A stretch of 64,000 nucleotides of DNA, taken from Natronococcus occultus SP4. Its GTDB lineage: Archaea; Halobacteriota; Halobacteria; Halobacteriales; Natrialbaceae. Where the stretch lies: contig NC_019974.1 of assembly GCF_000328685.1 (NCBI RefSeq), forward strand, positions 248,001 through 312,000, read 5' to 3'. The translations under genes and the position numbers were made by a program. Positions within the stretch are counted from its first letter, which is position 1. Each line of letters starts with the position of its first letter. Shown piece after piece: positions 1 through 64,000 of the stretch. The notes under the pieces are model-generated. The model ran no database searches and had not been told where the DNA came from. It was given only the letters and a program-made list of their open reading frames with translations.

Positions 1-274
1 CGGCGCCGGTTCGGCGACGGCCGACGACGGCTCGACTACTACCGGGGGCGAGGACGACGGTGAGACCGGTGCCGACGCCGATCGGAACGATCCCGAACCC
101 GGCGAGGAGACCGAGTTCACCGGCGTCGTCGTCCAGGCCGGCGACCCGGTTGTCCTCGACGACGGCGAGACGACGATGAGCGTCGCGACCGACGTCGATG
201 TCGGCCTCGGCGAGGAGGTAACCGCCCGCGGGGTCGTCCGCGACGGTCGACTCGAGGCGAGCGACGTGTTCTGA
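1..274 (+). CDS. C-terminal part of an unidentified protein with an OB-fold-like tail
   Basis: An open frame enters from the left edge (first complete codon at base 2) and stops at TGA 272-274. The first ~40 residues are a Gly/Thr/Asp/Glu-rich linker. The last ~50 residues alternate hydrophobic and polar positions with turns at Gly (EFTGVVVQAGDPVVLDDG, then a GEEVTARGVV segment), which looks like a small beta-barrel of OB type. This is inferred from the pattern only. The gene lies 63 bp upstream of the histone gene on the same strand. Without the N-terminus I cannot name it; an OB-fold nucleic-acid-binding protein is the most plausible guess. Confidence 0.55.
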   Translation, partial: GAGSATADDGSTTTGGEDDGETGADADRNDPEPGEETEFTGVVVQAGDPVVLDDGETTMSVATDVDVGLGEEVTARGVVRDGRLEASDVF

Positions 275-337
275 GACGTCGAAAAACGCCGAATCACGAG
301 GAAAAGCGTTAAGGGAGTTAACTCCGGCTATCATGAT

Positions 338-769
338 ATGAACGTCGAACTCCCGTTCGCGCCGGTGGATACGATCATCCGGCGGAACGCGGACGAGCTT
401 CGGGTGAGCGCCGACGCGTCCGAGGAACTCGCAAAGCGCATCCAGGACCGCGGGAGCGAACTCGCGACCGAGGCCGCCGAGCGAGCGAACGCGGACGGGC
501 GCAAGACGCTGATGGCCCAGGACTTCGGGGTCGAGACGGTCGTCAACAAGGAGAGTCTCGAGCTCCCGGTCGCTCCGGTCGACCGCATCGCGCGTCTCGA
601 GATCGACTCCCGGTACCGGGTCTCGATGGACGCCCGGATCGCACTGGCCGATATCCTCGAGGACTACGCCGACAACGTCGCCCGGGCCGCGGCCGTCCTC
701 GCTCGCCACGCCGATCGGCGCACGATCACGGACGACGACATCGAGACGTACTTCTCGCTGTTCGAGTGA
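338..769 (+). CDS. hstA: Archaeal doublet histone
   Basis: 143 residues made of two fused histone folds. Each begins with a LP(F/V)APVDxI signature (residues ~5 and ~72), followed by the long central helix and a short tail helix. Haloarchaea encode such head-to-tail histone doublets rather than separate subunits, and these have been linked to regulation of transcription as much as to DNA packaging. The protein is acidic for a histone, as usual in halophiles. The ATG at 338 gives the correct N-terminus; the earlier ATG at 333 runs into a stop at once. An AGTTAACT palindrome lies ~15 bp upstream. The stop is 1 bp before the HDAC-like gene, so the two are probably co-transcribed. Confidence 0.93.
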   Translation: MNVELPFAPVDTIIRRNADELRVSADASEELAKRIQDRGSELATEAAERANADGRKTLMAQDFGVETVVNKESLELPVAPVDRIARLEIDSRYRVSMDARIALADILEDYADNVARAAAVLARHADRRTITDDDIETYFSLFE

Positions 770-770
770 G

Positions 771-1790
771 ATGCAGTTTGGTTACAGCGAGACCTGTCTC
801 GCACACGATCCCGGCGCGCGCCACCCCGAGTCGCCGGACCGACTGCGGGCGATCCGTGAAGGACTGAAACGAAAGTACGGCGTCGACTACGTCGAGGCCG
901 ATCCCGTCGGCATTGACGTCATGGCGGGTGTCCACGACCGCGACTACCTCGAGGACGTCAAGGAGTTCTGTGCCGATGGCGGGGGGAACTGGGACCCCGA
1001 CACCACCGCGGTCGAGGAGACCTGGGAGGCGGTCAGATACAGCGCCGGACAGGCCTGCTGGGCCGCCGAGACGGCACTCGACGGTGCTGACGGCCGGGAC
1101 ACACCGTTCTCGATCGGTCGGCCGCCGGGTCACCACGCCGTTTACGACGACGCGATGGGCTTTTGTTTCGTCAACAACGTCGCCGTCGCCGCCCAGCACG
1201 CCCTCGACAGCCGGGACGTCGACCGGGTCGCGATCGTCGACTGGGACGTCCACCACGGCAACGGCACGCAAGACATCTTCTACGACCGCGAGGACGTCTT
1301 CTTCGCGTCGATCCACGAGGAAGGGCTCTACCCCGGTACCGGGGAGGTCGAGGAAACCGGCGAGGGGGCAGGCGAGGGGACGACGATGAACCTCCCGATG
1401 CCAGCCGGAACCGACGATCGGGACTACGTCGAGGCGGTCGAAGGTCCCGTCGCGAGCGCCCTCGAGGCGTACGATCCCGACCTTCTACTGATCAGCGCCG
1501 GCTTCGACGCCCACCGTCACGATCCGATCTCGCGGATCCGGCTCTCGACGGAGGCCTACGCCCTGCTGACCGATCGCCTCCGCGGGGTCGCCGATCGGAC
1601 CGACGCGGCGCTTGGGTTCGTCCTCGAGGGAGGATACGGGCTCGATGTGCTAGCGGATAGCGTTGCGCTGGTTCACGAGACCTTCGACGGACGGGAGCCG
1701 ATCGAGCCCGACGGCGACCGCAGCCCCGACGCCGTCGAGCTGCTCGAGGACGTCGCGCGGACCCACGACATCGAGCTGGATCTGGACTGA
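771..1790 (+). CDS. Histone deacetylase / acetoin utilization (AcuC) family amidohydrolase
   Basis: 339 residues, the normal length for prokaryotic class II-like HDACs. The zinc hydrolase signatures are in order: RPPGHHA with the catalytic His pair (~residues 116-122), GFCFVNNVAVAA, the metal-binding DWDVHHGNGT (~160), LISAGFDAH (second metal Asp, ~245) and LEGGY near the end. The family removes acetyl groups from lysines or small amides. ATG 771 follows the histone stop directly, giving a histone-deacetylase operon. That suggests, but does not prove, that acetylated histone or other chromatin proteins are substrates; AcuC-type or polyamine substrates are alternatives. Confidence 0.9.
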   Translation: MQFGYSETCLAHDPGARHPESPDRLRAIREGLKRKYGVDYVEADPVGIDVMAGVHDRDYLEDVKEFCADGGGNWDPDTTAVEETWEAVRYSAGQACWAAETALDGADGRDTPFSIGRPPGHHAVYDDAMGFCFVNNVAVAAQHALDSRDVDRVAIVDWDVHHGNGTQDIFYDREDVFFASIHEEGLYPGTGEVEETGEGAGEGTTMNLPMPAGTDDRDYVEAVEGPVASALEAYDPDLLLISAGFDAHRHDPISRIRLSTEAYALLTDRLRGVADRTDAALGFVLEGGYGLDVLADSVALVHETFDGREPIEPDGDRSPDAVELLEDVARTHDIELDLD

Positions 1791-1810
1791 GGGTTCGAGC
1801 CAAGCGAGTT

Positions 1811-3220
1811 CTAGGGCTGCGGATCGAAGTACGCGCCCAGCTGACGGTCGAACTCCGGAAGCAGCGCCGCCGTCTCCTCGCCGACGAGGACGTCGTACCC
1901 GTCTTCGAGGGCCGTCTCGACGTGGGCGCCCAGCCCGACGTCGAAGACGGCGTCGCTCTCGAGGAACGCGCGGGCGGTCGTCCACTCCCGGGCTCGCTCC
2001 GCGACGTAGCGGTCGCCGTCGACGAAGGGGCCGTACACCTCCGGATCGTCGGCGTAAGCGTCGTAGAACCCCTCGGCGTGGGCGCGGACGTGAATCGGCG
2101 GGCCGAGGTGACGTTCGATCGCGGGTCGCTCGGCGACGGAAAGCTCTGCGAGGACGACGGCCGTCTCGGCGGCGAACGTCTGCGCCCGGAGCACGTCGAA
2201 CCCGCAGTCTTCGAGCCCTGTGACGATCCCCGCGAGGGATTTCCGGAGCTGCGGGTAGAGCTGATCGTCGACGAGTTCGGGCGTCTCGAACCGGACCGCT
2301 ACCGGCGTCGTCCCGCGATCGGAGAGATGTTCGCGAAGCGCCGCCTCGGTCAGCGGCGTCGGCTCGCGGGGCTCGAAGAACTCGACCGACGGCGCGGTGC
2401 GGAACTCGCGGGCGTAGTGTTGCAGACGGGCGACGTTTTCCATCGCGCAGACCGCGGCGACGTTTCGTTCGGGGTCGGTCGGATCGATGACGACCAGCGG
2501 GTCGCCGAACGAGATGTCGGCGCCGTGGTCCTCGGGATCGATCTCGACGGGCGGGTGCCAGTCGGCCGCTGCCTCGAGCAGCGAGCGAAAGCCGCCGTAC
2601 TCGACGACCAACAGCTCGGTGAGGTAGCCGCTGAACCCCTGCGTCCGGAGGTCGCTCCCGTAGACGCCGATCCCCTTCAGAAACTGCTTGGCGAGGCGAA
2701 CGTCGGCCGCGAGCGCCTCGTCGAGTCGCTCCTCGAGGTAGCGGTTGTGAAACGGCGTCCGATCGACGGCCGAGCGGATCTCGGTCGCCGACTCGAGCCG
2801 AAAGCAGGGGACGACGTCGACGTCGAACCCCTCGACCTCGCCTTTGACGTAGGGGTGTTCGGCGTACTCCTCGTGGCCGTCCGGAACCGTCGCGTGGCCG
2901 ACCTCGAGACCGTACTCCGCGAGGGTCTCGCGGTCGAGTTCGGGCGGAAAGCGGACGAAGACATCGATGTCCCGATCGCCGCTGATCCAGGTGCCCCGTG
3001 CCGAGGACCCGACCTGCAAGACGTCGGCGCCAGCCACGAGATCGGTCGCCGCGTCCTCGGCGCGTTCGGTGAGCGTCGCCGCGACCGCGCGCAGCCGTGC
3101 CCGCTCGTCGGCGTCCGGATCGACTCGACTCTGGACCGTCGAGAGGACGTCCTCGAGCTCGCCCCCGTCGTTCGATCCGGTCGCACCGTCCTCGTCGCGG
3201 TCTGCCTCGTCGTCGCTCAT
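1811..3220 (-). CDS. cca: CCA tRNA nucleotidyltransferase, archaeal class I
   Basis: 469 residues. The nucleotidyltransferase core is at residues ~70-90 (LQVGSSARGTW followed by a DRDIDVFV metal-binding Asp pair), then the archaeal neck, body and tail domains (QFLKGIGVYGSDLRTQGFSGYL around residue 180). The enzyme adds or repairs the 3'-terminal CCA of every tRNA without a nucleic-acid template. Haloarchaeal tRNA genes do not encode CCA, and the five tRNAs in this window indeed lack it, so the enzyme is essential. It converges on the deacetylase gene with a 20-bp gap. The Asp/Glu-rich first 25 residues are a halophilic extension. Confidence 0.93.
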   Translation of the reverse strand: MSDDEADRDEDGATGSNDGGELEDVLSTVQSRVDPDADERARLRAVAATLTERAEDAATDLVAGADVLQVGSSARGTWISGDRDIDVFVRFPPELDRETLAEYGLEVGHATVPDGHEEYAEHPYVKGEVEGFDVDVVPCFRLESATEIRSAVDRTPFHNRYLEERLDEALAADVRLAKQFLKGIGVYGSDLRTQGFSGYLTELLVVEYGGFRSLLEAAADWHPPVEIDPEDHGADISFGDPLVVIDPTDPERNVAAVCAMENVARLQHYAREFRTAPSVEFFEPREPTPLTEAALREHLSDRGTTPVAVRFETPELVDDQLYPQLRKSLAGIVTGLEDCGFDVLRAQTFAAETAVVLAELSVAERPAIERHLGPPIHVRAHAEGFYDAYADDPEVYGPFVDGDRYVAERAREWTTARAFLESDAVFDVGLGAHVETALEDGYDVLVGEETAALLPEFDRQLGAYFDPQP

Positions 3221-3315
3221 CGGGTTGTGCTACTCGAGCGGTGCGTGAAAGCGTGTCGAACTCGGGGGAGGGAAAACGAAAGCCCTATCAAACCGACCCG
3301 ATTACCTGATGATGA

Positions 3316-3388
3316 GCCGAAGTAGCTCAGATGGTAGAGCACCTCGCTGTTAACGAGGTTGTCCCAGGTTCGAGTCCTGGCTTCGGCG
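3316..3388 (+). tRNA. tRNA-Asn (anticodon GTT)
   Basis: 73 nt. The acceptor stem GCCGAAG/CTTCGGC, D-stem GCTC/GAGC, anticodon stem CCTCG/CGAGG with loop CTGTTAA (anticodon GTT at 3349-3351), and T-stem CCAGG/CCTGG with loop TTCGAGT all pair. The discriminator is G and CCA is not encoded. A TATCAA box lies ~30 bp upstream. Downstream DNA holds two ordinary hairpins (around 3391-3417 and 3419-3440) but not the two-hairpin element seen after three other tRNAs here. Confidence 0.97.
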
Positions 3389-3538
3389 TCCGACAAATTT
3401 CTTCGAAATTTTCGGGCAACTGGGACGCAGAGCGTTCCAGCCCTGCTGATTTTCGAGCAATCACATGCGGGAAGCGGTAGCGCCGAGCGAACGCGGGGTT
3501 CACAAACGCGAGACGACCTGGCTCGACTCTCGAACCGA

Positions 3539-6535
3539 TTACGTCGAGGACGGTTCCGGAGCCTCCCCGTTCGTACCGAAAAACGCCGAGAGCAGACACC
3601 AGTTCCCCCGGCGGAGGTGCTGGTGGAGCGTCGACGAGGAGATCCCGATCGAGTCGGCCAGCTCCTCGGCGGTGATCTTCCGGGGCCAGTCGTAGTAGCC
3701 GGCGAAGTACGCCGACTCGAGAGCCGCGCGCTGTTTGTCGGTTAGCCGATCGCCGACCGACTCCCGGAACGTGTCCGCGGTCGTCACCGACCGCTCGCGT
3801 TCGCGTTTTGCGACCAGTTCGAGCCCGTCGAACTCGGCGTCGAACCGCGCGACGATCTCGCGGACGTCGGCGCTCTGGGGGGCCTCGAGGACGATCGTTC
3901 CCGCGCCGTCTTCCGCCACCGCCGAGCGAACCGCGGTTCCGGACGCGAGCGAGAGCTGGATCATCGAGTTCGACGTAACCGTCTGGAGAACGAACCCGTC
4001 ACTCCGTTCGGAGACCGCGCGGGCGCTCTCGATCCCGGCGGCGTCCTCGGCCGCCCCGAGGACGGCACCGGGATCGGCGCCCGACACCTCGTGGTAGAGC
4101 ATCACGCGACCGTTATCGAGGGGGATGGCGCGCTGAAACACACAGCGACAGTCGAGCTCGTCGCTGATCCGCACGTAGAAGACGCCCGGGTCGCGAAGCG
4201 TAAACTCGAGCTCGACGATCGAGTCAGCGAGCAGCAGCTCCCGGCTCTTGAGGGCGTTCTTCGCGAAGCCGACGATCCGACCGAGCGACTCGAAGCCCGC
4301 GATGGCGTCGTCGGTGAAGACGTCGTCGCGGACGCTGTTTATGACGAGGACGCCGACGGTTCGGTCGCCGTACAGAAGCGGGACGGCGGCGATCGCCTCG
4401 ACTTCTCGAGGTGGATCCCCGTCCGTCTCGGGATCGTCGGCGATCCGATACTGGCGGAGGACCCGAACCGTCCGAGCGTCGATCGCTCGCTCGACGATAC
4501 CGCCGGCGATCGCGCCGAGCCGGGTGCGAGTCACCGTCTCGAGATACCCCTCCTCGACGCCGGCGCCGACGGGCGAGCCGATCCGGTCGTCGACGCCCTC
4601 GACGCGGCCGATCCATGCGCTGCGGTAGAGATCCGACGCGACCAGCTGCTCGCAGACCATCCGATCGAGCTCCTCGCGAGTCGTCGCCGCGACCAGCCCC
4701 GTGACGAGCTCGTCGTTGACCGCGCCGATCCGGTTTAACGTCTCGAGCTGATCGCGTTGCTGGCGAAGCTCCCGCTCTTGCGTGCGAAGCAGCTGGGTCC
4801 GCTCGGCGCGGGTCAACGCCGCGCCGATCCCCATCGCCAGCATCTCGGTGAGATGGACGTCGCTTCCGGTAACGGTCTCGTCGCTCCGGGCCAACACCGT
4901 GAGCACGCCGCGGGGGCCGATCGGAACGTGGATGCTCGAGTGTTCGAACAGCGAGGACTCGTCCCGTTCGCGCTCGCCGATTACGTTCTGAACCGACTCC
5001 CGGTTCCTGAACGCGCGCCCGGCCAGCGTCGCCTCGAGGTCGTAGGCGGCTCGTCTCTCGAGCAGGGCCTCGGCGCCGTCGGTCATCGCGACGCACTCGA
5101 GCTGATTCGTCTCGGGTTCGAAGAGGCGGACACAGGCGATCTCGAACCCCAGCACGCCGTCGACGGCGTCAACGCCCGTTCGGGCGATCTCCGGCGCGGT
5201 CTCGACGCCCATCAGCTCGCGGGCGACCTCGTTGAGCGCCTCGAGGCGTCGCTCCCAGGATTTCCGTTCGGTGACGTCGCGAACGACACAGACGATCCCG
5301 TCCTCGAGCGCGGTCAGCGAGTGATCCTGATAGAACCGGGTGCCGTCGGCCCGCAGTCCGACGGCCTCGCCACGCCAGTGGCCCGCCTCCAGCACCGCCG
5401 GGATCGCCTCCCGTTCGAGGCGCTCGACCTCCGTCTCCGGGAACAGCGTTCGCCAGGACGAGCCGACGAGCTCGTCGGGATCGGCGTACCCGTGCAGGTC
5501 GGCGAGTGCGCGATTCACGTAGCGGAGCTCGCCGGACTCGTCGGAGATCCCCATCCCGTCGGTCGCCGACTCCATCGCCGCCGATCGGTGGCGGATCGCG
5601 TCCTCGGCGTCGAGGCGGTCGAGCGCGGCCTGAATCGTCGAGGCCAGGATGCCGACGAGGTTCCGAAGCGAGTCGTCGATCGTCTCGTCGTCTGTCGAGC
5701 CGACGGTCAGAAGCCCGACCGTTCCGATCGGAACGACGAGGCGCTCCTCGAGCCCGATCTCCGGATGGGCGGGCCGACCGACCGTCGGGTACGCCTCGAA
5801 CAGCCGAGCGACACCGTCCCGGAAGGCGTCCATCTCCACCGTCCCCGGTGAGATCGGCGCGATCCCCGCCGCGGCTCCGCCGTCGACGGTCGAAGAACGG
5901 ACCGATCGGCTCGCGGCCAGCGGCTCGAGCCGATCCGCCGCCGAATCGAGCAGCCAGACGGCGGCGTAGGACCGACCGAGGACGGTCTGGACGAGCTCGA
6001 CGGCGATCCGTCCGACGTCCTCGCGGCTCGTGGCCGCGTGAAGATTCCGACTCGCCTCGTAGAGCGCCTCGAGCCGGCTCTCGTCGCGCTCTGCTCGTGT
6101 TTCGGAGTCTATCCGTCGGTCGTCGATTTCGATGCGCGTGGCCGGTCGATCCCTTCGCCCCGACGGGTCGTCGGGATCGGTTCGAACGGCGACGGTGAGA
6201 TAGCGGTCACCGTCGACCTCGACCGTCGACACGGCCAGCTCGACCGGGACCGAGCGCCCGGTGTCGTGGACGAGCGAGCAGTCGATCGGATCGGTGTCGA
6301 ACGATGGCGCCCGCTCGAGGAGCGGACCGATCGGCGTCGCCTGCCCGTCGGGAAAGAGCCGATCGACCGGCTCACCGAGTAGCGCCTCGGTCCCGTAGCC
6401 GAGCAGCTCGGGGACGTGTGAACTCGTAAAGACGATCCTGCCCTCCGCGTCCAGGATCACGAACCCGTCGGTGACGGTTTCCACCACCTCCCTGAAGAGC
6501 GGATCGTCGGCTGGCGACGGGGTGTGTACGTTCAT
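3539..6535 (-). CDS. Bat-like PAS/GAF multi-sensor regulator with HTH-10 domain
   Basis: 998 residues in the bacterio-opsin-activator architecture. A PAS domain spans ~12-120 (DGFVILDAEGRIVFTSSHVPELLGY), GAF-like ~160-310, a second PAS ~320-430 with the typical HYSLT-type end and VRDVTERK linker, further GAF domains ~440-590 and ~610-760, the Bat-associated domain ~780-920, and C-terminal HTH-10 ~930-985 (LTDKQRAALESAYFAGYY). It should be a cytosolic DNA-binding regulator responding to redox, oxygen, light or a small ligand; the signal cannot be read from sequence. It lies divergent to the zinc-finger gene region. A second regulator of this class lies at 13010-15568. Confidence 0.88.
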   Translation of the reverse strand: MNVHTPSPADDPLFREVVETVTDGFVILDAEGRIVFTSSHVPELLGYGTEALLGEPVDRLFPDGQATPIGPLLERAPSFDTDPIDCSLVHDTGRSVPVELAVSTVEVDGDRYLTVAVRTDPDDPSGRRDRPATRIEIDDRRIDSETRAERDESRLEALYEASRNLHAATSREDVGRIAVELVQTVLGRSYAAVWLLDSAADRLEPLAASRSVRSSTVDGGAAAGIAPISPGTVEMDAFRDGVARLFEAYPTVGRPAHPEIGLEERLVVPIGTVGLLTVGSTDDETIDDSLRNLVGILASTIQAALDRLDAEDAIRHRSAAMESATDGMGISDESGELRYVNRALADLHGYADPDELVGSSWRTLFPETEVERLEREAIPAVLEAGHWRGEAVGLRADGTRFYQDHSLTALEDGIVCVVRDVTERKSWERRLEALNEVARELMGVETAPEIARTGVDAVDGVLGFEIACVRLFEPETNQLECVAMTDGAEALLERRAAYDLEATLAGRAFRNRESVQNVIGERERDESSLFEHSSIHVPIGPRGVLTVLARSDETVTGSDVHLTEMLAMGIGAALTRAERTQLLRTQERELRQQRDQLETLNRIGAVNDELVTGLVAATTREELDRMVCEQLVASDLYRSAWIGRVEGVDDRIGSPVGAGVEEGYLETVTRTRLGAIAGGIVERAIDARTVRVLRQYRIADDPETDGDPPREVEAIAAVPLLYGDRTVGVLVINSVRDDVFTDDAIAGFESLGRIVGFAKNALKSRELLLADSIVELEFTLRDPGVFYVRISDELDCRCVFQRAIPLDNGRVMLYHEVSGADPGAVLGAAEDAAGIESARAVSERSDGFVLQTVTSNSMIQLSLASGTAVRSAVAEDGAGTIVLEAPQSADVREIVARFDAEFDGLELVAKRERERSVTTADTFRESVGDRLTDKQRAALESAYFAGYYDWPRKITAEELADSIGISSSTLHQHLRRGNWCLLSAFFGTNGEAPEPSST

Positions 6536-6652
6536 GTGTAGCTATTCACCACTGTAGTGCATAACTGTACGCCAACCACCGGATATTTCGCACGTTCTTT
6601 TCTCATTTTGTGATCTGTACGGACGATATCCGCACGAGCCGTGTCTGTTTGG

Positions 6653-7267
6653 TTACCGTTCGTCGTTCGTCTCGACGACGACGCGAACGTCGTCGCCGTC
6701 TTCGAGGACGTAGCGTTCGGGGTCGACCCGTTCGCCGTCGACGGTCGTCGAGACGGTCGTTCCGGGATCGTCCTCGCTGAACGTCTCGCCGTCGACGGCG
6801 AGGGAGTCAGCGGAGAGCTCGAACCCCAGCGTTCCCAGCGCGTACTCCAGGGTCACGTCCTCGCAGTGGACGTGCCAGCGTTCGGCGTCGTCGTAAGCGT
6901 GGAAGTGGAAACAGCCGTCCCGTTCGATGTACATCGGGTCGTCGAAGTCGACGACTGCCCCGTCGTACTCGAGGTGGATCGCTCCGTGGAGGTGGGTCGG
7001 AGCGTCCGGATCGGGCTGCTGGACCGCCGTCGTTTCGGGCGACGTGGCCGACGACAGCGCGAAGATCGCCAGGTACGCCGCAGCGAACAACACCAGCACG
7101 ACGCCGCCCAGTACGTACAGCTTGCGCGGGCGCGACCGTGACCCCGATCGGCGGGCCACGAGCCGTCGATCGAGCCCCTCGAGCTCGTCCTCGTGGGCGC
7201 GCTCGAGGTGGCCCGGATACTCCTCGTCGGGCACCGACCGACCGCAGTACGGACAGGTTCGCGTCAT
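6653..7267 (-). CDS. Membrane protein with N-terminal C2H2 zinc finger and His-rich outer domain
   Basis: 204 residues. Residues 4-25 form a C2H2 finger (CPYCGRSV, then HLERAH; spacing C-x2-C-x10-H-x4-H). A basic stretch follows (RSGSRSRPRK), one transmembrane helix at ~50-71 (LYVLGGVVLVLFAAAYLAI), then an acidic domain that begins His-rich (THLHGAIHLEY, HFHAYDD, WHVHCED). By the positive-inside rule the finger is cytosolic and the His-rich part faces outward. The His cluster suggests metal binding, but no named family was recognised. It ends ~115 bp from the start of the Bat-like gene and is transcribed in the same direction. Confidence 0.7.
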   Translation of the reverse strand: MTRTCPYCGRSVPDEEYPGHLERAHEDELEGLDRRLVARRSGSRSRPRKLYVLGGVVLVLFAAAYLAIFALSSATSPETTAVQQPDPDAPTHLHGAIHLEYDGAVVDFDDPMYIERDGCFHFHAYDDAERWHVHCEDVTLEYALGTLGFELSADSLAVDGETFSEDDPGTTVSTTVDGERVDPERYVLEDGDDVRVVVETNDER

Positions 7268-7555
7268 CGGTACACACGCACGCGGCGAGCGCTCATCAAC
7301 GAGCGACGAACGACGTCGGAGATCGTTCGCTACGCTTCGCGATCGTTCGCCGCCGAGCCGTCCCCGCAGCTTCGGACCGTCGTCGGCGTCGCCTGGAGCG
7401 CGGGCACCCCGTCACTCTCGCGCGGAACGCGAGCGGATCGACCCCAAGGCGCGCGAACCGTCCCGTTTCTCCCCGGTATTTCGCCGCCCGTTCTTGAGCG
7501 CGCCGGGCGAAGTGCGTGCCGAGCTGCTCGACAGCGCGGAGGAGACGACCAGGAA

Positions 7556-9439
7556 ATGATTCAGGAACTCAGCGTACTCACGGCCATCGGACTCATCGTC
7601 CTCGCCGGCGCGATCGGCGCGGGTAGCATCGTCGGCCCCGACGATCACGTCGTCGTCTACACGCTGGACGATGAGCGATGCGACGTGAGCGAACAAACGG
7701 ACGAAGTCATCGCGTCCGAGACCGACCTCGACGAGCGGGAAAGCGAGAGCCACAGCGACCGGGAGCGCGGTAATCTCGACCACAGCGAGAGCGATAGCGA
7801 GCGCGACCTGAGCGAGCGCGACAGCATCAGCGACAGCGAAAGCGACAGGGAGCGCTCCGAAAGCGAGCGCAGCGACCGCGACAGCGCGAGCGAGAGCGAC
7901 AGCGAGCGCGACCGGGTCGACTCCGAGCTGAACGATCGCGACGAACAGCGCGACAGTTCGAGCGAGCGCGACGTCAGCGAGATCGACGAGAGCGACAGCG
8001 ATCGTTCCGAACGGACGGTCGACGACACCGACGTCGAGAACGAACGGGACGACCGCGAGCACGAGCGCGACGCCAGCGACGCTTCCGTGAGCGAGCGCGA
8101 GAGCGACAGCACGCACAGCGAGCGCGACAGCCGCGACGGGGATAGCACGTACGACGAGGACGAGACGACTCAAAGCGAGTCCGACGAACGCGAGAACGCA
8201 AGCGAGAGCGACGCCTCGGAGTCCGAGCGCGACGCCAGTGAGAGCGACGTCGACGCCGACCGCGACGACCGCGAGGAGAGCGAGTCCGAGCGGGGCGACG
8301 CGAGCGAGCGCGAGGACGAACGGGCGTCGTCCGCGAGCGAAAGCGCGGAGAGTGAGCGCGACGCTAGTGAGGACGAATCGACCGAGAGCGACGCCGAGCG
8401 GGGCGAAAGCGAGCGCGACGAAAGCGAGAGCGCGTCTCAGGAGCGCGAGGAACACGAGCGCAGCGCCGAGACCGACGAGCGGGATCGGACCGACGGCGAC
8501 GACGACCACGAGCGCTTCGACCGCGCCGAGAGCGAGGACGTCGGCGACCGCACGGCTCGCGACACGATCGACCGCGAGGAGGCCGCGTCGGATCTCGAAG
8601 AGAGCGAGCACGAAACGGCGGAACGCACCGCCGACGAGAGCGAGCGCGACGAAAGCGACAGTGAGGAAACCGAGTCGGAGTCCGACCGGGAAGCCGAGGA
8701 AGGCACCGAACGGGACGCCGAGCACAGCGAATCTACCGATCGGGGCGCCGAGAGCGAACGTGACGTGAGCGAACGGGATGCCGACGAGAGCGAGTCCGAC
8801 CGCGAGAGCGCCGCCGCCGACAGTACGGAGAGCGATCGCAGCGTGAGCGAGACGGACAACGACTCCGCCGAGCGCGACCTCGAGACGACCGACAGTGAGG
8901 CCGAACGCGACGCGAGCGAGTCCGACGAGCGCGAGCACGCCAGCTCGAGCAGCGAGGCCGAGCGCGACGGCAGCACCGCCATCGACGAGCTCGACGAGAG
9001 CGAGCGCGACCGCAGCGAGGACGTCGCCTCCGAGCGCGAGTCCGACCGCGAGCGCGACGGCGGCACTGACGAGCGCTACCAGTCCGAGTCCGCCAGCGAC
9101 TCCGAGAGCGAACGGGACAGCGCTCACGACTCGAGCGACCGCGAGGAACGCGAGAGCGAACGGGACAGCGCCGCGGAGAGCGAGCGCGAAGAAAGCGAGC
9201 GCGACAGCGATCTCGACACGCGCGAGATCACCCGCACCGACAGCGACCGCGACACCGACTCGCGGACGTCACAGAGCGAGCGCGAGGACACGACTCGCGA
9301 ACAACAGTCCGACGAGGACTGCGAGACGGTCTCCGAACGCCTGCTCGTGACCGACGACAGCTACGACGAGCTGCGGGCCAAGGGAGCGATCGAGGAGAAC
9401 GACGACGGGACGTTCGACGTCGACGTCTCCAAGCTCTGA
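7556..9439 (+). CDS. Exported low-complexity Ser/Glu/Arg/Asp-repeat protein 1
   Basis: 627 residues from ATG 7556. Residues 6-28 are one hydrophobic helix (GLIVLAGAIGAGS), a signal anchor or uncleaved signal peptide. Residues ~50-580 are almost only Ser, Glu, Asp and Arg in SERD/SESERDASE-like units, predicted to be disordered. There are just two cysteines, C42 and one near residue 588, bracketing the repeat. The last ~40 residues look foldable (DDSYDELRAKGAIEEN). Ser is coded mostly by AGC, making the DNA a GAGCGCGACAGC-type repeat. It is paralogous to the next gene, sharing landmarks such as SELNDRDEQRDSSSER and DDTDVEN. Function unknown; a cell-surface polyelectrolyte is possible. Earlier in-frame starts lack the signal near the N-terminus and were rejected. 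Confidence 0.75.
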   Translation: MIQELSVLTAIGLIVLAGAIGAGSIVGPDDHVVVYTLDDERCDVSEQTDEVIASETDLDERESESHSDRERGNLDHSESDSERDLSERDSISDSESDRERSESERSDRDSASESDSERDRVDSELNDRDEQRDSSSERDVSEIDESDSDRSERTVDDTDVENERDDREHERDASDASVSERESDSTHSERDSRDGDSTYDEDETTQSESDERENASESDASESERDASESDVDADRDDREESESERGDASEREDERASSASESAESERDASEDESTESDAERGESERDESESASQEREEHERSAETDERDRTDGDDDHERFDRAESEDVGDRTARDTIDREEAASDLEESEHETAERTADESERDESDSEETESESDREAEEGTERDAEHSESTDRGAESERDVSERDADESESDRESAAADSTESDRSVSETDNDSAERDLETTDSEAERDASESDEREHASSSSEAERDGSTAIDELDESERDRSEDVASERESDRERDGGTDERYQSESASDSESERDSAHDSSDREERESERDSAAESEREESERDSDLDTREITRTDSDRDTDSRTSQSEREDTTREQQSDEDCETVSERLLVTDDSYDELRAKGAIEENDDGTFDVDVSKL

Positions 9440-11390
9440 ACTCCCGTCTCTGCGAACTCGTTTTTCGTCGGCAGCTCGCGATCGCTCGAGTGCGACCGCG
9501 CCGGTCCGATCCGAAACGGCGTCGATCGGTCCGATCCTTCGTCGCCCTTCGTCGCCGGTTTTTGTAGCCGTTGCGCGGACGTTCGGCTAGCCTAGTGGGC
9601 AACCCGTAGAACAGCTAGGTACACAGATGAGTCGAAAAATCATTGTTATCACAGTCGTCGGACTTCTCGTCCTGGCCGGTGCGATCGGTGCAGGTGGCGT
9701 CCTCGGCGGCGACGCCGACCCGGCCGCACTCAGCGTCCAGGATACCGACCGGTGTGATTCGAGCGAACACGACGAGGAGGACAGCAGCTCCGTCGACGAG
9801 GTCGACGAGAGCGAGAGTGACAGCGAGAGCGAGTCCGATCGCTCCAGTAGCGACGCGAGCGAGAGCGATAGTACGCGGGACGTCTCCGAGCGCGACAGCT
9901 CGAGCGACAGCGACAGCGAGCGCGAACTGAGCGACAGCGAGGAGAGCGACAGCGACAGTTCGAGCGACAGCTCGAGCGACAGCGAGGAGAGTGACTCCGA
10001 GCTGAACGACCGCGACGAGCAGCGCGACAGCTCGAGTGAGCGCGAGGAAAGCGAGATCGACGAGAGCGAGCGCGACGTCAGCGAGAACGAGATCGACGAC
10101 ACCGACGTCGAGAACGTCCAGGACGACCGCGACAGCGAGCGCGACGCCAGCGACGCCTCCGATAGCGAGAGCGAGAGCGAGAGCACGCACAGCGAGCGCG
10201 AGAGTTCCAACAACGACAGTAGCCTCGACGAAACGGAGGTCACGGCAAGCGACAGCGACGAACGCAGCAGCTCGAGCGACAGCGAGGAAAGCGAGAGCGA
10301 GCGCGACAGCTCCGACCGCGACGTCGACAACGACAGCCTCGACCGCGAGGAGAGCGAGCGCGACGCCAGCGACGAGAGCGACAGCGAGCGCGACAGCGCC
10401 TCGAGCTCCCTCGACAGTGAAGAGAGCGAGCGCGACGCCAGCGACAGCGAATCCACGGAACGCGACAGCTCGAGCGACGAGAGCGACTCCGAGCTGATCG
10501 AGAGCGACGAGAGCGAGTTCGAGGAAAGCGAGAGCGACGCCGAGCACGACGAACGCGACCTCGTCGAACGCAACGGCGCGGACCGTGACAGCTTTGACGT
10601 CATCGATAGCGAGAGCGACAGCGAGGAGAGCGAGTCCAGCTCGAGCGAGCGCGAGGAGAGCGCCAGCGACAGCGAGTCGACCGACAGCGAGTCGACCGAC
10701 GTCGCGAGCGACGAGAGCGAGCGCGAGGAAAGCGAACTCGACGACCGCGAGAGCGCAAGCGAGCTCGACAGCGCCGCCAGCGAGGAGAGCGAGCGCGAGG
10801 AAAGCGAGTCCAGCGATCAGGGCTCCGAGAGCGAATCCGACGAGAGCGAGCGCGACGCCAGCGAGAGCGCGAGCGAGCACGACAGCGCCGCGAGCAGCAG
10901 CGACGAGAGCGACCGCAGCGTGAGCGAGACGGACAACGACAACGCCGAGAGCGAACTCGAGACGTCCGACAGCGACGCCGACCGTGAATCGAGCGAATCC
11001 GACGAGAGCGAGCGCAGCAGCTCCAGTCTCACCACCGAGCGCGACGGCAGCACCCACACCGTCGACAACGATCTGAGCGAGAGCGACCGCAGCGAGAGCT
11101 CCGAGTCCGAACTCGACACCGAAAGCGAGAGCGACACCGGGCTCGACGAGATCGAACGCTCCAGCTCCGACAGCGAGCACAGCTCCGAAAGCGAGAGCGA
11201 CTCGAGCGCCAGCGACCGGACCGAAAGCGAGAGCGACTCCGAGAGCGACTCCGAGAGCGAGCTCGATGAAAGCGAGAGCGATTCCGAGAGCGACGAGAGC
11301 GAGACCACCAGAAGCAGCAGCGACGTCGATAGCGACCGCGAGAGTTCCCAGTCGACGACCGAGGAGTCGAGCTCCTCCTCGAGCTCCGAG
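7700..11390 (+). repeat. Coding hexanucleotide-type repeats of the two Ser/Asp/Glu/Arg genes
   Basis: The DNA is built from in-frame GAGAGC, GAGCGC, GACAGC and GACGAG blocks in irregular order across both genes, interrupted only at 9310-9780 by the unique end of gene 1, the spacer and the unique start of gene 2. The repeats are imperfect, so divergence has followed expansion. Such DNA is prone to slippage and recombination between the two genes. Confidence 0.8.
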
Positions 11391-11483
11391 GACGACTGTG
11401 ACACCTTCGGCACGGGTCTCAACTCCACGATGCTCCCGGCGACGGGTACCGTGGCGACGCTCGCGGCTGTCGAAGCGAACTGA
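9627..11483 (+). CDS. Exported low-complexity Ser/Asp/Glu-repeat protein 2
   Basis: 618 residues, tandem paralogue of the preceding gene. Residues 5-28 form the same hydrophobic helix (VGLLVLAGAIGAGG). The repeat region (~50-585) is richer in Ser, Asp and Glu and poorer in Arg, so it should be far more negative. Again only two cysteines are present, C43 and one near residue 591. The tail (STMLPATGTVATLAAVEAN) is mildly hydrophobic. Shared blocks with protein 1 (SELNDRDEQRDSSSER, RDASDAS, STHSER, DRSVSETDND) show duplication followed by drift in charge. I infer an extracellular, intrinsically disordered protein, perhaps closed or cross-linked through its end cysteines. Long antisense frames here are side-effects of the repeat. 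Confidence 0.75.
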   Translation: MSRKIIVITVVGLLVLAGAIGAGGVLGGDADPAALSVQDTDRCDSSEHDEEDSSSVDEVDESESDSESESDRSSSDASESDSTRDVSERDSSSDSDSERELSDSEESDSDSSSDSSSDSEESDSELNDRDEQRDSSSEREESEIDESERDVSENEIDDTDVENVQDDRDSERDASDASDSESESESTHSERESSNNDSSLDETEVTASDSDERSSSSDSEESESERDSSDRDVDNDSLDREESERDASDESDSERDSASSSLDSEESERDASDSESTERDSSSDESDSELIESDESEFEESESDAEHDERDLVERNGADRDSFDVIDSESDSEESESSSSEREESASDSESTDSESTDVASDESEREESELDDRESASELDSAASEESEREESESSDQGSESESDESERDASESASEHDSAASSSDESDRSVSETDNDNAESELETSDSDADRESSESDESERSSSSLTTERDGSTHTVDNDLSESDRSESSESELDTESESDTGLDEIERSSSDSEHSSESESDSSASDRTESESDSESDSESELDESESDSESDESETTRSSSDVDSDRESSQSTTEESSSSSSSEDDCDTFGTGLNSTMLPATGTVATLAAVEAN

Positions 11484-11645
11484 CCGTCCCGAACGGACGA
11501 ACCGACCCAGCGGCCTTTTTGCGCGTCGATCCGACCGGCGGCCGATCGTCCGCGCCGAGAACCGGGTCCGACGGCGACGGTTCGACCCGATCCGCCCCCA
11601 TCGTTCACCGACCCTATAGGCTCCCTGCCATCGTCCGTTCGGGCG

Positions 11646-12710
11646 ATGAAACGACGGACGTTCGTCGGCGTCGCCGGTATGGGAGTCCTCGGGGTCGCGG
11701 GCTGTACCCACAGCAGGACGGAGCCGGAGGCCGACGGAAGCGAGGACGGCTCGACCGCGAGCGAGCCCAGCGGCGCGGACGACGGCGGTGACGAGAACGG
11801 CGCCGATGACGACGGTAACGAGGACGCGGCGGACAAAGCGTCCGAGACGATCGCCGTCGGCGAACTCGTCGGCGACGAGCTGGAGTTCGTCGTCAGCGAC
11901 GTCGATCGACGACGCTCGTTCGCGGGGCTCGTCCCCGAAGACGACGGCTCCCTCCACGACGACGACGAACGCGGCCAGGCGAGCGCGGACGCGGCGTTCG
12001 TGGTCGTCGAGTTCGCCGTCAGGAACGCCAGCGACGAGTTCGTGTCGACGGCCGACGTCCTTGAACCGGTACTCGAGGACGACGCCGAACGCACGCACTC
12101 CGGGGTTCGCTCGGTCAGCGAGCAGATGCTCGCGGACGGCGTCCTCGCTCCCGGAGAGGTCGAGCGCGGGGAAGTTGCCTACGAGCTATCCCGGGACCGG
12201 TCGGGCTCGTCGCTAACCCTCGAGGCCGGAGCGACGGCACTCGGCGAGGACCTCGTCGTCGACCTCGAGCGCGAGGCCGACGAGGTCGCGACACTCGAAC
12301 AGGAGCTCCGAGTCCCGATCCGTGAGTTCGGGGCCGCGATCGAGCGCGACGGGCTCGATATCGGCGTCGATCGGCTGGGGACGGGCAACGATCTCGGCTC
12401 GTTCTTCGAGCCCGAGCCGGACCACGAGTACGTCGTCGTCGGGCTCACCGTGACTAACGAGGCCGGTGAAGACAGGGAGTTCTCGCTCGGCGACCGCAGC
12501 CGGCTGAAGGACGGCGTCGGCCGGAGCTATCCGGCGGACCCCGACGCGCTGTCGTCGCTCGAACGGTTCGACGACTCGGTGTCGCTCGCGGACGGCGATC
12601 GGTACGAGGGGTCGATCGCCTACCACGTCGAGCGCGATCGGGAGGAGCTGTACTGGTTGCTCGAGCCGCCGTCGTGGACGGACGAGAAGGAGTTCTGGCG
12701 GATTCGGTAG
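11646..12710 (+). CDS. Tat-type lipoprotein with DUF4352-like domains
   Basis: 354 residues. The N-terminus MKRRTFVGVAGMGVLGVAGC is a twin-arginine signal with a lipobox (VAGC, Cys 20). An Asp/Glu/Gly/Ser linker follows (residues ~25-65), typical of haloarchaeal lipoproteins. Two beta-rich domains of the DUF4352 type follow: ~75-215 (FVVVEFAVRNASDEF) and ~225-350 (YVVVGLTVTNEAGEDREF, closing on the WLLEPPSW segment). It is anchored outside the membrane; DUF4352 proteins are usually accessory, ligand or adhesion proteins of unknown role. It is codirectional with the two low-complexity genes, 162 bp downstream, so a shared surface function is possible. Confidence 0.82.
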   Translation: MKRRTFVGVAGMGVLGVAGCTHSRTEPEADGSEDGSTASEPSGADDGGDENGADDDGNEDAADKASETIAVGELVGDELEFVVSDVDRRRSFAGLVPEDDGSLHDDDERGQASADAAFVVVEFAVRNASDEFVSTADVLEPVLEDDAERTHSGVRSVSEQMLADGVLAPGEVERGEVAYELSRDRSGSSLTLEAGATALGEDLVVDLEREADEVATLEQELRVPIREFGAAIERDGLDIGVDRLGTGNDLGSFFEPEPDHEYVVVGLTVTNEAGEDREFSLGDRSRLKDGVGRSYPADPDALSSLERFDDSVSLADGDRYEGSIAYHVERDREELYWLLEPPSWTDEKEFWRIR

Positions 12711-12728
12711 ATGGCGGGACGGCGAAAA

Positions 12729-12905
12729 CTACAGCCGGGGCGCGTTCGCTCGGCGCCCTTCGGTACCGTCGTCCTCGTAGGTCGCCATCATCAGTCCCAC
12801 GACCTCCGGGTTCGACGGCTCGTAGCCGAGTCGCTCCTCCATTCGGTGTTTGATCTCCTCGAATCGGTCGCTCTTCGATCCGTACAGTTTGATGTGTGAG
12901 GTCAT
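12729..12905 (-). CDS. Small conserved haloarchaeal protein (58 aa)
   Basis: ATG is the complement of 12903-12905 and the stop TAG is the complement of 12729-12731. The 58 residues start MTSHIKLYGSKSDRFEEIKHR and continue with MEERLGYEPSNPEVVGLMMA and a charged tail. This resembles small haloarchaeal proteins I remember as xxKLYGxKxDRFEEIK...LGYEPxNPEVVGLLM, probably a short beta-strand followed by helices as in ribbon-helix-helix proteins. It sits between the lipoprotein gene (convergent, 18 bp apart) and the second Bat-like gene. A DNA-binding role is a guess; conserved composition and codon usage make it a real gene. Confidence 0.7.
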   Translation of the reverse strand: MTSHIKLYGSKSDRFEEIKHRMEERLGYEPSNPEVVGLMMATYEDDGTEGRRANAPRL

Positions 12906-13009
12906 TGCTTCTCCTCCGATCGTTCGGCCGGACGCCCCGTCCGGACGGGGTTTCCCGTACGGCCGACTGCAGTGTGTGGAAACGACCCGAACGGCAAAGA
13001 ACGGGCGAC

Positions 13010-15568
13010 CTACGTGGTGGAACCTTCCCCACCCGACGCCCTTCGGTACCCGTGGGCAAACAGGATCGCCAGGAGCTTTCGCTGTGCGGCATGGAGGTGG
13101 TGGTTGAACGTCGGCTGGGCGATATCGAGCATAGCCGCGACCTCGACCCCGCTGCTCTCGCGGGGGGTCTCGAAGTAGCCGCTGGCGTAGGCGGTTCGCA
13201 GGACCTCGTACTGGCGGTCGGTGAGTTGTTGCTCGACCGCAACGAGGAACTCGAACCGCGTCCGCGGTCGCCGGTCGCCGTGTTGGCGACGGACGAGCGT
13301 CGCCCCGGGATAGGTCGTGGTGATTCCGTCGACGAGCCGCCGGACGTCCGCGTCACCCGGGAGCTCGACGACGAGGGTCGCGCCGTCCGGATCGCTCTCC
13401 AGCGACCGAGCGACGGCACCGTACTCGAGCAGCCGCGAGACGATGCTGTCGGGCGTGAACAGACACGCGAACAACCCCGTCCCGTCGCGCTCGGTGACGA
13501 ACGTCGTCCCGTTTGTCTCGGGCGCCCGACTCGCGAGCTCGAGGACTCGATCGACGGCAACCCCCTCGACCGTGAACAGCCCGCGGATCGAGCCGTCGCT
13601 GCGCGCGAAGGCGCCCTCGAGAGCGATCCGGCCGTCGGTCGCGGCGGCCCACCGGACGAACGACGGCTCCGTCCCGCGGAGCCGAAACTCCAGTTCGACG
13701 ATCTCGGTCGTCTCGAGCTGTGCGTGCGCGAGTTCGAGCGTGTGGAGCGCGCGTCCGAGACGGTTGCCGATCGCCGCCAGCGCACGACGCTCGGCAGCGC
13801 CGAACGCGTCGTGTCGGTCGGCGTAGACCGTCAGCCCGCCATACTGGAGTGCATCGGAGTCGATGGGAACGCTTACCACCGACCGATAGCCGCGTCTGGC
13901 AGCCTCGCGGCGCCACCGTCCGGGACGGTCGTCCGAGAGCAGGCGCTCGAGGCTCTGTGGGGCTCCCGTCCGGACCGCGGCAGCCGTCGGCTCCTGGTCG
14001 TCGGTCGGCGCCGTCAGGTCGATCGCGACGCTGTTGAGGTAGCTGCGTTCGGCGCCCGCCCACGCGCGTGGCTCGATCGTTTCTCCGACCTCGTCGTACG
14101 CGCCGAGCCAGGCGAACGTGATCCGCTCGTGGCCGACCAGACGATCACACGTCATCGTCTCGAGGTCGGCCCGCGAGCCAGCCGCGTCGATCGCGCTATC
14201 GATCCGTCGGTCGAGGTCCGCGAGCGCTTCGAGGCGATCGAGTCGGACTGCCTGCGCGTCGATCGCCTCGTCACGGACTGTCAGTCGCCGCTCGCGCTCG
14301 CGGCGATCCAGCGCCGTGCGAACGAGCGCTGCGGCGACTGTGAGCTCCCCATCCGCACGCGCGGGCCGTCCGTCGATCGCGGCGAGGACGGCCCCGTGCT
14401 CTCCCAGCGGGAAGACGACGCCGCGAGCGTCGCCCGTCGAACCCGCTGCCGACGGCTCCGGACCCAGCTCCGCGACGGATGTCGCCTCTCGATCGACGAA
14501 CGCCTGCCAGATCGCTCCCGCCTCGAGCGTTGGCGCCGGCTCCGGGCCGTCCCGGTCGCCGAACGTGCCGGCCCGAGCGGTACGCCGGAGCGCGTCCTCG
14601 TGGTCGTCGTACAGGTAGATCGCCGCGGCCGCGACCCCTTCGAGATCGGCGACGACGTCGACGGCTCGCCGGGACGCCTCCCGGATCGTCCCGGCGTCCT
14701 GGAGTGTTTCGGAGAGCGCTCGAAGGCCGCGACACGACGTCCTCGGTCGGTCGTGATCGTCGCCGATCCCGCGCTGGCGGCGGAGAGTTCGTTCGAGCGG
14801 GGCTGTTCGTCGGTCGGTGCCAGTGAGATCGAGCAGACGACATAGATACGTCCCCGGTTCGACTGCGGTCACCGACCGCTGGACCGGGACGAGCCGCCCG
14901 TTGGCCCGCTCGCCGAGCGCGTCGTCGACCGCCGAGCCGCGGCGCCTGACGGTCTCGCGTACCGCGTCGGTCGCCCCGGTGCCGCGATCGGTCGGGAACA
15001 GCTTTGCCCACCGCTTGCCGACCAGCGCGTCCGGCTCCGTCCCGTAGAGGTCAGCGAACAGCTCGCTGGCGTCGATTGCGCGCAGATCGCCGTCGAACAG
15101 ACAGCTCCCGCCCGCGGTCGGAAGCGCGTCCTCGGCGTCCTCGTCGATCGGGACGATACCGGACCCAGTCCCGTCGACGATCGACACGAGACGGGACGTG
15201 AGTTGCTCGATGTTCTCACCGTCGGCCTTTCGGAGGACGTCGGTCGCCCCCGCAGCTCGCGCCCGCCGAACGAGTTCGCGTCGCGGCGAGCGAGCGAGTA
15301 CCACGGTCGGAATCTCGGGCCATCGGTTCCTCACTGCCTCGAGAAGCTCGACGCCGTCCCGTCCCGGGAGCTCGGCGTCAGTTACGAGACAGTCGAACTC
15401 GCCGTCGGCAAGTCGTCCGAGCGCGTCGCTCGCCCGGGTCACCGTCGTCACCGTGATCTCCTGGGTCGCCTCGAGCGCGTCCGCTGTCGCAGCGGCCGTC
15501 TCGCGATCCGGATCGACGTAGAGTATCCGGACGCGTCGGCTCGACTGCGGGCTCGTGTGCGGTACCAT
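13010..15568 (-). CDS. Bat-like regulator with response-regulator receiver, PAS, GAF and HTH-10 domains
   Basis: 852 residues. An N-terminal receiver domain spans ~12-125, with acidic residues in ILYVDPDRE, the probable phospho-acceptor Asp in CLVTDAELPGRDG, and the conserved Lys in LRKADGE. PAS ~150-245, GAF ~290-420, GAF ~440-600, the Bat-associated domain ~630-775 and HTH-10 ~785-840 (LTDRQYEVLRTAYASGYFETP) follow. It combines two-component input with ligand or redox sensing and should be a cytosolic transcription regulator. No histidine kinase gene is adjacent. Together with 3539-6535 it flanks the low-complexity surface genes, so control of that locus is possible but unproven. Confidence 0.87.
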   Translation of the reverse strand: MVPHTSPQSSRRVRILYVDPDRETAAATADALEATQEITVTTVTRASDALGRLADGEFDCLVTDAELPGRDGVELLEAVRNRWPEIPTVVLARSPRRELVRRARAAGATDVLRKADGENIEQLTSRLVSIVDGTGSGIVPIDEDAEDALPTAGGSCLFDGDLRAIDASELFADLYGTEPDALVGKRWAKLFPTDRGTGATDAVRETVRRRGSAVDDALGERANGRLVPVQRSVTAVEPGTYLCRLLDLTGTDRRTAPLERTLRRQRGIGDDHDRPRTSCRGLRALSETLQDAGTIREASRRAVDVVADLEGVAAAAIYLYDDHEDALRRTARAGTFGDRDGPEPAPTLEAGAIWQAFVDREATSVAELGPEPSAAGSTGDARGVVFPLGEHGAVLAAIDGRPARADGELTVAAALVRTALDRRERERRLTVRDEAIDAQAVRLDRLEALADLDRRIDSAIDAAGSRADLETMTCDRLVGHERITFAWLGAYDEVGETIEPRAWAGAERSYLNSVAIDLTAPTDDQEPTAAAVRTGAPQSLERLLSDDRPGRWRREAARRGYRSVVSVPIDSDALQYGGLTVYADRHDAFGAAERRALAAIGNRLGRALHTLELAHAQLETTEIVELEFRLRGTEPSFVRWAAATDGRIALEGAFARSDGSIRGLFTVEGVAVDRVLELASRAPETNGTTFVTERDGTGLFACLFTPDSIVSRLLEYGAVARSLESDPDGATLVVELPGDADVRRLVDGITTTYPGATLVRRQHGDRRPRTRFEFLVAVEQQLTDRQYEVLRTAYASGYFETPRESSGVEVAAMLDIAQPTFNHHLHAAQRKLLAILFAHGYRRASGGEGSTT

Positions 15569-16033
15569 TGTTCGTTTTCGTCGTGCGAGCGCTCCTCGCT
15601 CGAGGACTCTCGGAGCGATCGGCCGTCCGCGAGAACGGGTTGGCGCTCCCAGCGGAGAGGGTCGATCCGCGGACGCTGGCTCGATCCAGAACCGTCCTGA
15701 ACCCCGCCGGAGCGGGGTCTGTGCTAGACGTGAGTTTCACCGGTAGCCTCGAGAAAGGACAGCCTTCGATCGTTGAACGAGCGAACCGACGTGGCTAGCC
15801 CGGCTGCCACCGCCGAAAACCGGTGGTTCCGGCTGCCACCGTCGAAAACCGATCGTCGAATCCGTGTCGATCGACGTGGAGGAGCCGTTCGGAGGTCGCG
15901 CCGATCGCTATCGTCGTCGACGGCTACCGACGTACGTGCCGTACTACTGGTCGATGGCGCCACTGGCGAGGGGCTACTCATTCAGTTACCTCGTTTTCCC
16001 GTCCTCGGCGCTACTACCGAGTGGAGCCCGACG
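15569..16033. other. 465-bp intergenic stretch with a hairpin and a short direct repeat
   Basis: No convincing gene. At 15701-15718 ACCCCGC-CGGA-GCGGGGT forms a perfect 7-bp hairpin. A 22-bp sequence (CGGCTGCCACCG(C/T)CGAAAACCG) occurs at 15801-15822 and again at 15830-15851, 29 bp apart with one mismatch. An open frame runs through the second half into the next CDS, but its composition there is poor in acidic residues and I place the start at 16034. Confidence 0.5.
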
Positions 16034-16486
16034 ATGACGACAGATCGTTCCACCGACGGGGACCGTGACATCGAGACGAACCAGCTCCCCGCTGCAATCG
16101 CCGCGACGATTCGAGAGTTCACCGAGTTACGAGCCGTCAGCGCGAGGCGTTCGGATGGCGTTACGGTTCTGGTCGAACCTGCCGACCAACCGTCGGCGCT
16201 CGACGGAGACGTGCTCCGTCTCGAGGGCGCCGTTTCGCTTTCGGAACCTGCGCCCGGCCTCGTCCTTCTCTGTTCCGTCGGCGCGCTCTCGACTTTCCGG
16301 GACGAATCGGCGGTACGTTCGCGCTCGGCGTTCGCTTCGTCGGTTCAGTGGCTGGTCTCCGAGGCGTGTCGAAACGGCGTCGACGTCCGCGGTAGCTGGT
16401 CGCTGCGGACCGAGGAGACGTTCCCCGACTTCGAGGTCGAGATCCTCGAGGTCGAGAAACCGATCCGAAGGGACGAGTCCTCATGA
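16034..16486 (+). CDS. Uncharacterized haloarchaeal protein (150 aa)
   Basis: The ATG at 16034 starts MTTDRSTDGDRD, an acidic N-terminus typical of halophiles, while upstream in-frame codons give an Arg-rich, non-haloarchaeal composition. The body contains LPAAIAATIREFTELRAVS (helix), alternating beta-like segments (GVTVLVEPAD, GLVLLCSVGAL) and ends EVEILEVEKPI. No family recognised. It reads toward the origin region, ending ~70 bp before the TA repeat. It may be a small alpha/beta regulatory or sensor-associated protein; no function is assigned. Confidence 0.55.
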   Translation: MTTDRSTDGDRDIETNQLPAAIAATIREFTELRAVSARRSDGVTVLVEPADQPSALDGDVLRLEGAVSLSEPAPGLVLLCSVGALSTFRDESAVRSRSAFASSVQWLVSEACRNGVDVRGSWSLRTEETFPDFEVEILEVEKPIRRDESS

Positions 16487-16552
16487 CACCCTCCAGTCTA
16501 TGATACACAGAAGATATGAATGATGGTAATAATACAATAATTGTGGTGTTAG

Positions 16553-16620
<68 letters not shown>

Positions 16621-16740
16621 GTGTGCGTCCGCCTTTGTGTGTGTTTGTATTAGCATATTAATGAGTTCCTGGAGGGGGTGTTACATGATTTCGGACGACG
16701 CGGCTCCGCTACTGGTTGCCGCTAGGGGTGGGGTTCACAC

Positions 16741-17226
16741 ACACCTTTTTCGAAGTGAAATCCCCCTCGCAAGGTCTAGGGAGTCTACCCTCACACCCCT
16801 TTTTCGAAATGAAATCTTTCCGTAGAGCACGGAGACGCCGATTCAGGGCCTGGAGAGTCACAGAGACGCCTGTTGTGCGTATCACTTCTCGAATTCATTT
16901 CGATCGTGCCGGCTCGAGCAACCGATTCTGAGTCGACACTGGTTGCTCAACGGAAAATCGAGCGGTTCCCCGCTCCCTCTTCGCCGGTTTCATTTCGATA
17001 ACGGTGTGTGGGTGCTAGAGCCACCGATTTCATTTCGACGATGGTGCCTTCATTTCGACGCCGGTAACTCGCCCGATTTTTCATCTCGATGACGGTGTTC
17101 TCATCTCGACGGTGGTGCGCTCACTTCGATACCGGTTCCGAACCGTATCATTTCGAAATGGGTGTCTTCATTTCGGTGATGGTGGCTTCAATTCGATCAC
17201 AGCACCTTCTCTTCGAAATCGGTATT
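16741..17226. other. Candidate replication origin: cluster of ORB-like iterons upstream of orc1/cdc6
   Basis: Consensus TTCATTTCGAnnnnGGTG. Two copies read on the minus strand (16741-16760; 16791-16814). Eleven read on the plus strand, with cores starting near 16896, 16991, 17031, 17051, 17081, 17101, 17121, 17149, 17168, 17188 and 17209. Most neighbours are ~20 bp apart, about two helical turns. The copies at 16741, 16791 and 16988 carry a longer G/T tail (GGTGTGTG or GGGGTGTG) like the G-string of archaeal origin recognition boxes. Opposed copies, adjacent AT-rich DNA and the following initiator gene are the standard layout of haloarchaeal origins. The core differs from the canonical ORB (TTCCA...TGGAAAC). 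Confidence 0.8.
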
Positions 17227-17250
17227 AGCGGCCAGCGTACATCACAAGCC

Positions 17251-18594
17251 GTGAATCACAATCCATCAGAGACACTCGGGACGAACGATGATGGATCAGA
17301 CTCCGAGCCCTCTATCGTCGACGATATTCTCGACGGCGAACGAAAAACCGTCTTCGAGGACAAACAGCTCGTCGACTCGAATACGATCGTCGATCACAAC
17401 CGGATCTACGGTCGCGACGAACAGCTCGCGGCCGAGGCCCGTGCGTTCCGCGATACGCTCGACGGTGAGCGTCCGCCGGATCTCCTCCTCTACGGACCGA
17501 GCGGAACCGGAAAGACCCTCACCGTGAAAGCAGTTGCCGAGAAAGTCAAAGACCGGGCCCTCCAGAACAGCATCGACTTCGATTTCGTCGCGGTCAACTT
17601 CAAGACGATGGAGTCACACTCGCTGGATCGGGCCGTCTGGAAGCTTGGCTACCAAACCGCCGAAAAGGCCGGCGTCGCATGGGACATTCCGCGAAAAGGG
17701 GTCTCTACCGACGCGAAGTACGTCCGTCTGTACGAAATCGTCGATCGCCACTTCGACGCGCTCGTGTTCATCCTCGACGAGATCGATACCCTCACCGGTC
17801 ACGCCGGTGCCGACGAACCCGCGTACTCGCGATTGCTGTACAGCCTGAGCCGAGTCATGGCCGAGCAGCACGTCGATACGCTCGTCTCGACGGTCGTTAT
17901 CACGAACCATCCGAAGTTCCGTGAAAATCTCGACAGCCGGACCGACAGCTCGTACAACCCCACTGGGATCCACTTCTCCGACTACGACGCGAACGAACTC
18001 ATCGAGATCCTCAACCGCCGGCGTGACGCGTTCAAGGACGGTGCACTCGACGAGGGGGTCGTCGAACTCGTCGCCGCGTACGGCGCGAAAAACGAGGGCG
18101 ACGCGCGACGAGCGATCGATCTGCTCCGCGACGCCGGAGAGATCGCGAACAGGAACGGAGAGACGGTCGTCACCGAACAGCACGTCCACGCCGCAAACGA
18201 CTCGGTCGTCAAGAACCGGGTCCTGGAGATCGTCGGCGGAATGTCCCTCCAGAAGAAACTCTCCCTGTACGCCGCGGCCATCGTCGCGGACGTAAGCGAC
18301 GGTACGGCGCCGAGTCCGGCGGTCTATACGTTGTATCGAGAGATCTGCCAACGGTCCGATCGCGACGTCTACACCCAGGAGACCGTCAACAGCCACATCA
18401 ACAAAGCGGGAACGTACGGCGTCCTCGAAAGCGAGCGAACGAGCGACGGCTTCAAAAGCGGCGTCCATCTCGTGTTCGCGTTTACCGAACCCGTCGACGC
18501 GGTTATCGAGACGCTCGAGGAGGACGACGTCTTCGACGACATCGAACTGGCTACCGTACGGTCGATCGCGCGTCGAGCGCTTCGCAACACCTGA
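17251..18594 (+). CDS. orc1: Orc1/Cdc6-type replication initiator ATPase
   Basis: 447 residues from GTG 17251. An AAA+ domain has Walker A LYGPSGTGKT (~80-90), Walker B VFILDEIDTL (~172-181), sensor 1 near VVITNHPKF and sensor 2 in GDARRAIDLLRDAG (~285). The C-terminal winged helix (~350-440) normally contacts the origin box. The protein loads MCM at the origin. In-frame codons upstream, including ATG 17089, lie inside the iteron array and encode non-acidic sequence, so they were rejected; no ATG exists near the conserved N-terminus, hence GTG. Being directly downstream of its presumed binding sites suggests a cognate, autoregulated initiator-origin pair. Confidence 0.92.
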   Translation: MNHNPSETLGTNDDGSDSEPSIVDDILDGERKTVFEDKQLVDSNTIVDHNRIYGRDEQLAAEARAFRDTLDGERPPDLLLYGPSGTGKTLTVKAVAEKVKDRALQNSIDFDFVAVNFKTMESHSLDRAVWKLGYQTAEKAGVAWDIPRKGVSTDAKYVRLYEIVDRHFDALVFILDEIDTLTGHAGADEPAYSRLLYSLSRVMAEQHVDTLVSTVVITNHPKFRENLDSRTDSSYNPTGIHFSDYDANELIEILNRRRDAFKDGALDEGVVELVAAYGAKNEGDARRAIDLLRDAGEIANRNGETVVTEQHVHAANDSVVKNRVLEIVGGMSLQKKLSLYAAAIVADVSDGTAPSPAVYTLYREICQRSDRDVYTQETVNSHINKAGTYGVLESERTSDGFKSGVHLVFAFTEPVDAVIETLEEDDVFDDIELATVRSIARRALRNT

Positions 18595-19041
18595 TCTGCC
18601 CGAAGCCACTACTCAGCGGAACCAATGGTGACGAGACGCCAGCAGATCGTGCTCTGCTCTCGGGTATTCGATAGGAATAGCCCCGACCTGAGGACGAAGC
18701 TATTCAAACAGCTACCATCGCCTTGTAGATCGCTCCAAATGCACCGAATAGCGACGAATCGGGTCGGACGACGAAGAAACGACGACGATCGCTCCGCGCG
18801 AGACGACCCGTCGGATCGGCCGGCGAACCGATTGTCGGAGCGACCGATGGAGACCAGCGACCATGAACCGATCGAACCAAGCGACGCGTCGGCTTCGCGA
18901 CCGCCGCTCGGGAACCATCTCAGGCGTTCGTGTCCCTACGGGCGTCGATAGTCTTGAACGGCACGGTTCGAACGTCGACCGTCGGTATCGCTGCGGTTCC
19001 GTGGCCTCCTGGAACCGTCTCCGCTTCCACTCCACTAAACG
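18595..19041. other. 447-bp intergenic stretch without a recognisable gene
   Basis: Between orc1 and the protease gene I see no convincing CDS, no further iteron copy and no strong hairpin. Frames through it are Arg-rich shadows. It may hold the orc1 terminator and the protease promoter. Confidence 0.5.
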
Positions 19042-21477
19042 ATGAACCTCACAAGCTTCTCTCGTCGGGATGTCCTCACAACGATGGCTAGTACCTCGGT
19101 CGCCGCTACCGGTCTCGGTGCAGTCGACGAGGACGACGCCGACGACTGCCACCGGTACGTCGTCGGAACGTCGCCCAACGCCACGACCAGATCGATCTCG
19201 AGTGACGCCGTCGCGGTCCACCGAACGTTCTCGTTCGGATCGACCGGCGGTGCGACGGTCTGTACGTGTACCGACGGCGTGGCTGCCGAGTACGAGACCC
19301 GAAGCGACGTGCGGTACGTCGTGCCCGACCACCGCCGACACGCGATCGGTCCCGCTGCCGTCGCGAGCGAGCGCTCGAGCGCCACCTTCGAGCCCGTCCC
19401 CGGGGAGGATCAGGTCGTCCCCTGGGGGATCGAACGCCTCGGCGTCGACTCGCTGCCGGACGACTCGAGCGGCGACGCGACCGTCGCCGTCCTCGACACC
19501 GGGATCGACCCCGACCACGAGAGTCTCGCGGTCGACGACGGCGTTTCGTTCGTCGACTGCGAGGACGGCTGTGACGACGACTGGGACGACGACGGCGTCC
19601 ACGGCACCCACATCGCCGGAACCGCCGCGGCCGTCGACAACGACGTCGGCGTCGTCGGCGTCACGCCGACCGCGGAGCTGTGTGCGGTCAGGGTCCTCGA
19701 CGGCGACGGCGGCGGACACGACTCCGAGATCGCCGCGGCCATCGAGTGGTGTGCCGACGAGGGGATCGACGTCCTCACGCTGAGCCTGGGCGGCCCCGAG
19801 CCCGGCCCGATCCTCGAGGACGCAATCGAGTACGCCTACGGGAACGGCGTCCTCGTCTTCGCGGCCGCCGGCAACGCGGGTCCGGACGGGGATACTGTCG
19901 ACTACCCGGCCGCCTACGACGCCTGTATCGCGGTCGGTGCGACGGACCTTCGCGACGAGGTCGCCGACTTCTCCGCACGCGGGGAGGGTCTCGAACTCGT
20001 TGCTCCTGGCGTCGACGTCGTTTCGACGTCACCCGGCGACGAGTACGAGACGATGGACGGGACATCGATGGCCGTCCCTCACGTCGCGGGGCTGGCGGCA
20101 CGGCTGCGCGACGCGGGGGTCCCCCACGCCGCGGACACCGACGACGCCGACGATCCGGGCGGCGTGCGCGGAATCCTCCGCGAGACTGCCCGCGACCTGG
20201 ACACAGACGAACATGCACAGGGGTACGGGCTGATCGACGCCGCGAGCGCGCTCGACGCCGTCGAGGCGATCGTCACGGAGGAGGCGACCGCGGTGCGGGC
20301 CTCACGGGCGACGCTCGAGGGATCGCTGCGCACGCCCGCGGACGGCGACTCGGCTGCGGCGTTCTTCGAGTGGCGGCCGGCCGACGGGGACGGCTGGTCG
20401 GCGACCGACCCCGAGACGGTCTCCGAGGGAGAATCGTTCGCAGCGACCGTCGACGGCCTCGATCCCGAGACTGCCTACGAGTTCCGGGCCGTCCTCGACT
20501 CCGACGAGGACGAGGAGACGGGAGCGATCGCGACGTTCGCGACCGGAGCCGACGAGCTGGCAGTCGAGACGGGGGACGTGAGCGCCGTCGACCACGAGTC
20601 GCTGCGGTGTGTCGGCGAGCTCGAGGGGCTCGCCGACGAGGCCGTCGAGGTCGGTTTCGAGTGGCGCGAGGCCGGCGACGACTCGTGGACGGCGACCGAC
20701 GACGCGGAACGGGAGGGGATCGGCGAGTTCGAGGACGACGTCTCCGGACTCGAGGCCGAGACCGCCTACGAGGTCCGGGCCGTCGCGGCGGGCGACGGCG
20801 AGACCGCGACGGGCGAGGCTCTCTCGATCGAGACCGATCCGGAACCCGGGGTCCCCGAGATCGAGCGCCTCGAGGCCTCGGACGACAGCTCCCAGCAGTT
20901 CGTCAGCGCGTCGGTCGAGTGGACGGTCACCGATCGGGACGGCGACCTCGCGGAGCTCACCTCCGAGCTGCGCTACGCCGACGAGACGACGGTTCTACAT
21001 GGCGTCACTTCGGAGCTCGAGGACGGCGAGGAAAGCGGGAGCCACGCGCTCAGAAACACGGATCGGGTCGAAGGAGCCGGCGAGGAGTACGAGGTTACGA
21101 TAACGGCGAGCGATCGTGAGGGGAACGTCGTCGACGCGAGCGAGCGACTCGTCCTCGACGAGCGCTCTCCTGCGCCGTCGATCGACACGTTCGAGGTCGA
21201 GCAGACGGAGTTTCTGGGGACCCCGAGCGCCGTCGTCGAGTGGGGAGTCTCGGACGAGGGTGGCGAACTCCGGGAGCTCGAACTCGAGTTACGTCTCGTG
21301 GACGGCGACGACCCTCTCGACGACGCCTCACCGATGGTTCGTGGCGAGGAAGCGACCGGCGAGCGGCGGCTCACCGGGGACGACGACGAGCGCGGGGAGT
21401 ACGAGGTGGTAATCTCCGTCGCCGACTACTTCGGACAGACGACGACCGAGACCGAGCGGGTGACCCTCGGGGAGTGA
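19042..21477 (+). CDS. Secreted subtilisin-like serine protease (halolysin-type) with tandem beta domains
   Basis: 811 residues. A Tat signal (SRRDVLTTMAST, residues 7-18) is followed by a short propeptide (~35-115) and a peptidase S8 domain. Catalytic Asp152 lies in VAVLDTGID, His187 in HGTHIAGT, oxyanion Asn278 in AAGNAG and Ser342 in GTSMAVPH. After ~410 come two fibronectin-III-like repeats (each with AFFEWR or GFEWREAG, then a TAYEFRAV or TAYEVRAV motif) and two further acidic beta domains to the end. It should be exported folded through Tat and act outside the cell. Haloarchaeal halolysins are shorter; the four-domain tail is unusual and suggests surface attachment or substrate binding. 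Confidence 0.93.
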   Translation: MNLTSFSRRDVLTTMASTSVAATGLGAVDEDDADDCHRYVVGTSPNATTRSISSDAVAVHRTFSFGSTGGATVCTCTDGVAAEYETRSDVRYVVPDHRRHAIGPAAVASERSSATFEPVPGEDQVVPWGIERLGVDSLPDDSSGDATVAVLDTGIDPDHESLAVDDGVSFVDCEDGCDDDWDDDGVHGTHIAGTAAAVDNDVGVVGVTPTAELCAVRVLDGDGGGHDSEIAAAIEWCADEGIDVLTLSLGGPEPGPILEDAIEYAYGNGVLVFAAAGNAGPDGDTVDYPAAYDACIAVGATDLRDEVADFSARGEGLELVAPGVDVVSTSPGDEYETMDGTSMAVPHVAGLAARLRDAGVPHAADTDDADDPGGVRGILRETARDLDTDEHAQGYGLIDAASALDAVEAIVTEEATAVRASRATLEGSLRTPADGDSAAAFFEWRPADGDGWSATDPETVSEGESFAATVDGLDPETAYEFRAVLDSDEDEETGAIATFATGADELAVETGDVSAVDHESLRCVGELEGLADEAVEVGFEWREAGDDSWTATDDAEREGIGEFEDDVSGLEAETAYEVRAVAAGDGETATGEALSIETDPEPGVPEIERLEASDDSSQQFVSASVEWTVTDRDGDLAELTSELRYADETTVLHGVTSELEDGEESGSHALRNTDRVEGAGEEYEVTITASDREGNVVDASERLVLDERSPAPSIDTFEVEQTEFLGTPSAVVEWGVSDEGGELRELELELRLVDGDDPLDDASPMVRGEEATGERRLTGDDDERGEYEVVISVADYFGQTTTETERVTLGE

Positions 21478-21655
21478 ACGGCTCCCGGTCGGGGACCGAC
21501 GTCTATCGGCTCGTTCGGACGAGCGACCTCGGTGTGGCACTGAAACGGCCAGCACTCGTAGAGCGACCGATGATCGGGTCCGACGTAGCGATCGAGACGG
21601 CAGTGATGGCGAACGGAGCGGTGCCGACGGCGTTCCGAACTGGACGGCATCGGCT

Positions 21656-22009
21656 GTGTCCGACCACTGGGTGGGGAGGTGGTCCTTCGTGAGCGCAGAC
21701 GGTCCGCTCGAGGACGGGAGCACCGACCCGGCCCTCGAGACATCGACCCGGGTCGAGTGGTCCGGGGCGGACGCGACCGATCCGTCGCTCTCCCGGGGCG
21801 GAACCGCTGCGTCGAGCGAGCCACCGACGGGGTCGCGGAACCTCGGCGGGCGCTGTCCTCGTTGCCGGGAACGCCTCGAGAGTCGCCTGCGGGCGCGGTA
21901 CGACGACGAGCTGACCGCCCGGCTCGTCCTCGTCGGGTACTGTCGGAACTGTACCTACCACGCCGAGAGCACGCGACTCGGATTCGAGATGCGCGAAGTG
22001 CGCCTCTGA
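21656..22009 (+). CDS. Small zinc-ribbon protein
   Basis: 117 residues from GTG 21656. The first half is a polar, probably disordered leader. The second half has two Cys pairs, CPRCRER and CRNC about 33 residues apart, with strand-like segments between, forming a zinc ribbon (GRCPRCRERLESRLRARYDD and GYCRNCTY). A GTG at 21689 is an alternative start. The family is not identified; small zinc ribbons of this sort are abundant in haloarchaea and mostly uncharacterised. It sits alone between the protease and a small minus-strand gene. Confidence 0.6.
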   Translation: MSDHWVGRWSFVSADGPLEDGSTDPALETSTRVEWSGADATDPSLSRGGTAASSEPPTGSRNLGGRCPRCRERLESRLRARYDDELTARLVLVGYCRNCTYHAESTRLGFEMREVRL

Positions 22010-22039
22010 GCGCGGGACGCGGTGTCCGAGCCACCCGTC

Positions 22040-22210
22040 TCATTCGACGTCGGCGAGCGCCAGGGCGTACGTCGAGCTGATCCACGCTTCCGAACGGTGC
22101 TCGTCGTAGATGACGGTTTCTTCGTCCTCGGTACGGTACGTCCCGATTGCGGCGGACGGACCGGGGAGCTCCGGATCGGGATCGGCGGATGCGGGATCGG
22201 ACGGTGACAT
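22040..22210 (-). CDS. Small conserved haloarchaeal protein (56 aa)
   Basis: ATG is the complement of 22208-22210. The sequence begins MSPSDPASADPDPELPGPS and ends with a conserved-looking core (TYRTEDEETVIYDEHRSEAW, then ISS and a short hydrophobic tail). This resembles tiny haloarchaeal proteins with a VxYDxxxPxAWI(E/S)S core that I recall as a DUF family. An upstream in-frame start at 22243 would add only a basic extension. No function is known. Confidence 0.6.
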   Translation of the reverse strand: MSPSDPASADPDPELPGPSAAIGTYRTEDEETVIYDEHRSEAWISSTYALALADVE

Positions 22211-22339
22211 GGGATTCGACTCCTCGTTTCGCACTCGAACCAACGCGACTCGAGCGAAAGAAGCCGGAGCCGAGACACCTTCCCGCCGGCAACCGAACCA
22301 CGTCGAGCCGCGATCGGGGCGTTTGGATGCGACCGACGC

Positions 22340-22758
22340 TTACTGTGAACGACTCGGTCGGCCGTCGAGGAAGACGAGCGAGTCGTCGACGTCCGCGGCT
22401 CCGTCGATCGCCCACACTTGTCGACGACCGACGAGATCGTCTCGCGGTCCGCCTCGAGGACGAACAGGTCGGGGCAGTAGTCCCCGACGTGGCTGTGGTC
22501 GGTCGCCGCGACCGCCTCGTCGAACTCGTGGCGCAGCGCCGCCACACGGCGCTCGACGCTCGGCGTTCCGACGTCGTAGCGCACGTCGACCGTCCCCGCG
22601 AGCGCGCCGTCCTCGACCCGATCGTCCGTGAACGCCTCGAGTAGCGCTCGCGTGCTCTCCCGAACGACCTCGCTGCGGCCCGTGTACTCGTGTGCCGACG
22701 CGTGGGCGTCGAGCCGTTCGAGCAACTCCTCCGGCATCGAGACGCTGACGACTGGCAT
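22340..22758 (-). pseudogene. NikR-like nickel-responsive regulator with a -1 frameshift near its end
   Basis: The first ~112 codons read as NikR: a ribbon-helix-helix (PVVSVSMPEELLERLDAHAS, GRSEVVRES) and an ACT-like metal domain with HEF...HSHVGDYC, which keeps a His/HxH/Cys ligand set. At about 22411-22424 the frame breaks. Reading one base over restores VWAIDGAADVDDSLVFLDG and a stop at 22340, the expected C-terminal strand. The span is 419 nt, one short of a multiple of three. Either a sequencing error or a real loss of the last strand (the original frame runs on into unrelated sequence). The gene is divergent from two CobW GTPases, so it probably regulated them. Confidence 0.75.
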
Positions 22759-22861
22759 ATGCTAAGATGGTAGGATAAATTAATAGTATTTGTTATTCAA
22801 TAACGGGGACGTATATAATAACTAACCTTAACAAGCAGACGGACAACATTCACAAGTAGCT
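22759..22861. promoter_or_regulatory. Divergent promoter region between nikR-like gene and cobW pair
   Basis: This is an AT-rich spacer. A 13-bp palindrome GTTATTCAATAAC lies at 22792-22804. A further AATAAC half-site lies near 22816-22821, next to TATA-like GTATATAATA. The placement between a metal regulator gene and metal-handling genes makes it a good operator candidate. Confidence 0.5.
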
Positions 22862-24067
22862 ATGAGCAACGACCGCATTCCGGTGACCGTTCTGAGCGGC
22901 AGTCTCGGCGCCGGCAAGACGACCGTCCTCAATCACGTCCTGACCGCCGACCACGGCCTCGACGTCGCCGTCGTCGTCAACGACATGGGTGATGTCAACG
23001 TCGACGCCGAGCACGTCACCCAGCAGTCGGATCTCGGCGGGGAGGAAGAGATCATCGAGCTGTCCAACGGCTGCATCTGCTGTCGGCTCCGGGGCGACAT
23101 GCTCGACGAGGTCGGGCGGCTCGCGGACCGACGGGAGTTCGACTACCTGCTGGTCGAGTCCTCAGGGATCTCTGAGCCGATCCCGGTCGCCCAGACGTTC
23201 GCGATGGGCTTCGAGGACGCGGAATTCGATCCAACTGACACCTACGTGCTCGACACGATGGTGACGGTCGCGAACGCCCACAGCTTCTGGGAGTCGTTCG
23301 ACTCCGGGGAGGCGCTGGCGGCGGAGACCCCCACCGGGGAGTCGGGCCGGGTTCCCGAGACCGTGCTCCTCGATCAGATCGAGTTCTGTGACGTCCTCCT
23401 GCTGAACAAGTGCGACCTCGTCCCCGACGACGCGCTCGATGAGATCGAGGCCGTCCTCGAGCGGCTCCAGCCGCGCGCGAAGATCGTCCGCACCGAGTTC
23501 GGGAACGTCGACCCCGACGAGATTCTTGGCACGGAGCGGTTCGATTTCCAGGAGGCGTCGAACTCCGCCGGCTGGAAACACGAGCTCCAGCACGATCACC
23601 ACCACGATCCCCAGGAGGAACACGGCGTCACCTCGTTCGTCTACGAGCGCCGGCGCCCGTTCCACCCCGAGCGGATCGCACAGTTGCTCTCGGAGCTGCC
23701 CGACGAGCTGATCCGCGCGAAGGGGTTCTTCTGGAGCGCCGGCCGCGAGGACGTCGCGATGGGCGTCGACAAGGCGGGACCCTCCGTCCGCGCGGGTCCC
23801 TCCGGCCAGTGGCTCGCGAACCTCCCTGAGGCCGAACGCGAGCAGTACTTCGCGGCCCGACCCGGGCTCGAGGACGACTGGGACGAGGAGTGGGGCGATC
23901 GGATGACGCGGCTGGTCTTTATCGGCCGCGAGTTCGACGACGAGACGCTGATCGAGCGGCTCGACGACTGCGTGCTCACCGATAGGGAGATGAACGACGA
24001 CTGGTCGACGTACGACGATCCGTTCGAACCGGAAGAACGACGTGAGCTCGCGCTCGCGAACGAGTAA
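22862..24067 (+). CDS. CobW/COG0523 family metallochaperone GTPase 1
   Basis: 401 residues. Walker A is GSLGAGKTT (13-21), the metal-binding CICC follows NG at 71-74, the GTP-specificity motif NKCD is in LLLNKCDLVP (~180), and a His cluster (HDHHHD) precedes the C-terminal CobW_C domain with its RRRPFHPER signature (~260). COG0523 proteins deliver zinc, nickel or cobalt to client enzymes, and some are induced by zinc starvation. The stop is directly followed by the ATG of a second CobW, so they form an operon. The divergent NikR-like gene suggests nickel or zinc/nickel control. The metal cannot be read from sequence. Confidence 0.9.
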   Translation: MSNDRIPVTVLSGSLGAGKTTVLNHVLTADHGLDVAVVVNDMGDVNVDAEHVTQQSDLGGEEEIIELSNGCICCRLRGDMLDEVGRLADRREFDYLLVESSGISEPIPVAQTFAMGFEDAEFDPTDTYVLDTMVTVANAHSFWESFDSGEALAAETPTGESGRVPETVLLDQIEFCDVLLLNKCDLVPDDALDEIEAVLERLQPRAKIVRTEFGNVDPDEILGTERFDFQEASNSAGWKHELQHDHHHDPQEEHGVTSFVYERRRPFHPERIAQLLSELPDELIRAKGFFWSAGREDVAMGVDKAGPSVRAGPSGQWLANLPEAEREQYFAARPGLEDDWDEEWGDRMTRLVFIGREFDDETLIERLDDCVLTDREMNDDWSTYDDPFEPEERRELALANE

Positions 24068-25327
24068 ATGCCCGTTCCGGTTACCATCCTCTGTGGCGAG
24101 CTCGGCGCCGGGAAGACGACGCTGCTCTCGGGGCTGCTCGAGTCCGCGGACCGCGAGATCGCCGTGCTGGTCAACGACGTCGGCGAGGTCAACGTCGACG
24201 CGGACCTCGTGGAAGCGCGCACCGACCTCGAGACCGGCGACGAGGTCGTCGCCCTCGAGAACGGCTGTATCTGCTGTAGCCTCGGGAGCGAGCTCTCCCG
24301 GGCCGTGATCCAGCTCTGGAAGGAACACGAGTTCGACCACCTGGTCGTCGAAGCGTCGGGGGTCGGCGAACCGGAACCGATCGCTCGGCAGTTCGTCCGC
24401 GGCCCCGCGGGCGGTCCCTACGATCTCGAGGCCGTCGTCACCGTCGTCGACGCGCGGCGGTTCCACGATCGGTTCGCCGACGGCGACGACGTACCGGTCC
24501 AGCAGGGAGCCGACGAGGAGGGAACGCGTCCCCTGTCGGATCTCGTGCTCGAGCAGGTGGAGTTCTGTGACCTGCTCGTGGTGAACAAGTGCGACCTCGT
24601 CGACGACGAGGAACGCGAGCGAGTCACCGCTCTGCTCGAGACGCTCCAGCCCCGCGCGGAGATCGTGACGACCGAGTACGGCGACCTAGAGCCCGACGTC
24701 CTGCTCGAGAGCGAGCGCTTCGAGCTCGAGACGGTCCGGGATTCGGCGGGCTGGAAGCGCCAGATCGAGGCCGATGCCGCCGAGGACGGCCACGAACGGG
24801 ACGACGATGAACACGACCAAGGACACGATCACGAACACGACCACGCTCACCCGCCCGAACGGTACGGGATCGAGGTCGAGGGCTACCACCGCCGCCGTCC
24901 GTTCCACCCCGAGCGATTCGTCGAGTTACTTCGCTCGCTTCCCGATGGACTCGTGCGCGCGAAGGGACTCACGTGGATCGCCGGCCGCGAAGACCAGGCG
25001 ATCACGGCGAGCACTGCTGGCGCCGAAACCACGCTCGAGGTGACCGGACGATGGATCGCCAGTTTCTCCGAAGATCGACAGGAGACGTACCGCCAGGGCC
25101 AACCCGATCTCGCGTGGGACGAGGACCACGGCGATCGGGAGATCCGGCTGGCGCTCATCGGCCGCGATATCGACTGGGACGTCCTCGAATCCCGGCTCGA
25201 CGACTGCCTGCTGACCGACACCGAGATGGCGGCCGACTGGAGCGACTCCGAGAACCCCGCACCGACGTGGATGGGCGAGACAATGACGGTATCGAGCACT
25301 GACGACCCGGAGGCGTCGACCCGATGA
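24068..25327 (+). CDS. CobW/COG0523 family metallochaperone GTPase 2
   Basis: 419 residues, paralogue of the upstream gene. CGELGAGKTT (9-18), NGCICC (65-70), NKCDLVDD (~177), then a longer His/Asp-rich loop (HDQGHDHEHDHAH, ~255-267) and RRRPFHPERF. The additional Cys at the P-loop and the longer His loop suggest different metal capacity from copy 1. Two diverged CobW proteins in one transcript may mean two clients or a heteromeric chaperone. The start ATG immediately follows the TAA of gene 1, implying translational coupling. Confidence 0.9.
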   Translation: MPVPVTILCGELGAGKTTLLSGLLESADREIAVLVNDVGEVNVDADLVEARTDLETGDEVVALENGCICCSLGSELSRAVIQLWKEHEFDHLVVEASGVGEPEPIARQFVRGPAGGPYDLEAVVTVVDARRFHDRFADGDDVPVQQGADEEGTRPLSDLVLEQVEFCDLLVVNKCDLVDDEERERVTALLETLQPRAEIVTTEYGDLEPDVLLESERFELETVRDSAGWKRQIEADAAEDGHERDDDEHDQGHDHEHDHAHPPERYGIEVEGYHRRRPFHPERFVELLRSLPDGLVRAKGLTWIAGREDQAITASTAGAETTLEVTGRWIASFSEDRQETYRQGQPDLAWDEDHGDREIRLALIGRDIDWDVLESRLDDCLLTDTEMAADWSDSENPAPTWMGETMTVSSTDDPEASTR

Positions 25328-25379
25328 CCGCACCGCTTCGGGGGCAGGAATTATCGCCCTCCGGTATGGAGGTACGCGT

Positions 25380-25967
25380 ATGACGACCGACCGCGCAGAC
25401 CGACGGAGCACCGACGACCACGGCCACGACATCATCGACCCGCTCTACGTCGGGATCGTCACGGTCTCGAGTTCCCGCGCCGCCGAGGCTGGCGACGACC
25501 CCGACGACCCCGGCGGCGACACGATTCAGGCGTGTTTCGAGGACGCGGGCCACGAGGTCCGAGAACGCGTCCTGGTTCGGGACGACTACTCCGCGATCCG
25601 CACCGCGGTTCGGAGCCTCGTCGCCCGCCAGGATATCGACGTCGTCTGCACGACGGGCGGCACCGGCGTCACGGCCGACGACGTCTCGCCCGAGGCGACG
25701 TCCTCGCTGTTCGAACGCGAGCTGCCGGGCTTCGGCGAACTCTTTCGGTCGCTGTCCTGGGACGAGGTCGGTACCCGGGCGATGGCCTCGCGGGCGACCG
25801 CGGGGATCGCCGTCGACACGCCCGTCTTCTGTCTCCCCGGGAGCACGGGTGCCTGTAGTACGGCCTGTGAGGAGTTGATCGTCCCCGAAACGCCCCACCT
25901 CGCGGGGCTGGCGACGCGCCACCGCGAGGGCACGACCGAGCAGACGCTCGACGACTACGAGGACTGA
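25380..25967 (+). CDS. moaB: MoaB/MogA-type molybdenum cofactor biosynthesis protein
   Basis: 195 residues. MoaB/MogA core: YVGIVTVSSSRA, GGDTIQACFEDAGHEV, then CTTGGTGVTADDVSPEAT (molybdopterin-binding GGTG) and the FCLPGSTGACSTACEELIVPE end. It adenylylates molybdopterin before molybdate insertion. A His-containing N-terminal extension (DDHGHD) is added. It is 52 bp downstream of the CobW pair and codirectional. A molybdopterin enzyme (sulfite-oxidase family) is encoded at 45461-46705. Confidence 0.9.
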   Translation: MTTDRADRRSTDDHGHDIIDPLYVGIVTVSSSRAAEAGDDPDDPGGDTIQACFEDAGHEVRERVLVRDDYSAIRTAVRSLVARQDIDVVCTTGGTGVTADDVSPEATSSLFERELPGFGELFRSLSWDEVGTRAMASRATAGIAVDTPVFCLPGSTGACSTACEELIVPETPHLAGLATRHREGTTEQTLDDYED

Positions 25968-25973
25968 CTTCCT

Positions 25974-25993
25974 CCCACGACTGAAGTCGTGGG
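25974..25993. repeat. Dispersed 20-bp hairpin, copy A
   Basis: CCCACGAC-TGAA-GTCGTGGG, preceded by CTGACTTCCTCC. It lies just after moaB and matches copies at 30635, 31588 and 40827. The form and the TCCTCC flank match the right-end hairpins of haloarchaeal IS200/IS605 elements as I remember them. No transposase is adjacent. It could act as a terminator for moaB. Confidence 0.7.
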
Positions 25994-26116
25994 TGTTCTC
26001 CTCGAACCTCTGTAACGCCTCTCGTCCCGGTGTTGTTATTTCGAAGGCGCTCGCTAGCAGCCGTCGGAACGCCTGAAATAGCTCTTATTGGTGCTCGGGT
26101 CTCAGTCTTCCATGCT

Positions 26117-26245
26117 ATGTGCCATCACTTCGAATCCGTCGACGAACTCGACGCCGAGGAGCGGGCGGACGTCCTCGAGTCCCACAGCGACGAGGAGCTC
26201 GAAGCCGAGCTAAGTGAGGACGAACTCGAGGCCCTGACTGCGTAG
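26117..26245 (+). CDS. Small acidic protein (42 aa)
   Basis: The ATG at 26117 starts MCHHFESVDELDAEERADVL and is followed by Glu/Leu-rich helix (SDEELEAELSEDELEAL). The CHH start could bind metal. Similar MCHHF- or MCxxF-starting mini-proteins occur in haloarchaea. It lies 74 bp before the tRNA and no function is known. The longer frame upstream is basic and hydrophobic and was not used. Confidence 0.55.
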   Translation: MCHHFESVDELDAEERADVLESHSDEELEAELSEDELEALTA

Positions 26246-26318
26246 TCGAACCATCGCTTTTTCTCGGGCAAAACAGACAGCAAGCGTTAACTATTGTGAC
26301 CGGGTTCGTTCGACTCAA

Positions 26319-26393
26319 GGGCCCTTAGCTCAGTCTGGTTAGAGCGCTCGGCTCATAACCGAGTGGTCGATGGTTCGAATCCGTCAGGGCCCA
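26319..26393 (+). tRNA. tRNA with CAT anticodon (elongator Met, or Ile2)
   Basis: 75 nt. Acceptor GGGCCCT/AGGGCCC, D-stem GCTC/GAGC, anticodon stem CTCGG/CCGAG with loop CTCATAA (CAT at 26354-26356), T-loop TTCGAAT; discriminator A; no CCA encoded. It lacks the three GC pairs of initiators in the anticodon stem, so it is elongator Met or the agmatidine-modified Ile2 type; sequence alone does not settle this. A TTAACTATT box lies ~30 bp upstream. Its last 22 bases recur at 26495-26516. Confidence 0.93.
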
Positions 26394-26516
26394 CGTATCT
26401 CGCGGCGAACAATCCGTGAGCCGCGAGTACGGGATCGCTGGCGGTTCGAACCAGACTGAGGTTCTGCGAGTAACGCGAGCAGGTTCTCAGGCGAGGTTCG
26501 AATCCGTCAGGGCCCA
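26394..26516 (+). other. tRNA-tail element 1 (two hairpins plus duplicated tRNA 3' end)
   Basis: Directly after the tRNA: hairpin 1, stem CTCGCGGC (26399-26406)/GCCGCGAG (26420-26427), extended by CGTA/TACG around a one-base bulge, loop GAACAATCCGTGA. Then a GGTTCGAACC motif (~26442-26452). Hairpin 2 has stem CTGAGGTTC (26456-26464)/GGTTCTCAG (26482-26490), with loop TGCGAGTAACGCGAGCA. The unit closes with a perfect 22-bp copy of the tRNA end at 26495-26516 (original at 26372-26393), period 123 bp. The same architecture follows tRNA-Val and tRNA-Phe with different stems. Confidence 0.7.
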
Positions 26517-26765
26517 TCGATTCTGTGAGGGCGGCGAATACTGCGATCAACGGTTCGACTCGCTTCGTCCGGAGCTCGAATCCCTCTGTCGGTCCCGTGA
26601 CCGAGCGCCAGTGTTCGACTCCGCCATCGTTACGGCTGAATTATATATGCCATAACGCGGGTAACTGCTGGCGATACCGTGTTCGACAGCCGAGGACGCA
26701 ACGACCGGCGAGATCGCGCTCGCCGCGTTCGAGTCGTCCCGCGGCCGTCGGCGCGCAATACAGCT

Positions 26766-27251
26766 ATGCATTCGAACGCATCTACGCAGAACGGACGGAG
26801 TAGTGACACCGAACGAGCGGTCTCGCCGGTGATCGGCGTCGTCCTCATGGTCGCGGTAACGGTCGTCCTCTCGGCCGTGATCGCGGGGTTCGTGATGGAG
26901 ATGGGCGACGGGATGGAGGATTCGCTGGAAGCGACGGGCGCGGCGTCGTTCGATTTCGACGCGGACGACGGCGTGATGACGGTCTCGCTGGTCTCGGAAG
27001 GAAACGCCGACGAATGGGAGATCGTCGGTGATGTCGAGGACTCTCCGGTGACCGAAATTAACGGGGCAGGCGAAGCCGTGACTCTTGCCTGCTCCGACGA
27101 CACTGGCAACGACGACAGCACCGACGGCGAAAGCAACGAGGAGCTTACCGCTGCCGAGACCGGAACAATAAGCGTCACGGCCTCGATCGACGGCGGTAGC
27201 TCGACCGTCATCGGCGACACGGAGTACGACTGTAGCGATGTAGCCGACTAA
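26766..27251 (+). CDS. Archaeal type IV pilin (PilA-like)
   Basis: 161 residues from ATG 26766. A short hydrophilic leader ends at the class III signal RAVSPVIGVVLMVAVTVVLS (residues ~18-37), the archaeal pilin N-terminal domain processed by PibD. An acidic beta-rich body follows, with two cysteines (ACSDD and YDCSD) that may form a disulfide. Exported pilin subunits assemble into adhesion pili. No pil motor genes are adjacent, as is common for dispersed haloarchaeal pilins. The start was chosen so that the charged leader directly precedes the hydrophobic helix. Confidence 0.85.
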   Translation: MHSNASTQNGRSSDTERAVSPVIGVVLMVAVTVVLSAVIAGFVMEMGDGMEDSLEATGAASFDFDADDGVMTVSLVSEGNADEWEIVGDVEDSPVTEINGAGEAVTLACSDDTGNDDSTDGESNEELTAAETGTISVTASIDGGSSTVIGDTEYDCSDVAD

Positions 27252-27262
27252 CGGTCGCGTCG

Positions 27263-27867
27263 TCAGTCCTCAGCCGCGGCGAACTCCTCGAGCAGCGTCT
27301 CGCAGAACGCCTCGAGATCGTCCGGGTTGCGGCTGGTAATCACGCCGTCGTCGACGACGACCGCCTCGTCGACCCACTCGCCGCCGGCGTTTCGAATATC
27401 TGTTTCGAGGCTCTGATAGGAGATCAACGTCCGTCCGTCGACGACGTCGGCCTCGACCAGCACCCACGGACCGTGACAGATCACGGCGACAGGTTTGTCC
27501 GCCGCGAGGTGCTCCCGGAGCAGGTCGACGGCGTCGTCGTCCGTCCGGAGAGTGTCGGCGCCGACGGTTCCGCCGGGAACGATCAACGCGTCGTACTCGT
27601 TGGCGTCCTCGAACGTCCGATTGACCTCGTAGCTGCCGTCGGATTCGAGATCGTTGTTGACGGTTTCTGCTCGCCGGTCTCGGAGCTCAGCACGTCGACG
27701 GTTGCGCCGGCGTCCGTAACGGCGTCTCTCGGTTCGGTGAACTCGACCTCTTCGCTCCCGTCGGGTGCGAGGAAGATTCCGACGCTCACACCTTCGAGTT
27801 TGGCAGTTTCGCTTATCAGAGATGCCGTCGGCTCCGAGACGGACAACCGTTGGACCTGCCGTTGCAA
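27263..27867 (-). pseudogene. DJ-1/PfpI family protein, frameshifted
   Basis: The N-terminal part (LEGVSVGIFLAPDGSEEVEF, DAGATVDVLSSETGE) and the C-terminal part (AETVNNDLESDG, YDALIVPGGTVGAD, nucleophile elbow VAVICHGPWVLVEAD, then EAFCETLLEEF) are in different frames. They join at ~27668-27672, where one base appears missing. No ATG or GTG fits the expected start; only a TTG at 27865-27867 does. The family includes glyoxalases, chaperones and deglycase-like proteins with the Cys in the ICHGP motif, which is intact here. The frameshift plus poor start suggest decay, though a sequencing error is possible. Confidence 0.75.
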
Positions 27868-27982
27868 CCACTGGCCGGTCGCCGTGTTGCCGGGAGCCGC
27901 TTCGCTGTTCGGCCCTTTGCCAGTCGCCGATCGGCAAGGCTGCCGCTAGCTGTCCTCCGTGGCCGGAACTGCGGCCCGTCGA

Positions 27983-28258
27983 CTAGGTATCGACGTACTG
28001 CGATTCCCAGTCGCGGCGCTCTTCGATCGCCTCGTGACCGTTGTCGCTGATCGCGTAGTAGTTCGTTCGTCGATCGAGCTCCCCTTTCTCGACGAGTTCC
28101 TTGTTGACAAGGGTGTCGAGGTTCGGATACAGTCGCCCGTGGTTGATGTCGCTACTGTAGTAGGTCTCGATCTCTTCTTTGATATCCTGGCCGGATGGTT
28201 GGTCCGCCCCTGCGATTACGTACAGGAGATCTCGCTGGAAGCCGGTCAAATCGTCCAT
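27983..28258 (-). CDS. PadR-family winged-helix transcription regulator
   Basis: 91 residues. A compact PadR fold: MDDLTGFQRDLLYVIAG, then SGQDIKEEIETYY, the recognition segment INHGRLYPNLDTLVNKELVE and a beta wing ELDRRTNYYAISDNG. Minimal PadR proteins like this in haloarchaea regulate stress genes as dimers. It is divergent to the transporter gene at 28663, sharing the intergenic region with the palindrome at 28556. It may control the adjacent decayed DJ-1 gene or itself. Confidence 0.9.
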   Translation of the reverse strand: MDDLTGFQRDLLYVIAGADQPSGQDIKEEIETYYSSDINHGRLYPNLDTLVNKELVEKGELDRRTNYYAISDNGHEAIEERRDWESQYVDT

Positions 28259-28662
28259 ACTTTACCTATCAACCCCTACCAGAAACACTCTATTTGTTAT
28301 CAATCACGTATTACGTCTGTTGCAGCGGTTGGGGAGGCACTAGGCCGTTTGCAACTGATGTGATGGTACCTATACGCTCCGTAACCGGTCGGTACAGCGA
28401 GCGTTTCGTGATTTATCCGTGGCTGGGATGAAATCCGGAGAGAACTCCCAAAAGCGTCGAATACGGCATCTCGGCCTTCGAAACAGTCTGTTAGTAATGT
28501 TTTATCGACGTTGCAGATGGTTCGATAGTCGAGACAGTCCATAGTAATAGAATTGTACCGAATATATTCGGTATCCTGGACGGTACCGGTCACCACGGTG
28601 GGGAATCGGGGAACGGGGACGAGACGGCACCGTTTAGCCCCCTGGTCCGCGAGACCGAATAT
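28259..28662. promoter_or_regulatory. 404-bp divergent intergenic region with an 18-bp palindrome
   Basis: No gene is convincing. TACCGAATATATTCGGTA at 28556-28573 is a perfect palindrome. A half-site ACCGAATATA recurs at ~28656-28665, overlapping the start codon of the transporter gene. These look like operator sites for a dimeric regulator, possibly the adjacent PadR protein. The long minus-strand frame crossing this region has no recognisable protein. Confidence 0.55.
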
Positions 28663-29382
28663 ATGGACGACCGCCGTGCGACACCGTCGATCGCGCAGGT
28701 TTCGTTGATCGGGCTGTTCGTCGCCGTGCTGGCTACCGCGCAACTGACCGCTTCGAAGGTGCTCGCGTTCGATCTTCCCGTGTCGTTGCCGGTAACCGGA
28801 GCGGAGCTTGTCTTGCCGGGCGCGGCGCTTGCGTACGCGCTTACCTTTCTGGCGAGTGACTGTTACACCGAACTGTACGGACGCCGTGCAGCCCAGATCG
28901 TCGTCAACGTCGCGTTCGCGTTGAACTTCGTGGTGCTGGCGCTGGTCTGGTCGACGATCGCGGCGCCGGCCGCCGAGACGAGCGTCGACCCGGACGCGTT
29001 CGCGACGGCGCTTGGCGCCTCGACGAACGTCGTCCTCGGAAGTCTTCTCGCCTACCTCGTCAGCCAGAACTGGGACGTCTGGCTCTTTCACCGGATTCGA
29101 GACCGAACGGGTCGGAAGAAACTCTGGTTACGAAACCTCGTCTCGACGGGCACCAGCCAGGCGATCGATACCGTCATCTTCGTCTCGATCGCCTTCGCCC
29201 TCGCACCAGCCGTGCTCGGCGTCGGCGAGGTGCTCCCTCTCGAGGTGTTGCTCGCGCTGGCGGTCGGCCAGTACCTGCTCAAACTCGGGATCGCGGTCTT
29301 GGACACGCCGATCGTCTACGCCGTCGTCTCGTTCGTTCGCTCGCGCGAATCGGCCGACACCGAGGAGGCCCACGCCGCGTGA
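28663..29382 (+). CDS. YhhQ/VUT family queuosine-archaeosine precursor transporter
   Basis: 239 residues, six or seven hydrophobic helices. Family signatures: ASKVLAFDLPV (helix 1-2), then the conserved LASDCYTELYGRRAAQIVVN, VSQNWDVWLFHRIRDRT, WLRNLVSTGTSQAIDTVIFV and KLGIAVLDTPIVYAV. The YhhQ family imports preQ0/preQ1 deazapurines; in archaea these feed archaeosine at tRNA position 15. It is an integral membrane protein. The short start region overlaps an ACCGAATATA half-site that may regulate it. Confidence 0.88.
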   Translation: MDDRRATPSIAQVSLIGLFVAVLATAQLTASKVLAFDLPVSLPVTGAELVLPGAALAYALTFLASDCYTELYGRRAAQIVVNVAFALNFVVLALVWSTIAAPAAETSVDPDAFATALGASTNVVLGSLLAYLVSQNWDVWLFHRIRDRTGRKKLWLRNLVSTGTSQAIDTVIFVSIAFALAPAVLGVGEVLPLEVLLALAVGQYLLKLGIAVLDTPIVYAVVSFVRSRESADTEEAHAA

Positions 29383-29431
29383 GCGTCGACCCGAGCGGGA
29401 GGATTTAGTAGCCGGCAGCTAAGCCACCGAT

Positions 29432-30550
29432 ATGGACGAGCGAATCCGTGAACACGCTGCGGTGCTGGTCGACTGGAGCGCCCGCGTCGAGGACGGAGAC
29501 GACGTGGTCCTCTCGGCCGGTCCCGACGCACACGAGCTGGCGGTCGCCGTCGCTGAGGAGCTGGGCGAGCGAGGCGCGAACCTGCTCGCGACGTACAGCT
29601 CCGGTGAAATCACGCGCGCGTATCTGACGGCCCGCGACGACGAGGACGGCTTCGAGGAACCCGCCCACGAACGGGCGCTGCTCGAGGCGGCCGACGTCTA
29701 CCTCTCGCTGGGCGGGGGCCGGAACACGAGTGCGACGGCGGACGTCCCGGGAGAAACCCGACAGAAGTACCGCAGCGCCCGAAAGGCGGTCCGTGAGGCG
29801 CGATACGATACGCGCTGGGTGTCGACGGTCCATCCGACCCGATCACTCGCCCAGCAGGCGAACATGAGCTACGAGGCTTACCGGGAGTTCGCCTACGACG
29901 CGATCCTCCGGGACTGGGAGTCCCTCGCCGAGGAGATGGGGCGGCTCAAGACGCTACTCGACGAGGGCTCGGCGGTTCGACTCGTCTCTCAGAACACCGA
30001 TCTCACGATGCGGATCGACGGCCGAACCGCCGTCAACAGCGCGGCGTCGGTCGCGTACGACTCCCATAACCTCCCGAGCGGCGAGGTCTTTACCGCGCCG
30101 TACGGTACCGAAGGCGTGGTCGCCTTCGACGTCCCCATGACGATCCGCGGCGAGCCCGTCGAGGACGTCCGCCTCGAGTTCGAGGACGGCGAGGTCGTCG
30201 ATCACACCGCCGAGCGAGGTGAAGCGGTGATCGGGGACGTCCTCGAGACTGACGCGGGCGCGCGGCGACTGGGCGAGCTCGGCGTCGGAATGAACCGCGG
30301 CATCGACCGCTACACGGACAACATCCTCTTCGACGAGAAGATGGGCGAGACCGTCCACCTCGCGGTCGGACGGGCCTACGACGCCTGTCTGCCCGAGGAC
30401 GAGTCGGGCAACGACTCGGCGGTTCACGTCGACCTGATCACCGACGTCTCCGAGGACTCCCGTCTCGAGATCGACGGCGAGGTGGTCCAGCGAAACGGCC
30501 GGTTCCGCTGGGAAGACGGATTCGAGTCCGAAGACGGTCGGAGCCGCTGA
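29432..30550 (+). CDS. M29-family aminopeptidase (AmpS/PepS-like)
   Basis: 372 residues, usual length. The N-terminal domain (~1-150) binds with the pattern DDVVLSAGPDAHELAVAVAEE. The C-terminal metallopeptidase half carries LPSGEVFTAPYGTEG (metal-ligand Glu), GELGVGMNRGIDRYTDNILF and DEKMGETVHLAVGRAY (metal His), then HVDLITDV. It is a cytosolic dizinc or cobalt aminopeptidase removing N-terminal residues from peptides. It stands alone, 49 bp after the transporter gene. ATG 29432 fits the family N-terminus. Confidence 0.9.
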   Translation: MDERIREHAAVLVDWSARVEDGDDVVLSAGPDAHELAVAVAEELGERGANLLATYSSGEITRAYLTARDDEDGFEEPAHERALLEAADVYLSLGGGRNTSATADVPGETRQKYRSARKAVREARYDTRWVSTVHPTRSLAQQANMSYEAYREFAYDAILRDWESLAEEMGRLKTLLDEGSAVRLVSQNTDLTMRIDGRTAVNSAASVAYDSHNLPSGEVFTAPYGTEGVVAFDVPMTIRGEPVEDVRLEFEDGEVVDHTAERGEAVIGDVLETDAGARRLGELGVGMNRGIDRYTDNILFDEKMGETVHLAVGRAYDACLPEDESGNDSAVHVDLITDVSEDSRLEIDGEVVQRNGRFRWEDGFESEDGRSR

Positions 30551-30937
30551 GAGTCGGGCTGGCCGATCGGCCACCCGTCGTGCGATCGGTGTCCCACCCG
30601 GGTCAGTTACCCCGTCGAGACGGTCTGACGTCCTCCCACGACGTCAGTCGTGGGCGTTCGCACCGTTCAGCGGGTAACTCCCCCCTATCAGTCGTTAGGG
30701 ACCTGTTATCATCGTTATCTCCCCGGGAGACGGGGGAAGCAACTGCATAATAAAACCCGATCCCGACGTTCGTTCGAGTACCGCCATAACCGGTGGCGGA
30801 AGTAACCGGTTGGGGCGACCGCTGCACGTCCCGATCTCCGCTTGTCACAGTTGTCTGCCCGCCCCGCCGGAGGCGGAACGTATCCGGCAACTCACCGCTT
30901 CCGTGACGTTGACACCCCTCGAGAGTCTACGCTAGGT
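30551..30937. other. 387-bp intergenic stretch with hairpin copy B
   Basis: No CDS seen. It holds the dispersed hairpin at 30635-30654 and GTTCAGCGGGTAA (~30665-30677), which also follows copy D at 40827. A TGCATAATAAAAC box (~30744) may be a promoter. Confidence 0.5.
30635..30654. repeat. Dispersed 20-bp hairpin, copy B
   Basis: CCCACGAC-GTCA-GTCGTGGG, preceded by TGACGTCCTCC and followed by GTTCAGCGGGTAA. Together with copy D it defines a ~50-bp repeat unit, probably the right end of an IS200/IS605-type element without its transposase. Confidence 0.7.
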
Positions 30938-31552
30938 ATGCGCGATCGGATCCGGGCCGGAGCCGCGATCTACAACGACGGCTACTACCACGCGGCACAC
31001 GACGCCTGGGAGGAGCGCTGGCTCGAACTCGAGGACGGTACCGACGACGAGCGACTGCTCCACGGGCTGATTCAGTTCACCGCCGCCGTCTACCACGCTC
31101 GCAACCGCAACTGGGAGGGGGCGGTCGGGCTCGCGGACAGTGCTCGCGAATACCTTGCCGCGGTGCCGTCGGACTACCGGGGCCTTCGGCTCGACTCGAT
31201 CCGTCGGGCGCTCGCGGATCTCGCTGCGGATCCCGCCGTCCTCGAGCGTCGTTCTCCACCGTCGATTATCCACGAAAACGGGGTGCCGAGACTCGCGGCT
31301 CTGAATCTCGACGAAACGGCGATCGCTGCGACCGTTCTGGCCGAGGAGTTCGGATTCGACCCGGAGCCGATCGACCGCGCCCGGACGTACGCGCGACGGG
31401 ATCTCGATGCCGGCGAGGACGACAGTCGGTTCATCTCGTTGTTGTTCGATTTCGTCCGCGAACGGGACCACCGCGGGCTCGTCTACCGACGGCTGAGCCA
31501 GCACGCCGACCGACGGCGCGCTCGGGAGAACGACGTCGAGGGGCTGTTCTGA
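30938..31552 (+). CDS. DUF309 domain protein
   Basis: 204 residues from ATG 30938. The DUF309 signature is at the N-terminus: YNDGYYHAAHDAWEERW, then LLHGLIQFTAAVYHARNRNW with EGA(V)GLADSAREYL. The helices form an all-alpha bundle with conserved His/Glu/Trp that may bind metal or ligand; family function is unknown. Residues 110-204 form a less conserved second half. It is convergent with the dehydrogenase at 31617, with hairpin C between them. Confidence 0.85.
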   Translation: MRDRIRAGAAIYNDGYYHAAHDAWEERWLELEDGTDDERLLHGLIQFTAAVYHARNRNWEGAVGLADSAREYLAAVPSDYRGLRLDSIRRALADLAADPAVLERRSPPSIIHENGVPRLAALNLDETAIAATVLAEEFGFDPEPIDRARTYARRDLDAGEDDSRFISLLFDFVRERDHRGLVYRRLSQHADRRRARENDVEGLF

Positions 31553-31587
31553 TCGAGGATGGGACTTACACGAGGTACAGGCGAAAG

Positions 31588-31607
31588 CCCACGACGTCAG
31601 TCGTGGG
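31588..31607. repeat. Dispersed 20-bp hairpin, copy C
   Basis: CCCACGAC-GTCA-GTCGTGGG located between two convergent stop codons (31552 and 31617). It lacks the TCCTCC flank of the other copies. Here it could serve as a bidirectional terminator. Confidence 0.65.
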
Positions 31608-31616
31608 ATGAAGCCG

Positions 31617-32375
31617 TCACACCGAGTCGTCGTCAGCGTGTTCGGCCGAGTTATCTCTGGGTTCGTAGCCAAGCACCTCGCGGGCGCGGTCGATCGAGTA
31701 GTACTTTCGGTCGTTGTCGGAGATGCCGTAGACGATCTCGTAGCCGTAGTCGGCCTGGATACAGCGATCGAACAGGTGCGCACAGTCACGGTAGGAGAGC
31801 CACATCGCCTGGCCGCGCTCGTAGTCGATCGGCGGATGGCCCTTCGTGAGGTTTCCGATACGGACACAGACCACCGAGAGGCCGTACTCGTCGTGGTAGT
31901 ATCGTCCGAGCGACTCGCCGGCAGCCTTCGACACCCCATAGAGGTTGCCGGGCCGTGCCAGCTCGGAGCCGTCGAGCAGGTAGTCGTCGTCCGAGCGGTA
32001 CATTTCGGGCGTTCGCTCGTCGGTCTCGTAGGCACCGACGGCGTGGTTCGAGGAAGCGAACGCGACCTTCTCGACGCCCGCGTCCGCGGCCGCCTCGAAG
32101 ACGGTCTGGGTGCCGTCGATGTTGTTCGTTAGAACGCTGTCCCACGGCGCTTCCGGGCGCGGATCGCCCGCGAGATGGACAACGACGTCGATTCCTTCCA
32201 TCGCCTCCCGAACCGTCTCCTCGTCGGTGATGTCGCCGATGACGAACTCCCCCGGCTGGTCGTCGGTCGGCGGATCGCGGTCCATCAGGCGCCACTCGTG
32301 GTCGTCAGCGAGGCCACCGAGGATGGCCTGCCCGACCCGCCCCGCAGCCCCCGTTAACAGGACTGACTGTGCCAT
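31617..32375 (-). CDS. azf: NAD-dependent epimerase/dehydratase; likely glucose-6-phosphate dehydrogenase (Azf-type)
   Basis: 252 residues. Extended SDR: Rossmann motif LLTGAAGRVGQ at 6-16, DVVVHLAGDPRPEAPW (~62), ASSNHAVG (catalytic Ser, ~105), YGVSK (Tyr-x3-Lys, ~145) and CVRIGNLTKGHPP. The closest family I recognise is that of uronate dehydrogenases and haloarchaeal Azf, which oxidises glucose 6-phosphate with NAD+ to feed the pentose phosphate route. Uronate dehydrogenase is the main alternative. It is divergent from mptD and converges on DUF309. A monocistronic gene is likely. Confidence 0.75.
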   Translation of the reverse strand: MAQSVLLTGAAGRVGQAILGGLADDHEWRLMDRDPPTDDQPGEFVIGDITDEETVREAMEGIDVVVHLAGDPRPEAPWDSVLTNNIDGTQTVFEAAADAGVEKVAFASSNHAVGAYETDERTPEMYRSDDDYLLDGSELARPGNLYGVSKAAGESLGRYYHDEYGLSVVCVRIGNLTKGHPPIDYERGQAMWLSYRDCAHLFDRCIQADYGYEIVYGISDNDRKYYSIDRAREVLGYEPRDNSAEHADDDSV

Positions 32376-32473
32376 TCGTTCGGTGTGAGGGAAAGCGTCG
32401 GTAAGTAACGTGCGGTTCGCACCCGTCCGGAGCTACCGCAATTCCCTTCCTCCCTGGCTCCGAGCTACCAGGT

Positions 32474-32836
32474 ATGTCGGAGGCGACACACACGGACGCG
32501 CAGGCGGCGTGTTTCGAGGCCGGGATCAAGTTCGGGACGCTGTACCACCAGTTCGCTGGAACGCCGGTCGCGCCCGAGAGCGCGGCCAGCCTCGAGACGG
32601 CCATCGAGGAAGCCATCGAGAACCAGCCCTACTGTACGGACGCGACCGTCGAGATCCGACGCGGGGAGCTCGAACGCGAACTCGCCGCCTCGACCGCCGA
32701 ATACACGGAACTGACGGGCCGGTTTCTCGAGGTCGAGATCGTCGTCGACTACGAGGGCCATGAGGTCGTCAGCCGCATGGAGATGGAGGACGGCTACCCG
32801 TTGATGCGGCTCGTCTCGGTCCGCGACGCCTCTTGA
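32474..32836 (+). CDS. mptD: Archaeal dihydroneopterin aldolase (MptD)
   Basis: 120 residues. The MptD signature is ACFEAGIKFGTLYHQFAGTP (residues ~12-31), followed by LETAIEEAIENQPYC and a strand-rich end (VEIVVDYEGHEV). MptD converts dihydroneopterin to hydroxymethyl-dihydropterin plus glycolaldehyde in archaeal pterin synthesis and is unrelated to bacterial FolB. It is cytosolic. ATG 32474 fits the family. A creatininase-family (ArfB-like) protein is encoded 0.7 kb away, so pterin and flavin genes are loosely grouped here. Confidence 0.88.
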   Translation: MSEATHTDAQAACFEAGIKFGTLYHQFAGTPVAPESAASLETAIEEAIENQPYCTDATVEIRRGELERELAASTAEYTELTGRFLEVEIVVDYEGHEVVSRMEMEDGYPLMRLVSVRDAS

Positions 32837-33020
32837 GCGCCGCTCTCGATTCGCCTGCAGTCGTACGGACGCTCGGAACGACGGTCCGTTCGACCCCGTC
32901 GCGTTCGGGGCATTCCTTTCGAAGTTCGATCCCCGTTCGGTCGGTATCGGCCCATCAGTGCCCGTTTTCACTTTCACTTTCGGGCTACCTTTTAAACACG
33001 GCGCCGGTGAAGGTGGTGAC

Positions 33021-33524
33021 ATGAGTCAAGCGACGCTCGGTGACGACGAGGAACTGTTCGGCGAAGCGGCCAGCGAGATGCGCGAGGACGTCGAGTCCTC
33101 GCTCGAGCAGGCCTGGAGCGAGCTGCCGGCGGCCGACGACGTCTGGGAGAGCGACGCCGAGAACGTCCTCGGCGTGCTCAACGGGCTCAAATCCGCGCTC
33201 GACACCGGCGACGCCGAGGCACACCTCCGTGACGCCAAGAAGTGGTACACGATGGGCCAGCGTGCCGACGCCTTCGAGGACGCCGACGACCTCGAGGCCG
33301 AGATCGAATCGCTCGAGGAGACGATCGCTGACGTCTCGGCGGCCGGCGAGCAGGCCACCGATCTCGCCTCGACGATCCCCTCGCTTCGCGGTGCGCTCCA
33401 GGAAGCCGAGTCCGAGACCGAGGACGAGGAAAGTGCGGAGACGAGCGAGGAGACGGCCGACAACGACGACGACGAGGACGACACCGACGAGACGGTGGCT
33501 GACGAGGAAAACGAGGAAGCGTAA
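33021..33524 (+). CDS. Haloarchaea-specific helical acidic protein (DUF5790-like)
   Basis: 167 residues from ATG 33021. Residues 1-120 are amphipathic helices (DDEELFGEAASEMREDVESS, VLGVLNGLKSALDTGDAEAH, AKKWYTMGQRADAFED), probably a coiled-coil bundle. Residues ~125-167 are an almost pure Glu/Asp/Thr tail (DNDDDEDDTDET). It resembles a haloarchaeal DUF family (DUF5790 as I recall). The upstream in-frame extension is basic and was dropped. It is convergent with the creatininase gene. Function unknown. Confidence 0.7.
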   Translation: MSQATLGDDEELFGEAASEMREDVESSLEQAWSELPAADDVWESDAENVLGVLNGLKSALDTGDAEAHLRDAKKWYTMGQRADAFEDADDLEAEIESLEETIADVSAAGEQATDLASTIPSLRGALQEAESETEDEESAETSEETADNDDDEDDTDETVADEENEEA

Positions 33525-33551
33525 CCGTTCGCTTCGGCCCCGTCGGTGCCG

Positions 33552-34289
33552 CTACCGTCGCTGGGGCCGCGAGACGTCCCGCTCGGCAACGGTCTCGAGG
33601 AGCCGAACCAGGGAATCGGCCGCAAGCTCGAGCAGTTCTTCGCCCCGCCGTTCGTCGCCGTCGGTCGGATCCCCGACCACGCCATTGTCGGTAAACTCCG
33701 CCGAATCGTACGCCAGGTTCGCGTAGCTGGTCCACTCCCCCCAACCGTCGGCGGCACCGTCGCGGGCGTCCTCGAGCCGATTCTCACGGACGAGCTCCGG
33801 GTCGACGTGACGAACCAGCGACGTCTCGAGGGGACCGCCGTGGCCCATGTCGCTTGCGTGCTCGCCGACGGCCTCGAACCAGGTGTACGGGACGGCGTAG
33901 GCCTCGCTGCTCCGGGTCAGTCTGCCGCCGACCTCCCGGAGTGCGTCGATGTTTCCGCCGTGCCCGTTCACGAGAACGACGCGGTCGAAGCCGTGGTGGG
34001 CGAGGCTCTCGACGGACTCCCGGACGTAGCTTCGGAAGGTGTCCTCGGAGACCCACATCGTCCCGGCGAACTGGCGGTGTTCTTCCGCGACGCCGACGGG
34101 GATCGCCGGCGCCCGGACGACCTCGCGGTCGGTCCGTTCGAGGGCTGCGTCGGCGACCGCCTCCGCGGTCAGGACGTCCGTTCCAAGCGGCGCGTGAGGG
34201 CCGTGTTGTTCGGTACTACCGACGGGAACGACCGCAAGCTCCGTCTCGAGGTTCCGTACCTCGGTCCAGGTTGCCTCCGAGAGATGCAT
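33552..34289 (-). CDS. Creatininase-family amidohydrolase (possible ArfB)
   Basis: 245 residues. Metal-binding motifs of the family are clear: PVGSTEQHGPHAPLGTD (~22-38), VLVNGHGGN (~106) and EHASDMGHGGPLETSL (~145, with Glu/His ligands). Archaeal members include ArfB, which removes the formyl group in the flavin/F420 precursor pathway; creatininase and mycofactocin peptidases are other members. Haloarchaea make F420 and riboflavin, so ArfB is a sensible but unproven assignment. Cytosolic. Confidence 0.82.
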   Translation of the reverse strand: MHLSEATWTEVRNLETELAVVPVGSTEQHGPHAPLGTDVLTAEAVADAALERTDREVVRAPAIPVGVAEEHRQFAGTMWVSEDTFRSYVRESVESLAHHGFDRVVLVNGHGGNIDALREVGGRLTRSSEAYAVPYTWFEAVGEHASDMGHGGPLETSLVRHVDPELVRENRLEDARDGAADGWGEWTSYANLAYDSAEFTDNGVVGDPTDGDERRGEELLELAADSLVRLLETVAERDVSRPQRR

Positions 34290-34428
34290 ACCGAACGAAC
34301 CGAGCGTGCGGCCATGAAACTCCCGGTAACGGGAGCGCGGAGACGGTCTCGATCGCGACGACGACCGGCAAACTGCCGTGGCGTACGCAGGGTCAACTTG
34401 TTTGCAGCGCGTGGCGTACTGTTCGAGT

Positions 34429-34769
34429 ATGACCGACGATAGCCGCGAACTTGGAGTCGACCTGAGCGACGTCGAGGAGGACCTCGAGAGCCTCGATTAC
34501 CCGGTCGAACAGGACGAACTCCTCGAGGAGTACGGCGACGAGGAGGTCGACATGGGCGAGGAGTCGGCCACCCTCGAGGAGCTGCTCGAACCGCTCAACG
34601 AGGACGAGTACCAGTCCTACGACGAGGTCGAGCAGGCGATCATGAACATGGTCGGCGACGACGCGATCGGTCGGAAAAACTACAGCGACCGGACCCCGCC
34701 CGCGGCGGGCGAGCAGCGCCAGGACGAGGGCGGCCCCGACCAGGAGGGCCAGAGCGGTCAGGAGTCGTT

Positions 34770-34773
<4 letters not shown>
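34429..34773 (+). CDS. Small acidic protein, DUF5789-like
   Basis: 114 residues from ATG 34429. The pattern LSDVEEDLESLDYPVEQDEL, then DMGEESATLEELLEPLNEDEY and MVGDDAIGRKNYSDR, matches a haloarchaeal family related to DUF2795 (helical, LDYP...LLEEYGD motif). The Gln/Gly-rich tail is variable. Its stop codon TAG (34771-34773) overlaps the stop of the opposing ABC gene on the sequence CTAG. Function unknown. Confidence 0.72.
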
Positions 34774-36710
<1,937 letters not shown>

Positions 36711-36766
36711 TGCGTTCGTCTCCGTGACCGCCGGCAATAAGAGTTCCCTACGAATCGAAATACCGA

Positions 36767-37264
36767 TCAGTCGGCTTCCGAACCGATCTCGACCTCGTCG
36801 CCGACCTCGATCCCGGCCTCGTCGGCGTAGCCGATCGGGACCTCGAGGACCCACTGCGCCTGGCCGGTGTACTCCTGGTCGGCGCCGTCCTCGTCGGGCC
36901 CGGGCTCGGGGGCGCTGTGGATCGTCGTGATCTCGCGGTCGGCGTCGATGAAGACGATGTCGATGCCGAAGTCCATATCTCGCATCACGTAGGTCCGCTC
37001 GTCCTCGCTCCCGTGGACGAACAGCATTCCCTCGCCGTCCTCGAGCGAGTCGTGGTCGCTCAGCCCCGTGTAGCGGTCGGTCGGCGTCTCTGCGATCTCG
37101 GCGTCGACTGTGGCTTTGGGCTCGCCGTCCGCATCGAGGACGCGGACCTCGGTTCGCTCCTCGCCCCAGGGTGTTGCCACGACGCCAAGCTGGACGAGCA
37201 ACAGCGCGACGACGCCGAGTGCCGCAACGACGAGCAGTCCTTTCCAGACCCGCTCGAGAGCCAT
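36767..37264 (-). CDS. Membrane-anchored DUF192 protein
   Basis: 165 residues. One N-terminal transmembrane helix (GLLVVAALGVVALLLVQLGV, residues 9-28), then the DUF192 beta domain (VDAEIAETPTDRYTGLSDHD, GMLFVHGSEDERTYVMRDM, GIDIVFIDADREITTIH and VLEVPIGYADEAGI). The family is small and secreted or anchored, without assigned function. Orientation places the domain outside. It is 56 bp upstream of, and codirectional with, the ABC gene, so co-transcription is possible. Confidence 0.87.
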   Translation of the reverse strand: MALERVWKGLLVVAALGVVALLLVQLGVVATPWGEERTEVRVLDADGEPKATVDAEIAETPTDRYTGLSDHDSLEDGEGMLFVHGSEDERTYVMRDMDFGIDIVFIDADREITTIHSAPEPGPDEDGADQEYTGQAQWVLEVPIGYADEAGIEVGDEVEIGSEAD

Positions 37265-37324
37265 ACCCCTGCTCCGACTCGAGAAAGTAAAGGTTATTCG
37301 GACGGGGCGACTGGGTTCGGATGC

Positions 37325-37398
37325 GGGCTCGTGGTCTAGCTGGTTATGACGCGGCCCTTACAAGGCCGAGGTCGGTGGTTCGAACCCGCCCGAGCCCA
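37325..37398 (+). tRNA. tRNA-Val (anticodon TAC)
   Basis: 74 nt. Acceptor GGGCTCG/CGAGCCC, anticodon stem CGGCC/GGCCG with loop CTTACAA (TAC at 37359-37361), T-loop TTCGAAC; discriminator A, no CCA encoded. It is followed without spacer by tRNA-tail element 2; the stem of its first hairpin even reaches back to pair with the discriminator A and last acceptor C. Confidence 0.97.
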
Positions 37399-37490
37399 TT
37401 TCTCTGGCGAACAATCCGTAAGCCAGAGAAATGTCTGTGAGGACGGTTCGAACTAGCCAAGACGCGCGCAGCAAAGCGAGCACGTCTACA
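37397..37490 (+). other. tRNA-tail element 2
   Basis: Hairpin 1 has a perfect stem TTTCTCTGGC (37399-37408)/GCCAGAGAAA (37422-37431), extended to 12 bp by CA (37397-37398) with TG (37432-37433), loop GAACAATCCGTAA. A CGGTTCGAACTAG motif follows (~37444-37456). Hairpin 2 has stem AGACG (37460-37464)/CGTCT (37483-37487), with GCGCAGCAAAGCGAGCA in the loop. Unlike elements 1 and 3, no intact second copy of the tRNA end is visible; TCGAAAT near 37495 may be a remnant. Confidence 0.65.
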
Positions 37491-37635
37491 GGACTCGAAA
37501 TCGAAGCGTCCCTGCGAGACGTTACGCGAAAGCGGGCGTCTACGTTGCCGCGTCGATTGCTGGCTCGGGCGGTCGATCCACGTCTCGCGTGTAGCCGTCC
37601 ATTGGCTCGAGTAGTGCTCCCATAGGATCGGGAAG

Positions 37636-38082
37636 TCAGTGCTTGAGTCGCGCCACGTTCTCCCGGATCTGGCCCAGAATTCCCTCGCCGGTGTCGGCTT
37701 CCAGCGCCGAATGGAGCGTCGAGTCCTCTGGCTCGTCCTTGACGACGACCCGGAGGTACGGCTCGAGCTGTTCGAAGTTGTCCGACAGGACGACCGTATG
37801 GTTCTCCTCGTCGTGATCGACGACGCCCGCGTCGGCCAGTTTCGGTACGTGACACTGCACCGACGAGACGTAAACGCTCTTGTACTCGTTTTTCGCAACC
37901 TCGTCTGGAGGGACGTCGTGTTCCCAGCCGGCGACCCGTTCGGCTACCCGCGAGAGCTCGATCGGTCCTTCCCGTCCTCGGAGCGCGTACAGGAGGTACC
38001 GTCGTCGACGGTTTGCCAGCAGCTCGAGGATCGTGTCCGCCGATAGTTCTTGATCGTCCCGATCCGAGCCAAGTGCTTCCAT
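37636..38082 (-). CDS. Winged-helix transcription regulator (DUF7344-type)
   Basis: 148 residues. The N-terminal winged helix has the pattern ILELLANRRRRYLLYALRGR, then LSRVAERVAGWEH, YVSSVQCHVPKLADAGVVDH and the wing NHTVVLSDNF. This is the common haloarchaeal single-wHTH family that often regulates surface or stress genes. The C-terminal ~45 residues are amphipathic and may dimerise. It is transcribed toward the tRNA-Val tail. Target unknown. Confidence 0.85.
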   Translation of the reverse strand: MEALGSDRDDQELSADTILELLANRRRRYLLYALRGREGPIELSRVAERVAGWEHDVPPDEVAKNEYKSVYVSSVQCHVPKLADAGVVDHDEENHTVVLSDNFEQLEPYLRVVVKDEPEDSTLHSALEADTGEGILGQIRENVARLKH

Positions 38083-38294
38083 AACACACTATTACCTACC
38101 GGCGCAGAAAAGGGTGTCTTGAATATCCGAAAAACCAATACACAGTGGTAAATGGACGGTATACTCGGCATTATTCTCTCCATTACTGTCTGTTCATTTC
38201 TATTATTCCGAATTGGGTAGACGAGATTGGAAGTTAATCGATCTCGATCTCGATTCGAAATCCTTTTTTATACCATGGACGGAGATAGAGGTAG

Positions 38295-38368
38295 GCCGCC
38301 TTAGCTCAGACTGGGAGAGCACTCGACTGAAGATCGAGCTGTCCCCGGTTCAAATCCGGGAGGCGGCA
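38295..38368 (+). tRNA. tRNA-Phe (anticodon GAA)
   Basis: 74 nt. Acceptor GCCGCCT/AGGCGGC, anticodon stem CTCGA/TCGAG with loop CTGAAGA (GAA at 38329-38331), T-loop TTCAAAT; discriminator A, no CCA. A TTTTTATA box (~38264-38272) is ~25 bp upstream. Its last 24 bases plus 5 beyond recur at 38499-38527. Confidence 0.97.
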
Positions 38369-38527
38369 CTTCTGTTGCGAACAACGACGACGAGCGCGGC
38401 GAGTCGTCTGTGAGCAGTAGAATACACCCGGAGGATTTTGAACCCTGGAAGTCATGGCCCGGGAGCGCAGCGTAGCGAGCACCCCGGACTGTCTTCCTCC
38501 GGTTCAAATTCGGGAGGCGGCACTTCT
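38369..38527 (+). other. tRNA-tail element 3 (two hairpins plus duplicated tRNA 3' end)
   Basis: Hairpin 1 has stem TTCTGTTGC (38370-38378)/GCAGTAGAA (38414-38422), fully paired as RNA with two G-U pairs. The loop starts GAACAA and ends CTGTGA, with an extra inner hairpin ACGAC/GTCGT between. A TTTTGAACCC motif follows (~38437-38445). Hairpin 2 has outer GAAGTCA/TGTCTTC and inner CCGGG/CCCGG stems around AGCGCAGCGTAGCGAGCA (38464-38481). The unit closes with a 29-bp copy of the tRNA end at 38499-38527 (original 38345-38373, one mismatch), period 154 bp. Confidence 0.7.
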
Positions 38528-38623
38528 CACGACGACTGATCTCGTGAGTGCTATCTGGACACTTGGACCCGTAGCTACACACTCGATCGCACAGCAATCG
38601 TGCGATTGGGTGTGCTCCGAGTT

Positions 38624-39931
38624 TCAGTGGTCCCTCTCGGTTTCAGAGTCGCCGATCGCTTCGACGGCAGTCGCGAACGTGTCGACAAACGTATCGAGAT
38701 CGCGCTGGTCGAGTGCCGTCGAGAGATTCCCCATCCCTCGAGGGGCGATCAGAACGCCCTCGTTGCGCAGTCGGAGGAACAACTGTTCGGACGGCGGATC
38801 GCCCGCAGTCGAGTTCTTGAGGTCGGTGACCCGCTCGTCGGTAAAATGGATCTGGAAAAGCGAGCCGTCGCCTGTGATGCGGATGGGAACGTCGGCCGTC
38901 TCGCCGACTGACTCGAGCCGGTCGCGGAGACGGTCTCCGCGTTCGTTCACCGTCTTGATCCGATCCGCACCGAAGTGATCGAGCAACGCGACGCCGGCTG
39001 CCATCGTTGCGGGATTCCCGTTGAAGGTTCCCGAGTGGTTCAGCACGCCTGTCTCCGGATCGAACTGCTCCATGAGATCGACCCGACCGCCGAAGGCCCC
39101 GACCGGAAGGCCGCCACCGATGAGCTTCCCGAACGCCGTGAGATCGGGCTCGATCCCGTACCGCTCCTGTGCGCCACCAGGTGCCAGCCGAAACGACATG
39201 ACTTCGTCGAATATCAGCACCGTTTCGGTCGCTTCGGTAAGATCCCGGGCCGCTTCGAGGTACGCTTCCGTAGCCGGGATCATCCCCGCTACACCGGCGA
39301 TCGGTTCGAGGATGAAACACGCGTACTCGTCGCCCGATCGTTCGAACCGTTCTTTGAGTGCCTCGACGTCGTTGAAGCGAACGGCGTCGACGCGCTGCTC
39401 GACAGACGACGGAATCCCCGCCGTTACGCCTTCGTGGCCAACTGCCACTTCGACGGTGTCGTGGGTTCCGTGGTAGCCGCCCCGAACCTTCAGAACGCGG
39501 TCCCGATCGGTCCACGCCATCGCCGCGCGGATCGCGTTCATCGTCGCTTCCGTCCCCGAGTTCGTAAAGCGCACTCGTTCGACCGACCGCACGCGCTCGA
39601 CGAGACGTTCCGCGAGTTCGACGATGTCCTCGTTCGGTGCGGCGACGTCGTTTCCGCGCTCGAGTCGATCGCAGGCCGCTTCGACGACGGGTCCGGGTGC
39701 GTGTCCGAGGACGGATTGAGTGTAGTTGTTGAGAAAATCGAGCAACTCCTCGCCGTCCGCCGTCGTTACCTGGGCGCCGGACGCTTCGGTGAAGAACGTC
39801 GGGTACGGTCGGTGGTATGTGACCGATCGAGTATCTCCGCCGGGCAGTACCTCTCGCGCTCGCTCGGCCAACCGTGCCGACTGTGTGGACTGGTTCCGGT
39901 ATCGGGTGTGTGGGTCGGGGCCATCGCTCAT
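38624..39931 (-). CDS. Class III PLP aminotransferase, glutamate-1-semialdehyde aminomutase-like
   Basis: 435 residues. HemL-like fold: RVRFTNSGTEATMNAIRAA (~110), KVRGGYHGTHD (~145), LIFDEVMSFR (~240, PLP Asp) and the PLP lysine in LTAFGKLIGGGLPVGAFGG (Lys ~266), ending with NGNPATMAAG. The MSF variant of the usual DEVMTGFR and the absence of neighbouring haem genes suggest a GSA-aminomutase paralogue acting on another amino substrate rather than the haem enzyme itself. Cytosolic, PLP-dependent. It reads toward tRNA-tail element 3. The start ATG fits the family (DPHTRYRNQS). Confidence 0.85.
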   Translation of the reverse strand: MSDGPDPHTRYRNQSTQSARLAERAREVLPGGDTRSVTYHRPYPTFFTEASGAQVTTADGEELLDFLNNYTQSVLGHAPGPVVEAACDRLERGNDVAAPNEDIVELAERLVERVRSVERVRFTNSGTEATMNAIRAAMAWTDRDRVLKVRGGYHGTHDTVEVAVGHEGVTAGIPSSVEQRVDAVRFNDVEALKERFERSGDEYACFILEPIAGVAGMIPATEAYLEAARDLTEATETVLIFDEVMSFRLAPGGAQERYGIEPDLTAFGKLIGGGLPVGAFGGRVDLMEQFDPETGVLNHSGTFNGNPATMAAGVALLDHFGADRIKTVNERGDRLRDRLESVGETADVPIRITGDGSLFQIHFTDERVTDLKNSTAGDPPSEQLFLRLRNEGVLIAPRGMGNLSTALDQRDLDTFVDTFATAVEAIGDSETERDH

Positions 39932-40100
39932 GATTTATGGAAGCGATCGCTCGCATAAAAACTACTGTGGACGATCGTTGCAGCGACGCGACCGAAACTC
40001 CGCTAGAGCACCGTCGTAACGGATCGATCCCCCGTCGCCGAGGCGGACGTCGTCGAACGCGAGTGTGGCTATCGGATCCGCGGAGCAGCCGCGTCATTGA

Positions 40101-40268
40101 CTACTCTCCGACGAAGATCGTCTTCAAGCGGGTTCCACAGTCCGGACAGCAGAGCGTCTGCCACTTCGTCGGATCCAGCCCACCCATCGTTTTCGTACGG
40201 ATCGCGTTCTCGCGATCGATCGCGGTGGTACAGGTCGAACACTCGAGGACGTCGTCGGGGCCGGCCAT
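40101..40268 (-). CDS. Small CPxCG-type zinc-finger protein (55 aa)
   Basis: ATG is the complement of 40266-40268 and the stop TAG is at 40101-40103. The sequence reads MAGPDDVLECSTCTTAIDRE, then NAIRTKTMGGLDPTKWQTL, CCPDCGTRLKTIFVGE. Cys pairs CSTC and CPDCG form a zinc ribbon. Haloarchaea have many such one-domain micro-proteins; several affect growth, biofilm or stress phenotypes, but this one is unassigned. It is divergent from the next CDS and follows the aminotransferase gene. Confidence 0.78.
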   Translation of the reverse strand: MAGPDDVLECSTCTTAIDRENAIRTKTMGGLDPTKWQTLCCPDCGTRLKTIFVGE

Positions 40269-40398
40269 CGGTATCGACTACGAACCCCGTCACGGTAGGT
40301 ATTGCGCCCTCGATCGAGCGGTGGTGGTCCGTCCTCGGTCCGACGCTGACACGGCTGCAAGCCCAAGACCGTTAGTCGTCCCGACATCTCACTCACGT

Positions 40399-40788
40399 AT
40401 GTCCGACGACCAGTCGATCGAGACCGGTGAAGCGGACGTTAGCGACGACGTCCTCGAACGGATCGCAGACCGTACCGACGCCGACGAGGACGCGATCGCG
40501 GACGCGCTCGTCGTCCTCCACTCGGCGTTGATCGGTCGCCACGCCGAGTTCGAGCGAGAGTACGATTACGTGACTGTCGATGGGACCCGAGCGTACCGCG
40601 TTCCAGAGTCGGTCTGGGACGATCTCCGCGGGGGGCTCGAGTTCGACGACGAGGTCGCCGACGCGGTCGAGCTTGCCCACACCGAGCAGGCGCGGCTCGC
40701 GTTCGCCGACGCCGTCGACGTCGACGAGCGCTTTGGAGACGACGACCGCGGCGTCGTCGTTGGGATCGACACTGCCGAGGAGTTCTAG
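40399..40788 (+). CDS. Uncharacterized acidic haloarchaeal protein (129 aa)
   Basis: ATG 40399 starts MSDDQSIETGEADVSDDVLE. Helical in the first half (DEDAIADALVVLHSALIGRH), then a strand-like segment (DYVTVDGTRAYRVPESVWDD) and further helices ending GVVVGIDTAEEF. Conserved-looking haloarchaeal hypothetical; I do not recognise the family. Single gene between the small zinc protein and hairpin D. Confidence 0.6.
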   Translation: MSDDQSIETGEADVSDDVLERIADRTDADEDAIADALVVLHSALIGRHAEFEREYDYVTVDGTRAYRVPESVWDDLRGGLEFDDEVADAVELAHTEQARLAFADAVDVDERFGDDDRGVVVGIDTAEEF

Positions 40789-40826
40789 CTTCCGACCCAG
40801 CGATTCGTTCCCGATGCTGACGTCCT

Positions 40827-40846
40827 CCTACGACTGAAGTCGTGGG
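40827..40846. repeat. Dispersed 20-bp hairpin, copy D
   Basis: CCTACGAC-TGAA-GTCGTGGG (one mismatch in the stem), preceded by GCTGACGTCCTCC and followed by GTTCAGCGGGTAA, the same flanks as copy B. This is evidence that the repeat unit is longer than the hairpin. Confidence 0.68.
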
Positions 40847-41010
40847 CTGTTGCGCTGTTCAGCGGGTAATCGAAGCGTTCGGGCCGGCAGCCGAGTCCCG
40901 ATCGGTTTCGCTTCCGGCGCTCGTACGCGACGTTCTCGAGACCGAGGACGCTCGGTTCCGCCCGGAGCTAAAACATACACGTTTATTCCCGGTGAACGAG
41001 ACCCCCTCGC

Positions 41011-41403
41011 ATGCCACGCGATTACGATCGATCGGCGGTTCCGTCGGTGTACGACCTCGCGAGCGTCGAGCCCTACCGCAGCGAGCCTGGCTTCGAGCAG
41101 GTAGTCTTTCGGGGTATCGATCAGATGATCGGCTTCTCCCGGATCGGCCCGGAGAAGGTCGACGGCGAGCCCCACACCCATCCCTACGAACAGATGAACA
41201 TGCTCGTCGAGGGGCGGCTGGACTTCCTCGTCGACGGTGAGCGCGTCGAACTCGAACCCTACGACACGCTGGCGATCCCGCCCGAGGTCCCGCATACCTC
41301 GCGTGCGCTCGAGGACGAGACGGCGACGCTGCTTGCGTTCTGGCCGCTGCGGGAGGATCGACTCGACGGGACGGCCTACCAGCGGGAGTTTCCCGAACTC
41401 TGA
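41011..41403 (+). CDS. Cupin-domain protein
   Basis: 130 residues, single cupin barrel. Motif 1 is HTHPYEQMNMLVEGRLDFLVD (metal His/His/Glu) and motif 2 is IPPEVPHTSRAL (His). The fold binds a metal and may act on or sense a small molecule; stand-alone cupins have very varied roles. Start ATG 41011 with a TATA-like TAAAACATACA ~45 bp upstream. It precedes an aldo/keto reductase gene by 75 bp in the same direction, so a shared metabolic role is possible. Confidence 0.87.
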   Translation: MPRDYDRSAVPSVYDLASVEPYRSEPGFEQVVFRGIDQMIGFSRIGPEKVDGEPHTHPYEQMNMLVEGRLDFLVDGERVELEPYDTLAIPPEVPHTSRALEDETATLLAFWPLREDRLDGTAYQREFPEL

Positions 41404-41478
41404 GCGCCGTTCGGTCTCGGCTCGCGACCGGCAGGCGCCCACGCAATAGTTAACCGCTCGATTCCGGTACTGCATTCC

Positions 41479-42327
41479 GTGACCCGGAACGAAAGCGACA
41501 CGTTCGAGATCGGCTCGACGACCGTCCACCGGCTCGGATTCGGCGCGATGCGTCTCTGCGGCGAGGAGATCATCGGCCCGCCTGAGGACGAAGACGCCGC
41601 TCGCGAGCTAGTTCGGACCGCCGTCGAGCAGGGCGTCGACTTCATCGACACCGCGGACTCCTACGGCCCCGGCGTCAGCGAACGGCTCATCGGCGAGGCG
41701 CTCGACGATCCCGACGACGTGCTGGTCGCCTCGAAGGCGGGCCTGCTTCGCAACCGCGAGGGCGAGTGGCTCCACCACGGCGATCCCGACTACATCCGCA
41801 ATCAGGTGTTGTGCTCGCTCGATCGGCTCCGGACCGACACGATCGACCTCTACCAGTACCACCGACCCGACCCCGACACACCCTTCGAGGACTCCGTCCA
41901 GGCGTTTGCCGAACTGAAAGACGAGGGGCTCGTCGAGCAGGTCGGGCTGAGCAACGTCTCGGTCGACCAGCTCGAGACGGCCCGCGACCACGTCGACGTG
42001 GCGACGGTCCAGAATCGGTACAACGTCGGCGACCGCTCGGAGGCCGACGTCCTCGAGGCCTGCGAGGAGTACGGGATCGGCTTCATCCCCTGGGCGCCGA
42101 TCGACGGCGACGATCTCGCAAGTCACGGCGACGTCCTCGACGAGATTGCGGACGACCACGACGCGACCCGGCGCCAGGTCGCGCTGGCGTGGCTGCTCGA
42201 GCGATCCGACGTCATCCTCCCGATCCCGGGTACCTCCGACCCCGACCACCTCGAGTCCAACCTCCAGGCGTCGCAGCTCTCGCTGTCCGACGACGAGGTT
42301 GCTCGAATCACCGATCTCGAGAACTAA
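41479..42327 (+). CDS. Aldo/keto reductase
   Basis: 282 residues from GTG 41479. The TIM-barrel AKR has RLGFGAMRLCG (~15), DFIDTADSYGPGVSE (catalytic Asp/Tyr, ~56-64), LVASKAGLLR (Lys, ~78), DLYQYHRPD (His, ~117), GLSNVSVDQLE and LPIPGTSDPDHLESNL (NADP-binding, ~245). It reduces carbonyls with NAD(P)H; the substrate cannot be predicted. Cytosolic. It is followed by tRNA-His on the other strand. Confidence 0.9.
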   Translation: MTRNESDTFEIGSTTVHRLGFGAMRLCGEEIIGPPEDEDAARELVRTAVEQGVDFIDTADSYGPGVSERLIGEALDDPDDVLVASKAGLLRNREGEWLHHGDPDYIRNQVLCSLDRLRTDTIDLYQYHRPDPDTPFEDSVQAFAELKDEGLVEQVGLSNVSVDQLETARDHVDVATVQNRYNVGDRSEADVLEACEEYGIGFIPWAPIDGDDLASHGDVLDEIADDHDATRRQVALAWLLERSDVILPIPGTSDPDHLESNLQASQLSLSDDEVARITDLEN

Positions 42328-42382
42328 CTCGGCGATCTCGCCTTCCGGCTTTTCCGCTCCTCGTGGTACTCGTCGCGAAAAA

Positions 42383-42455
42383 GTCCGGGTGCGAGAATCG
42401 AACCCGCGTCTCAGCCTCCACAAGGCTGAAGGATAACCACTACCCCAACCCGGAC
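42383..42455 (-). tRNA. tRNA-His (anticodon GTG)
   Basis: Minus strand, 73 nt including the extra G-1. Acceptor GTCCGGGT/ACCCGGAC with G-1 paired to C73 (histidine identity), anticodon loop TTGTGGA (GTG), T-loop TTCGATT. Downstream there is a T-run (TTTTT) as terminator and none of the tRNA-tail hairpins. Confidence 0.96.
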
Positions 42456-42805
42456 ACGCTTACACCTATTTCTACACGCGGTTGGACTGAAATACGTTAC
42501 GACTCGAGGACGGGAGCGTGCGATTCCGTGCCGTGCGTTTTCGACCGCCACGCTTCCGATTGCGGTTCGACGTTCGTTTTTCGCGGTTCTCACTTCGTTT
42601 GCTCACGGGTCGTTCCTCCCCGTCTGCTCGCGGGCACCAGGCGCCCGCTCGCATGGTCCGCGGGACCGCTGGTCCCGCGCTATTCGCGTTCCGCGGTTCT
42701 CACTCACTTCGTTCGCTCCGAACCGCGCTCGATCCGAACCGCGCTCACTCCGAACCGCGCGACCGAGATGTTTTTCGGCTGGCCGCTCCTACTTCGAGCA
42801 ACGCC
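42456..42805. other. 350-bp intergenic stretch with GC-rich inverted repeats
   Basis: No CDS seen. CGCGGTTC (42692-42699) pairs with GAACCGCG (42720-42727) across a CTTCGTTCGCTCC-type loop, and two more direct GAACCGCG copies follow by ~42757. GGACCGCTGGTCC (~42664) is another small hairpin. Such CACTTCGTTCGCTC hairpin DNA is common between haloarchaeal genes. Confidence 0.55.
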
Positions 42806-43261
42806 GTGGCTATTACCGACAAGATCTACGTCAAGAACCACCGCCAGCTCGCCTCCCAGCTCGAGACGAACATTCCGAAGGGAGCGTTCAAGGGCGCGAC
42901 GCTGGACGTTCTCTTCCAGGGTGAGGGCCTCGAGAAACTCGACGAGGCGACCCAGGAGCGGGTGCTCGACTTCTCGAGTGACTTCCTCGACTGTGACTGC
43001 GACAACAACCCCTACTGTGGCTGTCCCGAGCGGAAGTTCGTCCGGTACCTGCTCGAGCTGCGCGCACAGGGGCTGGGTCCCGACGCCATCGTCGACGTGA
43101 TGACCGACGACTACATGGTCTATGCCTACTCCGGGGACGTCCTTTCGTTCCTCGACAGCGGCGTCCGTACACTCGAGGCCGCGGAGGGGCTCGCCGAGGT
43201 CGAAGGCAGCGACGAAACACGGGCGGAGATCCGGCAGGCAAAGCGGGATCTCGCGAAGTAG
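42806..43261 (+). CDS. Conserved haloarchaeal protein with a Cys cluster (DUF5814-like)
   Basis: 151 residues from GTG 42806 (VAITDKIYVKNHRQLASQLE). The signature region FLDCDCDNNPYCGCPERKF (~55-75) holds four cysteines, likely a metal site, flanked by helices; the end is Glu/Ala-rich (LEAAEGLAEVEGSDETRA). The strong conservation I recall for this sequence among haloarchaea indicates a core role, but no function is known to me. The upstream frame is not coding in composition. It is convergent with the RHH-type gene, with adjacent stops. Confidence 0.75.
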   Translation: MAITDKIYVKNHRQLASQLETNIPKGAFKGATLDVLFQGEGLEKLDEATQERVLDFSSDFLDCDCDNNPYCGCPERKFVRYLLELRAQGLGPDAIVDVMTDDYMVYAYSGDVLSFLDSGVRTLEAAEGLAEVEGSDETRAEIRQAKRDLAK

Positions 43262-43669
43262 TCAGCGCAGCTGCGAGGGATCGTCGGCGTCGTCCAGGTC
43301 GTCGAGCAACAACACTTCGTCCTCGTCCTCGAGGCGATCCTGGAGCTCGGTGACGTAGGATTTGTGCTCGTCTAACTGCTCGCGGAGGTGATCGGCCTCG
43401 AGCTCGAGGCGTTCGTGCTCGCGGATGAAGCTCTTGGGCACCTCGACGGTCGGTGGGAACGCGAGATTCTCGTCGCCGTCGCCTGTCTCGGCGTCCTCGA
43501 GCTCGGCTTCGGGAACGACCGCGACCTGCCCGTCGTGCTCGACGAGCTGCTCGACGTAGTCCCGGAAGACCGCGGACAACGAGATGTCGCGCTCCTCGGC
43601 GATCTCCTGGAGCGCCTCGAAGGCGTCCTCGCTGACGCGAAACGAGATCGTCTTGTTCTTGTTGCCCAT
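43262..43669 (-). CDS. Ribbon-helix-helix-type DNA-binding protein with coiled-coil tail
   Basis: 135 residues from ATG 43667-43669. The start MGNKNKTISFRVSEDAFEAL with EIAEERDISLSAVFRDYVEQ is a typical strand-helix-helix repressor domain. After an acidic linker the segment KSFIREHERLELEADHLREQ and LDEHKSYVTELQDRLEDEDE is a coiled coil, probably for oligomerisation. A GTG seven codons upstream is an alternative start. A TTAAGTAT box lies ~25 bp upstream, fitting a nearly leaderless mRNA. Target unknown. Confidence 0.78.
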   Translation of the reverse strand: MGNKNKTISFRVSEDAFEALQEIAEERDISLSAVFRDYVEQLVEHDGQVAVVPEAELEDAETGDGDENLAFPPTVEVPKSFIREHERLELEADHLREQLDEHKSYVTELQDRLEDEDEVLLLDDLDDADDPSQLR

Positions 43670-43801
43670 CGCAGTGTAGTCGTCGGCCACGATACTTAAC
43701 GATTCGTCAGACGATCGACCCGTCGCCGAGAGCGACCGGGTCGCTGCTCGACGAACTCCGGACCGAGTGAAAAACTGGAGCGTGTCCTCGAGAGCAGCCG
43801 A

Positions 43802-44428
43802 TCAGGCCGTCGCTTCGACGTCCTCGACGTTCTCGAGGGCTTCGATCACGTCGCGGCGGTAGTTCTCGACCGGCGAGTCGTACCGTTCACGGGCCATCTG
43901 TGCGTACTCGTTGGTCGGCGCCGTCGAGCCGCTCTCGGGGGCTTCCTGGTCGTCCTGCCAGGCCTCGAACTCCTCGATTCGATCGAGGGTTCGCTCGGCG
44001 GTCTCGACGACCCAGCGGTCCCGGGTCGCCTCGTCGACGATCGAGATCGTCTCCGGACGGACCGAGACGTTGACCGTGCCGTCCTCGGTCTCGTACGTTC
44101 GAGGTTTGCCGACGACCGAGACGTACGCCGGCGTCTCCGTGTCCCGCAGCACCGAGGCGGCCTCGGGCTGGTACTGGCCGGCGTAGACGAAGAAGGTTCC
44201 CGTCGGATCGACGACCCGGCCACGCCAGTACTCGCTGTCCTCGCCGACGTCCTCGGTTTCGGTCAGCGTCCCGACGGCGAACACGCGGTTGGCCCGGTCG
44301 CCCGTCGGCAGCAGGGCGTAGTTGGGGGCGCGCTCGTCGTCGCTTTCCTTGAACGTGTACGTCGAGTCGTTGAATTCGGAGGCGAAGACGCGACGTGCGA
44401 CTTCGCGGGTGAGTTCTGCCTGAGACAT
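43802..44428 (-). CDS. rpap3: RPA-associated protein (COG3390)
   Basis: 208 residues. One OB-fold-like domain (LTREVARRVFASEFNDSTYT, YWRGRVVDPTGTFFVYAGQY, AYVSVVGKPRTYE) and a helical end (NYRRDVIEALENVEDVEA). In Haloferax such proteins are encoded with, bind to and stabilise their RPA partner. ATG is adjacent to the stop of the upstream RPA gene, so translation is coupled. It acts in single-stranded DNA protection during replication and repair. Confidence 0.88.
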   Translation of the reverse strand: MSQAELTREVARRVFASEFNDSTYTFKESDDERAPNYALLPTGDRANRVFAVGTLTETEDVGEDSEYWRGRVVDPTGTFFVYAGQYQPEAASVLRDTETPAYVSVVGKPRTYETEDGTVNVSVRPETISIVDEATRDRWVVETAERTLDRIEEFEAWQDDQEAPESGSTAPTNEYAQMARERYDSPVENYRRDVIEALENVEDVEATA

Positions 44429-45358
44429 TTACATCGACCTCGCTTTGATCAGCAGCTGTTCGGCGTCGACTGGTCCGTCGAGCTCCTCGACGTCGTCGGC
44501 CAGGACGTAGCGACCGAACGTCGGCCCTTCGATCCGGTAGTAGGTGCCGACGACCAGGTCGCGGATCTCGTCGGCGACGACGGTCGTATCAAGGGCGTCC
44601 ATCGCCATGTCCTTGGCCTCCTCTAAGCTGATTCCCGTCAGGTTCTCGGTCGCGTCCTTGTCGAAGATGACCTCGTGGGCGTCGAGCCCGTCGTCGACGA
44701 CGGCCTTGATTCGCAGATCGAACTCGCCCTCGACCTCGCCGTGTTCGTTACAGCGGCCGTTCTGGAGGACGCGGGTGCAATCGTCCTTCGGGCAGCGCTT
44801 GATCAGGCCGCTGCCGCTTTGCATGTCGACGAGTGCACCTTCGATCTCGCTGGTGTCGTCGCCGACCTCGAGCTCCTCGTCGAGCTCCTCGATGACGGTC
44901 GTGCTGTTGAGTTTGACCGAGTAGCGACCCTCGTACTCGTCGGTGACGACGTTGCGAAGTTCGTAGACGCCGCCCTCGTCGAGCGCCGGGAGGTCCGATT
45001 TGGCCCACTTGGTGAACTTGATCGTCCCCGTCGGGTCGCCCAGCAGACCGACCTGTGCGACCGAGTCACTGCGGGGTTCCCACAGCTCGATGACCTTGGC
45101 CGTGATGTCGATCCACTGTTCGGGTTCGTCGACGTCCTCGATCTCGGCCGCCTCGCTCGAGCCGCCCGCGAGGTCCTCGCGGTCGAGGCCGGCTTCCTCG
45201 AGGTAGTGGTTGGTGACGCTCCGGCGTGCCTCGTCGATCGGGACCTTGTACTCGTCGACGAGCGTCGTCAGTCGGTCCTCGACGTCGTCGACCGAGACGT
45301 CGATGTGGTCCGAGAACTGGTCGTGTATGTCGTCCGCGTGCTGTCGTACGTCGCTCAT
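44429..45358 (-). CDS. rpa3: Replication protein A, single-stranded DNA-binding protein with zinc finger
   Basis: 309 residues from ATG 45356-45358 (MSDVRQHADDIHDQF). An N-terminal helical region (~1-60) is followed by OB folds (~70-160: WIDITAKVIELWEPR, QVGLLGDPTGTIKFTKWAK) and a Cys-zinc segment CPKDDCTRVLQNGRCNEHG (~205) leading to a second OB-like domain. It binds and protects ssDNA. The layout rpa3-rpap3 matches haloarchaea. A 12-codon upstream extension (MPPSETKRRRDT) is basic and rejected. Confidence 0.9.
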   Translation of the reverse strand: MSDVRQHADDIHDQFSDHIDVSVDDVEDRLTTLVDEYKVPIDEARRSVTNHYLEEAGLDREDLAGGSSEAAEIEDVDEPEQWIDITAKVIELWEPRSDSVAQVGLLGDPTGTIKFTKWAKSDLPALDEGGVYELRNVVTDEYEGRYSVKLNSTTVIEELDEELEVGDDTSEIEGALVDMQSGSGLIKRCPKDDCTRVLQNGRCNEHGEVEGEFDLRIKAVVDDGLDAHEVIFDKDATENLTGISLEEAKDMAMDALDTTVVADEIRDLVVGTYYRIEGPTFGRYVLADDVEELDGPVDAEQLLIKARSM

Positions 45359-45460
45359 TGTGTCACGCCTCCTCTTCGTTTCACTGGGAGGCATACCGAC
45401 GTTCGCTCCCGATCGTATTTAAACTGCCGGCACCGGAGCGAAAGTGCTTCCGTCGGGCGA

Positions 45461-46705
45461 TTACGGTGTCTGGATTTCGACCTCGAGGGCGTTCGGCAAC
45501 ACGGCGTTGGCGGCGTACCCGCCCTCGTTCCAGGGGAACTCGTCGTCGGCGATGGCGTCGCGCCACGCGTCGGGATTCGAGATCCGCATCGGCTGGCGCT
45601 TCCCCCGGTCGTCGGTCGCGCGGGAGGCCAGCACGTACTCACCGGGCGTCGCCGCCCAGTCGTACCGGAACAGCCGCCACGCGCCCGCGTAGTCGGGGCC
45701 GAACAGCTCCGCCTCCGCCCAGCTGTCGCCACCGTCGGTCGAGACCTCGACGCTCGCGACGTCGTCGTCGCCGGCCCACGCGACGCCCGTGATCTCGACC
45801 GTTCCGTCCTCGGGAACGGTGACGGCCGACTCGCCGTCGGGCTCGCCAATGACCGACATCACGGTCTGGTCGAAGGTGTAGGGGTAGGCGGGATCGCCGC
45901 CCTCGAGTTGCTCCCAGGTGTCGACGGTCTCGACGGTCGCGTTGCGTTCGGGTTCGACGTCCTCGGGGTGGATCCGGTAGGCCTCCTGTTGCCAGTAGGC
46001 GTGGTCACCGGGGCGATCCAGCGACTCGTCGGTAACCATTTCGTCCATCACGCGGAGTTCCTCGAGCCATTTGACACTGTTGACGCCGTACCAGCCGGGG
46101 ACGATCAGTCGAATAGGAAAGCCGTGCTCGCGGGGTAACGGCTCCCCGTTCATCTCGTAGGCCAGGATACAGTCGTCTACCGCCTTCGAGAGCGGGATCG
46201 AGCGCGCGAAGACGTCCTCGCCGTCCGATGGGTCGCCGCCGACTGCCGTGAGCCACGCGTCGTCGGGGACGTCCTCGAGTTCCCCGCGCAGCAGGGAGCT
46301 GACCGGCGTTCCCGACCAGACCGCGGTTCCGGCGGCCTCGTACCCCCACTGGACGCTGCCGGTCTCCGGGCGGTGCTGGCCGCGACCGTTGCCCGCACAC
46401 TCCATCGTGTGTGCGACCGCGACCGTCGGGAACTCCTCTCTGATCTCGGTGACCGAGGACGCGTCCTCGAGATACCCCGTCAGCGAGACCGTCCACTTGC
46501 CGCCCTCGGCGTCGGGAATATCGTTGCGGTGGCAGACGAAGTGTTCCTCGATCGGCGTCAGCCAGTTCGCGTACGTCTTTCGTTCCGCTGCGCCGACGAC
46601 GGTGTACTTGTCGGCGTCGTCGCGGGCCTCCTCGACGCCGCCCTTTCGCTCGAGGATCGCTTCGATCTCGTCGTGACGGGTCGGTCGAGACTCTTCCGTG
46701 GCCAT
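45461..46705 (-). CDS. Sulfite-oxidase-family molybdopterin oxidoreductase
   Basis: 414 residues. Molybdopterin domain ~45-280 with the Mo-ligand cysteine in TMECAGNGRGQ (~102), GVNSVKWLEEL (~218) and the dimerisation beta domain ~300-410 (GTVEITGVAWAGDDDVASVE and VEVSTDGGDSW). No signal peptide is visible, so it is probably cytosolic. The reaction is likely oxidation of sulfite or reduction of a sulfoxide/methionine-sulfoxide-like substrate; the exact substrate is open. Needs Moco; moaB is at 25380. Confidence 0.85.
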   Translation of the reverse strand: MATEESRPTRHDEIEAILERKGGVEEARDDADKYTVVGAAERKTYANWLTPIEEHFVCHRNDIPDAEGGKWTVSLTGYLEDASSVTEIREEFPTVAVAHTMECAGNGRGQHRPETGSVQWGYEAAGTAVWSGTPVSSLLRGELEDVPDDAWLTAVGGDPSDGEDVFARSIPLSKAVDDCILAYEMNGEPLPREHGFPIRLIVPGWYGVNSVKWLEELRVMDEMVTDESLDRPGDHAYWQQEAYRIHPEDVEPERNATVETVDTWEQLEGGDPAYPYTFDQTVMSVIGEPDGESAVTVPEDGTVEITGVAWAGDDDVASVEVSTDGGDSWAEAELFGPDYAGAWRLFRYDWAATPGEYVLASRATDDRGKRQPMRISNPDAWRDAIADDEFPWNEGGYAANAVLPNALEVEIQTP

Positions 46706-46823
46706 AGCTTCCGTGGGACGCGAATCGAAAAAACGATTCCCCCTGAATCCGGGTCCCGAATCGGTTCGATGGCCGAGGACGTCGGCGACGAGACTATGTG
46801 TCCGCCCGCCTAACCGAACGACG

Positions 46824-47138
46824 ATGTCGGATCGCCGTCGACTCGAGCGGTTCCTCCGGACGAAGCTCCAGGAGGCGGGCGAGCAGTACGAGGAGCTGCG
46901 GGGATCGACAGATGGTCAGCTCGGCGAGGCCCGGGAGGCCTACCGGTCGGCGCGAAACGCTCGCGGGCTGCCGACCGACGAGCAAGGTCGCGCCAAGATC
47001 GTCTGTCGGCGCTACGCCGAACGGCGGGCTGCCCTGCTCGACGAGGAGTACCGTCCGGCCTGCTACGAGGACGGCCATCCCGACTGCGAGGGCTGTGTCG
47101 AGGACGTCCGGGACGGGCGGATCGAAACCTGGCAGTAG
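46824..47138 (+). CDS. Small conserved haloarchaeal protein with Cys-rich end (104 aa)
   Basis: ATG 46824. Helical, basic-acidic mix: RRRLERFLRTKLQEAGEQYE, then EAREAYRSARNARGLPTDEQ, VCRRYAERRAALLDE and a CYEDGHPDCEGCVEDVRDG end with three cysteines that could bind metal. I recall similar haloarchaeal hypotheticals; no function. Convergent with the oxidase cluster. Confidence 0.65.
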   Translation: MSDRRRLERFLRTKLQEAGEQYEELRGSTDGQLGEAREAYRSARNARGLPTDEQGRAKIVCRRYAERRAALLDEEYRPACYEDGHPDCEGCVEDVRDGRIETWQ

Positions 47139-47153
47139 CCGAACCGGCGGCGC

Positions 47154-47372
47154 TCAGTTCTCGCTTGAGGCGTCTCCCTCGGTTGTTTTTCCGTTTCCGT
47201 TCTCGGGGAGAAACGCCCAGACGAGGATCGCAACGACGAGGACGGCGCCGACGAGTCCCGTCTCGAGGACGGTCAGCTCGACGTTCACCCAGGACAGCAC
47301 CGTCCGTAGCTCGACGAGCAGCGGCGCCAGCAGCGCCAGGACGACGAGCAGCCCGGCCTTCGAGATCCGCAC
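47154..47372 (-). CDS. Small two-helix membrane protein at the end of the cba operon
   Basis: 72 residues from GTG 47370-47372, which overlaps the TAG of cbaA by one base. Two hydrophobic helices: KAGLLVVLALLAPLLVELR and VLETGLVGAVLVVAILVWAF, then a polar tail NGNGKTTEGDASSEN. The position suggests an accessory subunit or assembly factor of the ba3 oxidase. No family recognised. Confidence 0.68.
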   Translation of the reverse strand: MRISKAGLLVVLALLAPLLVELRTVLSWVNVELTVLETGLVGAVLVVAILVWAFLPENGNGKTTEGDASSEN

Positions 47373-49153
47373 TACCGGCTCACCTCCAGAACGGGCCGGA
47401 TCGATTCGAGCGTGCCGGCGGTGAGCTGTTCGACGGCCCCCACGAGCAGTGCCGGGGACTCGATGAAGACCGGGAGCGGGATGATCTCGGGACCGAGCAG
47501 CCCGCCCCGATCGATAATCGAGAGCAGTGGGAACGTGTAAGCGAAGATCACGAGCACGATCGCGATCCCCGTCCACAGCTTGAGGTTGTCGAGGACCAGC
47601 GGGGCGTCCTCGGGACCCGAGAGCGCGTCGGCGTACTCGTTTGCTGGCAGGTCGTCGCTACGGCCGTTGAGAGCCGTTCCGAAGACGTTCGCGAAGAACA
47701 GGACGAGCGAGAGCGTCAACAGTACTCCTCCCAGCGCGATCTGGGCCTGGAGCTCACCCATGCTTCCGACGGCGGCCTCGAACTCGAATCCCTCGTACTG
47801 GGGTTCGGCCGTTCGGCGGGGAACGCCCAGCAGACCGGCGCGGTGCATCGCGTTCGACATGAACGTCATCCCGACGAACCAGAGCACGACCTGTCCGAGC
47901 GCGACGGAGCGACTCCACAGTTCCTTGCCGGTTATCTGCGGGAGGAACCAGTAGGTGACTGCCATGAACGTCAGGGCGACGGCGGTGCCGACGGTGAGGT
48001 GGAAGTGGCCGACGACCCAGAACGTGTTGTGGACGAGGTAGTTGATGTTCATCCCGGCGTTGATCATCCCCGAGAAGCCGGCGGCTGCGAACATCAGTCC
48101 GGCCAGGGCCATCCCGGTGAAGACGGGGTCGCGCCACGGGAGCGCCTTCAGCCAGCCGAAATAGCCCTTCCCGCCGCGCTGGCGGGCGCCGTGTTCCATG
48201 CTGGCGACGACGGTGAAGGCGGTCAACAGACTCGGTAACAGCAGGAACATCGTGTTCGTCATCGCGATGAATTTGAAGCCCTCGGCGATCCCCGGATCGA
48301 GGTACTGGTGGTGAATCCCCGTCGGGACCGAGAGGATCAGGAAGAGAACGAAGACGACGCGAGCGAGCGGATCGCTGAACAGTTTGCCACCCGAAACTTT
48401 GGGCAGCATGACGTACCACATCATGTACGCCGGCATCAGCCAGAAGTAGACGACCGGGTGGCCGAAGAACCAGAACAGCGTTCTGGTGAGCAGGGGGTTG
48501 ACGGAGTCAATCAGGCCGAGCGACCACGGCAGCAGGAACAGCAGGATCGCCGCGGCGACGCCCAGTGTTGCGATGTACCACATCAGCATCGTCGTCAGCA
48601 CCATAAACGTCGGCAGCGGAATCCGCTCGTCGGGGTTTTCCTGCTTCCAGGCCCACCACGAGCGGAACCAGTCTGCGCCCGCGAGCCAGGTTCCGACGAC
48701 GAACAGGACGAGTCCGAGGTAGAACATCGGATGCCCCTGCAGCGGTGCGTAGAACGTAAACAGCACCGACGCGCTGATATCGGTTGCGTCAGTAAAGCCG
48801 GCCAGGATCGCAACACCGCTCAGCGTGATTCCGATCGCCATCAGGCCGTACCAGCCCCACGTGAAGCGAAGATCCTCGAGGCCACGGTCGAGACTGGTCG
48901 TCACCGCCCACGTGAACACGCCGACGAGGAAGAAGATCGTAAACGAAATGACGAGAAAGACGCCGTGAGCGGTGAGGACGGTGTAGTAGTCCGCGGAATC
49001 GATAAACCGGTAGTAGCCCGTCCGGTGGAGCGTCTGAACGATTCCGAAGACGCCCCCCAGTGCGAGCGCGAGGAACGCACTGTAAAACGCCGTACGGACG
49101 ACCTTCGCTTCCGCCGGGAACTCCTCGATGTACGCGTTACTCATCGTCATCAT
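47372..49153 (-). CDS. cbaA: ba3-type cytochrome c oxidase subunit I (CbaA)
   Basis: 593 residues, 13+ membrane helices. Haem/copper ligands are visible: low-spin haem His in VLTAHGVFL (~62), CuB His in FWFFGHPVVYFWLMPAY (~227), the His pair in PTGIHHQYLDP (~275) and the haem His pair in WVVGHFHLTVGTA (~380). The Tyr of type-A enzymes after GHPVV lies in VYFWLMP as in B-type (ba3) oxidases. It reduces O2 to water and pumps protons at the membrane. ATG 49151-49153 overlaps the end of cbaB by 17 bp, so the operon reads cbaD-cbaB-cbaA-47154. Confidence 0.95.
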   Translation of the reverse strand: MMTMSNAYIEEFPAEAKVVRTAFYSAFLALALGGVFGIVQTLHRTGYYRFIDSADYYTVLTAHGVFLVISFTIFFLVGVFTWAVTTSLDRGLEDLRFTWGWYGLMAIGITLSGVAILAGFTDATDISASVLFTFYAPLQGHPMFYLGLVLFVVGTWLAGADWFRSWWAWKQENPDERIPLPTFMVLTTMLMWYIATLGVAAAILLFLLPWSLGLIDSVNPLLTRTLFWFFGHPVVYFWLMPAYMMWYVMLPKVSGGKLFSDPLARVVFVLFLILSVPTGIHHQYLDPGIAEGFKFIAMTNTMFLLLPSLLTAFTVVASMEHGARQRGGKGYFGWLKALPWRDPVFTGMALAGLMFAAAGFSGMINAGMNINYLVHNTFWVVGHFHLTVGTAVALTFMAVTYWFLPQITGKELWSRSVALGQVVLWFVGMTFMSNAMHRAGLLGVPRRTAEPQYEGFEFEAAVGSMGELQAQIALGGVLLTLSLVLFFANVFGTALNGRSDDLPANEYADALSGPEDAPLVLDNLKLWTGIAIVLVIFAYTFPLLSIIDRGGLLGPEIIPLPVFIESPALLVGAVEQLTAGTLESIRPVLEVSR

Positions 49154-49928
49154 CCTCCTCGAGTTCGTCGGCCACGGTCAGCGTCCCACCGTCCTCGTAG
49201 TCGTCGACGGTGACCGTCCAGTCGTGGTCGCCCTCGCCGAGGTCCGCGGCGTCGATCGTAAACGTCGTCGTCTCGGTCTCGCTGCCGTCGACCGTGACGC
49301 TCTCCGAGAGTGCCTCGTCGCCGATTTCGAGCGTGACGGTCGTCTCGAGGGCTTCGAGCATGCGGTTCTCGACGTCGACCTCGATCGTCGCTTCGTCGCC
49401 GGTCTCTACTTCGTCGTCGGCCTCGATCTCGAGTTCGGTCATGTCGAACTCGTCTTCGGGGACGACGTGAAGCTCCCCTTCCATGTTGTGATGACCGGAG
49501 CCGCAGTACTCGTTACAGACGACGCCGTACTCGCCGGGTTCGTCGAACTCGGCGGTCATCGTCGCTACCTCGCCGGGGATCACCATCGTGTTGATGTTTG
49601 TTCCGGCGACGCTGAAGCTGTGGATCACGTCCCGGCTCGTCGCGTGGAAGGTGACCTCGCTTCCCGCTGGTATCTCGATCGGATCAGGACTGAACATGAA
49701 CGTCTGGGCGACGACGTAGGCCTCGTACTCGTCCTCGCCAACCTGTTCGACGCGTGGCTCCGCGAACCGTTCGTCCTCGTCGAGCTCGGTCGGCTCGATG
49801 GTCTCTTCGCTGTCGTCGACCATCGCGATACCGAGCCCGACCGCGCCGTACGTGACCGTGACGATGAACCCGACGATCAGCACCATCGAGCCGATCAGCC
49901 ACACCTTCTCGTAGGTGTGGATGTTCAT
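49137..49928 (-). CDS. cbaB: ba3-type oxidase subunit II (CbaB)
   Basis: 263 residues from ATG 49926-49928. One N-terminal helix (WLIGSMVLIVGFIVTVTYG), then the cupredoxin CuA domain with AGSEVTFHATSRDVIHSFSV (His ligand) and the CuA motif CNEYCGSGHHNM (~155-166). The C-terminal ~90 residues add a beta domain (DEVETGDEATIEVDVENRML) not found in bacterial ba3 subunit II; it resembles CARDB-like extensions of haloarchaeal surface proteins. Accepts electrons from halocyanin or cytochrome at the outer face. Start overlaps the stop of cbaD (ATGA). Confidence 0.92.
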   Translation of the reverse strand: MNIHTYEKVWLIGSMVLIVGFIVTVTYGAVGLGIAMVDDSEETIEPTELDEDERFAEPRVEQVGEDEYEAYVVAQTFMFSPDPIEIPAGSEVTFHATSRDVIHSFSVAGTNINTMVIPGEVATMTAEFDEPGEYGVVCNEYCGSGHHNMEGELHVVPEDEFDMTELEIEADDEVETGDEATIEVDVENRMLEALETTVTLEIGDEALSESVTVDGSETETTTFTIDAADLGEGDHDWTVTVDDYEDGGTLTVADELEEDDDDE

Positions 49929-50113
49929 GCGACCCCCACCACCGTCAGGAAGGTACCGACAACGGTCGGCTCGTTTCCGAGGAATTCGACGAAGTACATG
50001 AATACCCACAGAAACGCGATAATGAGAAAGTAGAGGGTGATTAACGCGAGTGTCCCCACGGGATCGTACTCGTCGTGGCCGATCTCTCGGCGTTGCCTTG
50101 ACTCATCTGGCAT
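49925..50113 (-). CDS. cbaD: Small oxidase subunit (CbaD-like)
   Basis: 62 residues from ATG 50111-50113 (MPDESRQRREIGHDEYDPVG). One long hydrophobic helix (LALITLYFLIIAFLWVFMYF) and a short amphipathic end. It is the first gene of the oxidase operon, stop overlapping the cbaB start, as for the single-helix subunit IIa of ba3 oxidases. A longer in-frame start exists upstream but lies in the promoter region. Confidence 0.8.
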   Translation of the reverse strand: MPDESRQRREIGHDEYDPVGTLALITLYFLIIAFLWVFMYFVEFLGNEPTVVGTFLTVVGVA

Positions 50114-50222
50114 CGCACACATGCGCTGGGGTAAGGATGTGCCTTGCATAATCGCACGAGACGGTTCCCATCCCGTAGGAACGGGGGTCATTATTAAGCC
50201 CGATCGATCCCTGAGTTCTGGT
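50114..50222. promoter_or_regulatory. Divergent promoter of the cba operon and the small membrane gene
   Basis: TTATTAA (50191-50197) is ~27 bp before ATG 50223, which fits a leaderless plus-strand transcript. TGCATAATCGCA (~50144) could serve the minus-strand operon. CCCGT-AGGA-ACGGG (~50174-50187) forms a small hairpin and may be an operator. Confidence 0.5.
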
Positions 50223-50426
50223 ATGGATCTCGAGGCGCTCTCCCCGCGAGCCGCGCTCGTCGTCGGTCTGCTCGCACTCCTGCCGGTTAGCTGGTACGGG
50301 CTCGGCAGCTCGCTCTCGGCTGGCGTCGTCTCCGCGATCAACGTGGTGATCATCATCGCCTGTCTTTACATCGCGTTCACGCCGGTCTCGGGTGGACACG
50401 GTCACGACTCGAGTGAGGCGTCCTAG
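50223..50426 (+). CDS. Small two-helix membrane protein next to the oxidase operon
   Basis: 67 residues from ATG 50223 (MDLEALSPRAALVVGLLALL). Two helices (ALVVGLLALLPVSWYGL and VVSAINVVIIIACLYIAFTPV) and a His-containing tail GGHGHDSSEAS. It is divergent from cbaDBA and 97 bp upstream of copA. Position and size fit the small accessory proteins named CbaE in other haloarchaea, but I cannot confirm this. Confidence 0.65.
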   Translation: MDLEALSPRAALVVGLLALLPVSWYGLGSSLSAGVVSAINVVIIIACLYIAFTPVSGGHGHDSSEAS

Positions 50427-50522
50427 CTCGATCCCGGTTCCCGTCGGTACGCCGTTCGAACCCGTGCAGTCACGACTCGAGCTACGTCACGCTCTCCCCA
50501 CTGCGGATCGCCTCCAGCGCCT

Positions 50523-52934
50523 ATGACCTCCTCACACGCTCGTCCCGACGCGGTCGGATCCGAATCCGCTCGCGACTCCACCGAGAGCGACGCGTGTACG
50601 CTCTGTGAGCTTCCGACGCCGTCCAAGCCGATCACTGATCCGGACGTCGACGGGACGTTCTGCTGTCGGGGCTGTCTCGACGTTCACCGCGCGCTCGAGA
50701 CGGTCGAGGACGCCGACGCCGATTCGATCCGCGATCGACTCGAGAGCGAGACGCCGTCGCTTGACGACCTCGAGGGCGAGGACGCCTTCTTCGCGGTCGA
50801 GGGGATGCACTGTGCGACCTGCGAGGCGTTTCTCGAGTCCCGGGCGACCGAGCGTGAGGGAATCCGCGGAGCGGAGGCCAGTTACGCGACCGACACGCTG
50901 CGGCTCGTCTACGATCCCGACGCGGTCGAGGCGGAGCGCCTGCCCGAGGTCGTCTCGGGGTACGGCTACGAGGCCCGCAAGCGAGGGGCGGGCCGCGACG
51001 ACCAGCCCCGCGACGCAGCCCTCGTGAAGTTCCTGATCGGGGGCGGGATGTTCGGGATGATGGTGATGATCTGGTACGCGGTGTTCCTGTACCCCACCTA
51101 CTTCGGCTACGAGGCCCTCGCGGACTTCGGGAGCTACGACGGCTACTACGTCGCCGTCAACATCTGGCTCATGACGACGTTCGTCCTCTTCTACACCGGC
51201 CTGCCGATCCTTCGCGGGGCCTACGTCAGCCTCCGGGCGGGGATGCCGAACATGGATCTGCTCGTCTCGCTGGCCGCGCTCGGCGCCTACGCCTACAGCA
51301 CGCTCGCGATGGGGCTCGGCCGAACCGACCTCTACTTCGACGTCTCGGTCGCGGTCGTCCTCGTGGTCACCGCCGGCAGCTACTACGAGGGGCGGATCAA
51401 GCGCCGCGCTGCCGGCCTGCTCTCGGATCTCACCGAGGCTCAGGTCGACGAGGCCCGCCGCGCCGAGACCGGCGAGACGGTTCCGATCTCGTCAATCGAA
51501 CCCGGCGAGGAGCTGCTGGTCCGTCCCGGCGAGCGGATCCCGCTCGACGGCACGGTTCGCGAGGGGCAAGCTGCCGTCGACGAGTCACTCGTCACCGGGG
51601 AGTCCCTCCCCGTCGAGAAGGCCGTCGGCGATCCCGTCCGCGGCGGAACCGTCGTCACTGACGCCCCGATCGTCCTCGAGGTCGGCGAGGACGCCGAGAG
51701 TACCCACGACCGACTCGTCTCGATGCTGTGGTCGATTCAAAGCGCCAGTCCCGGCGTCCAACGACTCGCGGACAAGCTGGCGACGATCTTCGTCCCGCTT
51801 GTCGTCGTCATCGCGACCGCGGCGACCGTCGTTTTGCTCGCAACCGGCTCGAGTCCTTCGACGGCGTTTCTCGTCGGGCTGACGGTGGTGATCGTCTCCT
51901 GTCCCTGTGCGCTCGGACTGGCGACCCCGCTGGCGATCGCCTCCGGCGTCCAGCATGCGGCACGCCGGGGGATCGTCGTCGCCGCGGAGACGATCTTCGA
52001 GGACGCGTCCGAGATCGACGTCGTCGTCCTCGACAAGACGGGGACGCTCACCGAGGGAACGATGTCGGTCGAGGACGTCCTGACAGTCGACTCCGCCGAC
52101 GCTGAAACGGTGCTTCGCCGGGCCGCGGCCGTCGAGGCGCTCTCCGAGCACCCGATCGGCACCGCAATCGTGGACGCGGTCGGCGAAGACGAGGTGGCCG
52201 ACACCGCGGCCGTCGACGGCTTCGAACGTCACCCACGGGGTGTGACCGGTCGCGTCGACGGCGACCGCGTCGTCGTCGGTCACCCCGCGTTCTGCCGCGC
52301 GGACGGACAGTCGCTGTCCCCCGAGTTCGAGTCGCGACTCGCGGCGATCCGCGAGGACGGCGCGGTTCCGGTCGCCGTCGCGTGGGGTGGACGCGTTCGT
52401 GGCGCGATCGCTGTCGCCGACGCGGTCCGCGAGGAGTGGCAGGAGGCGGTCGGGACCCTCGCGGACGGTCGGGAGGTCGTCGTCCTCACCGGCGACGAGG
52501 GGGCCGCGGCCGATCGGTTTCGCGACGTCGAGGGCGTCGACGAGGTCTTCGCGGGCGTTCCGCCGGAAGCAAAAGCCGAAACCGTCCGGCGGCTGCGCTC
52601 GCGGGGTCGGGTCGCGATGGTCGGCGACGGCAGCAACGACGCGCCGGCACTCGCCGCCGCCGACGTCGGCATCGCGCTGGGCAGCGGGACCGAGCTCGCG
52701 ACCAACGCGGCCGACGCCGTCATCGTCGAAGACGACCTCGGGCGGGTCGCCGAGACGTTCGACGTCGCGACCGCCACCAACCGACGCATTCAACAGAACC
52801 TCGGCTGGGCGTTCGTTTATAACGGGATCGCGATCCCGCTTGCAATCACTGGCCTGCTGAACCCGCTGTTTGCCGCCGTCGCGATGGCGACGAGCAGCCT
52901 GCTGGTCGTGCTCAACTCGGCTCGCTCGCTGTGA
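50523..52934 (+). CDS. copA: Copper-type P1B ATPase (CopA/FixI-like)
   Basis: 803 residues. N-terminal Cys clusters CTLC (25-28) and FCCRGC (46-51), then an HMA domain with GMHCATC (94-100). Membrane helices with the ion-path CPC in [12 protein letters not shown] (~459-461), phosphorylation DKTGTLT (~503), HP motif SEHPIG and hinge [12 protein letters not shown] (~700). CPC plus CxxC marks Cu(I) transport. The extra N-terminal Cys-rich segment and position beside the oxidase genes resemble FixI/CcoI-type pumps that supply copper for CuB/CuA assembly; detoxification is the alternative. Confidence 0.92.
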
Positions 52935-53165
52935 CTACTCCTCGTCCCGCGTCACCACCCGTTCGACGACCGACCGCTCGCCGTCCTCGTAGACGTACGT
53001 CGTCTCCGCGTCCTCGTCGTCGGTTCGACGGTGGCTCCCGTCACAGAACGGAAACGACTCCGAGAGGCCACACTGACAGACTGCGACGTCGCCCTTTTCG
53101 TCGTCGATATCGGCGGGATCGAGCGTTCGTGGACCGTTCGACTCGAGTTCGACAAGTCGGCTCAT
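52935..53165 (-). CDS. CDGSH iron-sulfur domain protein
   Basis: 76 residues from ATG 53163-53165 (MSRLVELESNGPRTLDPADI). The [2Fe-2S] motif is CQCGLSESFPFCDGSH (C-x-C-x8-C-x3-H). Such proteins are redox or cluster-transfer carriers in the cytosol. It abuts the copA stop on the opposite strand. Upstream in-frame codons are non-acidic and rejected. Physiological partner unknown; neighbouring metal and oxidase genes are suggestive. Confidence 0.9.
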   Translation of the reverse strand: MSRLVELESNGPRTLDPADIDDEKGDVAVCQCGLSESFPFCDGSHRRTDDEDAETTYVYEDGERSVVERVVTRDEE

Positions 53166-53305
53166 CGATTTCGATGCGGACTCGAACGAGGAAAACGTTC
53201 CGTCGCCCGTTCGAAACGACCAACGGTCAGCGAGGGAGACGGTCATGGCTTCCCTGCAGTCTCCTGCTGTGGCTATTCCCACACGGGCTCCGTCGTACGT
53301 GATGT

Positions 53306-53545
53306 ATGTGTGCAACGTTCACAGCGGAGGACGAGGGCAAAGACGTCGTCAACGATAACGGCGACCAGATCGGGATCGTTACCGAGGTCGATGCGGGAAC
53401 CGCGTACGTCGACCCCGACCCGAACGTCACGGACACGTTCAAATCCCAGCTCGGGTGGGGCGACGCCGACGAGGAGGCGTACCCGCTCGACGAGAACAAC
53501 GTCAAGGCCGTCACCGATCGAGAGATCAGACTGAAACGGCTCTGA
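53306..53545 (+). CDS. PRC-barrel-like small protein
   Basis: 79 residues from ATG 53306. MCATFTAEDEGKDVVNDNGD, then QIGIVTEVDAGTAYVDPDP and a charged end (REIRLKRL). The DxxGxxIGxVxEV motif is that of PRC-barrel proteins, small beta-barrels found alone in many haloarchaea, function unclear (some associate with RNA processing or cell division in archaea). Single gene between the CDGSH and amidase genes. Confidence 0.8.
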   Translation: MCATFTAEDEGKDVVNDNGDQIGIVTEVDAGTAYVDPDPNVTDTFKSQLGWGDADEEAYPLDENNVKAVTDREIRLKRL

Positions 53546-53672
53546 CGGGTCGCTGGACGGAACCGAGGGCCGACAGTTCAGCTTTCGAGCGACACCCTCC
53601 GAACGGGAGCGAATCCCGAGGCTTGCGAATGCCACCGCCGCTCACTTCTAGCGGTGGTGCCACTAGTCGAAT

Positions 53673-55172
53673 ATGCCACTGCGGGTACCGACGAAAGACG
53701 ATTTCGAGGAGCTGGGCGACGATCTCTTTCTCGATCTGACCGACGAGGAACTCGAGTTCTTCATCGAGATGGCCGAACGGAAACTCGAGTCCTACGAGAC
53801 GGTCATGTCCTACGACCCTAAACCCCGTCTCGGCGGCACGGAAAACCGGACGCGAAACGCCGGCCGTCGTGTCACCAGCGAGGAGGACCCGTACAACGCC
53901 TGGGTCACCCAGTGTTTCGTCGAAGGTGACGACGGCGGCGAACTCGACGGCTGGGAGGTCGGAATCAAGGACAACGTCTCGGTCGCCGGCGTCGAGATGA
54001 CCTGTGGCTCCTCCGTCGTCGAGGGGTACGTCCCGAACCGCGACGCGACCGTCACGACCCGGCTGCTGGAGGCGGGTGCCGACATCGTCGGCAAGACGAA
54101 CATGGACGACATGGCGATGACCTCGACGGGCCACAGCGCCTTCGGCCCCGTCCTGAACCCCCACGACGACGACTATCTCGCCGGGGGCTCGAGCGGCGGC
54201 AGCGCGGTCGCGGTCGCGAGAGACCAGGTCGACGTCGCGATCGGCTCCGACCAGGGCGGCAGCGTTCGGGTCCCCGCGGCCTTCTGTGGCATCGTCGGCC
54301 ACAAGCCCACCTACGGGCTGGTTCCCTACACGGGCTGTATCGGTATCGAGCACGCGATCGACCACCCGGGACCGATGGGGCCCGACGTCGAGAGCGTTGC
54401 CCGAACGCTTACGATGATCGCGGGGAGCAACGAGCGCGATCTCCGGGATCACAGCACCGTTCCCGTCGAGCAGTACGCGGACCAGCTCGACGGCGACGTC
54501 TCCGATCTCTCCATCGGAATCCTCCGGGAAGGATTCGAGCGTGAGGGAGCCAACGAGGACGTCCTCGAGACCGTCCGGGACTCGATCGATCGGCTCGAGG
54601 AGCTTGGTGCGACAGTCGAGGAGGTCTCGATCCCGATGCACCTCGACTCGAAGGACATCCACGACGTCTGTACCTCCGAGGGGCTGCTCGACGCGATCTC
54701 CGGCGAGGGGCTCGGCCACGGCTGGAAGGCGTGGTACAACCGCTCGTGGATCGAGTCGTTCGGTAAGTACCGTCGCGCCCAGAGCGACGACTTCCCGCCC
54801 CGGCTCAAGCTCCTGTTGCTCATGGGGTCGTACACCAACACCGAGTACCACTCCCGGTACTACGCCCGCGCGATGAACCTCATCGTCACCCTCACCAAAC
54901 AGTACGACACCGTCCTCGAAACGTACGACCTGCTGGCGATGCCGACGGCGGTGACGAAACCACCGGAGCACGAACCCGGGCGAGATCAGTACGACCGCCT
55001 GCGGGAGAACAACCTCGTTCACAACGCGACGCCGTTCAACCGAACCGGTCACCCTGGGGTCAGCGTTCCCGCCGGCGAGGTCGACGGGCTCCCCGTCGGG
55101 CTAATGCTCGTCGGCTCCCGGTTCGACGACGCCACGGTGTTGAACGCGGCCCACGCGCTCGAACAGGCCTGA
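53673..55172 (+). CDS. Amidase-signature-family hydrolase
   Basis: 499 residues. Ser-cisSer-Lys triad regions: GIKDNVSVAGVEMTCGSS (Lys ~99), the Gly/Ser-rich LAGGSSGGSAVAVARDQVD (~170-188) and GSDQGGSVRVPAAFCGIVG with the nucleophile Ser. The first 40 residues form an extra helical segment. Homologous to GatA, but no gatB/C genes adjoin and the C-terminal half differs, so it is more likely a stand-alone amidase (small amides, indoleacetamide or peptide amides). Cytosolic. Confidence 0.9.
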   Translation: MPLRVPTKDDFEELGDDLFLDLTDEELEFFIEMAERKLESYETVMSYDPKPRLGGTENRTRNAGRRVTSEEDPYNAWVTQCFVEGDDGGELDGWEVGIKDNVSVAGVEMTCGSSVVEGYVPNRDATVTTRLLEAGADIVGKTNMDDMAMTSTGHSAFGPVLNPHDDDYLAGGSSGGSAVAVARDQVDVAIGSDQGGSVRVPAAFCGIVGHKPTYGLVPYTGCIGIEHAIDHPGPMGPDVESVARTLTMIAGSNERDLRDHSTVPVEQYADQLDGDVSDLSIGILREGFEREGANEDVLETVRDSIDRLEELGATVEEVSIPMHLDSKDIHDVCTSEGLLDAISGEGLGHGWKAWYNRSWIESFGKYRRAQSDDFPPRLKLLLLMGSYTNTEYHSRYYARAMNLIVTLTKQYDTVLETYDLLAMPTAVTKPPEHEPGRDQYDRLRENNLVHNATPFNRTGHPGVSVPAGEVDGLPVGLMLVGSRFDDATVLNAAHALEQA

Positions 55173-55221
55173 GACGGCACCGCCAACAGTTATCCGACTG
55201 TCCGTCGAACTGTCGGTCGCA

Positions 55222-55551
55222 ATGAACGCTGCGATTGAGGAACTCGATCTGGAGCACGAACTGGTGCAGCTACTCGCCCGCGAAGCGGTTCGTGCCGCCA
55301 TGGCGACGCCGCTACAGGAACCGATCCTCGAAGGTGTCGAGGACGTCCTCGACGAACCAGTTGCGGCGCCGGACGGCGAGTCCGCGGCCGTTCGCGACGA
55401 GACGACGGACGAAGCGCCGATCGAGGACGAACCCGATCCCGAGACGTCCGAAAAGAGCGCACTCGCGAAGGCGACGCAGGGACTGACCGTCTTTCTCGTC
55501 CTGTTCGTCGTCCTCTACGTGGTGTTCAGACGGTTCTCGGGCGACGACTGA
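55222..55551 (+). CDS. Small tail-anchored acidic membrane protein
   Basis: 109 residues. Helical N-terminal part (LEHELVQLLAREAVRAAMAT), an acidic disordered linker, and a C-terminal helix LTVFLVLFVVLYVVFRRF with Arg after it, so the bulk should face the cytosol. No family recognised; similar one-helix proteins are common in haloarchaea. It is 50 bp after the amidase and may be co-transcribed with it. Confidence 0.62.
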   Translation: MNAAIEELDLEHELVQLLAREAVRAAMATPLQEPILEGVEDVLDEPVAAPDGESAAVRDETTDEAPIEDEPDPETSEKSALAKATQGLTVFLVLFVVLYVVFRRFSGDD

Positions 55552-55664
55552 GCGAGAGCGTGGCGTCGATTCTCGTCCCCGTTGCTTGACGTCTCGAACG
55601 ACGGCCACCGAGAACCGATTCATGGAGCGGTTCGTCACTCGAAGCGGAGATCCGACCGTTTCCG

Positions 55665-55784
55665 CTACACCACGAACGTCAGAACGAAGGCGCCCACCAC
55701 CACGATTCCGATCCAGAGGCCGAACACGATCGCCGCGTGCTTGCCAGTCAGTGCCTCACCGTCGAGGAACTCGTTCGTCTCCAT
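55665..55784 (-). CDS. Single-helix membrane micro-protein (39 aa)
   Basis: ATG is the complement of 55782-55784 and the stop is at 55665-55667. The sequence METNEFLDGEALTGKHAAIV leads into one hydrophobic helix (FGLWIGIVVVGAFVLTFVV). Clean codon usage, a charged N-terminus and isolation from other frames support a real gene. Function unknown; it is convergent with 55222-55551 and lies before uspA. Confidence 0.6.
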   Translation of the reverse strand: METNEFLDGEALTGKHAAIVFGLWIGIVVVGAFVLTFVV

Positions 55785-55903
55785 CAGTCGGTGCTGAGGA
55801 GGTCGTCGGTACTGAATTGTAACCCGATTCCCAGTTCACGGGAACCGTCGAAACGAGCGGTCGCCCCGCCGTTGGGCGCGAGGCGCTGACGGCGTTGCGG
55901 GCC

Positions 55904-56320
55904 TTACCGAACGACCGTTACCGGCACCTGTGCGCGTCGGACGACCTGCTCCGCGACGCTGCCCAGGAGGACCCGGGAGACGCCCTCGCGTCCGTGGCTT
56001 CCGAGGACGATCCCGTCGACGTCGTGTTCGCTTGCGTACTCGACGATTCCACGGGGTGGAGCGCCGACCATCGTCGCGGTCTCGAGCGTTCCGTCGTGGT
56101 CTGTGGCGAGCTCTCGTGCTGTCTCGAACAGCGCCTCGGCTTTCTCCTCCTCGAGTTCGACGGCTCGCGGAAAGTTGTAGGGGGCGTCGCTGCGGTACGC
56201 GGAGACGGACGGGTTGACGACGTGCAGGATCGTGAGGTCGGCCTCCGGAAACGTCTCGAGGGCGTGTTCGAGAGCCGTGAGCGCCGGCTCGGAGTCATCG
56301 AGCGGGACGAGTATCTTCAT
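55904..56320 (-). CDS. Universal stress protein (UspA family)
   Basis: 138 residues. UspA fold: MKILVPLDDSEPALTALEHA at the start, ADLTILHVVNP, and the ATP-binding end GIVLGSHGREGVSRVLLGSV followed by AEQVVRRAQVPVTVV. G-x2-G-x9-G(S) is intact (GSHGREGVSRVLLGS), so ATP binding is expected. Cytosolic stress protein, often a dimer. Single gene. Confidence 0.92.
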   Translation of the reverse strand: MKILVPLDDSEPALTALEHALETFPEADLTILHVVNPSVSAYRSDAPYNFPRAVELEEEKAEALFETARELATDHDGTLETATMVGAPPRGIVEYASEHDVDGIVLGSHGREGVSRVLLGSVAEQVVRRAQVPVTVVR

Positions 56321-56749
56321 ACGAAACCGTTCGACTCCCCGTCACATATACGGGGTCGTCCGTTCTCGGATGCTGGGAGACTGGAGCGTGGTTTCGGCTC
56401 CGGGGACTCTTCGGAGGAGAAAAAGACGGTTGTTCACGTCCCGCGCAGGGATTAACGATTCTTCACCGGCTACAGAACGACGCAGCTCCTGCCCAAATGC
56501 CACGACATAGCTACACTGCTCCCCCGTTTCGTACTTTTATTTCACGTCTGTCTCAACGGAACGAGTTGTTCGGTACGGGCCCGAGTGATCGCTGTCATCG
56601 TCAGGCCTGGCAGTCCCGATTCGGTTGCTGCATGAATGCCAGCAACTGCAACACTGTCACCAGGTAACTACTTGCAGTTTCTCGTGGGAGTCTCACGCCC
56701 ACTCTCAACGAAACCAGTTCACTACTGGACGGAGGAGGGGTGAGTACCA
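56321..56749. other. 429-bp intergenic stretch, no gene seen
   Basis: No CDS, tRNA or strong repeat recognised. It probably holds the promoters of uspA (minus) and of the DUF1326 gene (plus). The small TTGCTGGCATTC inverted-repeat-like segment around 56623-56646 is weak. Confidence 0.45.
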
Positions 56750-57355
56750 ATGACACAAGACTGGAACCTCAAAGGAAACTTCATCGAAGCGTGCAACTGT
56801 TCGGTACCTTGCCAGTGTTTGTGGTGGGAACCAGCAGATGACGGTGGGTGTACTGTCGCTCTGTTCTGGAACATCGAAGAGGGGACGTACGGAGACGTCT
56901 CCGTAGACGGGCTGGGGGCAGGACTCCTTCTCATAGACGAGGGAGTTCTCCTCGAAGGCGGGTGGCGCGTGGTTCTCGTAATCGACGCCGCCGCTGACGA
57001 AGAGCAAGCCGAGGCGCTCGAAACCATCTTCTCCGGTCAGGCCGGCGGGTTGTTCGAAGCCGCCGCGCCGCTGATCGATACTGTTGAAGACAGCGTCGTC
57101 GTGCCGTTTTCCTACTCGGCAGCGGATGGTCACCTCTCGTTCAGTGCCGGCGATATCGTCACCATCGAGACTGACAGCGCTGCTGGCTTCGGAGACGAGC
57201 AGGGATCGGTGTCCCCTCACCCGTTCGTTCCACCAGCGGAAACAGCAAACACTGGAAAGACGACCGAAGCGACTGTTTCCTTCGACAACGACTTCTCGTG
57301 GGATGTCAGCGGCAACAACTCGTACTTCAGCGAGTTCGAGATGGCGAACACCTGA
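56750..57355 (+). CDS. DUF1326 domain protein
   Basis: 201 residues. The DUF1326 signature is at the N-terminus: WNLKGNFIEACNCSVPCQCL with a Cys cluster (CNC...CQC) that should bind metal. The body is beta-rich with a DUF1326-typical VVLVIDAAADEEQAEAL region. No signal peptide. DUF1326 genes are commonly paired with a DUF2182 membrane protein, as here (20 bp downstream), suggesting a metal-handling unit. Confidence 0.88.
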   Translation: MTQDWNLKGNFIEACNCSVPCQCLWWEPADDGGCTVALFWNIEEGTYGDVSVDGLGAGLLLIDEGVLLEGGWRVVLVIDAAADEEQAEALETIFSGQAGGLFEAAAPLIDTVEDSVVVPFSYSAADGHLSFSAGDIVTIETDSAAGFGDEQGSVSPHPFVPPAETANTGKTTEATVSFDNDFSWDVSGNNSYFSEFEMANT

Positions 57356-57374
57356 CTCAGTATCTCCCACGAAT

Positions 57375-58169
57375 ATGCCAACACACGAACCGAGACGGGG
57401 AGTTTTCACCGTTCGTCAGCTTCCGCTCATCGCCATCGTTATGTACGTGATCGCACTCGGTGCGTGGGTCGCAGTTCTCTGGCGGTGGGTGCCGATGCCG
57501 GGAGGGGAAGGAATGGACATGCAGATGTCCGATCCGGGTGTCCCGGAGGCAATGGCACTTGGGCAGGGCGCTGTCGGCATCGGACTCTATCTGGTCATGT
57601 GGGGAGTGATGATGATCGCCATGATGTATCCCTCGACGGTGCCGCTGTTTCGGCTGTACAACAGCACACTTCGGGAGCTGTCGACCCTCGCAAAAGCTGC
57701 CCGGCTGAGCACGTTGCTCGCGGTATATACCCTTGTCTGGACGCTCACCGGACTGGTCCCACTTGCGGTGAACTCGGCGGTTGCGATCGCTCCACTCGCC
57801 GGCAATCACGGCTCCCTTCTCTTCGGGGGCGTGTTGATACTCCTCGGTGGATACCAACTGTCTCCGTACAAGTACCGATGTCTAGATAACTGTCGATCCC
57901 CGTTCGGTTTTCTGATGAGCTATCACCGTCCGGGCGTCCGAGGCGCCGCGAGCATGGGCTTTCGGTTCAGTCTCTTCTGTGTCGGGTGCTGTTGGGCTCT
58001 CTTCGCGTTCATGGTCGTCGCCGGCTCGATGAACGTTCTCTGGATGGCGATTATCGCGGTGGTGCTTTCGCTCGAACGAACGGTTTCGTGGGGTCCACGG
58101 CTGGCCACAGCTGTTGGTATCCTCGCTGGTGTCGCCGGCATCGTTCTCATCGGGGTCACGATGATATGA
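57375..58169 (+). CDS. DUF2182 integral membrane protein
   Basis: 264 residues from ATG 57375. Six to seven helices. Conserved points: MGWGVMM-like MWGVMMIAMMYPSTVPLF, GGYQLSPYKYRCLDNCRSPF (Cys pair at the membrane edge) and FRFSLFCVGCCWALFAFMV. Met-rich loop GMDMQM and the cysteines suggest binding of copper or another soft metal. Pairs with the upstream DUF1326 gene, and may be involved in metal transport or maturation of a metalloprotein; this is inference. Confidence 0.87.
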   Translation: MPTHEPRRGVFTVRQLPLIAIVMYVIALGAWVAVLWRWVPMPGGEGMDMQMSDPGVPEAMALGQGAVGIGLYLVMWGVMMIAMMYPSTVPLFRLYNSTLRELSTLAKAARLSTLLAVYTLVWTLTGLVPLAVNSAVAIAPLAGNHGSLLFGGVLILLGGYQLSPYKYRCLDNCRSPFGFLMSYHRPGVRGAASMGFRFSLFCVGCCWALFAFMVVAGSMNVLWMAIIAVVLSLERTVSWGPRLATAVGILAGVAGIVLIGVTMI

Positions 58170-58269
58170 ACCCCGACACTCGCTACGCTATGCATATTTT
58201 TTACTGGATGGCATCCCACTAGTCTGGTAGTGGTCAGCGGCCCACAGTTGTCGCTGGTCACGGGCCGCG

Positions 58270-58338
58270 GTCAATCGGCCCTTGAAGTCAGGGATGCCGA
58301 CCCGTGAACGCCGAGAATCACTCGGTACGACGCGGTGA
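58270..58338 (+). pseudogene. Possible remnant of a TnpB (IS200/IS605) C-terminus
   Basis: In one frame the DNA reads VNRPLKSGMPTRERRESLGT followed by TR and a stop at 58336-58338. This resembles the end of haloarchaeal TnpB proteins, though I cannot verify it. Upstream sequence in the same frame is not clearly TnpB, so at most a short relic. It lies just left of the integrated element. Confidence 0.35.
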
Positions 58339-58490
58339 GTTCACTGACAAGCCCCGTGCCACCGTGCGCAGGGCAGTTGACACGAGCGGTGGCTCTCTCA
58401 CTCTCACCTACTGCCGCAACTCGTCGGTAGCCTCACTCTCAGGCCCTGCAGCTACAGCTCGTTCGTACGGTTGGTAACAAAACAACAAGA

Positions 58491-58560
58491 GCCTAGGCCG
58501 GGATTTGAACCCGGGCTCTCGTCGCCTGCGGCGGCAGAAGTACGCACTTAGGCCGTAAGC
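58491..58560 (-). other. tRNA 3'-end fragment, left attachment site of the integrated element
   Basis: On the minus strand the sequence ends with a perfect T-arm (CCGGG TTCAAAT CCCGG) and a 7-base acceptor strand CCTAGGC at 58491-58497. Before it lies a GC-rich piece with CGCC-GCA-GGCG, like a long variable arm (Leu/Ser type). No matching D-arm or 5' acceptor strand follows, so it is a 3' fragment only. This is what integration into a tRNA leaves at the host side; the intact tRNA should lie beyond the right edge of the window. Confidence 0.65.
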
Positions 58561-58587
58561 CCTTGAAGTTGCGACTTGCGGGTTCGA

Positions 58588-59595
58588 ATGCTCAAAGAAA
58601 CAACACCCGCCGAAGCGAAGGACCGATATCTTAGAGAGAAGCGCACACACGTTAGCCAAAAGACATTACACAACTACACTGCTGCGTTGAATGCGTTTGC
58701 CGATTGGTTGGTTAATAACGGGTACCTTGATATGCGAGACGTCGATAGCAACGTGATAGAACAATACAAAGATTACCGTTTGCAGAAGGTCAAGCCGATA
58801 ACTGCGCGTAACGATCTATGGACGATCAAGGGGTTCATACAAGCGTGTGAACGGTACCAAGCGGTTTCCCTTGGGACATATGACCTTGTGCAACCACCAC
58901 AAGTTAGGCCGGAAGACGAAATTTGTGACGATGTACTAACACGTGAGGAAGCACAAGCGATACTCGAGCATCTTGAAAAATTTGAGTACGCAAGTCTCCG
59001 TCACGTAATCGTCCTAATTCTCTGGAAAACGGGTATGCGGATTGGTGGATTGCGTGCACTTGATGTCGGGGACTTTGATGGCGATCGGCCAGCACTTGAG
59101 GTTCGGCATAGGCCGGAACAAGGAACGCCCCTCAAGAGACGACTAAATAGCGAACGTGACGTGCTACTTACCGACAGCGCGAGTGATGTGATACTTGATT
59201 ATCTCGACACTAGCCGACCTAGTGTCACGGACGACTATGGACGGAAGCCATTGATAGCAACGGATCATGGCCGTGCTGCACGTACAACTATCACTCGCCA
59301 TGTCTATGGATCGACCCGCCCTTGCTTCTATTCGAATAGTTGTCCTTTTGACGACAAACCCGATCCGGAGAATTGTGAAGCGACTAGTTGGAATATGGCA
59401 AGTAAGTGTCCGGGTTCGGTAAGTCCCCACGCCTTGCGGAGGGGGTATGTAACGGCGGCACGGAACGCGGGACAGCCCAAGGAGATCACAAGTGAGCGAG
59501 TGAACATGAGCGGGAAGATACTCGAGAAGCACTACGACAAAGGAACACACGACGAGAAGGCTGAACGTCGGAAAGAGTTCTTGAAGGACATATAG
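58588..59595 (+). CDS. int: Tyrosine recombinase / integrase of the mobile element
   Basis: 335 residues from ATG 58588. SAM-like N-terminal domain ~1-95 (VSQKTLHNYTAALNAFADWL) and a catalytic domain with Arg in KTGMRIGGLRALDVGDF (~150), HxxR in SPHALRRGYVTA (~280) and Tyr in ILEKHYDKGTHDEK (~317). A Cys/zinc-like insert (CFYSNSCPFDDKPDPENC) precedes the HxxR box, common in haloarchaeal integrases. It starts ~28 bp from the tRNA fragment and reads into the element, and its codons are AT-rich, unlike the host genes to the left. Confidence 0.93.
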   Translation: MLKETTPAEAKDRYLREKRTHVSQKTLHNYTAALNAFADWLVNNGYLDMRDVDSNVIEQYKDYRLQKVKPITARNDLWTIKGFIQACERYQAVSLGTYDLVQPPQVRPEDEICDDVLTREEAQAILEHLEKFEYASLRHVIVLILWKTGMRIGGLRALDVGDFDGDRPALEVRHRPEQGTPLKRRLNSERDVLLTDSASDVILDYLDTSRPSVTDDYGRKPLIATDHGRAARTTITRHVYGSTRPCFYSNSCPFDDKPDPENCEATSWNMASKCPGSVSPHALRRGYVTAARNAGQPKEITSERVNMSGKILEKHYDKGTHDEKAERRKEFLKDI

Positions 59596-59674
59596 ATGCC
59601 CACGCGGAATAGGAAAGAAGTGCTACGACAGCCCGAAACTCTTCTAATTAGAAGACCTTAAGTATTTAATACTT

Positions 59675-60640
59675 GTGCCATTTCACATGTGTTGGCAATG
59701 GATTCGTGACTTCTTACGAAATATGTGGTATGAAAAATACCTCTTGATTGCATGGTGCATTCCGATTTCCTTGTTGATTATTATCGTGCTTGAATATGTG
59801 GGAACGACCTCATTTGCAACCTACCAGACCCCATTTAGTTCCGACACTTTCGCACAAATTCTCGGTGCTGGCGGTTCTCTCTTATTAAGCTTCCTCCTTG
59901 TCATCTTATACCACAAGCAAGCTAAAATGCATCGTCAATCACATGAACCCCATCTTGTAGGTGAAATCGAATCAAAAGAAGTTGTGTCATCGGTTTTTTT
60001 AATAAAAAACACCGGCGATGGATATGCATATGATGTGTCTGCCGAATGGACGGTAGATGGGAGAACAAGAGAATGGAAAATATCAAGCCTTGCTCCCGGT
60101 GAGCAGTCTGAATTTCCGGTGCTGGTAGATGAAGATGATAATTGGATTTTGAACACGAATCTAATTGAGAAGAAATTGAATGATGGAAATCATGATACAA
60201 TAATTGAATGGAACACTACTTGCAAAAACCAATTTGGACGTACAATGAAGAATGATGGGTCGGTAGACTTTTTAATTCAGAGCAAAAGATCGGAAGCATC
60301 TGAAATATGGCAAAAAGAACCAATAGACGAAATAAGAAAATCGATCGATAATATAGAGGGGGACTTCAAAAAAATAAGGCGTGATACGCGAAAAAGAAGA
60401 AGAGAGACTAAGTGGGAAACAAGAAGCAAAAAGTCGCTACTCATCGGACAAATCATAGATGAATATGGGAGCATGGACATAGAGGAGTTAAGCTATCTTA
60501 CCGGTATTAAGGAAAGCTCACTGGAATATCGCCTTTCTGGACTAGAAGACGTAGGTGCCATAGAATTTAATGAAACCACGGGGAAAATTCGTCCCAAGCG
60601 ACCTGCTGCATCAAATCATTCTCTGGATGATTTCCTATGA
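59675..60640 (+). CDS. Element-encoded membrane protein with C-terminal HTH
   Basis: 321 residues from GTG 59675 (ATG at 59687 is equally possible and sits ~23 bp from an AGTATTTAATA box, as in leaderless genes). Two transmembrane helices (YLLIAWCIPISLLIIIVLEY and IGAGGSLLLSFLLVILY-like), a beta domain (VVSSVFLIKNTGDGYAYDVS), a Lys/Arg-rich coiled coil (KKIRRDTRKRRRETKWE) and a winged-helix end (MDIEELSYLTGIKESSLEYR). AT-rich codons. No family recognised. A membrane sensor that regulates transcription, or a superinfection/defence factor, are possibilities. Confidence 0.65.
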   Translation: MPFHMCWQWIRDFLRNMWYEKYLLIAWCIPISLLIIIVLEYVGTTSFATYQTPFSSDTFAQILGAGGSLLLSFLLVILYHKQAKMHRQSHEPHLVGEIESKEVVSSVFLIKNTGDGYAYDVSAEWTVDGRTREWKISSLAPGEQSEFPVLVDEDDNWILNTNLIEKKLNDGNHDTIIEWNTTCKNQFGRTMKNDGSVDFLIQSKRSEASEIWQKEPIDEIRKSIDNIEGDFKKIRRDTRKRRRETKWETRSKKSLLIGQIIDEYGSMDIEELSYLTGIKESSLEYRLSGLEDVGAIEFNETTGKIRPKRPAASNHSLDDFL

Positions 60641-60993
60641 AAAAGAACATTTTAGCGGAGGTGATGAAACAACAATATTGTGCAATTTGTTCTACTGGCG
60701 AAAGTATAACACACCGTATAGTACCATTAAGCGACGTAAACAAGCAACCGTTGCATATATGCCAAACTTGTTATGACGAAGAACTAATTAAAACTGGAAG
60801 CTCTTGTACTTATTGCGGTAAAATAGCTACATATGGCACTTGGAGGACGCGACGTTGGAATCAATTAGGTGGCGTTAACACAAAGGATATTACACGAGAA
60901 CCTCATCACCGGATATTGTGCGAAACACATTTTAATGAACTGCTGGAAGAAGTGAAATCCAGAGAAAGACAATCGAATATAAAAGACTTTTAA
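60637..60993 (+). CDS. Element-encoded multi-CxxC zinc protein
   Basis: 118 residues; ATG overlaps the upstream stop (ATGA), so translation is coupled. Cys pairs CAIC, CQTC, CTYC and one CETHF, with ITHRIVPL (His) between, form one or two zinc knuckles with an HNH-like layout, but the catalytic HNH residues are not clear. It is likely a nucleic-acid or protein-binding partner of the membrane protein just upstream. AT-rich codons and lysines mark foreign origin. Function unknown. Confidence 0.65.
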   Translation: MKKNILAEVMKQQYCAICSTGESITHRIVPLSDVNKQPLHICQTCYDEELIKTGSSCTYCGKIATYGTWRTRRWNQLGGVNTKDITREPHHRILCETHFNELLEEVKSRERQSNIKDF

Positions 60994-61363
60994 TTTTTAC
61001 CATGAAATCTTACTATTGGAAAATCACGCAAATTAGCTAACAATCTCTAATTTCGGAGTTTTTCGCTATCGGCGGAAGGGCAGCGGAATCATACTGGCAA
61101 GAACGGAATAGGTTGCTCCGGGTCGCTTCGCTCCCCCTTCGCTTTCGGGGCCGCTTCCGTCTATAACGAAACAATTCAGTTTACCTTTCTTATATTTCCT
61201 CGCTCCGGTCGCTTCGCTCCCTCCGCTCTTTGTATAGGTTACCCGGCCTTCGGCGAAGCCAATAACTTGCTCCGGGGTCGCTTCGCTCCCCCTCCGCTTT
61301 CTATACGGAAATATCGTCTATTGAATCCTAATAGGGAAAAGTTCCGAAGTAGAACTGCTAAAT
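60994..61363. repeat. 370-bp convergent intergenic region with three GCTCCGG-TCGCTTCGCTCC repeats
   Basis: Near-copies of (T)GCTCCGGGGTCGCTTCGCTC plus C-run and CGCTTT lie at 61114-61146, 61201-61228 and 61269-61301, separated by AT-rich DNA. The inverted repeat GGCTTCGCCGAAGGCC (61245-61260, other strand) recurs at 63343-63360. This is GC-rich repeat DNA inside an otherwise AT-rich element, between two convergent genes; it may act as a terminator. Confidence 0.65.
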
Positions 61364-63205
61364 CTACTCACCATCAAATATTACGTGTCCCTCTTTGCCG
61401 ATTTCAGTAAGCCGCTTACCGGACCAAAGATATGGCCTTACACTATCGTCGCATTTGAGATAGCCGTGATCCCGGAGCATGTTCAAGTGGTTCCGAACTT
61501 GGCGGTCAGTCACTTGCACCCCTTCGTGTTCTACTATATCCTCCACCGTCCATGTGTCTTGCCGCAGGTCCCGTATCGCGTCGAGAACCTTGTTCATTCC
61601 TTTCGACCATGTATGGATAGCGGGTAAGTTCTCGGCTCGTTCAACCCATTCGGGAAGGGCAGCGGTATGTACGTAGACCGTTGCTTGTTTGCCGTCCCGA
61701 CCAAATCGCATCACCGCTTGCAAGACTTCATTCTCACGCATCCCGTAGAGGACGTCGTTTGCGACGGAGTCTCCATAGTCGAGAGTCTTCCCGCGAGTTC
61801 CCTCTACCCGCTTAGCTGATTTGCCAGCGAGCGCGGCCCACATCTCAACGTATGGATCGCCATAGTGAGCACTCCCAATCACAATCCCAAGAGAAGTATC
61901 TTTGAACTTGTTAGAGCCTTTAAGATTCCCATAGTGCTCGGTATCCGTTACAAAGTTGGCTACTCCAAGTTGTTCGTATCTCTCGCGTGCAGTTTTTGTC
62001 GTAATGAGAACCGGAGATTGCTTTTCACGTTGTTTTATCGCCTTGATTAGGACTAAACCTTCTCTCTCATTGATACCCTTCCCATGACGGGCAGCGTAAG
62101 GTTTGAAGTGGTTCGTTGTTTGGATCACTCGCAATTTGAGGCACTCACTAACGTATGTTCGCCGTTCACGGTCGGTGAGCACTTGTTGGTGCTCGAGTTC
62201 AGACCCAAGGAGAAGTTCCCATTTCGGGACCGTGGGGGTTCCATCCAAAGCAACAACGCCCTTTGCTCCATCGAGCGCAGGCGGATTTAACATGTAAAGT
62301 ATGCTGTCACGGGAACTTCGGACGGCGGTACGACCATCTGATAGCCGAGTGTACTCCCATTCGTTCCTCAAATCTTCGGCCATCGCAACAGCGTAAACCA
62401 TAGCAGCAGCTTCGGTGTGAATTCTTGCATTTCGTCCTTCTACAATGCCTTTTGGATCACGCGAGAGCGTTGGGTTATACAACTCAAACAAAGTCTTTGT
62501 AGCTAACTGCCTGCGCCCGGTATACCGATTCTCCAGCAAATCCTCGAAATGCTCAAATGGAAGCATATCATCGCGCGAAAGGTAGTTGTTTATGGCTCGA
62601 GTTACCGCTCCCACCTCAAACTTCTCTAGAAAATCGTTTTCTGGAAACTCATCAAACACAATGTAACGTCCTTCCACACGATGTGGAACATAGGCGTGCT
62701 TGTAGTGGCCGATCAAAACGTCAACATCACTCTTGTTAGTGATCTGCCGGTTCGAGAGATAGGTGCACTCTCCGTTCTCCTGACAAGGGAGCTCCTTACT
62801 GAAGAGATCGAATGCTTCCTCATGGATCTCGGTTCCGGTTAATCCGGCCCCGTAGTATTGGCGCATATCCTTCCTCCACTTATCACCGTGGGTTCCATTT
62901 GCCGTCTCACAATCCCGATGGAATGAGGGAAGGTGATTATACGATAGATTTTGTTTTTCACACCACTCGGCGTACTGGTCATACATATCATATCGGGCTC
63001 CAAAGATCGTTAGCGGATTTCCCGTCTCAGCAGCCCACCGAATAACTCCCGAGCTCTTACCCATCGCCGGGAGTGCGTCAATTAATACGGGGTGATCAGC
63101 TCGAAAGCCATCGTCTATCGCTTCTTGGCAGCGTTCTCGAGCACTCTCTAGGGTTAATGTTGAAATGCTGGCTGAAGAGCTCTTATCTTGCTTTGTGGTA
63201 CCCAT
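61364..63205 (-). CDS. Helicase-like P-loop replication protein of the element
   Basis: 613 residues from ATG 63203-63205 (MGTTKQDKSSSAS). Walker A-like DALPAMGKSSG (~45-55), a Walker B/DExH-like IVFDEFPEND (~180), SF2-type later motifs (VVALDGTPTVP, VLITTKTARERYE, AVMRFGRDG) and a C-terminal winged helix (VEDIVEHEGVQVTDRQVRNH). Proteins of this layout are common in haloarchaeal proviruses and plasmids, where they are presumed replication proteins. AT-rich codons. The Walker A lacks the usual GxGK form (AMGKSS), as in some viral helicases. A TTG 8 codons upstream is an alternative start. Confidence 0.72.
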   Translation of the reverse strand: MGTTKQDKSSSASISTLTLESARERCQEAIDDGFRADHPVLIDALPAMGKSSGVIRWAAETGNPLTIFGARYDMYDQYAEWCEKQNLSYNHLPSFHRDCETANGTHGDKWRKDMRQYYGAGLTGTEIHEEAFDLFSKELPCQENGECTYLSNRQITNKSDVDVLIGHYKHAYVPHRVEGRYIVFDEFPENDFLEKFEVGAVTRAINNYLSRDDMLPFEHFEDLLENRYTGRRQLATKTLFELYNPTLSRDPKGIVEGRNARIHTEAAAMVYAVAMAEDLRNEWEYTRLSDGRTAVRSSRDSILYMLNPPALDGAKGVVALDGTPTVPKWELLLGSELEHQQVLTDRERRTYVSECLKLRVIQTTNHFKPYAARHGKGINEREGLVLIKAIKQREKQSPVLITTKTARERYEQLGVANFVTDTEHYGNLKGSNKFKDTSLGIVIGSAHYGDPYVEMWAALAGKSAKRVEGTRGKTLDYGDSVANDVLYGMRENEVLQAVMRFGRDGKQATVYVHTAALPEWVERAENLPAIHTWSKGMNKVLDAIRDLRQDTWTVEDIVEHEGVQVTDRQVRNHLNMLRDHGYLKCDDSVRPYLWSGKRLTEIGKEGHVIFDGE

Positions 63206-64000
63206 AGCGGATGGAGAATATAGAGGCAATCGGAGAATATATCAATTCCTACAAAATTTAGAGAAGGTTGAGGAACAATCGCCATGGAGCTTCGTAATAA
63301 AGAGATAGTCAGCAGTCACGACTAATATGGTGGAGTAGGTGGCCCGCCTTCGGCGAAGCCGGGCAGCGAATGATAGTCAACATTCATAGTCGATTTGAAG
63401 GGCCGTAGGCTACGCTGACGCCGGTCTTCATCTCATCGAATAGATTTGCATTCAGGTTACCCAAAAGCCAGTAGGAACCGTGTCAGACGACTAGGGGGGT
63501 TATTACACCATCAACGGGGAGTGAGTACAAAACGATGGTACTTCTTGCGGAAAATATTGCTGGGAATTGAAACCTCAAAGCCAAATTCGGTATGTAATCG
63601 CCGGCGCTTCTGCTGATAGCGAATCACTTCAGTAAGTCGGAATGGGCTACTACTCTCTAACTAGTCGGTCGCTAATCGGTACAATATCTCTATCCCTGGT
63701 AGCGGACTTCACCATCGGAACGGCGACGGAATCCACTTTCCGATGGCACCCAAACTTGATTTCTGATAGAGAGATATCCTATATTTCGTTTTCATATTCG
63801 TATATTTAGCTCTTCTAGAATTTCAGCAACCGATGTTCTTAAATCAATGACCTAAATCAAGACTGGAACAATCTAATCAATTGTGTGTACAAACACCGAA
63901 GAATAAATTAGATATGGATAACAAGCCGGGATATGGAAAGTAAATCGATCCAGGGTAGATGGTACAAGCCTGGAAATCCCAATAACTCAGTCCCGGGAGT
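63206..64000. other. 795-bp AT-rich region of the element, no gene seen
   Basis: No CDS of convincing length. GCCCGCCTTCGGCGAAGCCGGGC-type inverted repeat at ~63341-63363. Promoter-like AT DNA follows the helicase-like gene start (GAATATATC, ~63224-63242). The rest is AT-rich with short direct repeats (TAGAGAGATATC and TATCTCTATC, ~63685 and ~63760). Could hold an origin or regulatory DNA of the element. Confidence 0.45.

Follow-up and report, generated by a model that had tools for sequence, protein, structure and literature searches.

The genes and their products

The locus examined here raises the question of what holds the length of a protein that consists mainly of Ser, Asp, Glu and Arg. 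The length of acidic low-complexity sequence would ordinarily be free to drift, whereas one of the two protein types described below, type B, has held its length in seven genera and two families, has a proline-free body and is under strong purifying selection. Either a polyanion without a core is ordered in concentrated salt, or its length is measured by something outside the protein. The answer bears on two matters: how a protein can be ordered when it has no hydrophobic core, and how archaeal envelopes are constructed in brines. The two genes are located in the window, the 64,000-nucleotide stretch of Natronococcus occultus SP4 DNA analysed here, with the following features.

3539..6535, minus strand: PAS/GAF/BAT/HTH_10 regulator, homologues of which recur near the family
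6653..7267, minus strand: ZnTM, candidate partner, with an N-terminal zinc-finger-like motif (CxxC..H..H), one membrane helix and an exported domain with CFHFH..WHxHC
7556..9439, plus strand: type A protein P0001, 627 aa, with a hydrophobic N-terminal segment, Cys42, S/D/E/R body, Cys589 and C-terminal mini-domain
7679..7681, plus strand: codon of Cys42 of A, the first cysteine, invariant
9320..9322, plus strand: codon of Cys589 of A, the second cysteine, invariant
9320..9436, plus strand: C-terminal mini-domain of A, about 39 aa starting at Cys589 (AlphaFold2 pLDDT block means 64-81)
9627..11483, plus strand: type B protein P0002, 618 aa, with a hydrophobic N-terminal segment, Cys43, S-rich acidic body, Cys591 and short variable tail
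9753..9755, plus strand: codon of Cys43 of B, the first cysteine, invariant
11397..11399, plus strand: codon of Cys591 of B, the second cysteine, invariant
11646..12710, plus strand: DUF4352 lipoprotein-like neighbour (Pfam E 1.4e-17), with homologues near the family at other loci, including that of genome G415
13010..15568, minus strand: second BAT/HTH_10 regulator, with a response-regulator domain

The first-pass annotation described P0001 and P0002 as tandem paralogues of common descent, and this is borne out: both open reading frames sit where it placed them, the bodies share 53% identity across 546 aligned positions, and the conserved islands that it named, including DDTDVEN and DRSVSETDND, occur in both proteins and align with each other. 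Each protein contains two cysteines and no more, at positions 42 and 589 in A and 43 and 591 in B, close to the positions first given (42/43 and about 588/591). The statement that the bodies consist almost entirely of Ser, Glu, Asp and Arg is slightly overstated, although these residues do make up 75.5% of the body in A and 81.4% in B; Asp and Glu together account for 41-42% in either. The N-terminal helices, called near-identical, are merely similar. Protein 1 had been thought to balance its charges, but its net charge is -158, and that of protein 2 is -190. The suggestion that the two might phase-separate with each other by charge likewise finds no support, as both are strongly acidic and the aligned pair has 196 acid-acid columns versus 7 acid-Arg columns. 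We also note that fixed length, absence of proline, lock-step change of A and B and a dedicated membrane partner were not spotted at that stage.

P0001 and P0002 are genuine proteins and not a by-product of composition, because dN/dS is 0.11-0.30 in all nine orthologue pairs tested, with D/E exchanges predominating, and because 8 of the 20 near-invariant Ser columns contain AGY as well as TCN codons. An artefact of GC-rich composition or of long antisense reading frames was considered and is ruled out by the dN/dS values, the switching between Ser codon families and the conservation across genera.

The family and its distribution

The family comprises 38 intact members, 16 of type A and 22 of type B, gathered from 17 of 125 Natrialbaceae genomes and one genome of another haloarchaeal family; the carriers include Natronorubrum bangense and Natronococcus amylolyticus. 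Remnants in G055 and G100 were excluded before this count, and G228 was dropped as a carrier when its match proved limited to the signal peptide of an unrelated protein. The B type is found in seven genera and both families. The proteins are 616-665 aa long; only two type A members are shorter, that of G080 at 586 aa and that of G415 at 611 aa. All 38 keep both end cysteines and have a hydrophobic N-terminal segment, in line with the export predicted for the window pair by the first-pass annotation.

The tandem order of A and B is not universal. Kilobases separate them in G003, G001 and G070, they are far apart in G005 and on separate contigs in G002, and G125 lacks A but carries both B and ZnTM. 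A search of viral contigs found no relative, and Natronorubrum bangense was the sole match among the plasmids searched. P0001 and P0002 have no matching family in Pfam (E 1), NCBIfam (E 1) or PHROGs (E 0.01), the family profile has no match among PDB sequences at E 1, and no account of the A/B family was found among the open-licence papers searched. The earlier view that the family is undescribed in haloarchaea is supported.

Constraint on the bodies

The spacing between the two cysteines is 548 residues in 21 of the 22 B proteins, including the copy from the other family, and 536 in the remaining one, which carries a single 12-residue deletion; this corresponds to one deletion per ~2,170 inferred substitutions in the B body. 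The flanks of B vary, with 33-42 residues before Cys1 and 26-77 after Cys2. The A proteins are less uniform: the spacing is 546-547 in 9 of 16 and ranges from 504 to 551 overall, with two members shorter between the cysteines (504 and 529). Proline is absent from all 20,727 body residues of the 38 members, while it occurs at 19 of 1,506 positions in the tails, 16 of 1,523 before Cys1 and at 4.0% in 15 control reading frames.

The bodies follow a local grammar, in which acid-x-acid is frequent and Ser-Arg, Glu-Asp and Arg-Arg are almost missing. Acid-acid pairs at a spacing of two are twice as common as in shuffled sequence (0.47 vs 0.24), and acids are evenly spread, the variance of their count being 0.41 of random in 10-residue windows and 0.40 in 20-residue windows. 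The acid autocorrelation at 12, 13 and 14 residues is 0.14, -0.16 and 0.17, above Markov controls; this average is drawn from related sequences (22 of the 38), which makes its significance weaker than their number implies. Profile self-comparison yielded no single repeat unit, so a simple tandem repeat was rejected in favour of the local grammar and the weak 12-14-residue order. Compared with pentapeptide-repeat and beta-solenoid proteins, whose regular repeat points hydrophobic or small residues inward, the bodies offer this long-range order, a profile in which no single unit stands out, and no structural model. A spectral line at ~2.36 residues was set aside as a helical pitch, since it equals about 1/acid density (0.41-0.42), and is read as even spacing.

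A and B also change in lock-step. Within a genus, the bodies of A and B have an identity of 0.50, versus 0.41 between genera, and the within-genus excess is 0.096 in register versus 0.006 +/- 0.005 at shifted registers; the tails have hardly any such excess. It is greatest in Natronococcus, where A and B are 55% identical, and in G415, and no higher than the shifted controls in genus g41. Codon identity at matching A/B residues is 0.74, versus 0.62 expected. Between genera, the pre-Cys1 segment and tail of A retain 72% and 73% identity, respectively, and the tail of B 0.24.

Structure prediction

AlphaFold2 gave no structure for the body in two runs (block means 30-43 pLDDT), and order in the body is for this reason argued from evolution only. 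The sole part modelled with fair confidence is the C-terminal mini-domain of A, which in the 14 other aligned members shares 67-97% identity with the window copy. Comparison with PDB structures returned no match at Z 2 or more, which is uninformative given the low confidence of the model. The mini-domain has weak matches to the SLH domain in 4 of 15 members (best E 0.0061); two of these score 16.6 and 17.0 bits, below the Pfam cutoff of 20.8. Pairing of N- and C-terminal strands of A was retained solely as an alternative (see below) when strand 32-37, placed with strand 594-599 in the first run, was gone in the deeper one.

The candidate partner ZnTM and other neighbours

ZnTM adjoins A in 16 of 16 loci. 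Of the 17 Natrialbaceae genomes that have intact members, 16 contain its orthologue, against 0 of the 108 that have none (Fisher 2.7e-19); G006, a draft genome of 220 contigs, has B without it. All 17 cluster copies carry an extra exported Cys pair, as opposed to 0 of the 16 other homologues fetched. This strict linkage makes ZnTM a genetic handle. A single case in G129, a zinc-finger/membrane/DsbA (CPFC) protein that is encoded between two B genes and may hint at a DsbA-type oxidative folding system, has a Thioredoxin_4 match at E 3.3e-23; its DsbA part found no further match among neighbouring reading frames.

Proposed assembly and its alternatives

The reading we prefer, to which we give a little less than an even chance, is that A and B form a disulfide-clamped, extracellular polyanionic assembly that is tethered to the membrane via ZnTM. 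A and B would be its structural subunits, each exported and presenting a polyanion of ~548 residues whose ends are set by the cysteines. The bodies may be kept in register, A with B or each with its own copies, such that insertion, deletion and proline are not tolerated. The end cysteines could form disulfides that either close a chain into a loop or cross-link chains at both ends, and the exported domain of ZnTM, with its matching cysteine pair, may tether or assemble A and B. The assembly would then be a coat on the cell surface, probably one that holds water and cations. This reading builds on what the sequences show, namely shared descent, purifying selection, invariant cysteines, fixed length, missing proline, evenly spread acids, the A/B lock-step and the close linkage to ZnTM with its specific cysteine pair; export and surface location, the disulfides, contacts among A, B and ZnTM, a regular structure and the role in holding ions and water are inferred. 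Counting against it are the body left without a structure by AlphaFold2, the length change in A, the A and B genes that are not in tandem, the missing A in G125, the B gene without ZnTM in G006, the DsbA fusion known from one genome, the missing excess in g41 and gene conversion as another source of the lock-step, with codon identity above expectation.

Gene conversion among neighbouring copies, which would passively yield both lock-step and equal length with no contact between A and B, is possible but doubtful. A and B are usually neighbours, codon identity at their common residues exceeds expectation and the effect peaks in Natronococcus and G415; nonetheless, conversion accounts for similarity and not for an indel-free B or the missing proline where A-B similarity is low, as in g41, and an A/B identity of just 55% in Natronococcus implies that it is not recent. 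The bodies might instead be disordered hydrated chains fixed at their ends, an unstructured polyelectrolyte coat in which only charge matters, close to the hydrated coat suggested in the first-pass annotation. The composition and AlphaFold2 values are typical of disorder, the acids are well mixed and substitutions are mostly D/E exchanges. We consider such a coat unlikely: fixed length and missing proline argue against a plain floppy one, B being nearly indel-free although its flanks vary, and the 23 columns invariant across the 38 sequences, with the low dN/dS, represent position-specific conservation.

A loop closed by a Cys1-Cys2 bond within one chain, in which the pre-Cys1 strand of A pairs with the mini-domain and the body projects from ends held at the membrane, is rather unlikely. 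It is consistent with one cysteine near each end of every member, with the conservation of both terminal parts of A and with the strands of the first AlphaFold2 run, but strand 32-37 was lost in the deeper run, the B tail is unconserved, and a simple loop requires neither a fixed length nor equal lengths of A and B. Very unlikely, in our view, is an interface protein whose alternating acid-Ser pattern templates or inhibits salt or carbonate crystals on the surface of the cell. The classic model of shell proteins invokes Asp-Ser alternation, the same type of pattern; the doubled acid-acid spacing of two would suit it, and the carrier Natronorubrum bangense is an alkaline-lake organism, but no gene in the neighbourhood points to mineral handling.

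A more specific form of the proposed assembly, which we put forward with low expectation, is a rod or pair of strands, regular, polyanionic and free of proline, whose length is fixed genetically and which is cross-linked through disulfides at each end, with ZnTM as its dedicated anchor. It would perhaps be a beta-type coil with the 12-14-residue order, stabilised by salt and cations in place of a hydrophobic core. If true, low-complexity sequence that lacks a core would be structured at saturating salt, as a kind of protein order.

Comparison with known surface polymers

Staphylococcal Sdr and clumping-factor proteins carry SD repeats of variable length on a folded adhesin. An exported Ser-Asp-rich stretch is common to them and to A/B, which differ in their mixed S/D/E/R body, fixed length and lack of a Pfam domain. 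Halomucin of Haloquadratum walsbyi is an exported haloarchaeal protein of 9,159 aa (7,836 aa in another strain), with lectin-type domains in one strain, and is thought to make a water-rich coat (PMC4378361). A and B resemble it in their predicted export; they differ from it in being ~620 aa, length-locked and paired, in keeping the cysteine at either end in every member and in their linkage to a membrane protein, and its giant size, lectin-type domains and variable length have no counterpart in proteins with no Pfam domain and, in B, a fixed body. Natronococcus occultus itself has an unusual surface polymer, a glycosylated polyglutamine of the wall with ~60 gamma-linked monomers (PMC4243693), whereas A/B are genome-encoded, rich in Ser, Asp, Glu and Arg and poor in Gln. 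The wall polymers of alkaliphilic Bacillaceae (teichuronopeptide, polyglutamate and SlaA) are surface polyanions, as proposed for A/B, and are suggested to repel hydroxide and retain metals; the excerpted source reports no length lock or cysteine clamp for them, and no homology is known (PMC12457358). AGARP is an extreme protein polyanion like A/B; it is acid-rich and described as disordered, and divalent cations compact it without secondary structure (PMC12557392).

Gene family and distribution

The window, 64 kb long, comes from the chromosome of a haloarchaeon (contig of 4,013,216 bases), and the two genes for Ser/Asp/Glu/Arg-rich, predicted exported paralogues that the first-pass annotation proposed are borne out as open reading frames, termed type A and type B. 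These genes, the candidate partner ZnTM and related features are as follows.

Window 7556-9439: type A gene, ORF confirmed
Window 9627-11483: type B gene, ORF confirmed
Window 6653-7267, minus strand: ZnTM, with N-terminal zinc-finger-like motif, one membrane helix and C-terminal domain
L052:7848-8681, minus strand (genome G129): zinc-finger/membrane protein, its exported part a DsbA-like thioredoxin domain with CPFC
L061:9300-9962 (genome G055): decayed A gene
L062:9212-9691 (genome G100): shrunken B-like remnant

The family was searched with single proteins as queries first and with alignments afterwards. Matches are found in 19 of 125 Natrialbaceae genomes; 17 carry intact members and two carry remnants, a broken A gene in G055 and a shrunken B-like ORF, counted as a remnant, in G100. 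A set of 392 genomes from the order adds one carrier outside Natrialbaceae, G415, which has an A/B pair and is the sole carrier among 146 searched genomes of its own family. G228 was dropped as a carrier, its match being a chance signal-peptide similarity. In Natronorubrum bangense the genes are borne by a plasmid of 827 kb and carry the annotation 'hypothetical protein'. Alignment A5, the working set, comprises 16 A and 22 B sequences, 38 proteins in all.

Several neighbours turn up repeatedly near the A/B genes: BAT/HTH_10 regulators, a DUF4352 lipoprotein-like protein and a small conserved protein. BAT regulators are common in haloarchaea. The small protein (L063:5814-6092 and equivalents), which begins MTSHIKLYGSKSDRFEEIK, is matched in 12 other genomes and was not found at the window locus by the same neighbourhood scan; it gives the impression of being, perhaps, a small DNA-binding regulator. 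Two genomes also have, next to the cluster, a lipoprotein-like protein containing acidic low-complexity sequence (L053:6157-6798, L052:14354-15262). We also note that G+C drops from about 65% to 39-50% at window 59000-64000, which suggests an inserted or foreign element.

ZnTM, the candidate partner

In the window's ZnTM, basic residues precede the membrane helix. Strong orthologues score 290-390 bits (next best 164) and occur in exactly 16 of the 125 Natrialbaceae genomes, each of which has at least one intact family member. G006, a 220-contig draft, is the only genome with an A/B member and no strong orthologue; neither remnant genome has one. The Fisher p for this co-occurrence over the 125 genomes, 2.7e-19, is too small, because the genomes are related and the bit threshold was chosen after the score gap was seen. 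ZnTM directly adjoins A in 16/16 A loci, and B in G125, which is without A.

The exported domain of all 17 cluster copies, G415 included, contains CFHFH...WHxHC. More distant homologues have cysteine at neither place (16/16 fetched, a part of the weaker matches; three of the 16 come from genomes in which the family is present). Plasmids of other haloarchaea encode related proteins, annotated 'hypothetical' and once as MoaD/ThiS family. In G129, a second zinc-finger/membrane protein, with a C-terminal DsbA domain containing CPFC, is located between two B genes. Disulfides are expected mainly because the partner has a dedicated exported Cys pair, while A and B keep only two end cysteines.

Constraints on the body

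The body, the region between the end cysteines, is not ordinary low-complexity sequence. The Cys-Cys spacing of B is 548 in 21 of 22 proteins from seven genera and two families, the one other protein having a 12-residue deletion; FastTree estimates about 2,170 substitutions against this single deletion. The parts of the same proteins outside the cysteines differ in length (33-42 residues, and 26-77 in the variable C-terminal tail). The spacing of A is looser, 546-547 in 9/16 and 541-551 in the rest, plus outliers of 529 and 504, with about 2,070 estimated substitutions (FastTree) and several gap blocks, mostly near core columns 257-313. The C-terminal stretch of A past the second cysteine, about 39 residues long, is a conserved mini-domain, whose profile matches 11 of the 392 genomes of the order, once each and always at an A gene.

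Proline is absent from all 20,727 body residues of the 38 proteins, yet codons of Ser (TCN), Ala, Thr and Arg (CGN) are one step away from those of proline. It is found in tails (19/1,506) and pre-Cys segments (16/1,523), and makes up 4.0% of 15 control ORFs. Charge is evenly distributed: for sliding windows of 5 to 20, the acid count shows 0.40-0.48 of the variation of random order. From one acid to the next the distance is 2 in 47% of cases, against 24% after shuffling, and 16% are directly adjacent, against 39% after shuffling. Arg is mostly preceded by an acid; Ser-Arg occurs 36 times against 490 expected, and Arg-Arg 0 times against 165. Across the nine tested pairs, dN/dS ranges from 0.11 to 0.30.

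A-B body identity is 0.503 within a genus versus 0.407 between genera. Shifting B out of register reduces this excess from 0.096 to 0.006 ± 0.005 (5 gap-rich columns of 550 left out). In six of the seven genera the in-register excess is larger than in any of the shifted controls, by a small margin in g7; g41 is the exception. The tails show almost no within-genus effect (0.14 vs 0.12). Such lock-step change of the bodies can be co-evolution or gene conversion.

Structure and proposed assembly

AlphaFold2 left the body unmodelled with 14 and with 38 sequences, which is no proof of disorder; only for the A mini-domain was the model fairly confident, with block means reaching 81. The findings are best accounted for by a surface assembly in which cysteines would fix both ends of A and B and ZnTM would serve as the tether, giving an evenly charged polyanionic layer of defined length. 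A closed-loop arrangement of the chains is a possible alternative; in-register packing explains the length lock better than a free loop does.

By analogy, a putative role of such a layer in soda brines would be to retain water and divalent cations, which are scarce there. Published work offers parallels: in alkaliphilic Bacillaceae, metal retention is a proposed function of acidic wall polymers (PMC12457358), and divalent ions compact an acid-rich protein (PMC12557392).

The literature searched yielded no description of the family, the libraries searched no family model, and PDB sequences no match. We know of no other polyanion that combines a locked length, no proline and cysteines at its ends with a dedicated partner. 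As acidic surface polymers, A and B would belong to a functional kind for which precedents exist.

What the first reader, a model, noticed from the sequence alone, without database searches (positions are those of the whole stretch)
38345..38527. Direct repeats of the tRNA 3' end close elements 1 and 3, as in site-specific insertion
For tRNA-Phe a 29-bp sequence (38345-38373) recurs with one mismatch at 38499-38527, including five bases beyond the tRNA. For tRNA-Met 22 bp (26372-26393) recur perfectly at 26495-26516. Periods are 154 and 123 bp. This is the footprint integrases leave at tRNA genes, but the inserts are far too short to encode an enzyme. A non-autonomous element moved by a tyrosine recombinase in trans, or a pared-down relic shared by several tRNAs, would explain both the duplications and the common hairpins.
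Basis: partly seen in the sequence, partly recalled or inferred. Interest (0 to 1): 0.75.

Follow-up and report, generated by a model that had tools for sequence, protein, structure and literature searches.

The report
tRNA-anchored exchangeable hairpin units in haloarchaea
Across the salt-loving archaea many tRNA genes (at least 18 of 49 in this genome) are followed by a roughly 120-base folded DNA unit that ends in a copy of that same tRNA's 3' end; the units come and go between close relatives and trade their inner hairpin from one tRNA to another, so this looks like an undescribed family of small mobile DNA.

Summary
In Halobacteriales (57 of 61 genomes tested, about 30 tRNA isotypes) tRNA genes are followed by units of one plan: hairpin H1, a reverse complement of the T-loop (anti-T), hairpin H2, then a copy of that tRNA's own segment from G53 to N73. 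Copies are cognate (112/120). Anti-T and T-copy co-vary, and H2 has 12 compensatory pairs. Orientation is fixed. The window genus has empty, single, double and triple sites at the orthologous tRNA-Phe locus, and Natrinema gives an exact empty/filled pair. In Haloarcula, H1 and both flanks are conserved while H2 is swapped between anti-T and T-copy. H2 types recur at different isotypes; H1 types stay with one isotype. I read this as a non-autonomous, site-specific mobile module whose H2 is exchanged at inverted T-loop repeats. The enzyme is unknown: Cas1, reverse transcriptase and Y1 transposase are missing from many unit-bearing genomes; tyrosine recombinases are in 60 of 61, but true integrase repeats in this genome start 12 nt further upstream. 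No earlier description was found in open papers.

The parts
38295..38368 (+). tRNA-Phe(GAA), intact; G53-N73 segment (first repeat copy) is 38348-38368
38369..38422 (+). H1 hairpin of the Phe unit
   Evidence: sequence and fold
38433..38444 (+). anti-T (GGATTTTGAACC), near-complement of the T-loop
38445..38501 (+). H2 hairpin of the Phe unit (apex GAGCGCAGCGTAGCGAG)
   Evidence: (CM match 286433-286514 of contig C1)
38502..38522 (+). T-copy: second copy of tRNA-Phe G53-N73 (20/21)
26319..26393 (+). tRNA-Met(CAT), intact; first repeat copy 26373-26393
26396..26430 (+). H1 hairpin of the Met unit (GCGAACAATCCGTGAGC apex)
26443..26452 (+). anti-T (GGTTCGAACC) of the Met unit
26453..26495 (+). H2 hairpin, type A (GAGGTTCTGCGAG..GCAGGTTCTC), the type found at 12 isotypes
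26496..26516 (+). T-copy of tRNA-Met G53-N73 (21/21)
37325..37398 (+). tRNA-Val(TAC), intact
37399..37432 (+). H1 hairpin of the Val unit (same apex as Met H1)
37444..37453 (+). anti-T (CGGTTCGAAC) of the Val unit
37454..37491 (+). H2 hairpin of the Val unit
37492..37512 (+). decayed T-copy of the Val unit (GACTCGAAATCGAAGCGTCCC)
   Evidence: no cognate repeat reaches threshold

Best explanation
A family of small, non-coding, non-autonomous mobile DNA units confined to Halobacteriales and anchored at tRNA 3' ends. A unit sits exactly after N73 of an intact tRNA gene and ends in a copy of that tRNA's G53-N73 segment, so the tRNA stays whole whether units are gained or lost. Shown: presence/absence polymorphism, stacking of up to three units, H1/H2 reshuffling, and replacement of H2 between the inverted T-loop sequences (anti-T and T-copy). 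Inferred: (1) the folded tRNA-sense strand is what an enzyme recognises, because strand polarity and compensatory changes are strong; (2) anti-T pairs with the universal T-loop and marks the exchange boundaries, which is why H2 can pass between isotypes while the T-stem and acceptor copies stay local; (3) the enzyme is supplied in trans, most likely a tyrosine recombinase acting at the T-loop (about 45%), otherwise hairpin breakage repaired through the short T-loop repeats, or an unknown transposase. The confidence given is for a DNA-level mobile or exchanging module; the enzyme assignment is weaker.
For: Exact empty/filled pair in Natrinema and a 286-bp two-unit difference placed between the tRNA and the shared older unit in Natronococcus. 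0-3 units at the orthologous tRNA-Phe locus in nine congeners. Haloarcula Val-tac: H1 about 97% and 3' flank 91-98% identical, H2 replaced. H1-like pairs are same-isotype in 84% (19% expected, 0/2000 permutations) but H2-like pairs in 31%. G005 unit = H1 type of G002 unit 1 plus H2 type of G002 unit 3. T-copies cognate 112/120 and tracking local tRNA variants 30 to 6 at Val-tac. Anti-T/R57 covariation 110/115; anti-T matches its own T-stem, 0/5000 permutations. 12 compensatory pairs, none of 500 shuffles as high. Fixed orientation. All 21 sense-strand covariance-model hits in the genome lie within about 260 bp 3' of a tRNA. Tyrosine recombinases in 60/61 genomes.
Against: No enzyme, circular form or transposition event was observed; everything is inferred from sequence. 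Some orthologous units are better conserved than their flank (Natronococcus Phe 93% against 77%, Ser-gga 92% against 54%), which also fits a selected function. Loss by recombination between the 21-bp repeats would give the same empty sites, so the direction of change is not proven in each case. The repeat boundary (G53) differs from integrase att sites in the same genome. 9-21 bp of identity could also be used by repair pathways with no enzyme of their own. Units were found on no phage record and on one plasmid record only, at a tRNA on a megaplasmid.
Confidence: 0.68

Rival explanations
1. Ordinary tyrosine-integrase footprints: each unit is a decayed or pared-down integrative element whose attachment core is the tRNA 3' end.
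For: Integrase genes sit beside cognate T-copies at tRNA-Phe in L308 and L316 and at tRNA-Ala-ggc in this genome. PF00589 is nearly universal. Archaeal integrases mostly use tRNA 3' ends (PMC8371274).
Against: Integrase repeats in the same genome begin 12 nt upstream of G53. Units share H1/H2 at about 30 isotypes, which no single core could serve. Units have a conserved, covarying fold not expected of random remnants.
Confidence: 0.15
2. A cellular non-coding RNA or tRNA 3'-trailer module (processing, termination or decoy of the T-arm) kept by selection and homogenised by gene conversion.
For: The sense strand folds better than the antisense strand (H2 125 to 27, H1 113 to 35); the energy model lets the distal acceptor copy pair with the tRNA 5' strand; some units are better conserved than their flank; the family is order-wide.
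Against: Absent from many tRNAs, and the same orthologous tRNA has 0-3 units within one genus; H2 is replaced wholesale between sister species; no Rfam match other than tRNA.
Confidence: 0.12
3. Cas1/casposase-like insertion that duplicates the tRNA 3' end as a target-site duplication, as casposons do at tRNA-Leu and tRNA-Pro.
For: Casposons insert at tRNA 3' ends with target-site duplications (PMC6977970); the T-copy is derived from the local tRNA.
Against: Casposon duplications are 14-15 bp, here 21; no terminal inverted repeats; Cas1 is absent from the window's genome and from 42 of 61 genomes, most of which have units.
Confidence: 0.03
4. IS200/IS605-type single-strand transposition with anti-T as the guide sequence (PATE-like).
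For: Guide, hairpin and cleavage-site order resembles anti-T, H2 and T-copy (from general knowledge); PATEs related to IS605 occur in haloarchaea (PMC3119063).
Against: Y1 transposase is absent from 20 of 61 genomes, including unit-rich G055, G058, G059, G060 and G040, and is broken in the window's genome; that family carries its own right-end cleavage site, so T-copies would be non-cognate after a jump, but they are cognate.
Confidence: 0.02

Closest known systems
Tyrosine-recombinase integrative elements at tRNA 3' ends (e.g. SNJ2, pNOB8 and pT26-2 types; PMC8371274)
   Same: Insertion after an intact tRNA, direct repeat of the tRNA 3' end, tandem accumulation, empty sites in relatives
   Different: No integrase or cargo; repeat starts at G53 and not upstream; the same module serves about 30 isotypes; has anti-T and covarying hairpins
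Integron gene cassettes with attC sites (comparison from general knowledge)
   Same: Structured single-strand site with an outer stem, an unpaired spacer, an inner stem and a variable terminal structure; stacking next to a primary site; boundary at a GTT
   Different: GTTCRAA rather than the GTTRRRY core; outer stem is the tRNA T-loop; usually no ORF; no dedicated integrase located
Haloarchaeal small mobile repeats, MITEs and PATEs (Haloquadratum; PMC3119063)
   Same: About 100-bp non-coding mobile repeats of haloarchaea with palindromes and an unknown or borrowed enzyme
   Different: Those are scattered or target other mobile elements; these lie 3' of tRNAs, carry a tRNA-specific 21-bp copy and are found order-wide
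Casposons (PMC6977970)
   Same: Target the 3' ends of tRNA genes and duplicate target sequence
   Different: 14-15 bp duplications, terminal inverted repeats, Cas1 gene; Cas1 is missing from most unit-bearing genomes

Membership tests
Tyrosine-integrase element (attL/attR) | Empty sites in relatives with exact loss of one repeat copy | tested here: met
   Natrinema pair and nine congeners
Tyrosine-integrase element (attL/attR) | Same repeat extent as true integrase att sites in this genome | tested here: not met
   att copies at tRNA-Ala-ggc start 12 nt upstream of G53; units start at G53
Tyrosine-integrase element (attL/attR) | Encodes, or sits beside, its own integrase | tested here: not met
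   units of 68-241 bp with no room for one; larger neighbours at tRNA-Phe do carry one
Integron cassette (attC) | Folded strand with outer stem, unpaired spacer, inner stem and variable tip | tested here: met
   consensus fold with 12 compensatory pairs; similar by analogy only
Integron cassette (attC) | Core site GTTRRRY | tested here: not met
   core is GTTCRAATC
Integron cassette (attC) | Extrahelical base in the outer stem | tested here: inconclusive
   89 of 160 stems have the regular form without an extra base, the rest some irregularity
Integron cassette (attC) | IntI-type recombinase acts on it | not testable with these tools
   needs a recombination assay
Casposon / Cas1 insertion | Cas1-family integrase present | tested here: not met
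   absent from own genome and 42 of 61
Casposon / Cas1 insertion | 14-15 bp target-site duplication | tested here: not met
   21-nt G53-N73 copy; reference value
IS200/IS605 or PATE | Y1 transposase available in unit-bearing genomes | tested here: not met
   absent from 20 of 61, broken in own genome
Retroelement | Reverse transcriptase available | tested here: not met
   1 of 61 genomes, none in own
Known structured RNA (Rfam) | Match to a curated family at the gathering score | tested here: not met
   only tRNAs in the window

The most novel reading that the evidence does not exclude
A T-loop-guided cassette system: anti-T acts as a built-in address that pairs with the universal T-loop of any tRNA gene, so that a trans-acting recombinase inserts or swaps hairpin cassettes at very many tRNAs of a cell, with the local tRNA supplying the repeat; a folded-strand recombination system independent of integrons, present throughout an archaeal order.
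Probability: 0.27. Interest if true: 0.9.

Novelty: new variant of a known kind. Interest (0 to 1): 0.73.

Why it matters
Integration at tRNA genes is normally one enzyme, one tRNA. Here one module family occupies a large share of the tRNA genes of a whole archaeal order and always carries the local tRNA's own 3' end, which known integrases, casposons, IS elements and retroelements do not explain. It gives a concrete, testable system (unit gain and loss, H2 exchange) in organisms with good genetics, bears on how tRNA neighbourhoods become insertion hotspots, and warns annotators that partial tRNA 3' ends in haloarchaea are often these units and not prophage scars.

Tried and rejected
Units away from tRNAs: an apparent case at 3573227 proved to be an intron-containing tRNA-Trp missed by the first tRNA scan. 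Non-cognate T-copies: sought; 8 exceptions of 120 were decayed copies or belonged to the next tRNA. H2 inversion at the inverted T-loops: none (714 same-orientation pairs, 0 inverted). A universal extrahelical base as in attC: not general. Cas1, reverse transcriptase and Y1 transposase as enzyme: disfavoured by absence. Cargo-bearing units: ORFs lie between T-copies in L317, L235 and L312, but too few to claim gene cassettes. Literature: ten searches found no description of these units; only open-access papers are held.

Full report
What was claimed and what is there. The two direct repeats are real. The Phe repeat is 28/29 and the Met repeat 22/22, with no comparable match elsewhere in the window. 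The window is part of a 4.3-Mb haloarchaeal genome. Several congener loci have the same tRNA-Phe downstream sequence as named Natronococcus records, so the genus is Natronococcus or very near.

The family. Reading 3' of all tRNA genes of this genome shows one plan after at least 18 of 49: tRNA, hairpin H1, anti-T (GGATTTGAAC or GGATTCGAAC, the reverse complement of the T-loop), hairpin H2, and a T-copy. The T-copy is positions 53 to 73 of that same tRNA. It starts at G53, the 5' edge of the T-loop, and includes the tRNA-specific T-stem and acceptor strand. Some arrays hold two or more units (Glu-ttc, Gly-gcc, Ser-tga, Trp, Val-gac). A strict pattern, anti-T then 35-65 nt then T-loop, is present in 57 of 61 Halobacteriales genomes with no control hits. 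In a phylum sample it is in 41 of 43 Halobacteriales and only at single-hit level in about ten of 204 others. With a covariance model of anti-T, H2 and T-loop, 24 matches were found in the whole genome. Twenty-one are on the tRNA sense strand and all of those lie within about 260 bp 3' of a tRNA gene; the other three are opposite-strand readings of units (only the 150 best first-look candidates were scored).

Structure. In 20 diverse units 12 of 20 pairs have compensatory changes and 94.5% of cells are paired, above all 500 shuffles and all slid controls. Palindromic duplex DNA would also give covariation, so this alone does not tell RNA from DNA. Polarity does narrow it: the GA-rich strand is the tRNA sense strand in 130 of 131 H2 and 146 of 146 H1 hairpins, and no H2 is ever inverted. 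The sense strand folds better than the antisense strand. Position 57 of the T-loop and its anti-T partner agree in 110 of 115 units. Anti-T also matches its own tRNA's T-stem better than those of other tRNAs (1.97 of 4 against 1.46, none of 5000 permutations).

Mobility. At the orthologous tRNA-Phe locus (upstream gene conserved in all nine genomes) the genus has 0 units in two genomes, one in others, and two or three in others. Natrinema mahii is empty where N. ejinorense has one unit, with exact junctions. G002 has 286 bp more than N. amylolyticus, placed between the tRNA and the unit they share, so additions are next to the tRNA in that case. The G005 unit joins the H1 type of the first G002 unit to the H2 type of its third, a sign of recombination within arrays.

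Exchange of H2. In Haloarcula tRNA-Val the H1 and the downstream flank are nearly identical across species, but H2 between anti-T and T-copy is a different sequence. Over 153 units, pairs with similar H1 are from the same isotype in 84% (19% expected), pairs with similar H2 in 31%. Ser-tga and Trp in the window's genome share an H2 at 42 of 43 positions although their T-copies differ. H2 therefore circulates between tRNAs, while T-copy, outer anti-T flank and H1 tend to stay local. T-copies are cognate in 112 of 120 cases and follow local tRNA variants. Part of this data set was fetched with a type-A H2 query, so the abundance of that type is not a fair sample; without Phe-Phe pairs the contrast remains (47% against 7%).

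Which enzyme. Across 61 genomes, Cas1 is in 19 and not in the window's genome. Reverse transcriptase is in one. Y1 transposase is in 41, broken in the window's genome and absent from several unit-rich ones. Tyrosine recombinases are in 60, with 15 in the window's genome. Larger insertions at the same tRNA-Phe site carry integrase genes next to a T-copy. Yet real integrase sites in this genome, at tRNA-Ala-ggc, repeat 12 nt more of the tRNA on the 5' side. The units are therefore not plain integrase scars, though a recombinase acting in trans at the T-loop remains the best single guess. Repair of broken hairpins through the short T-loop repeats is the main alternative.

Verdict. The result is an order-wide, tRNA-anchored, non-autonomous module with exchangeable hairpins. 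I found no description of it in open-access papers, which does not exclude one elsewhere.

Noticed in passing
G000:C1 near 821011 (locus L426, att copies at 563, 6495 and 10100): Two integrative elements in tandem at tRNA-Ala-ggc of the window's genome, with integrase genes beside the att copies; repeat GAGAGGCCCCGGGTTCAAATCCCGGCGAGTCCAT.
   Followed up: partly
window 7193-9439 and 9627-11483, + strand: Two neighbouring ORFs (748 and 618 aa) rich in Ser/Glu/Asp/Arg repeats, 74-78% alike at DNA level over 300-nt stretches; the second has a hydrophobic N-terminus (MSRKIIVITVVGLLVLAGAIGAG) and the first a similar stretch inside.
   Followed up: no
L232 about 144-286 nt and L260 about 1-142 nt 3' of tRNA-Phe: A partial second tRNA-Phe (anticodon arm kept) with a two-hairpin insert exactly at the T-loop edge G53, without a reconstituted tRNA.
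   Followed up: partly
L317 495-1029, L235 293-1489, L312 339-1080 (nt 3' of tRNA-Phe): ORFs of 178, 145+198 and 247 aa lie between successive T-copies, as if some units carried genes.
   Followed up: partly
L251 and L349 (Haloferax): tRNA-Phe with its units is duplicated about 1.8-2 kb apart together with cold-shock-like genes.
   Followed up: no
G000:C1:1024730 onwards (locus L403): At least three tyrosine-recombinase genes within 15 kb of tRNA-Arg-tcg without a clear cognate T-copy.
   Followed up: no
G000:C1 near 3726110-3726302 (tRNA-Val-gac, locus L402): Two tandem units identical over about 110 nt; only the distal T-copy differs (2 changes), so the duplication is recent.
   Followed up: partly
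window 26517-26605: Possible second, strongly decayed unit after the tRNA-Met unit (CGGTTCGAC ... GCTCGAATCCC).
   Followed up: no
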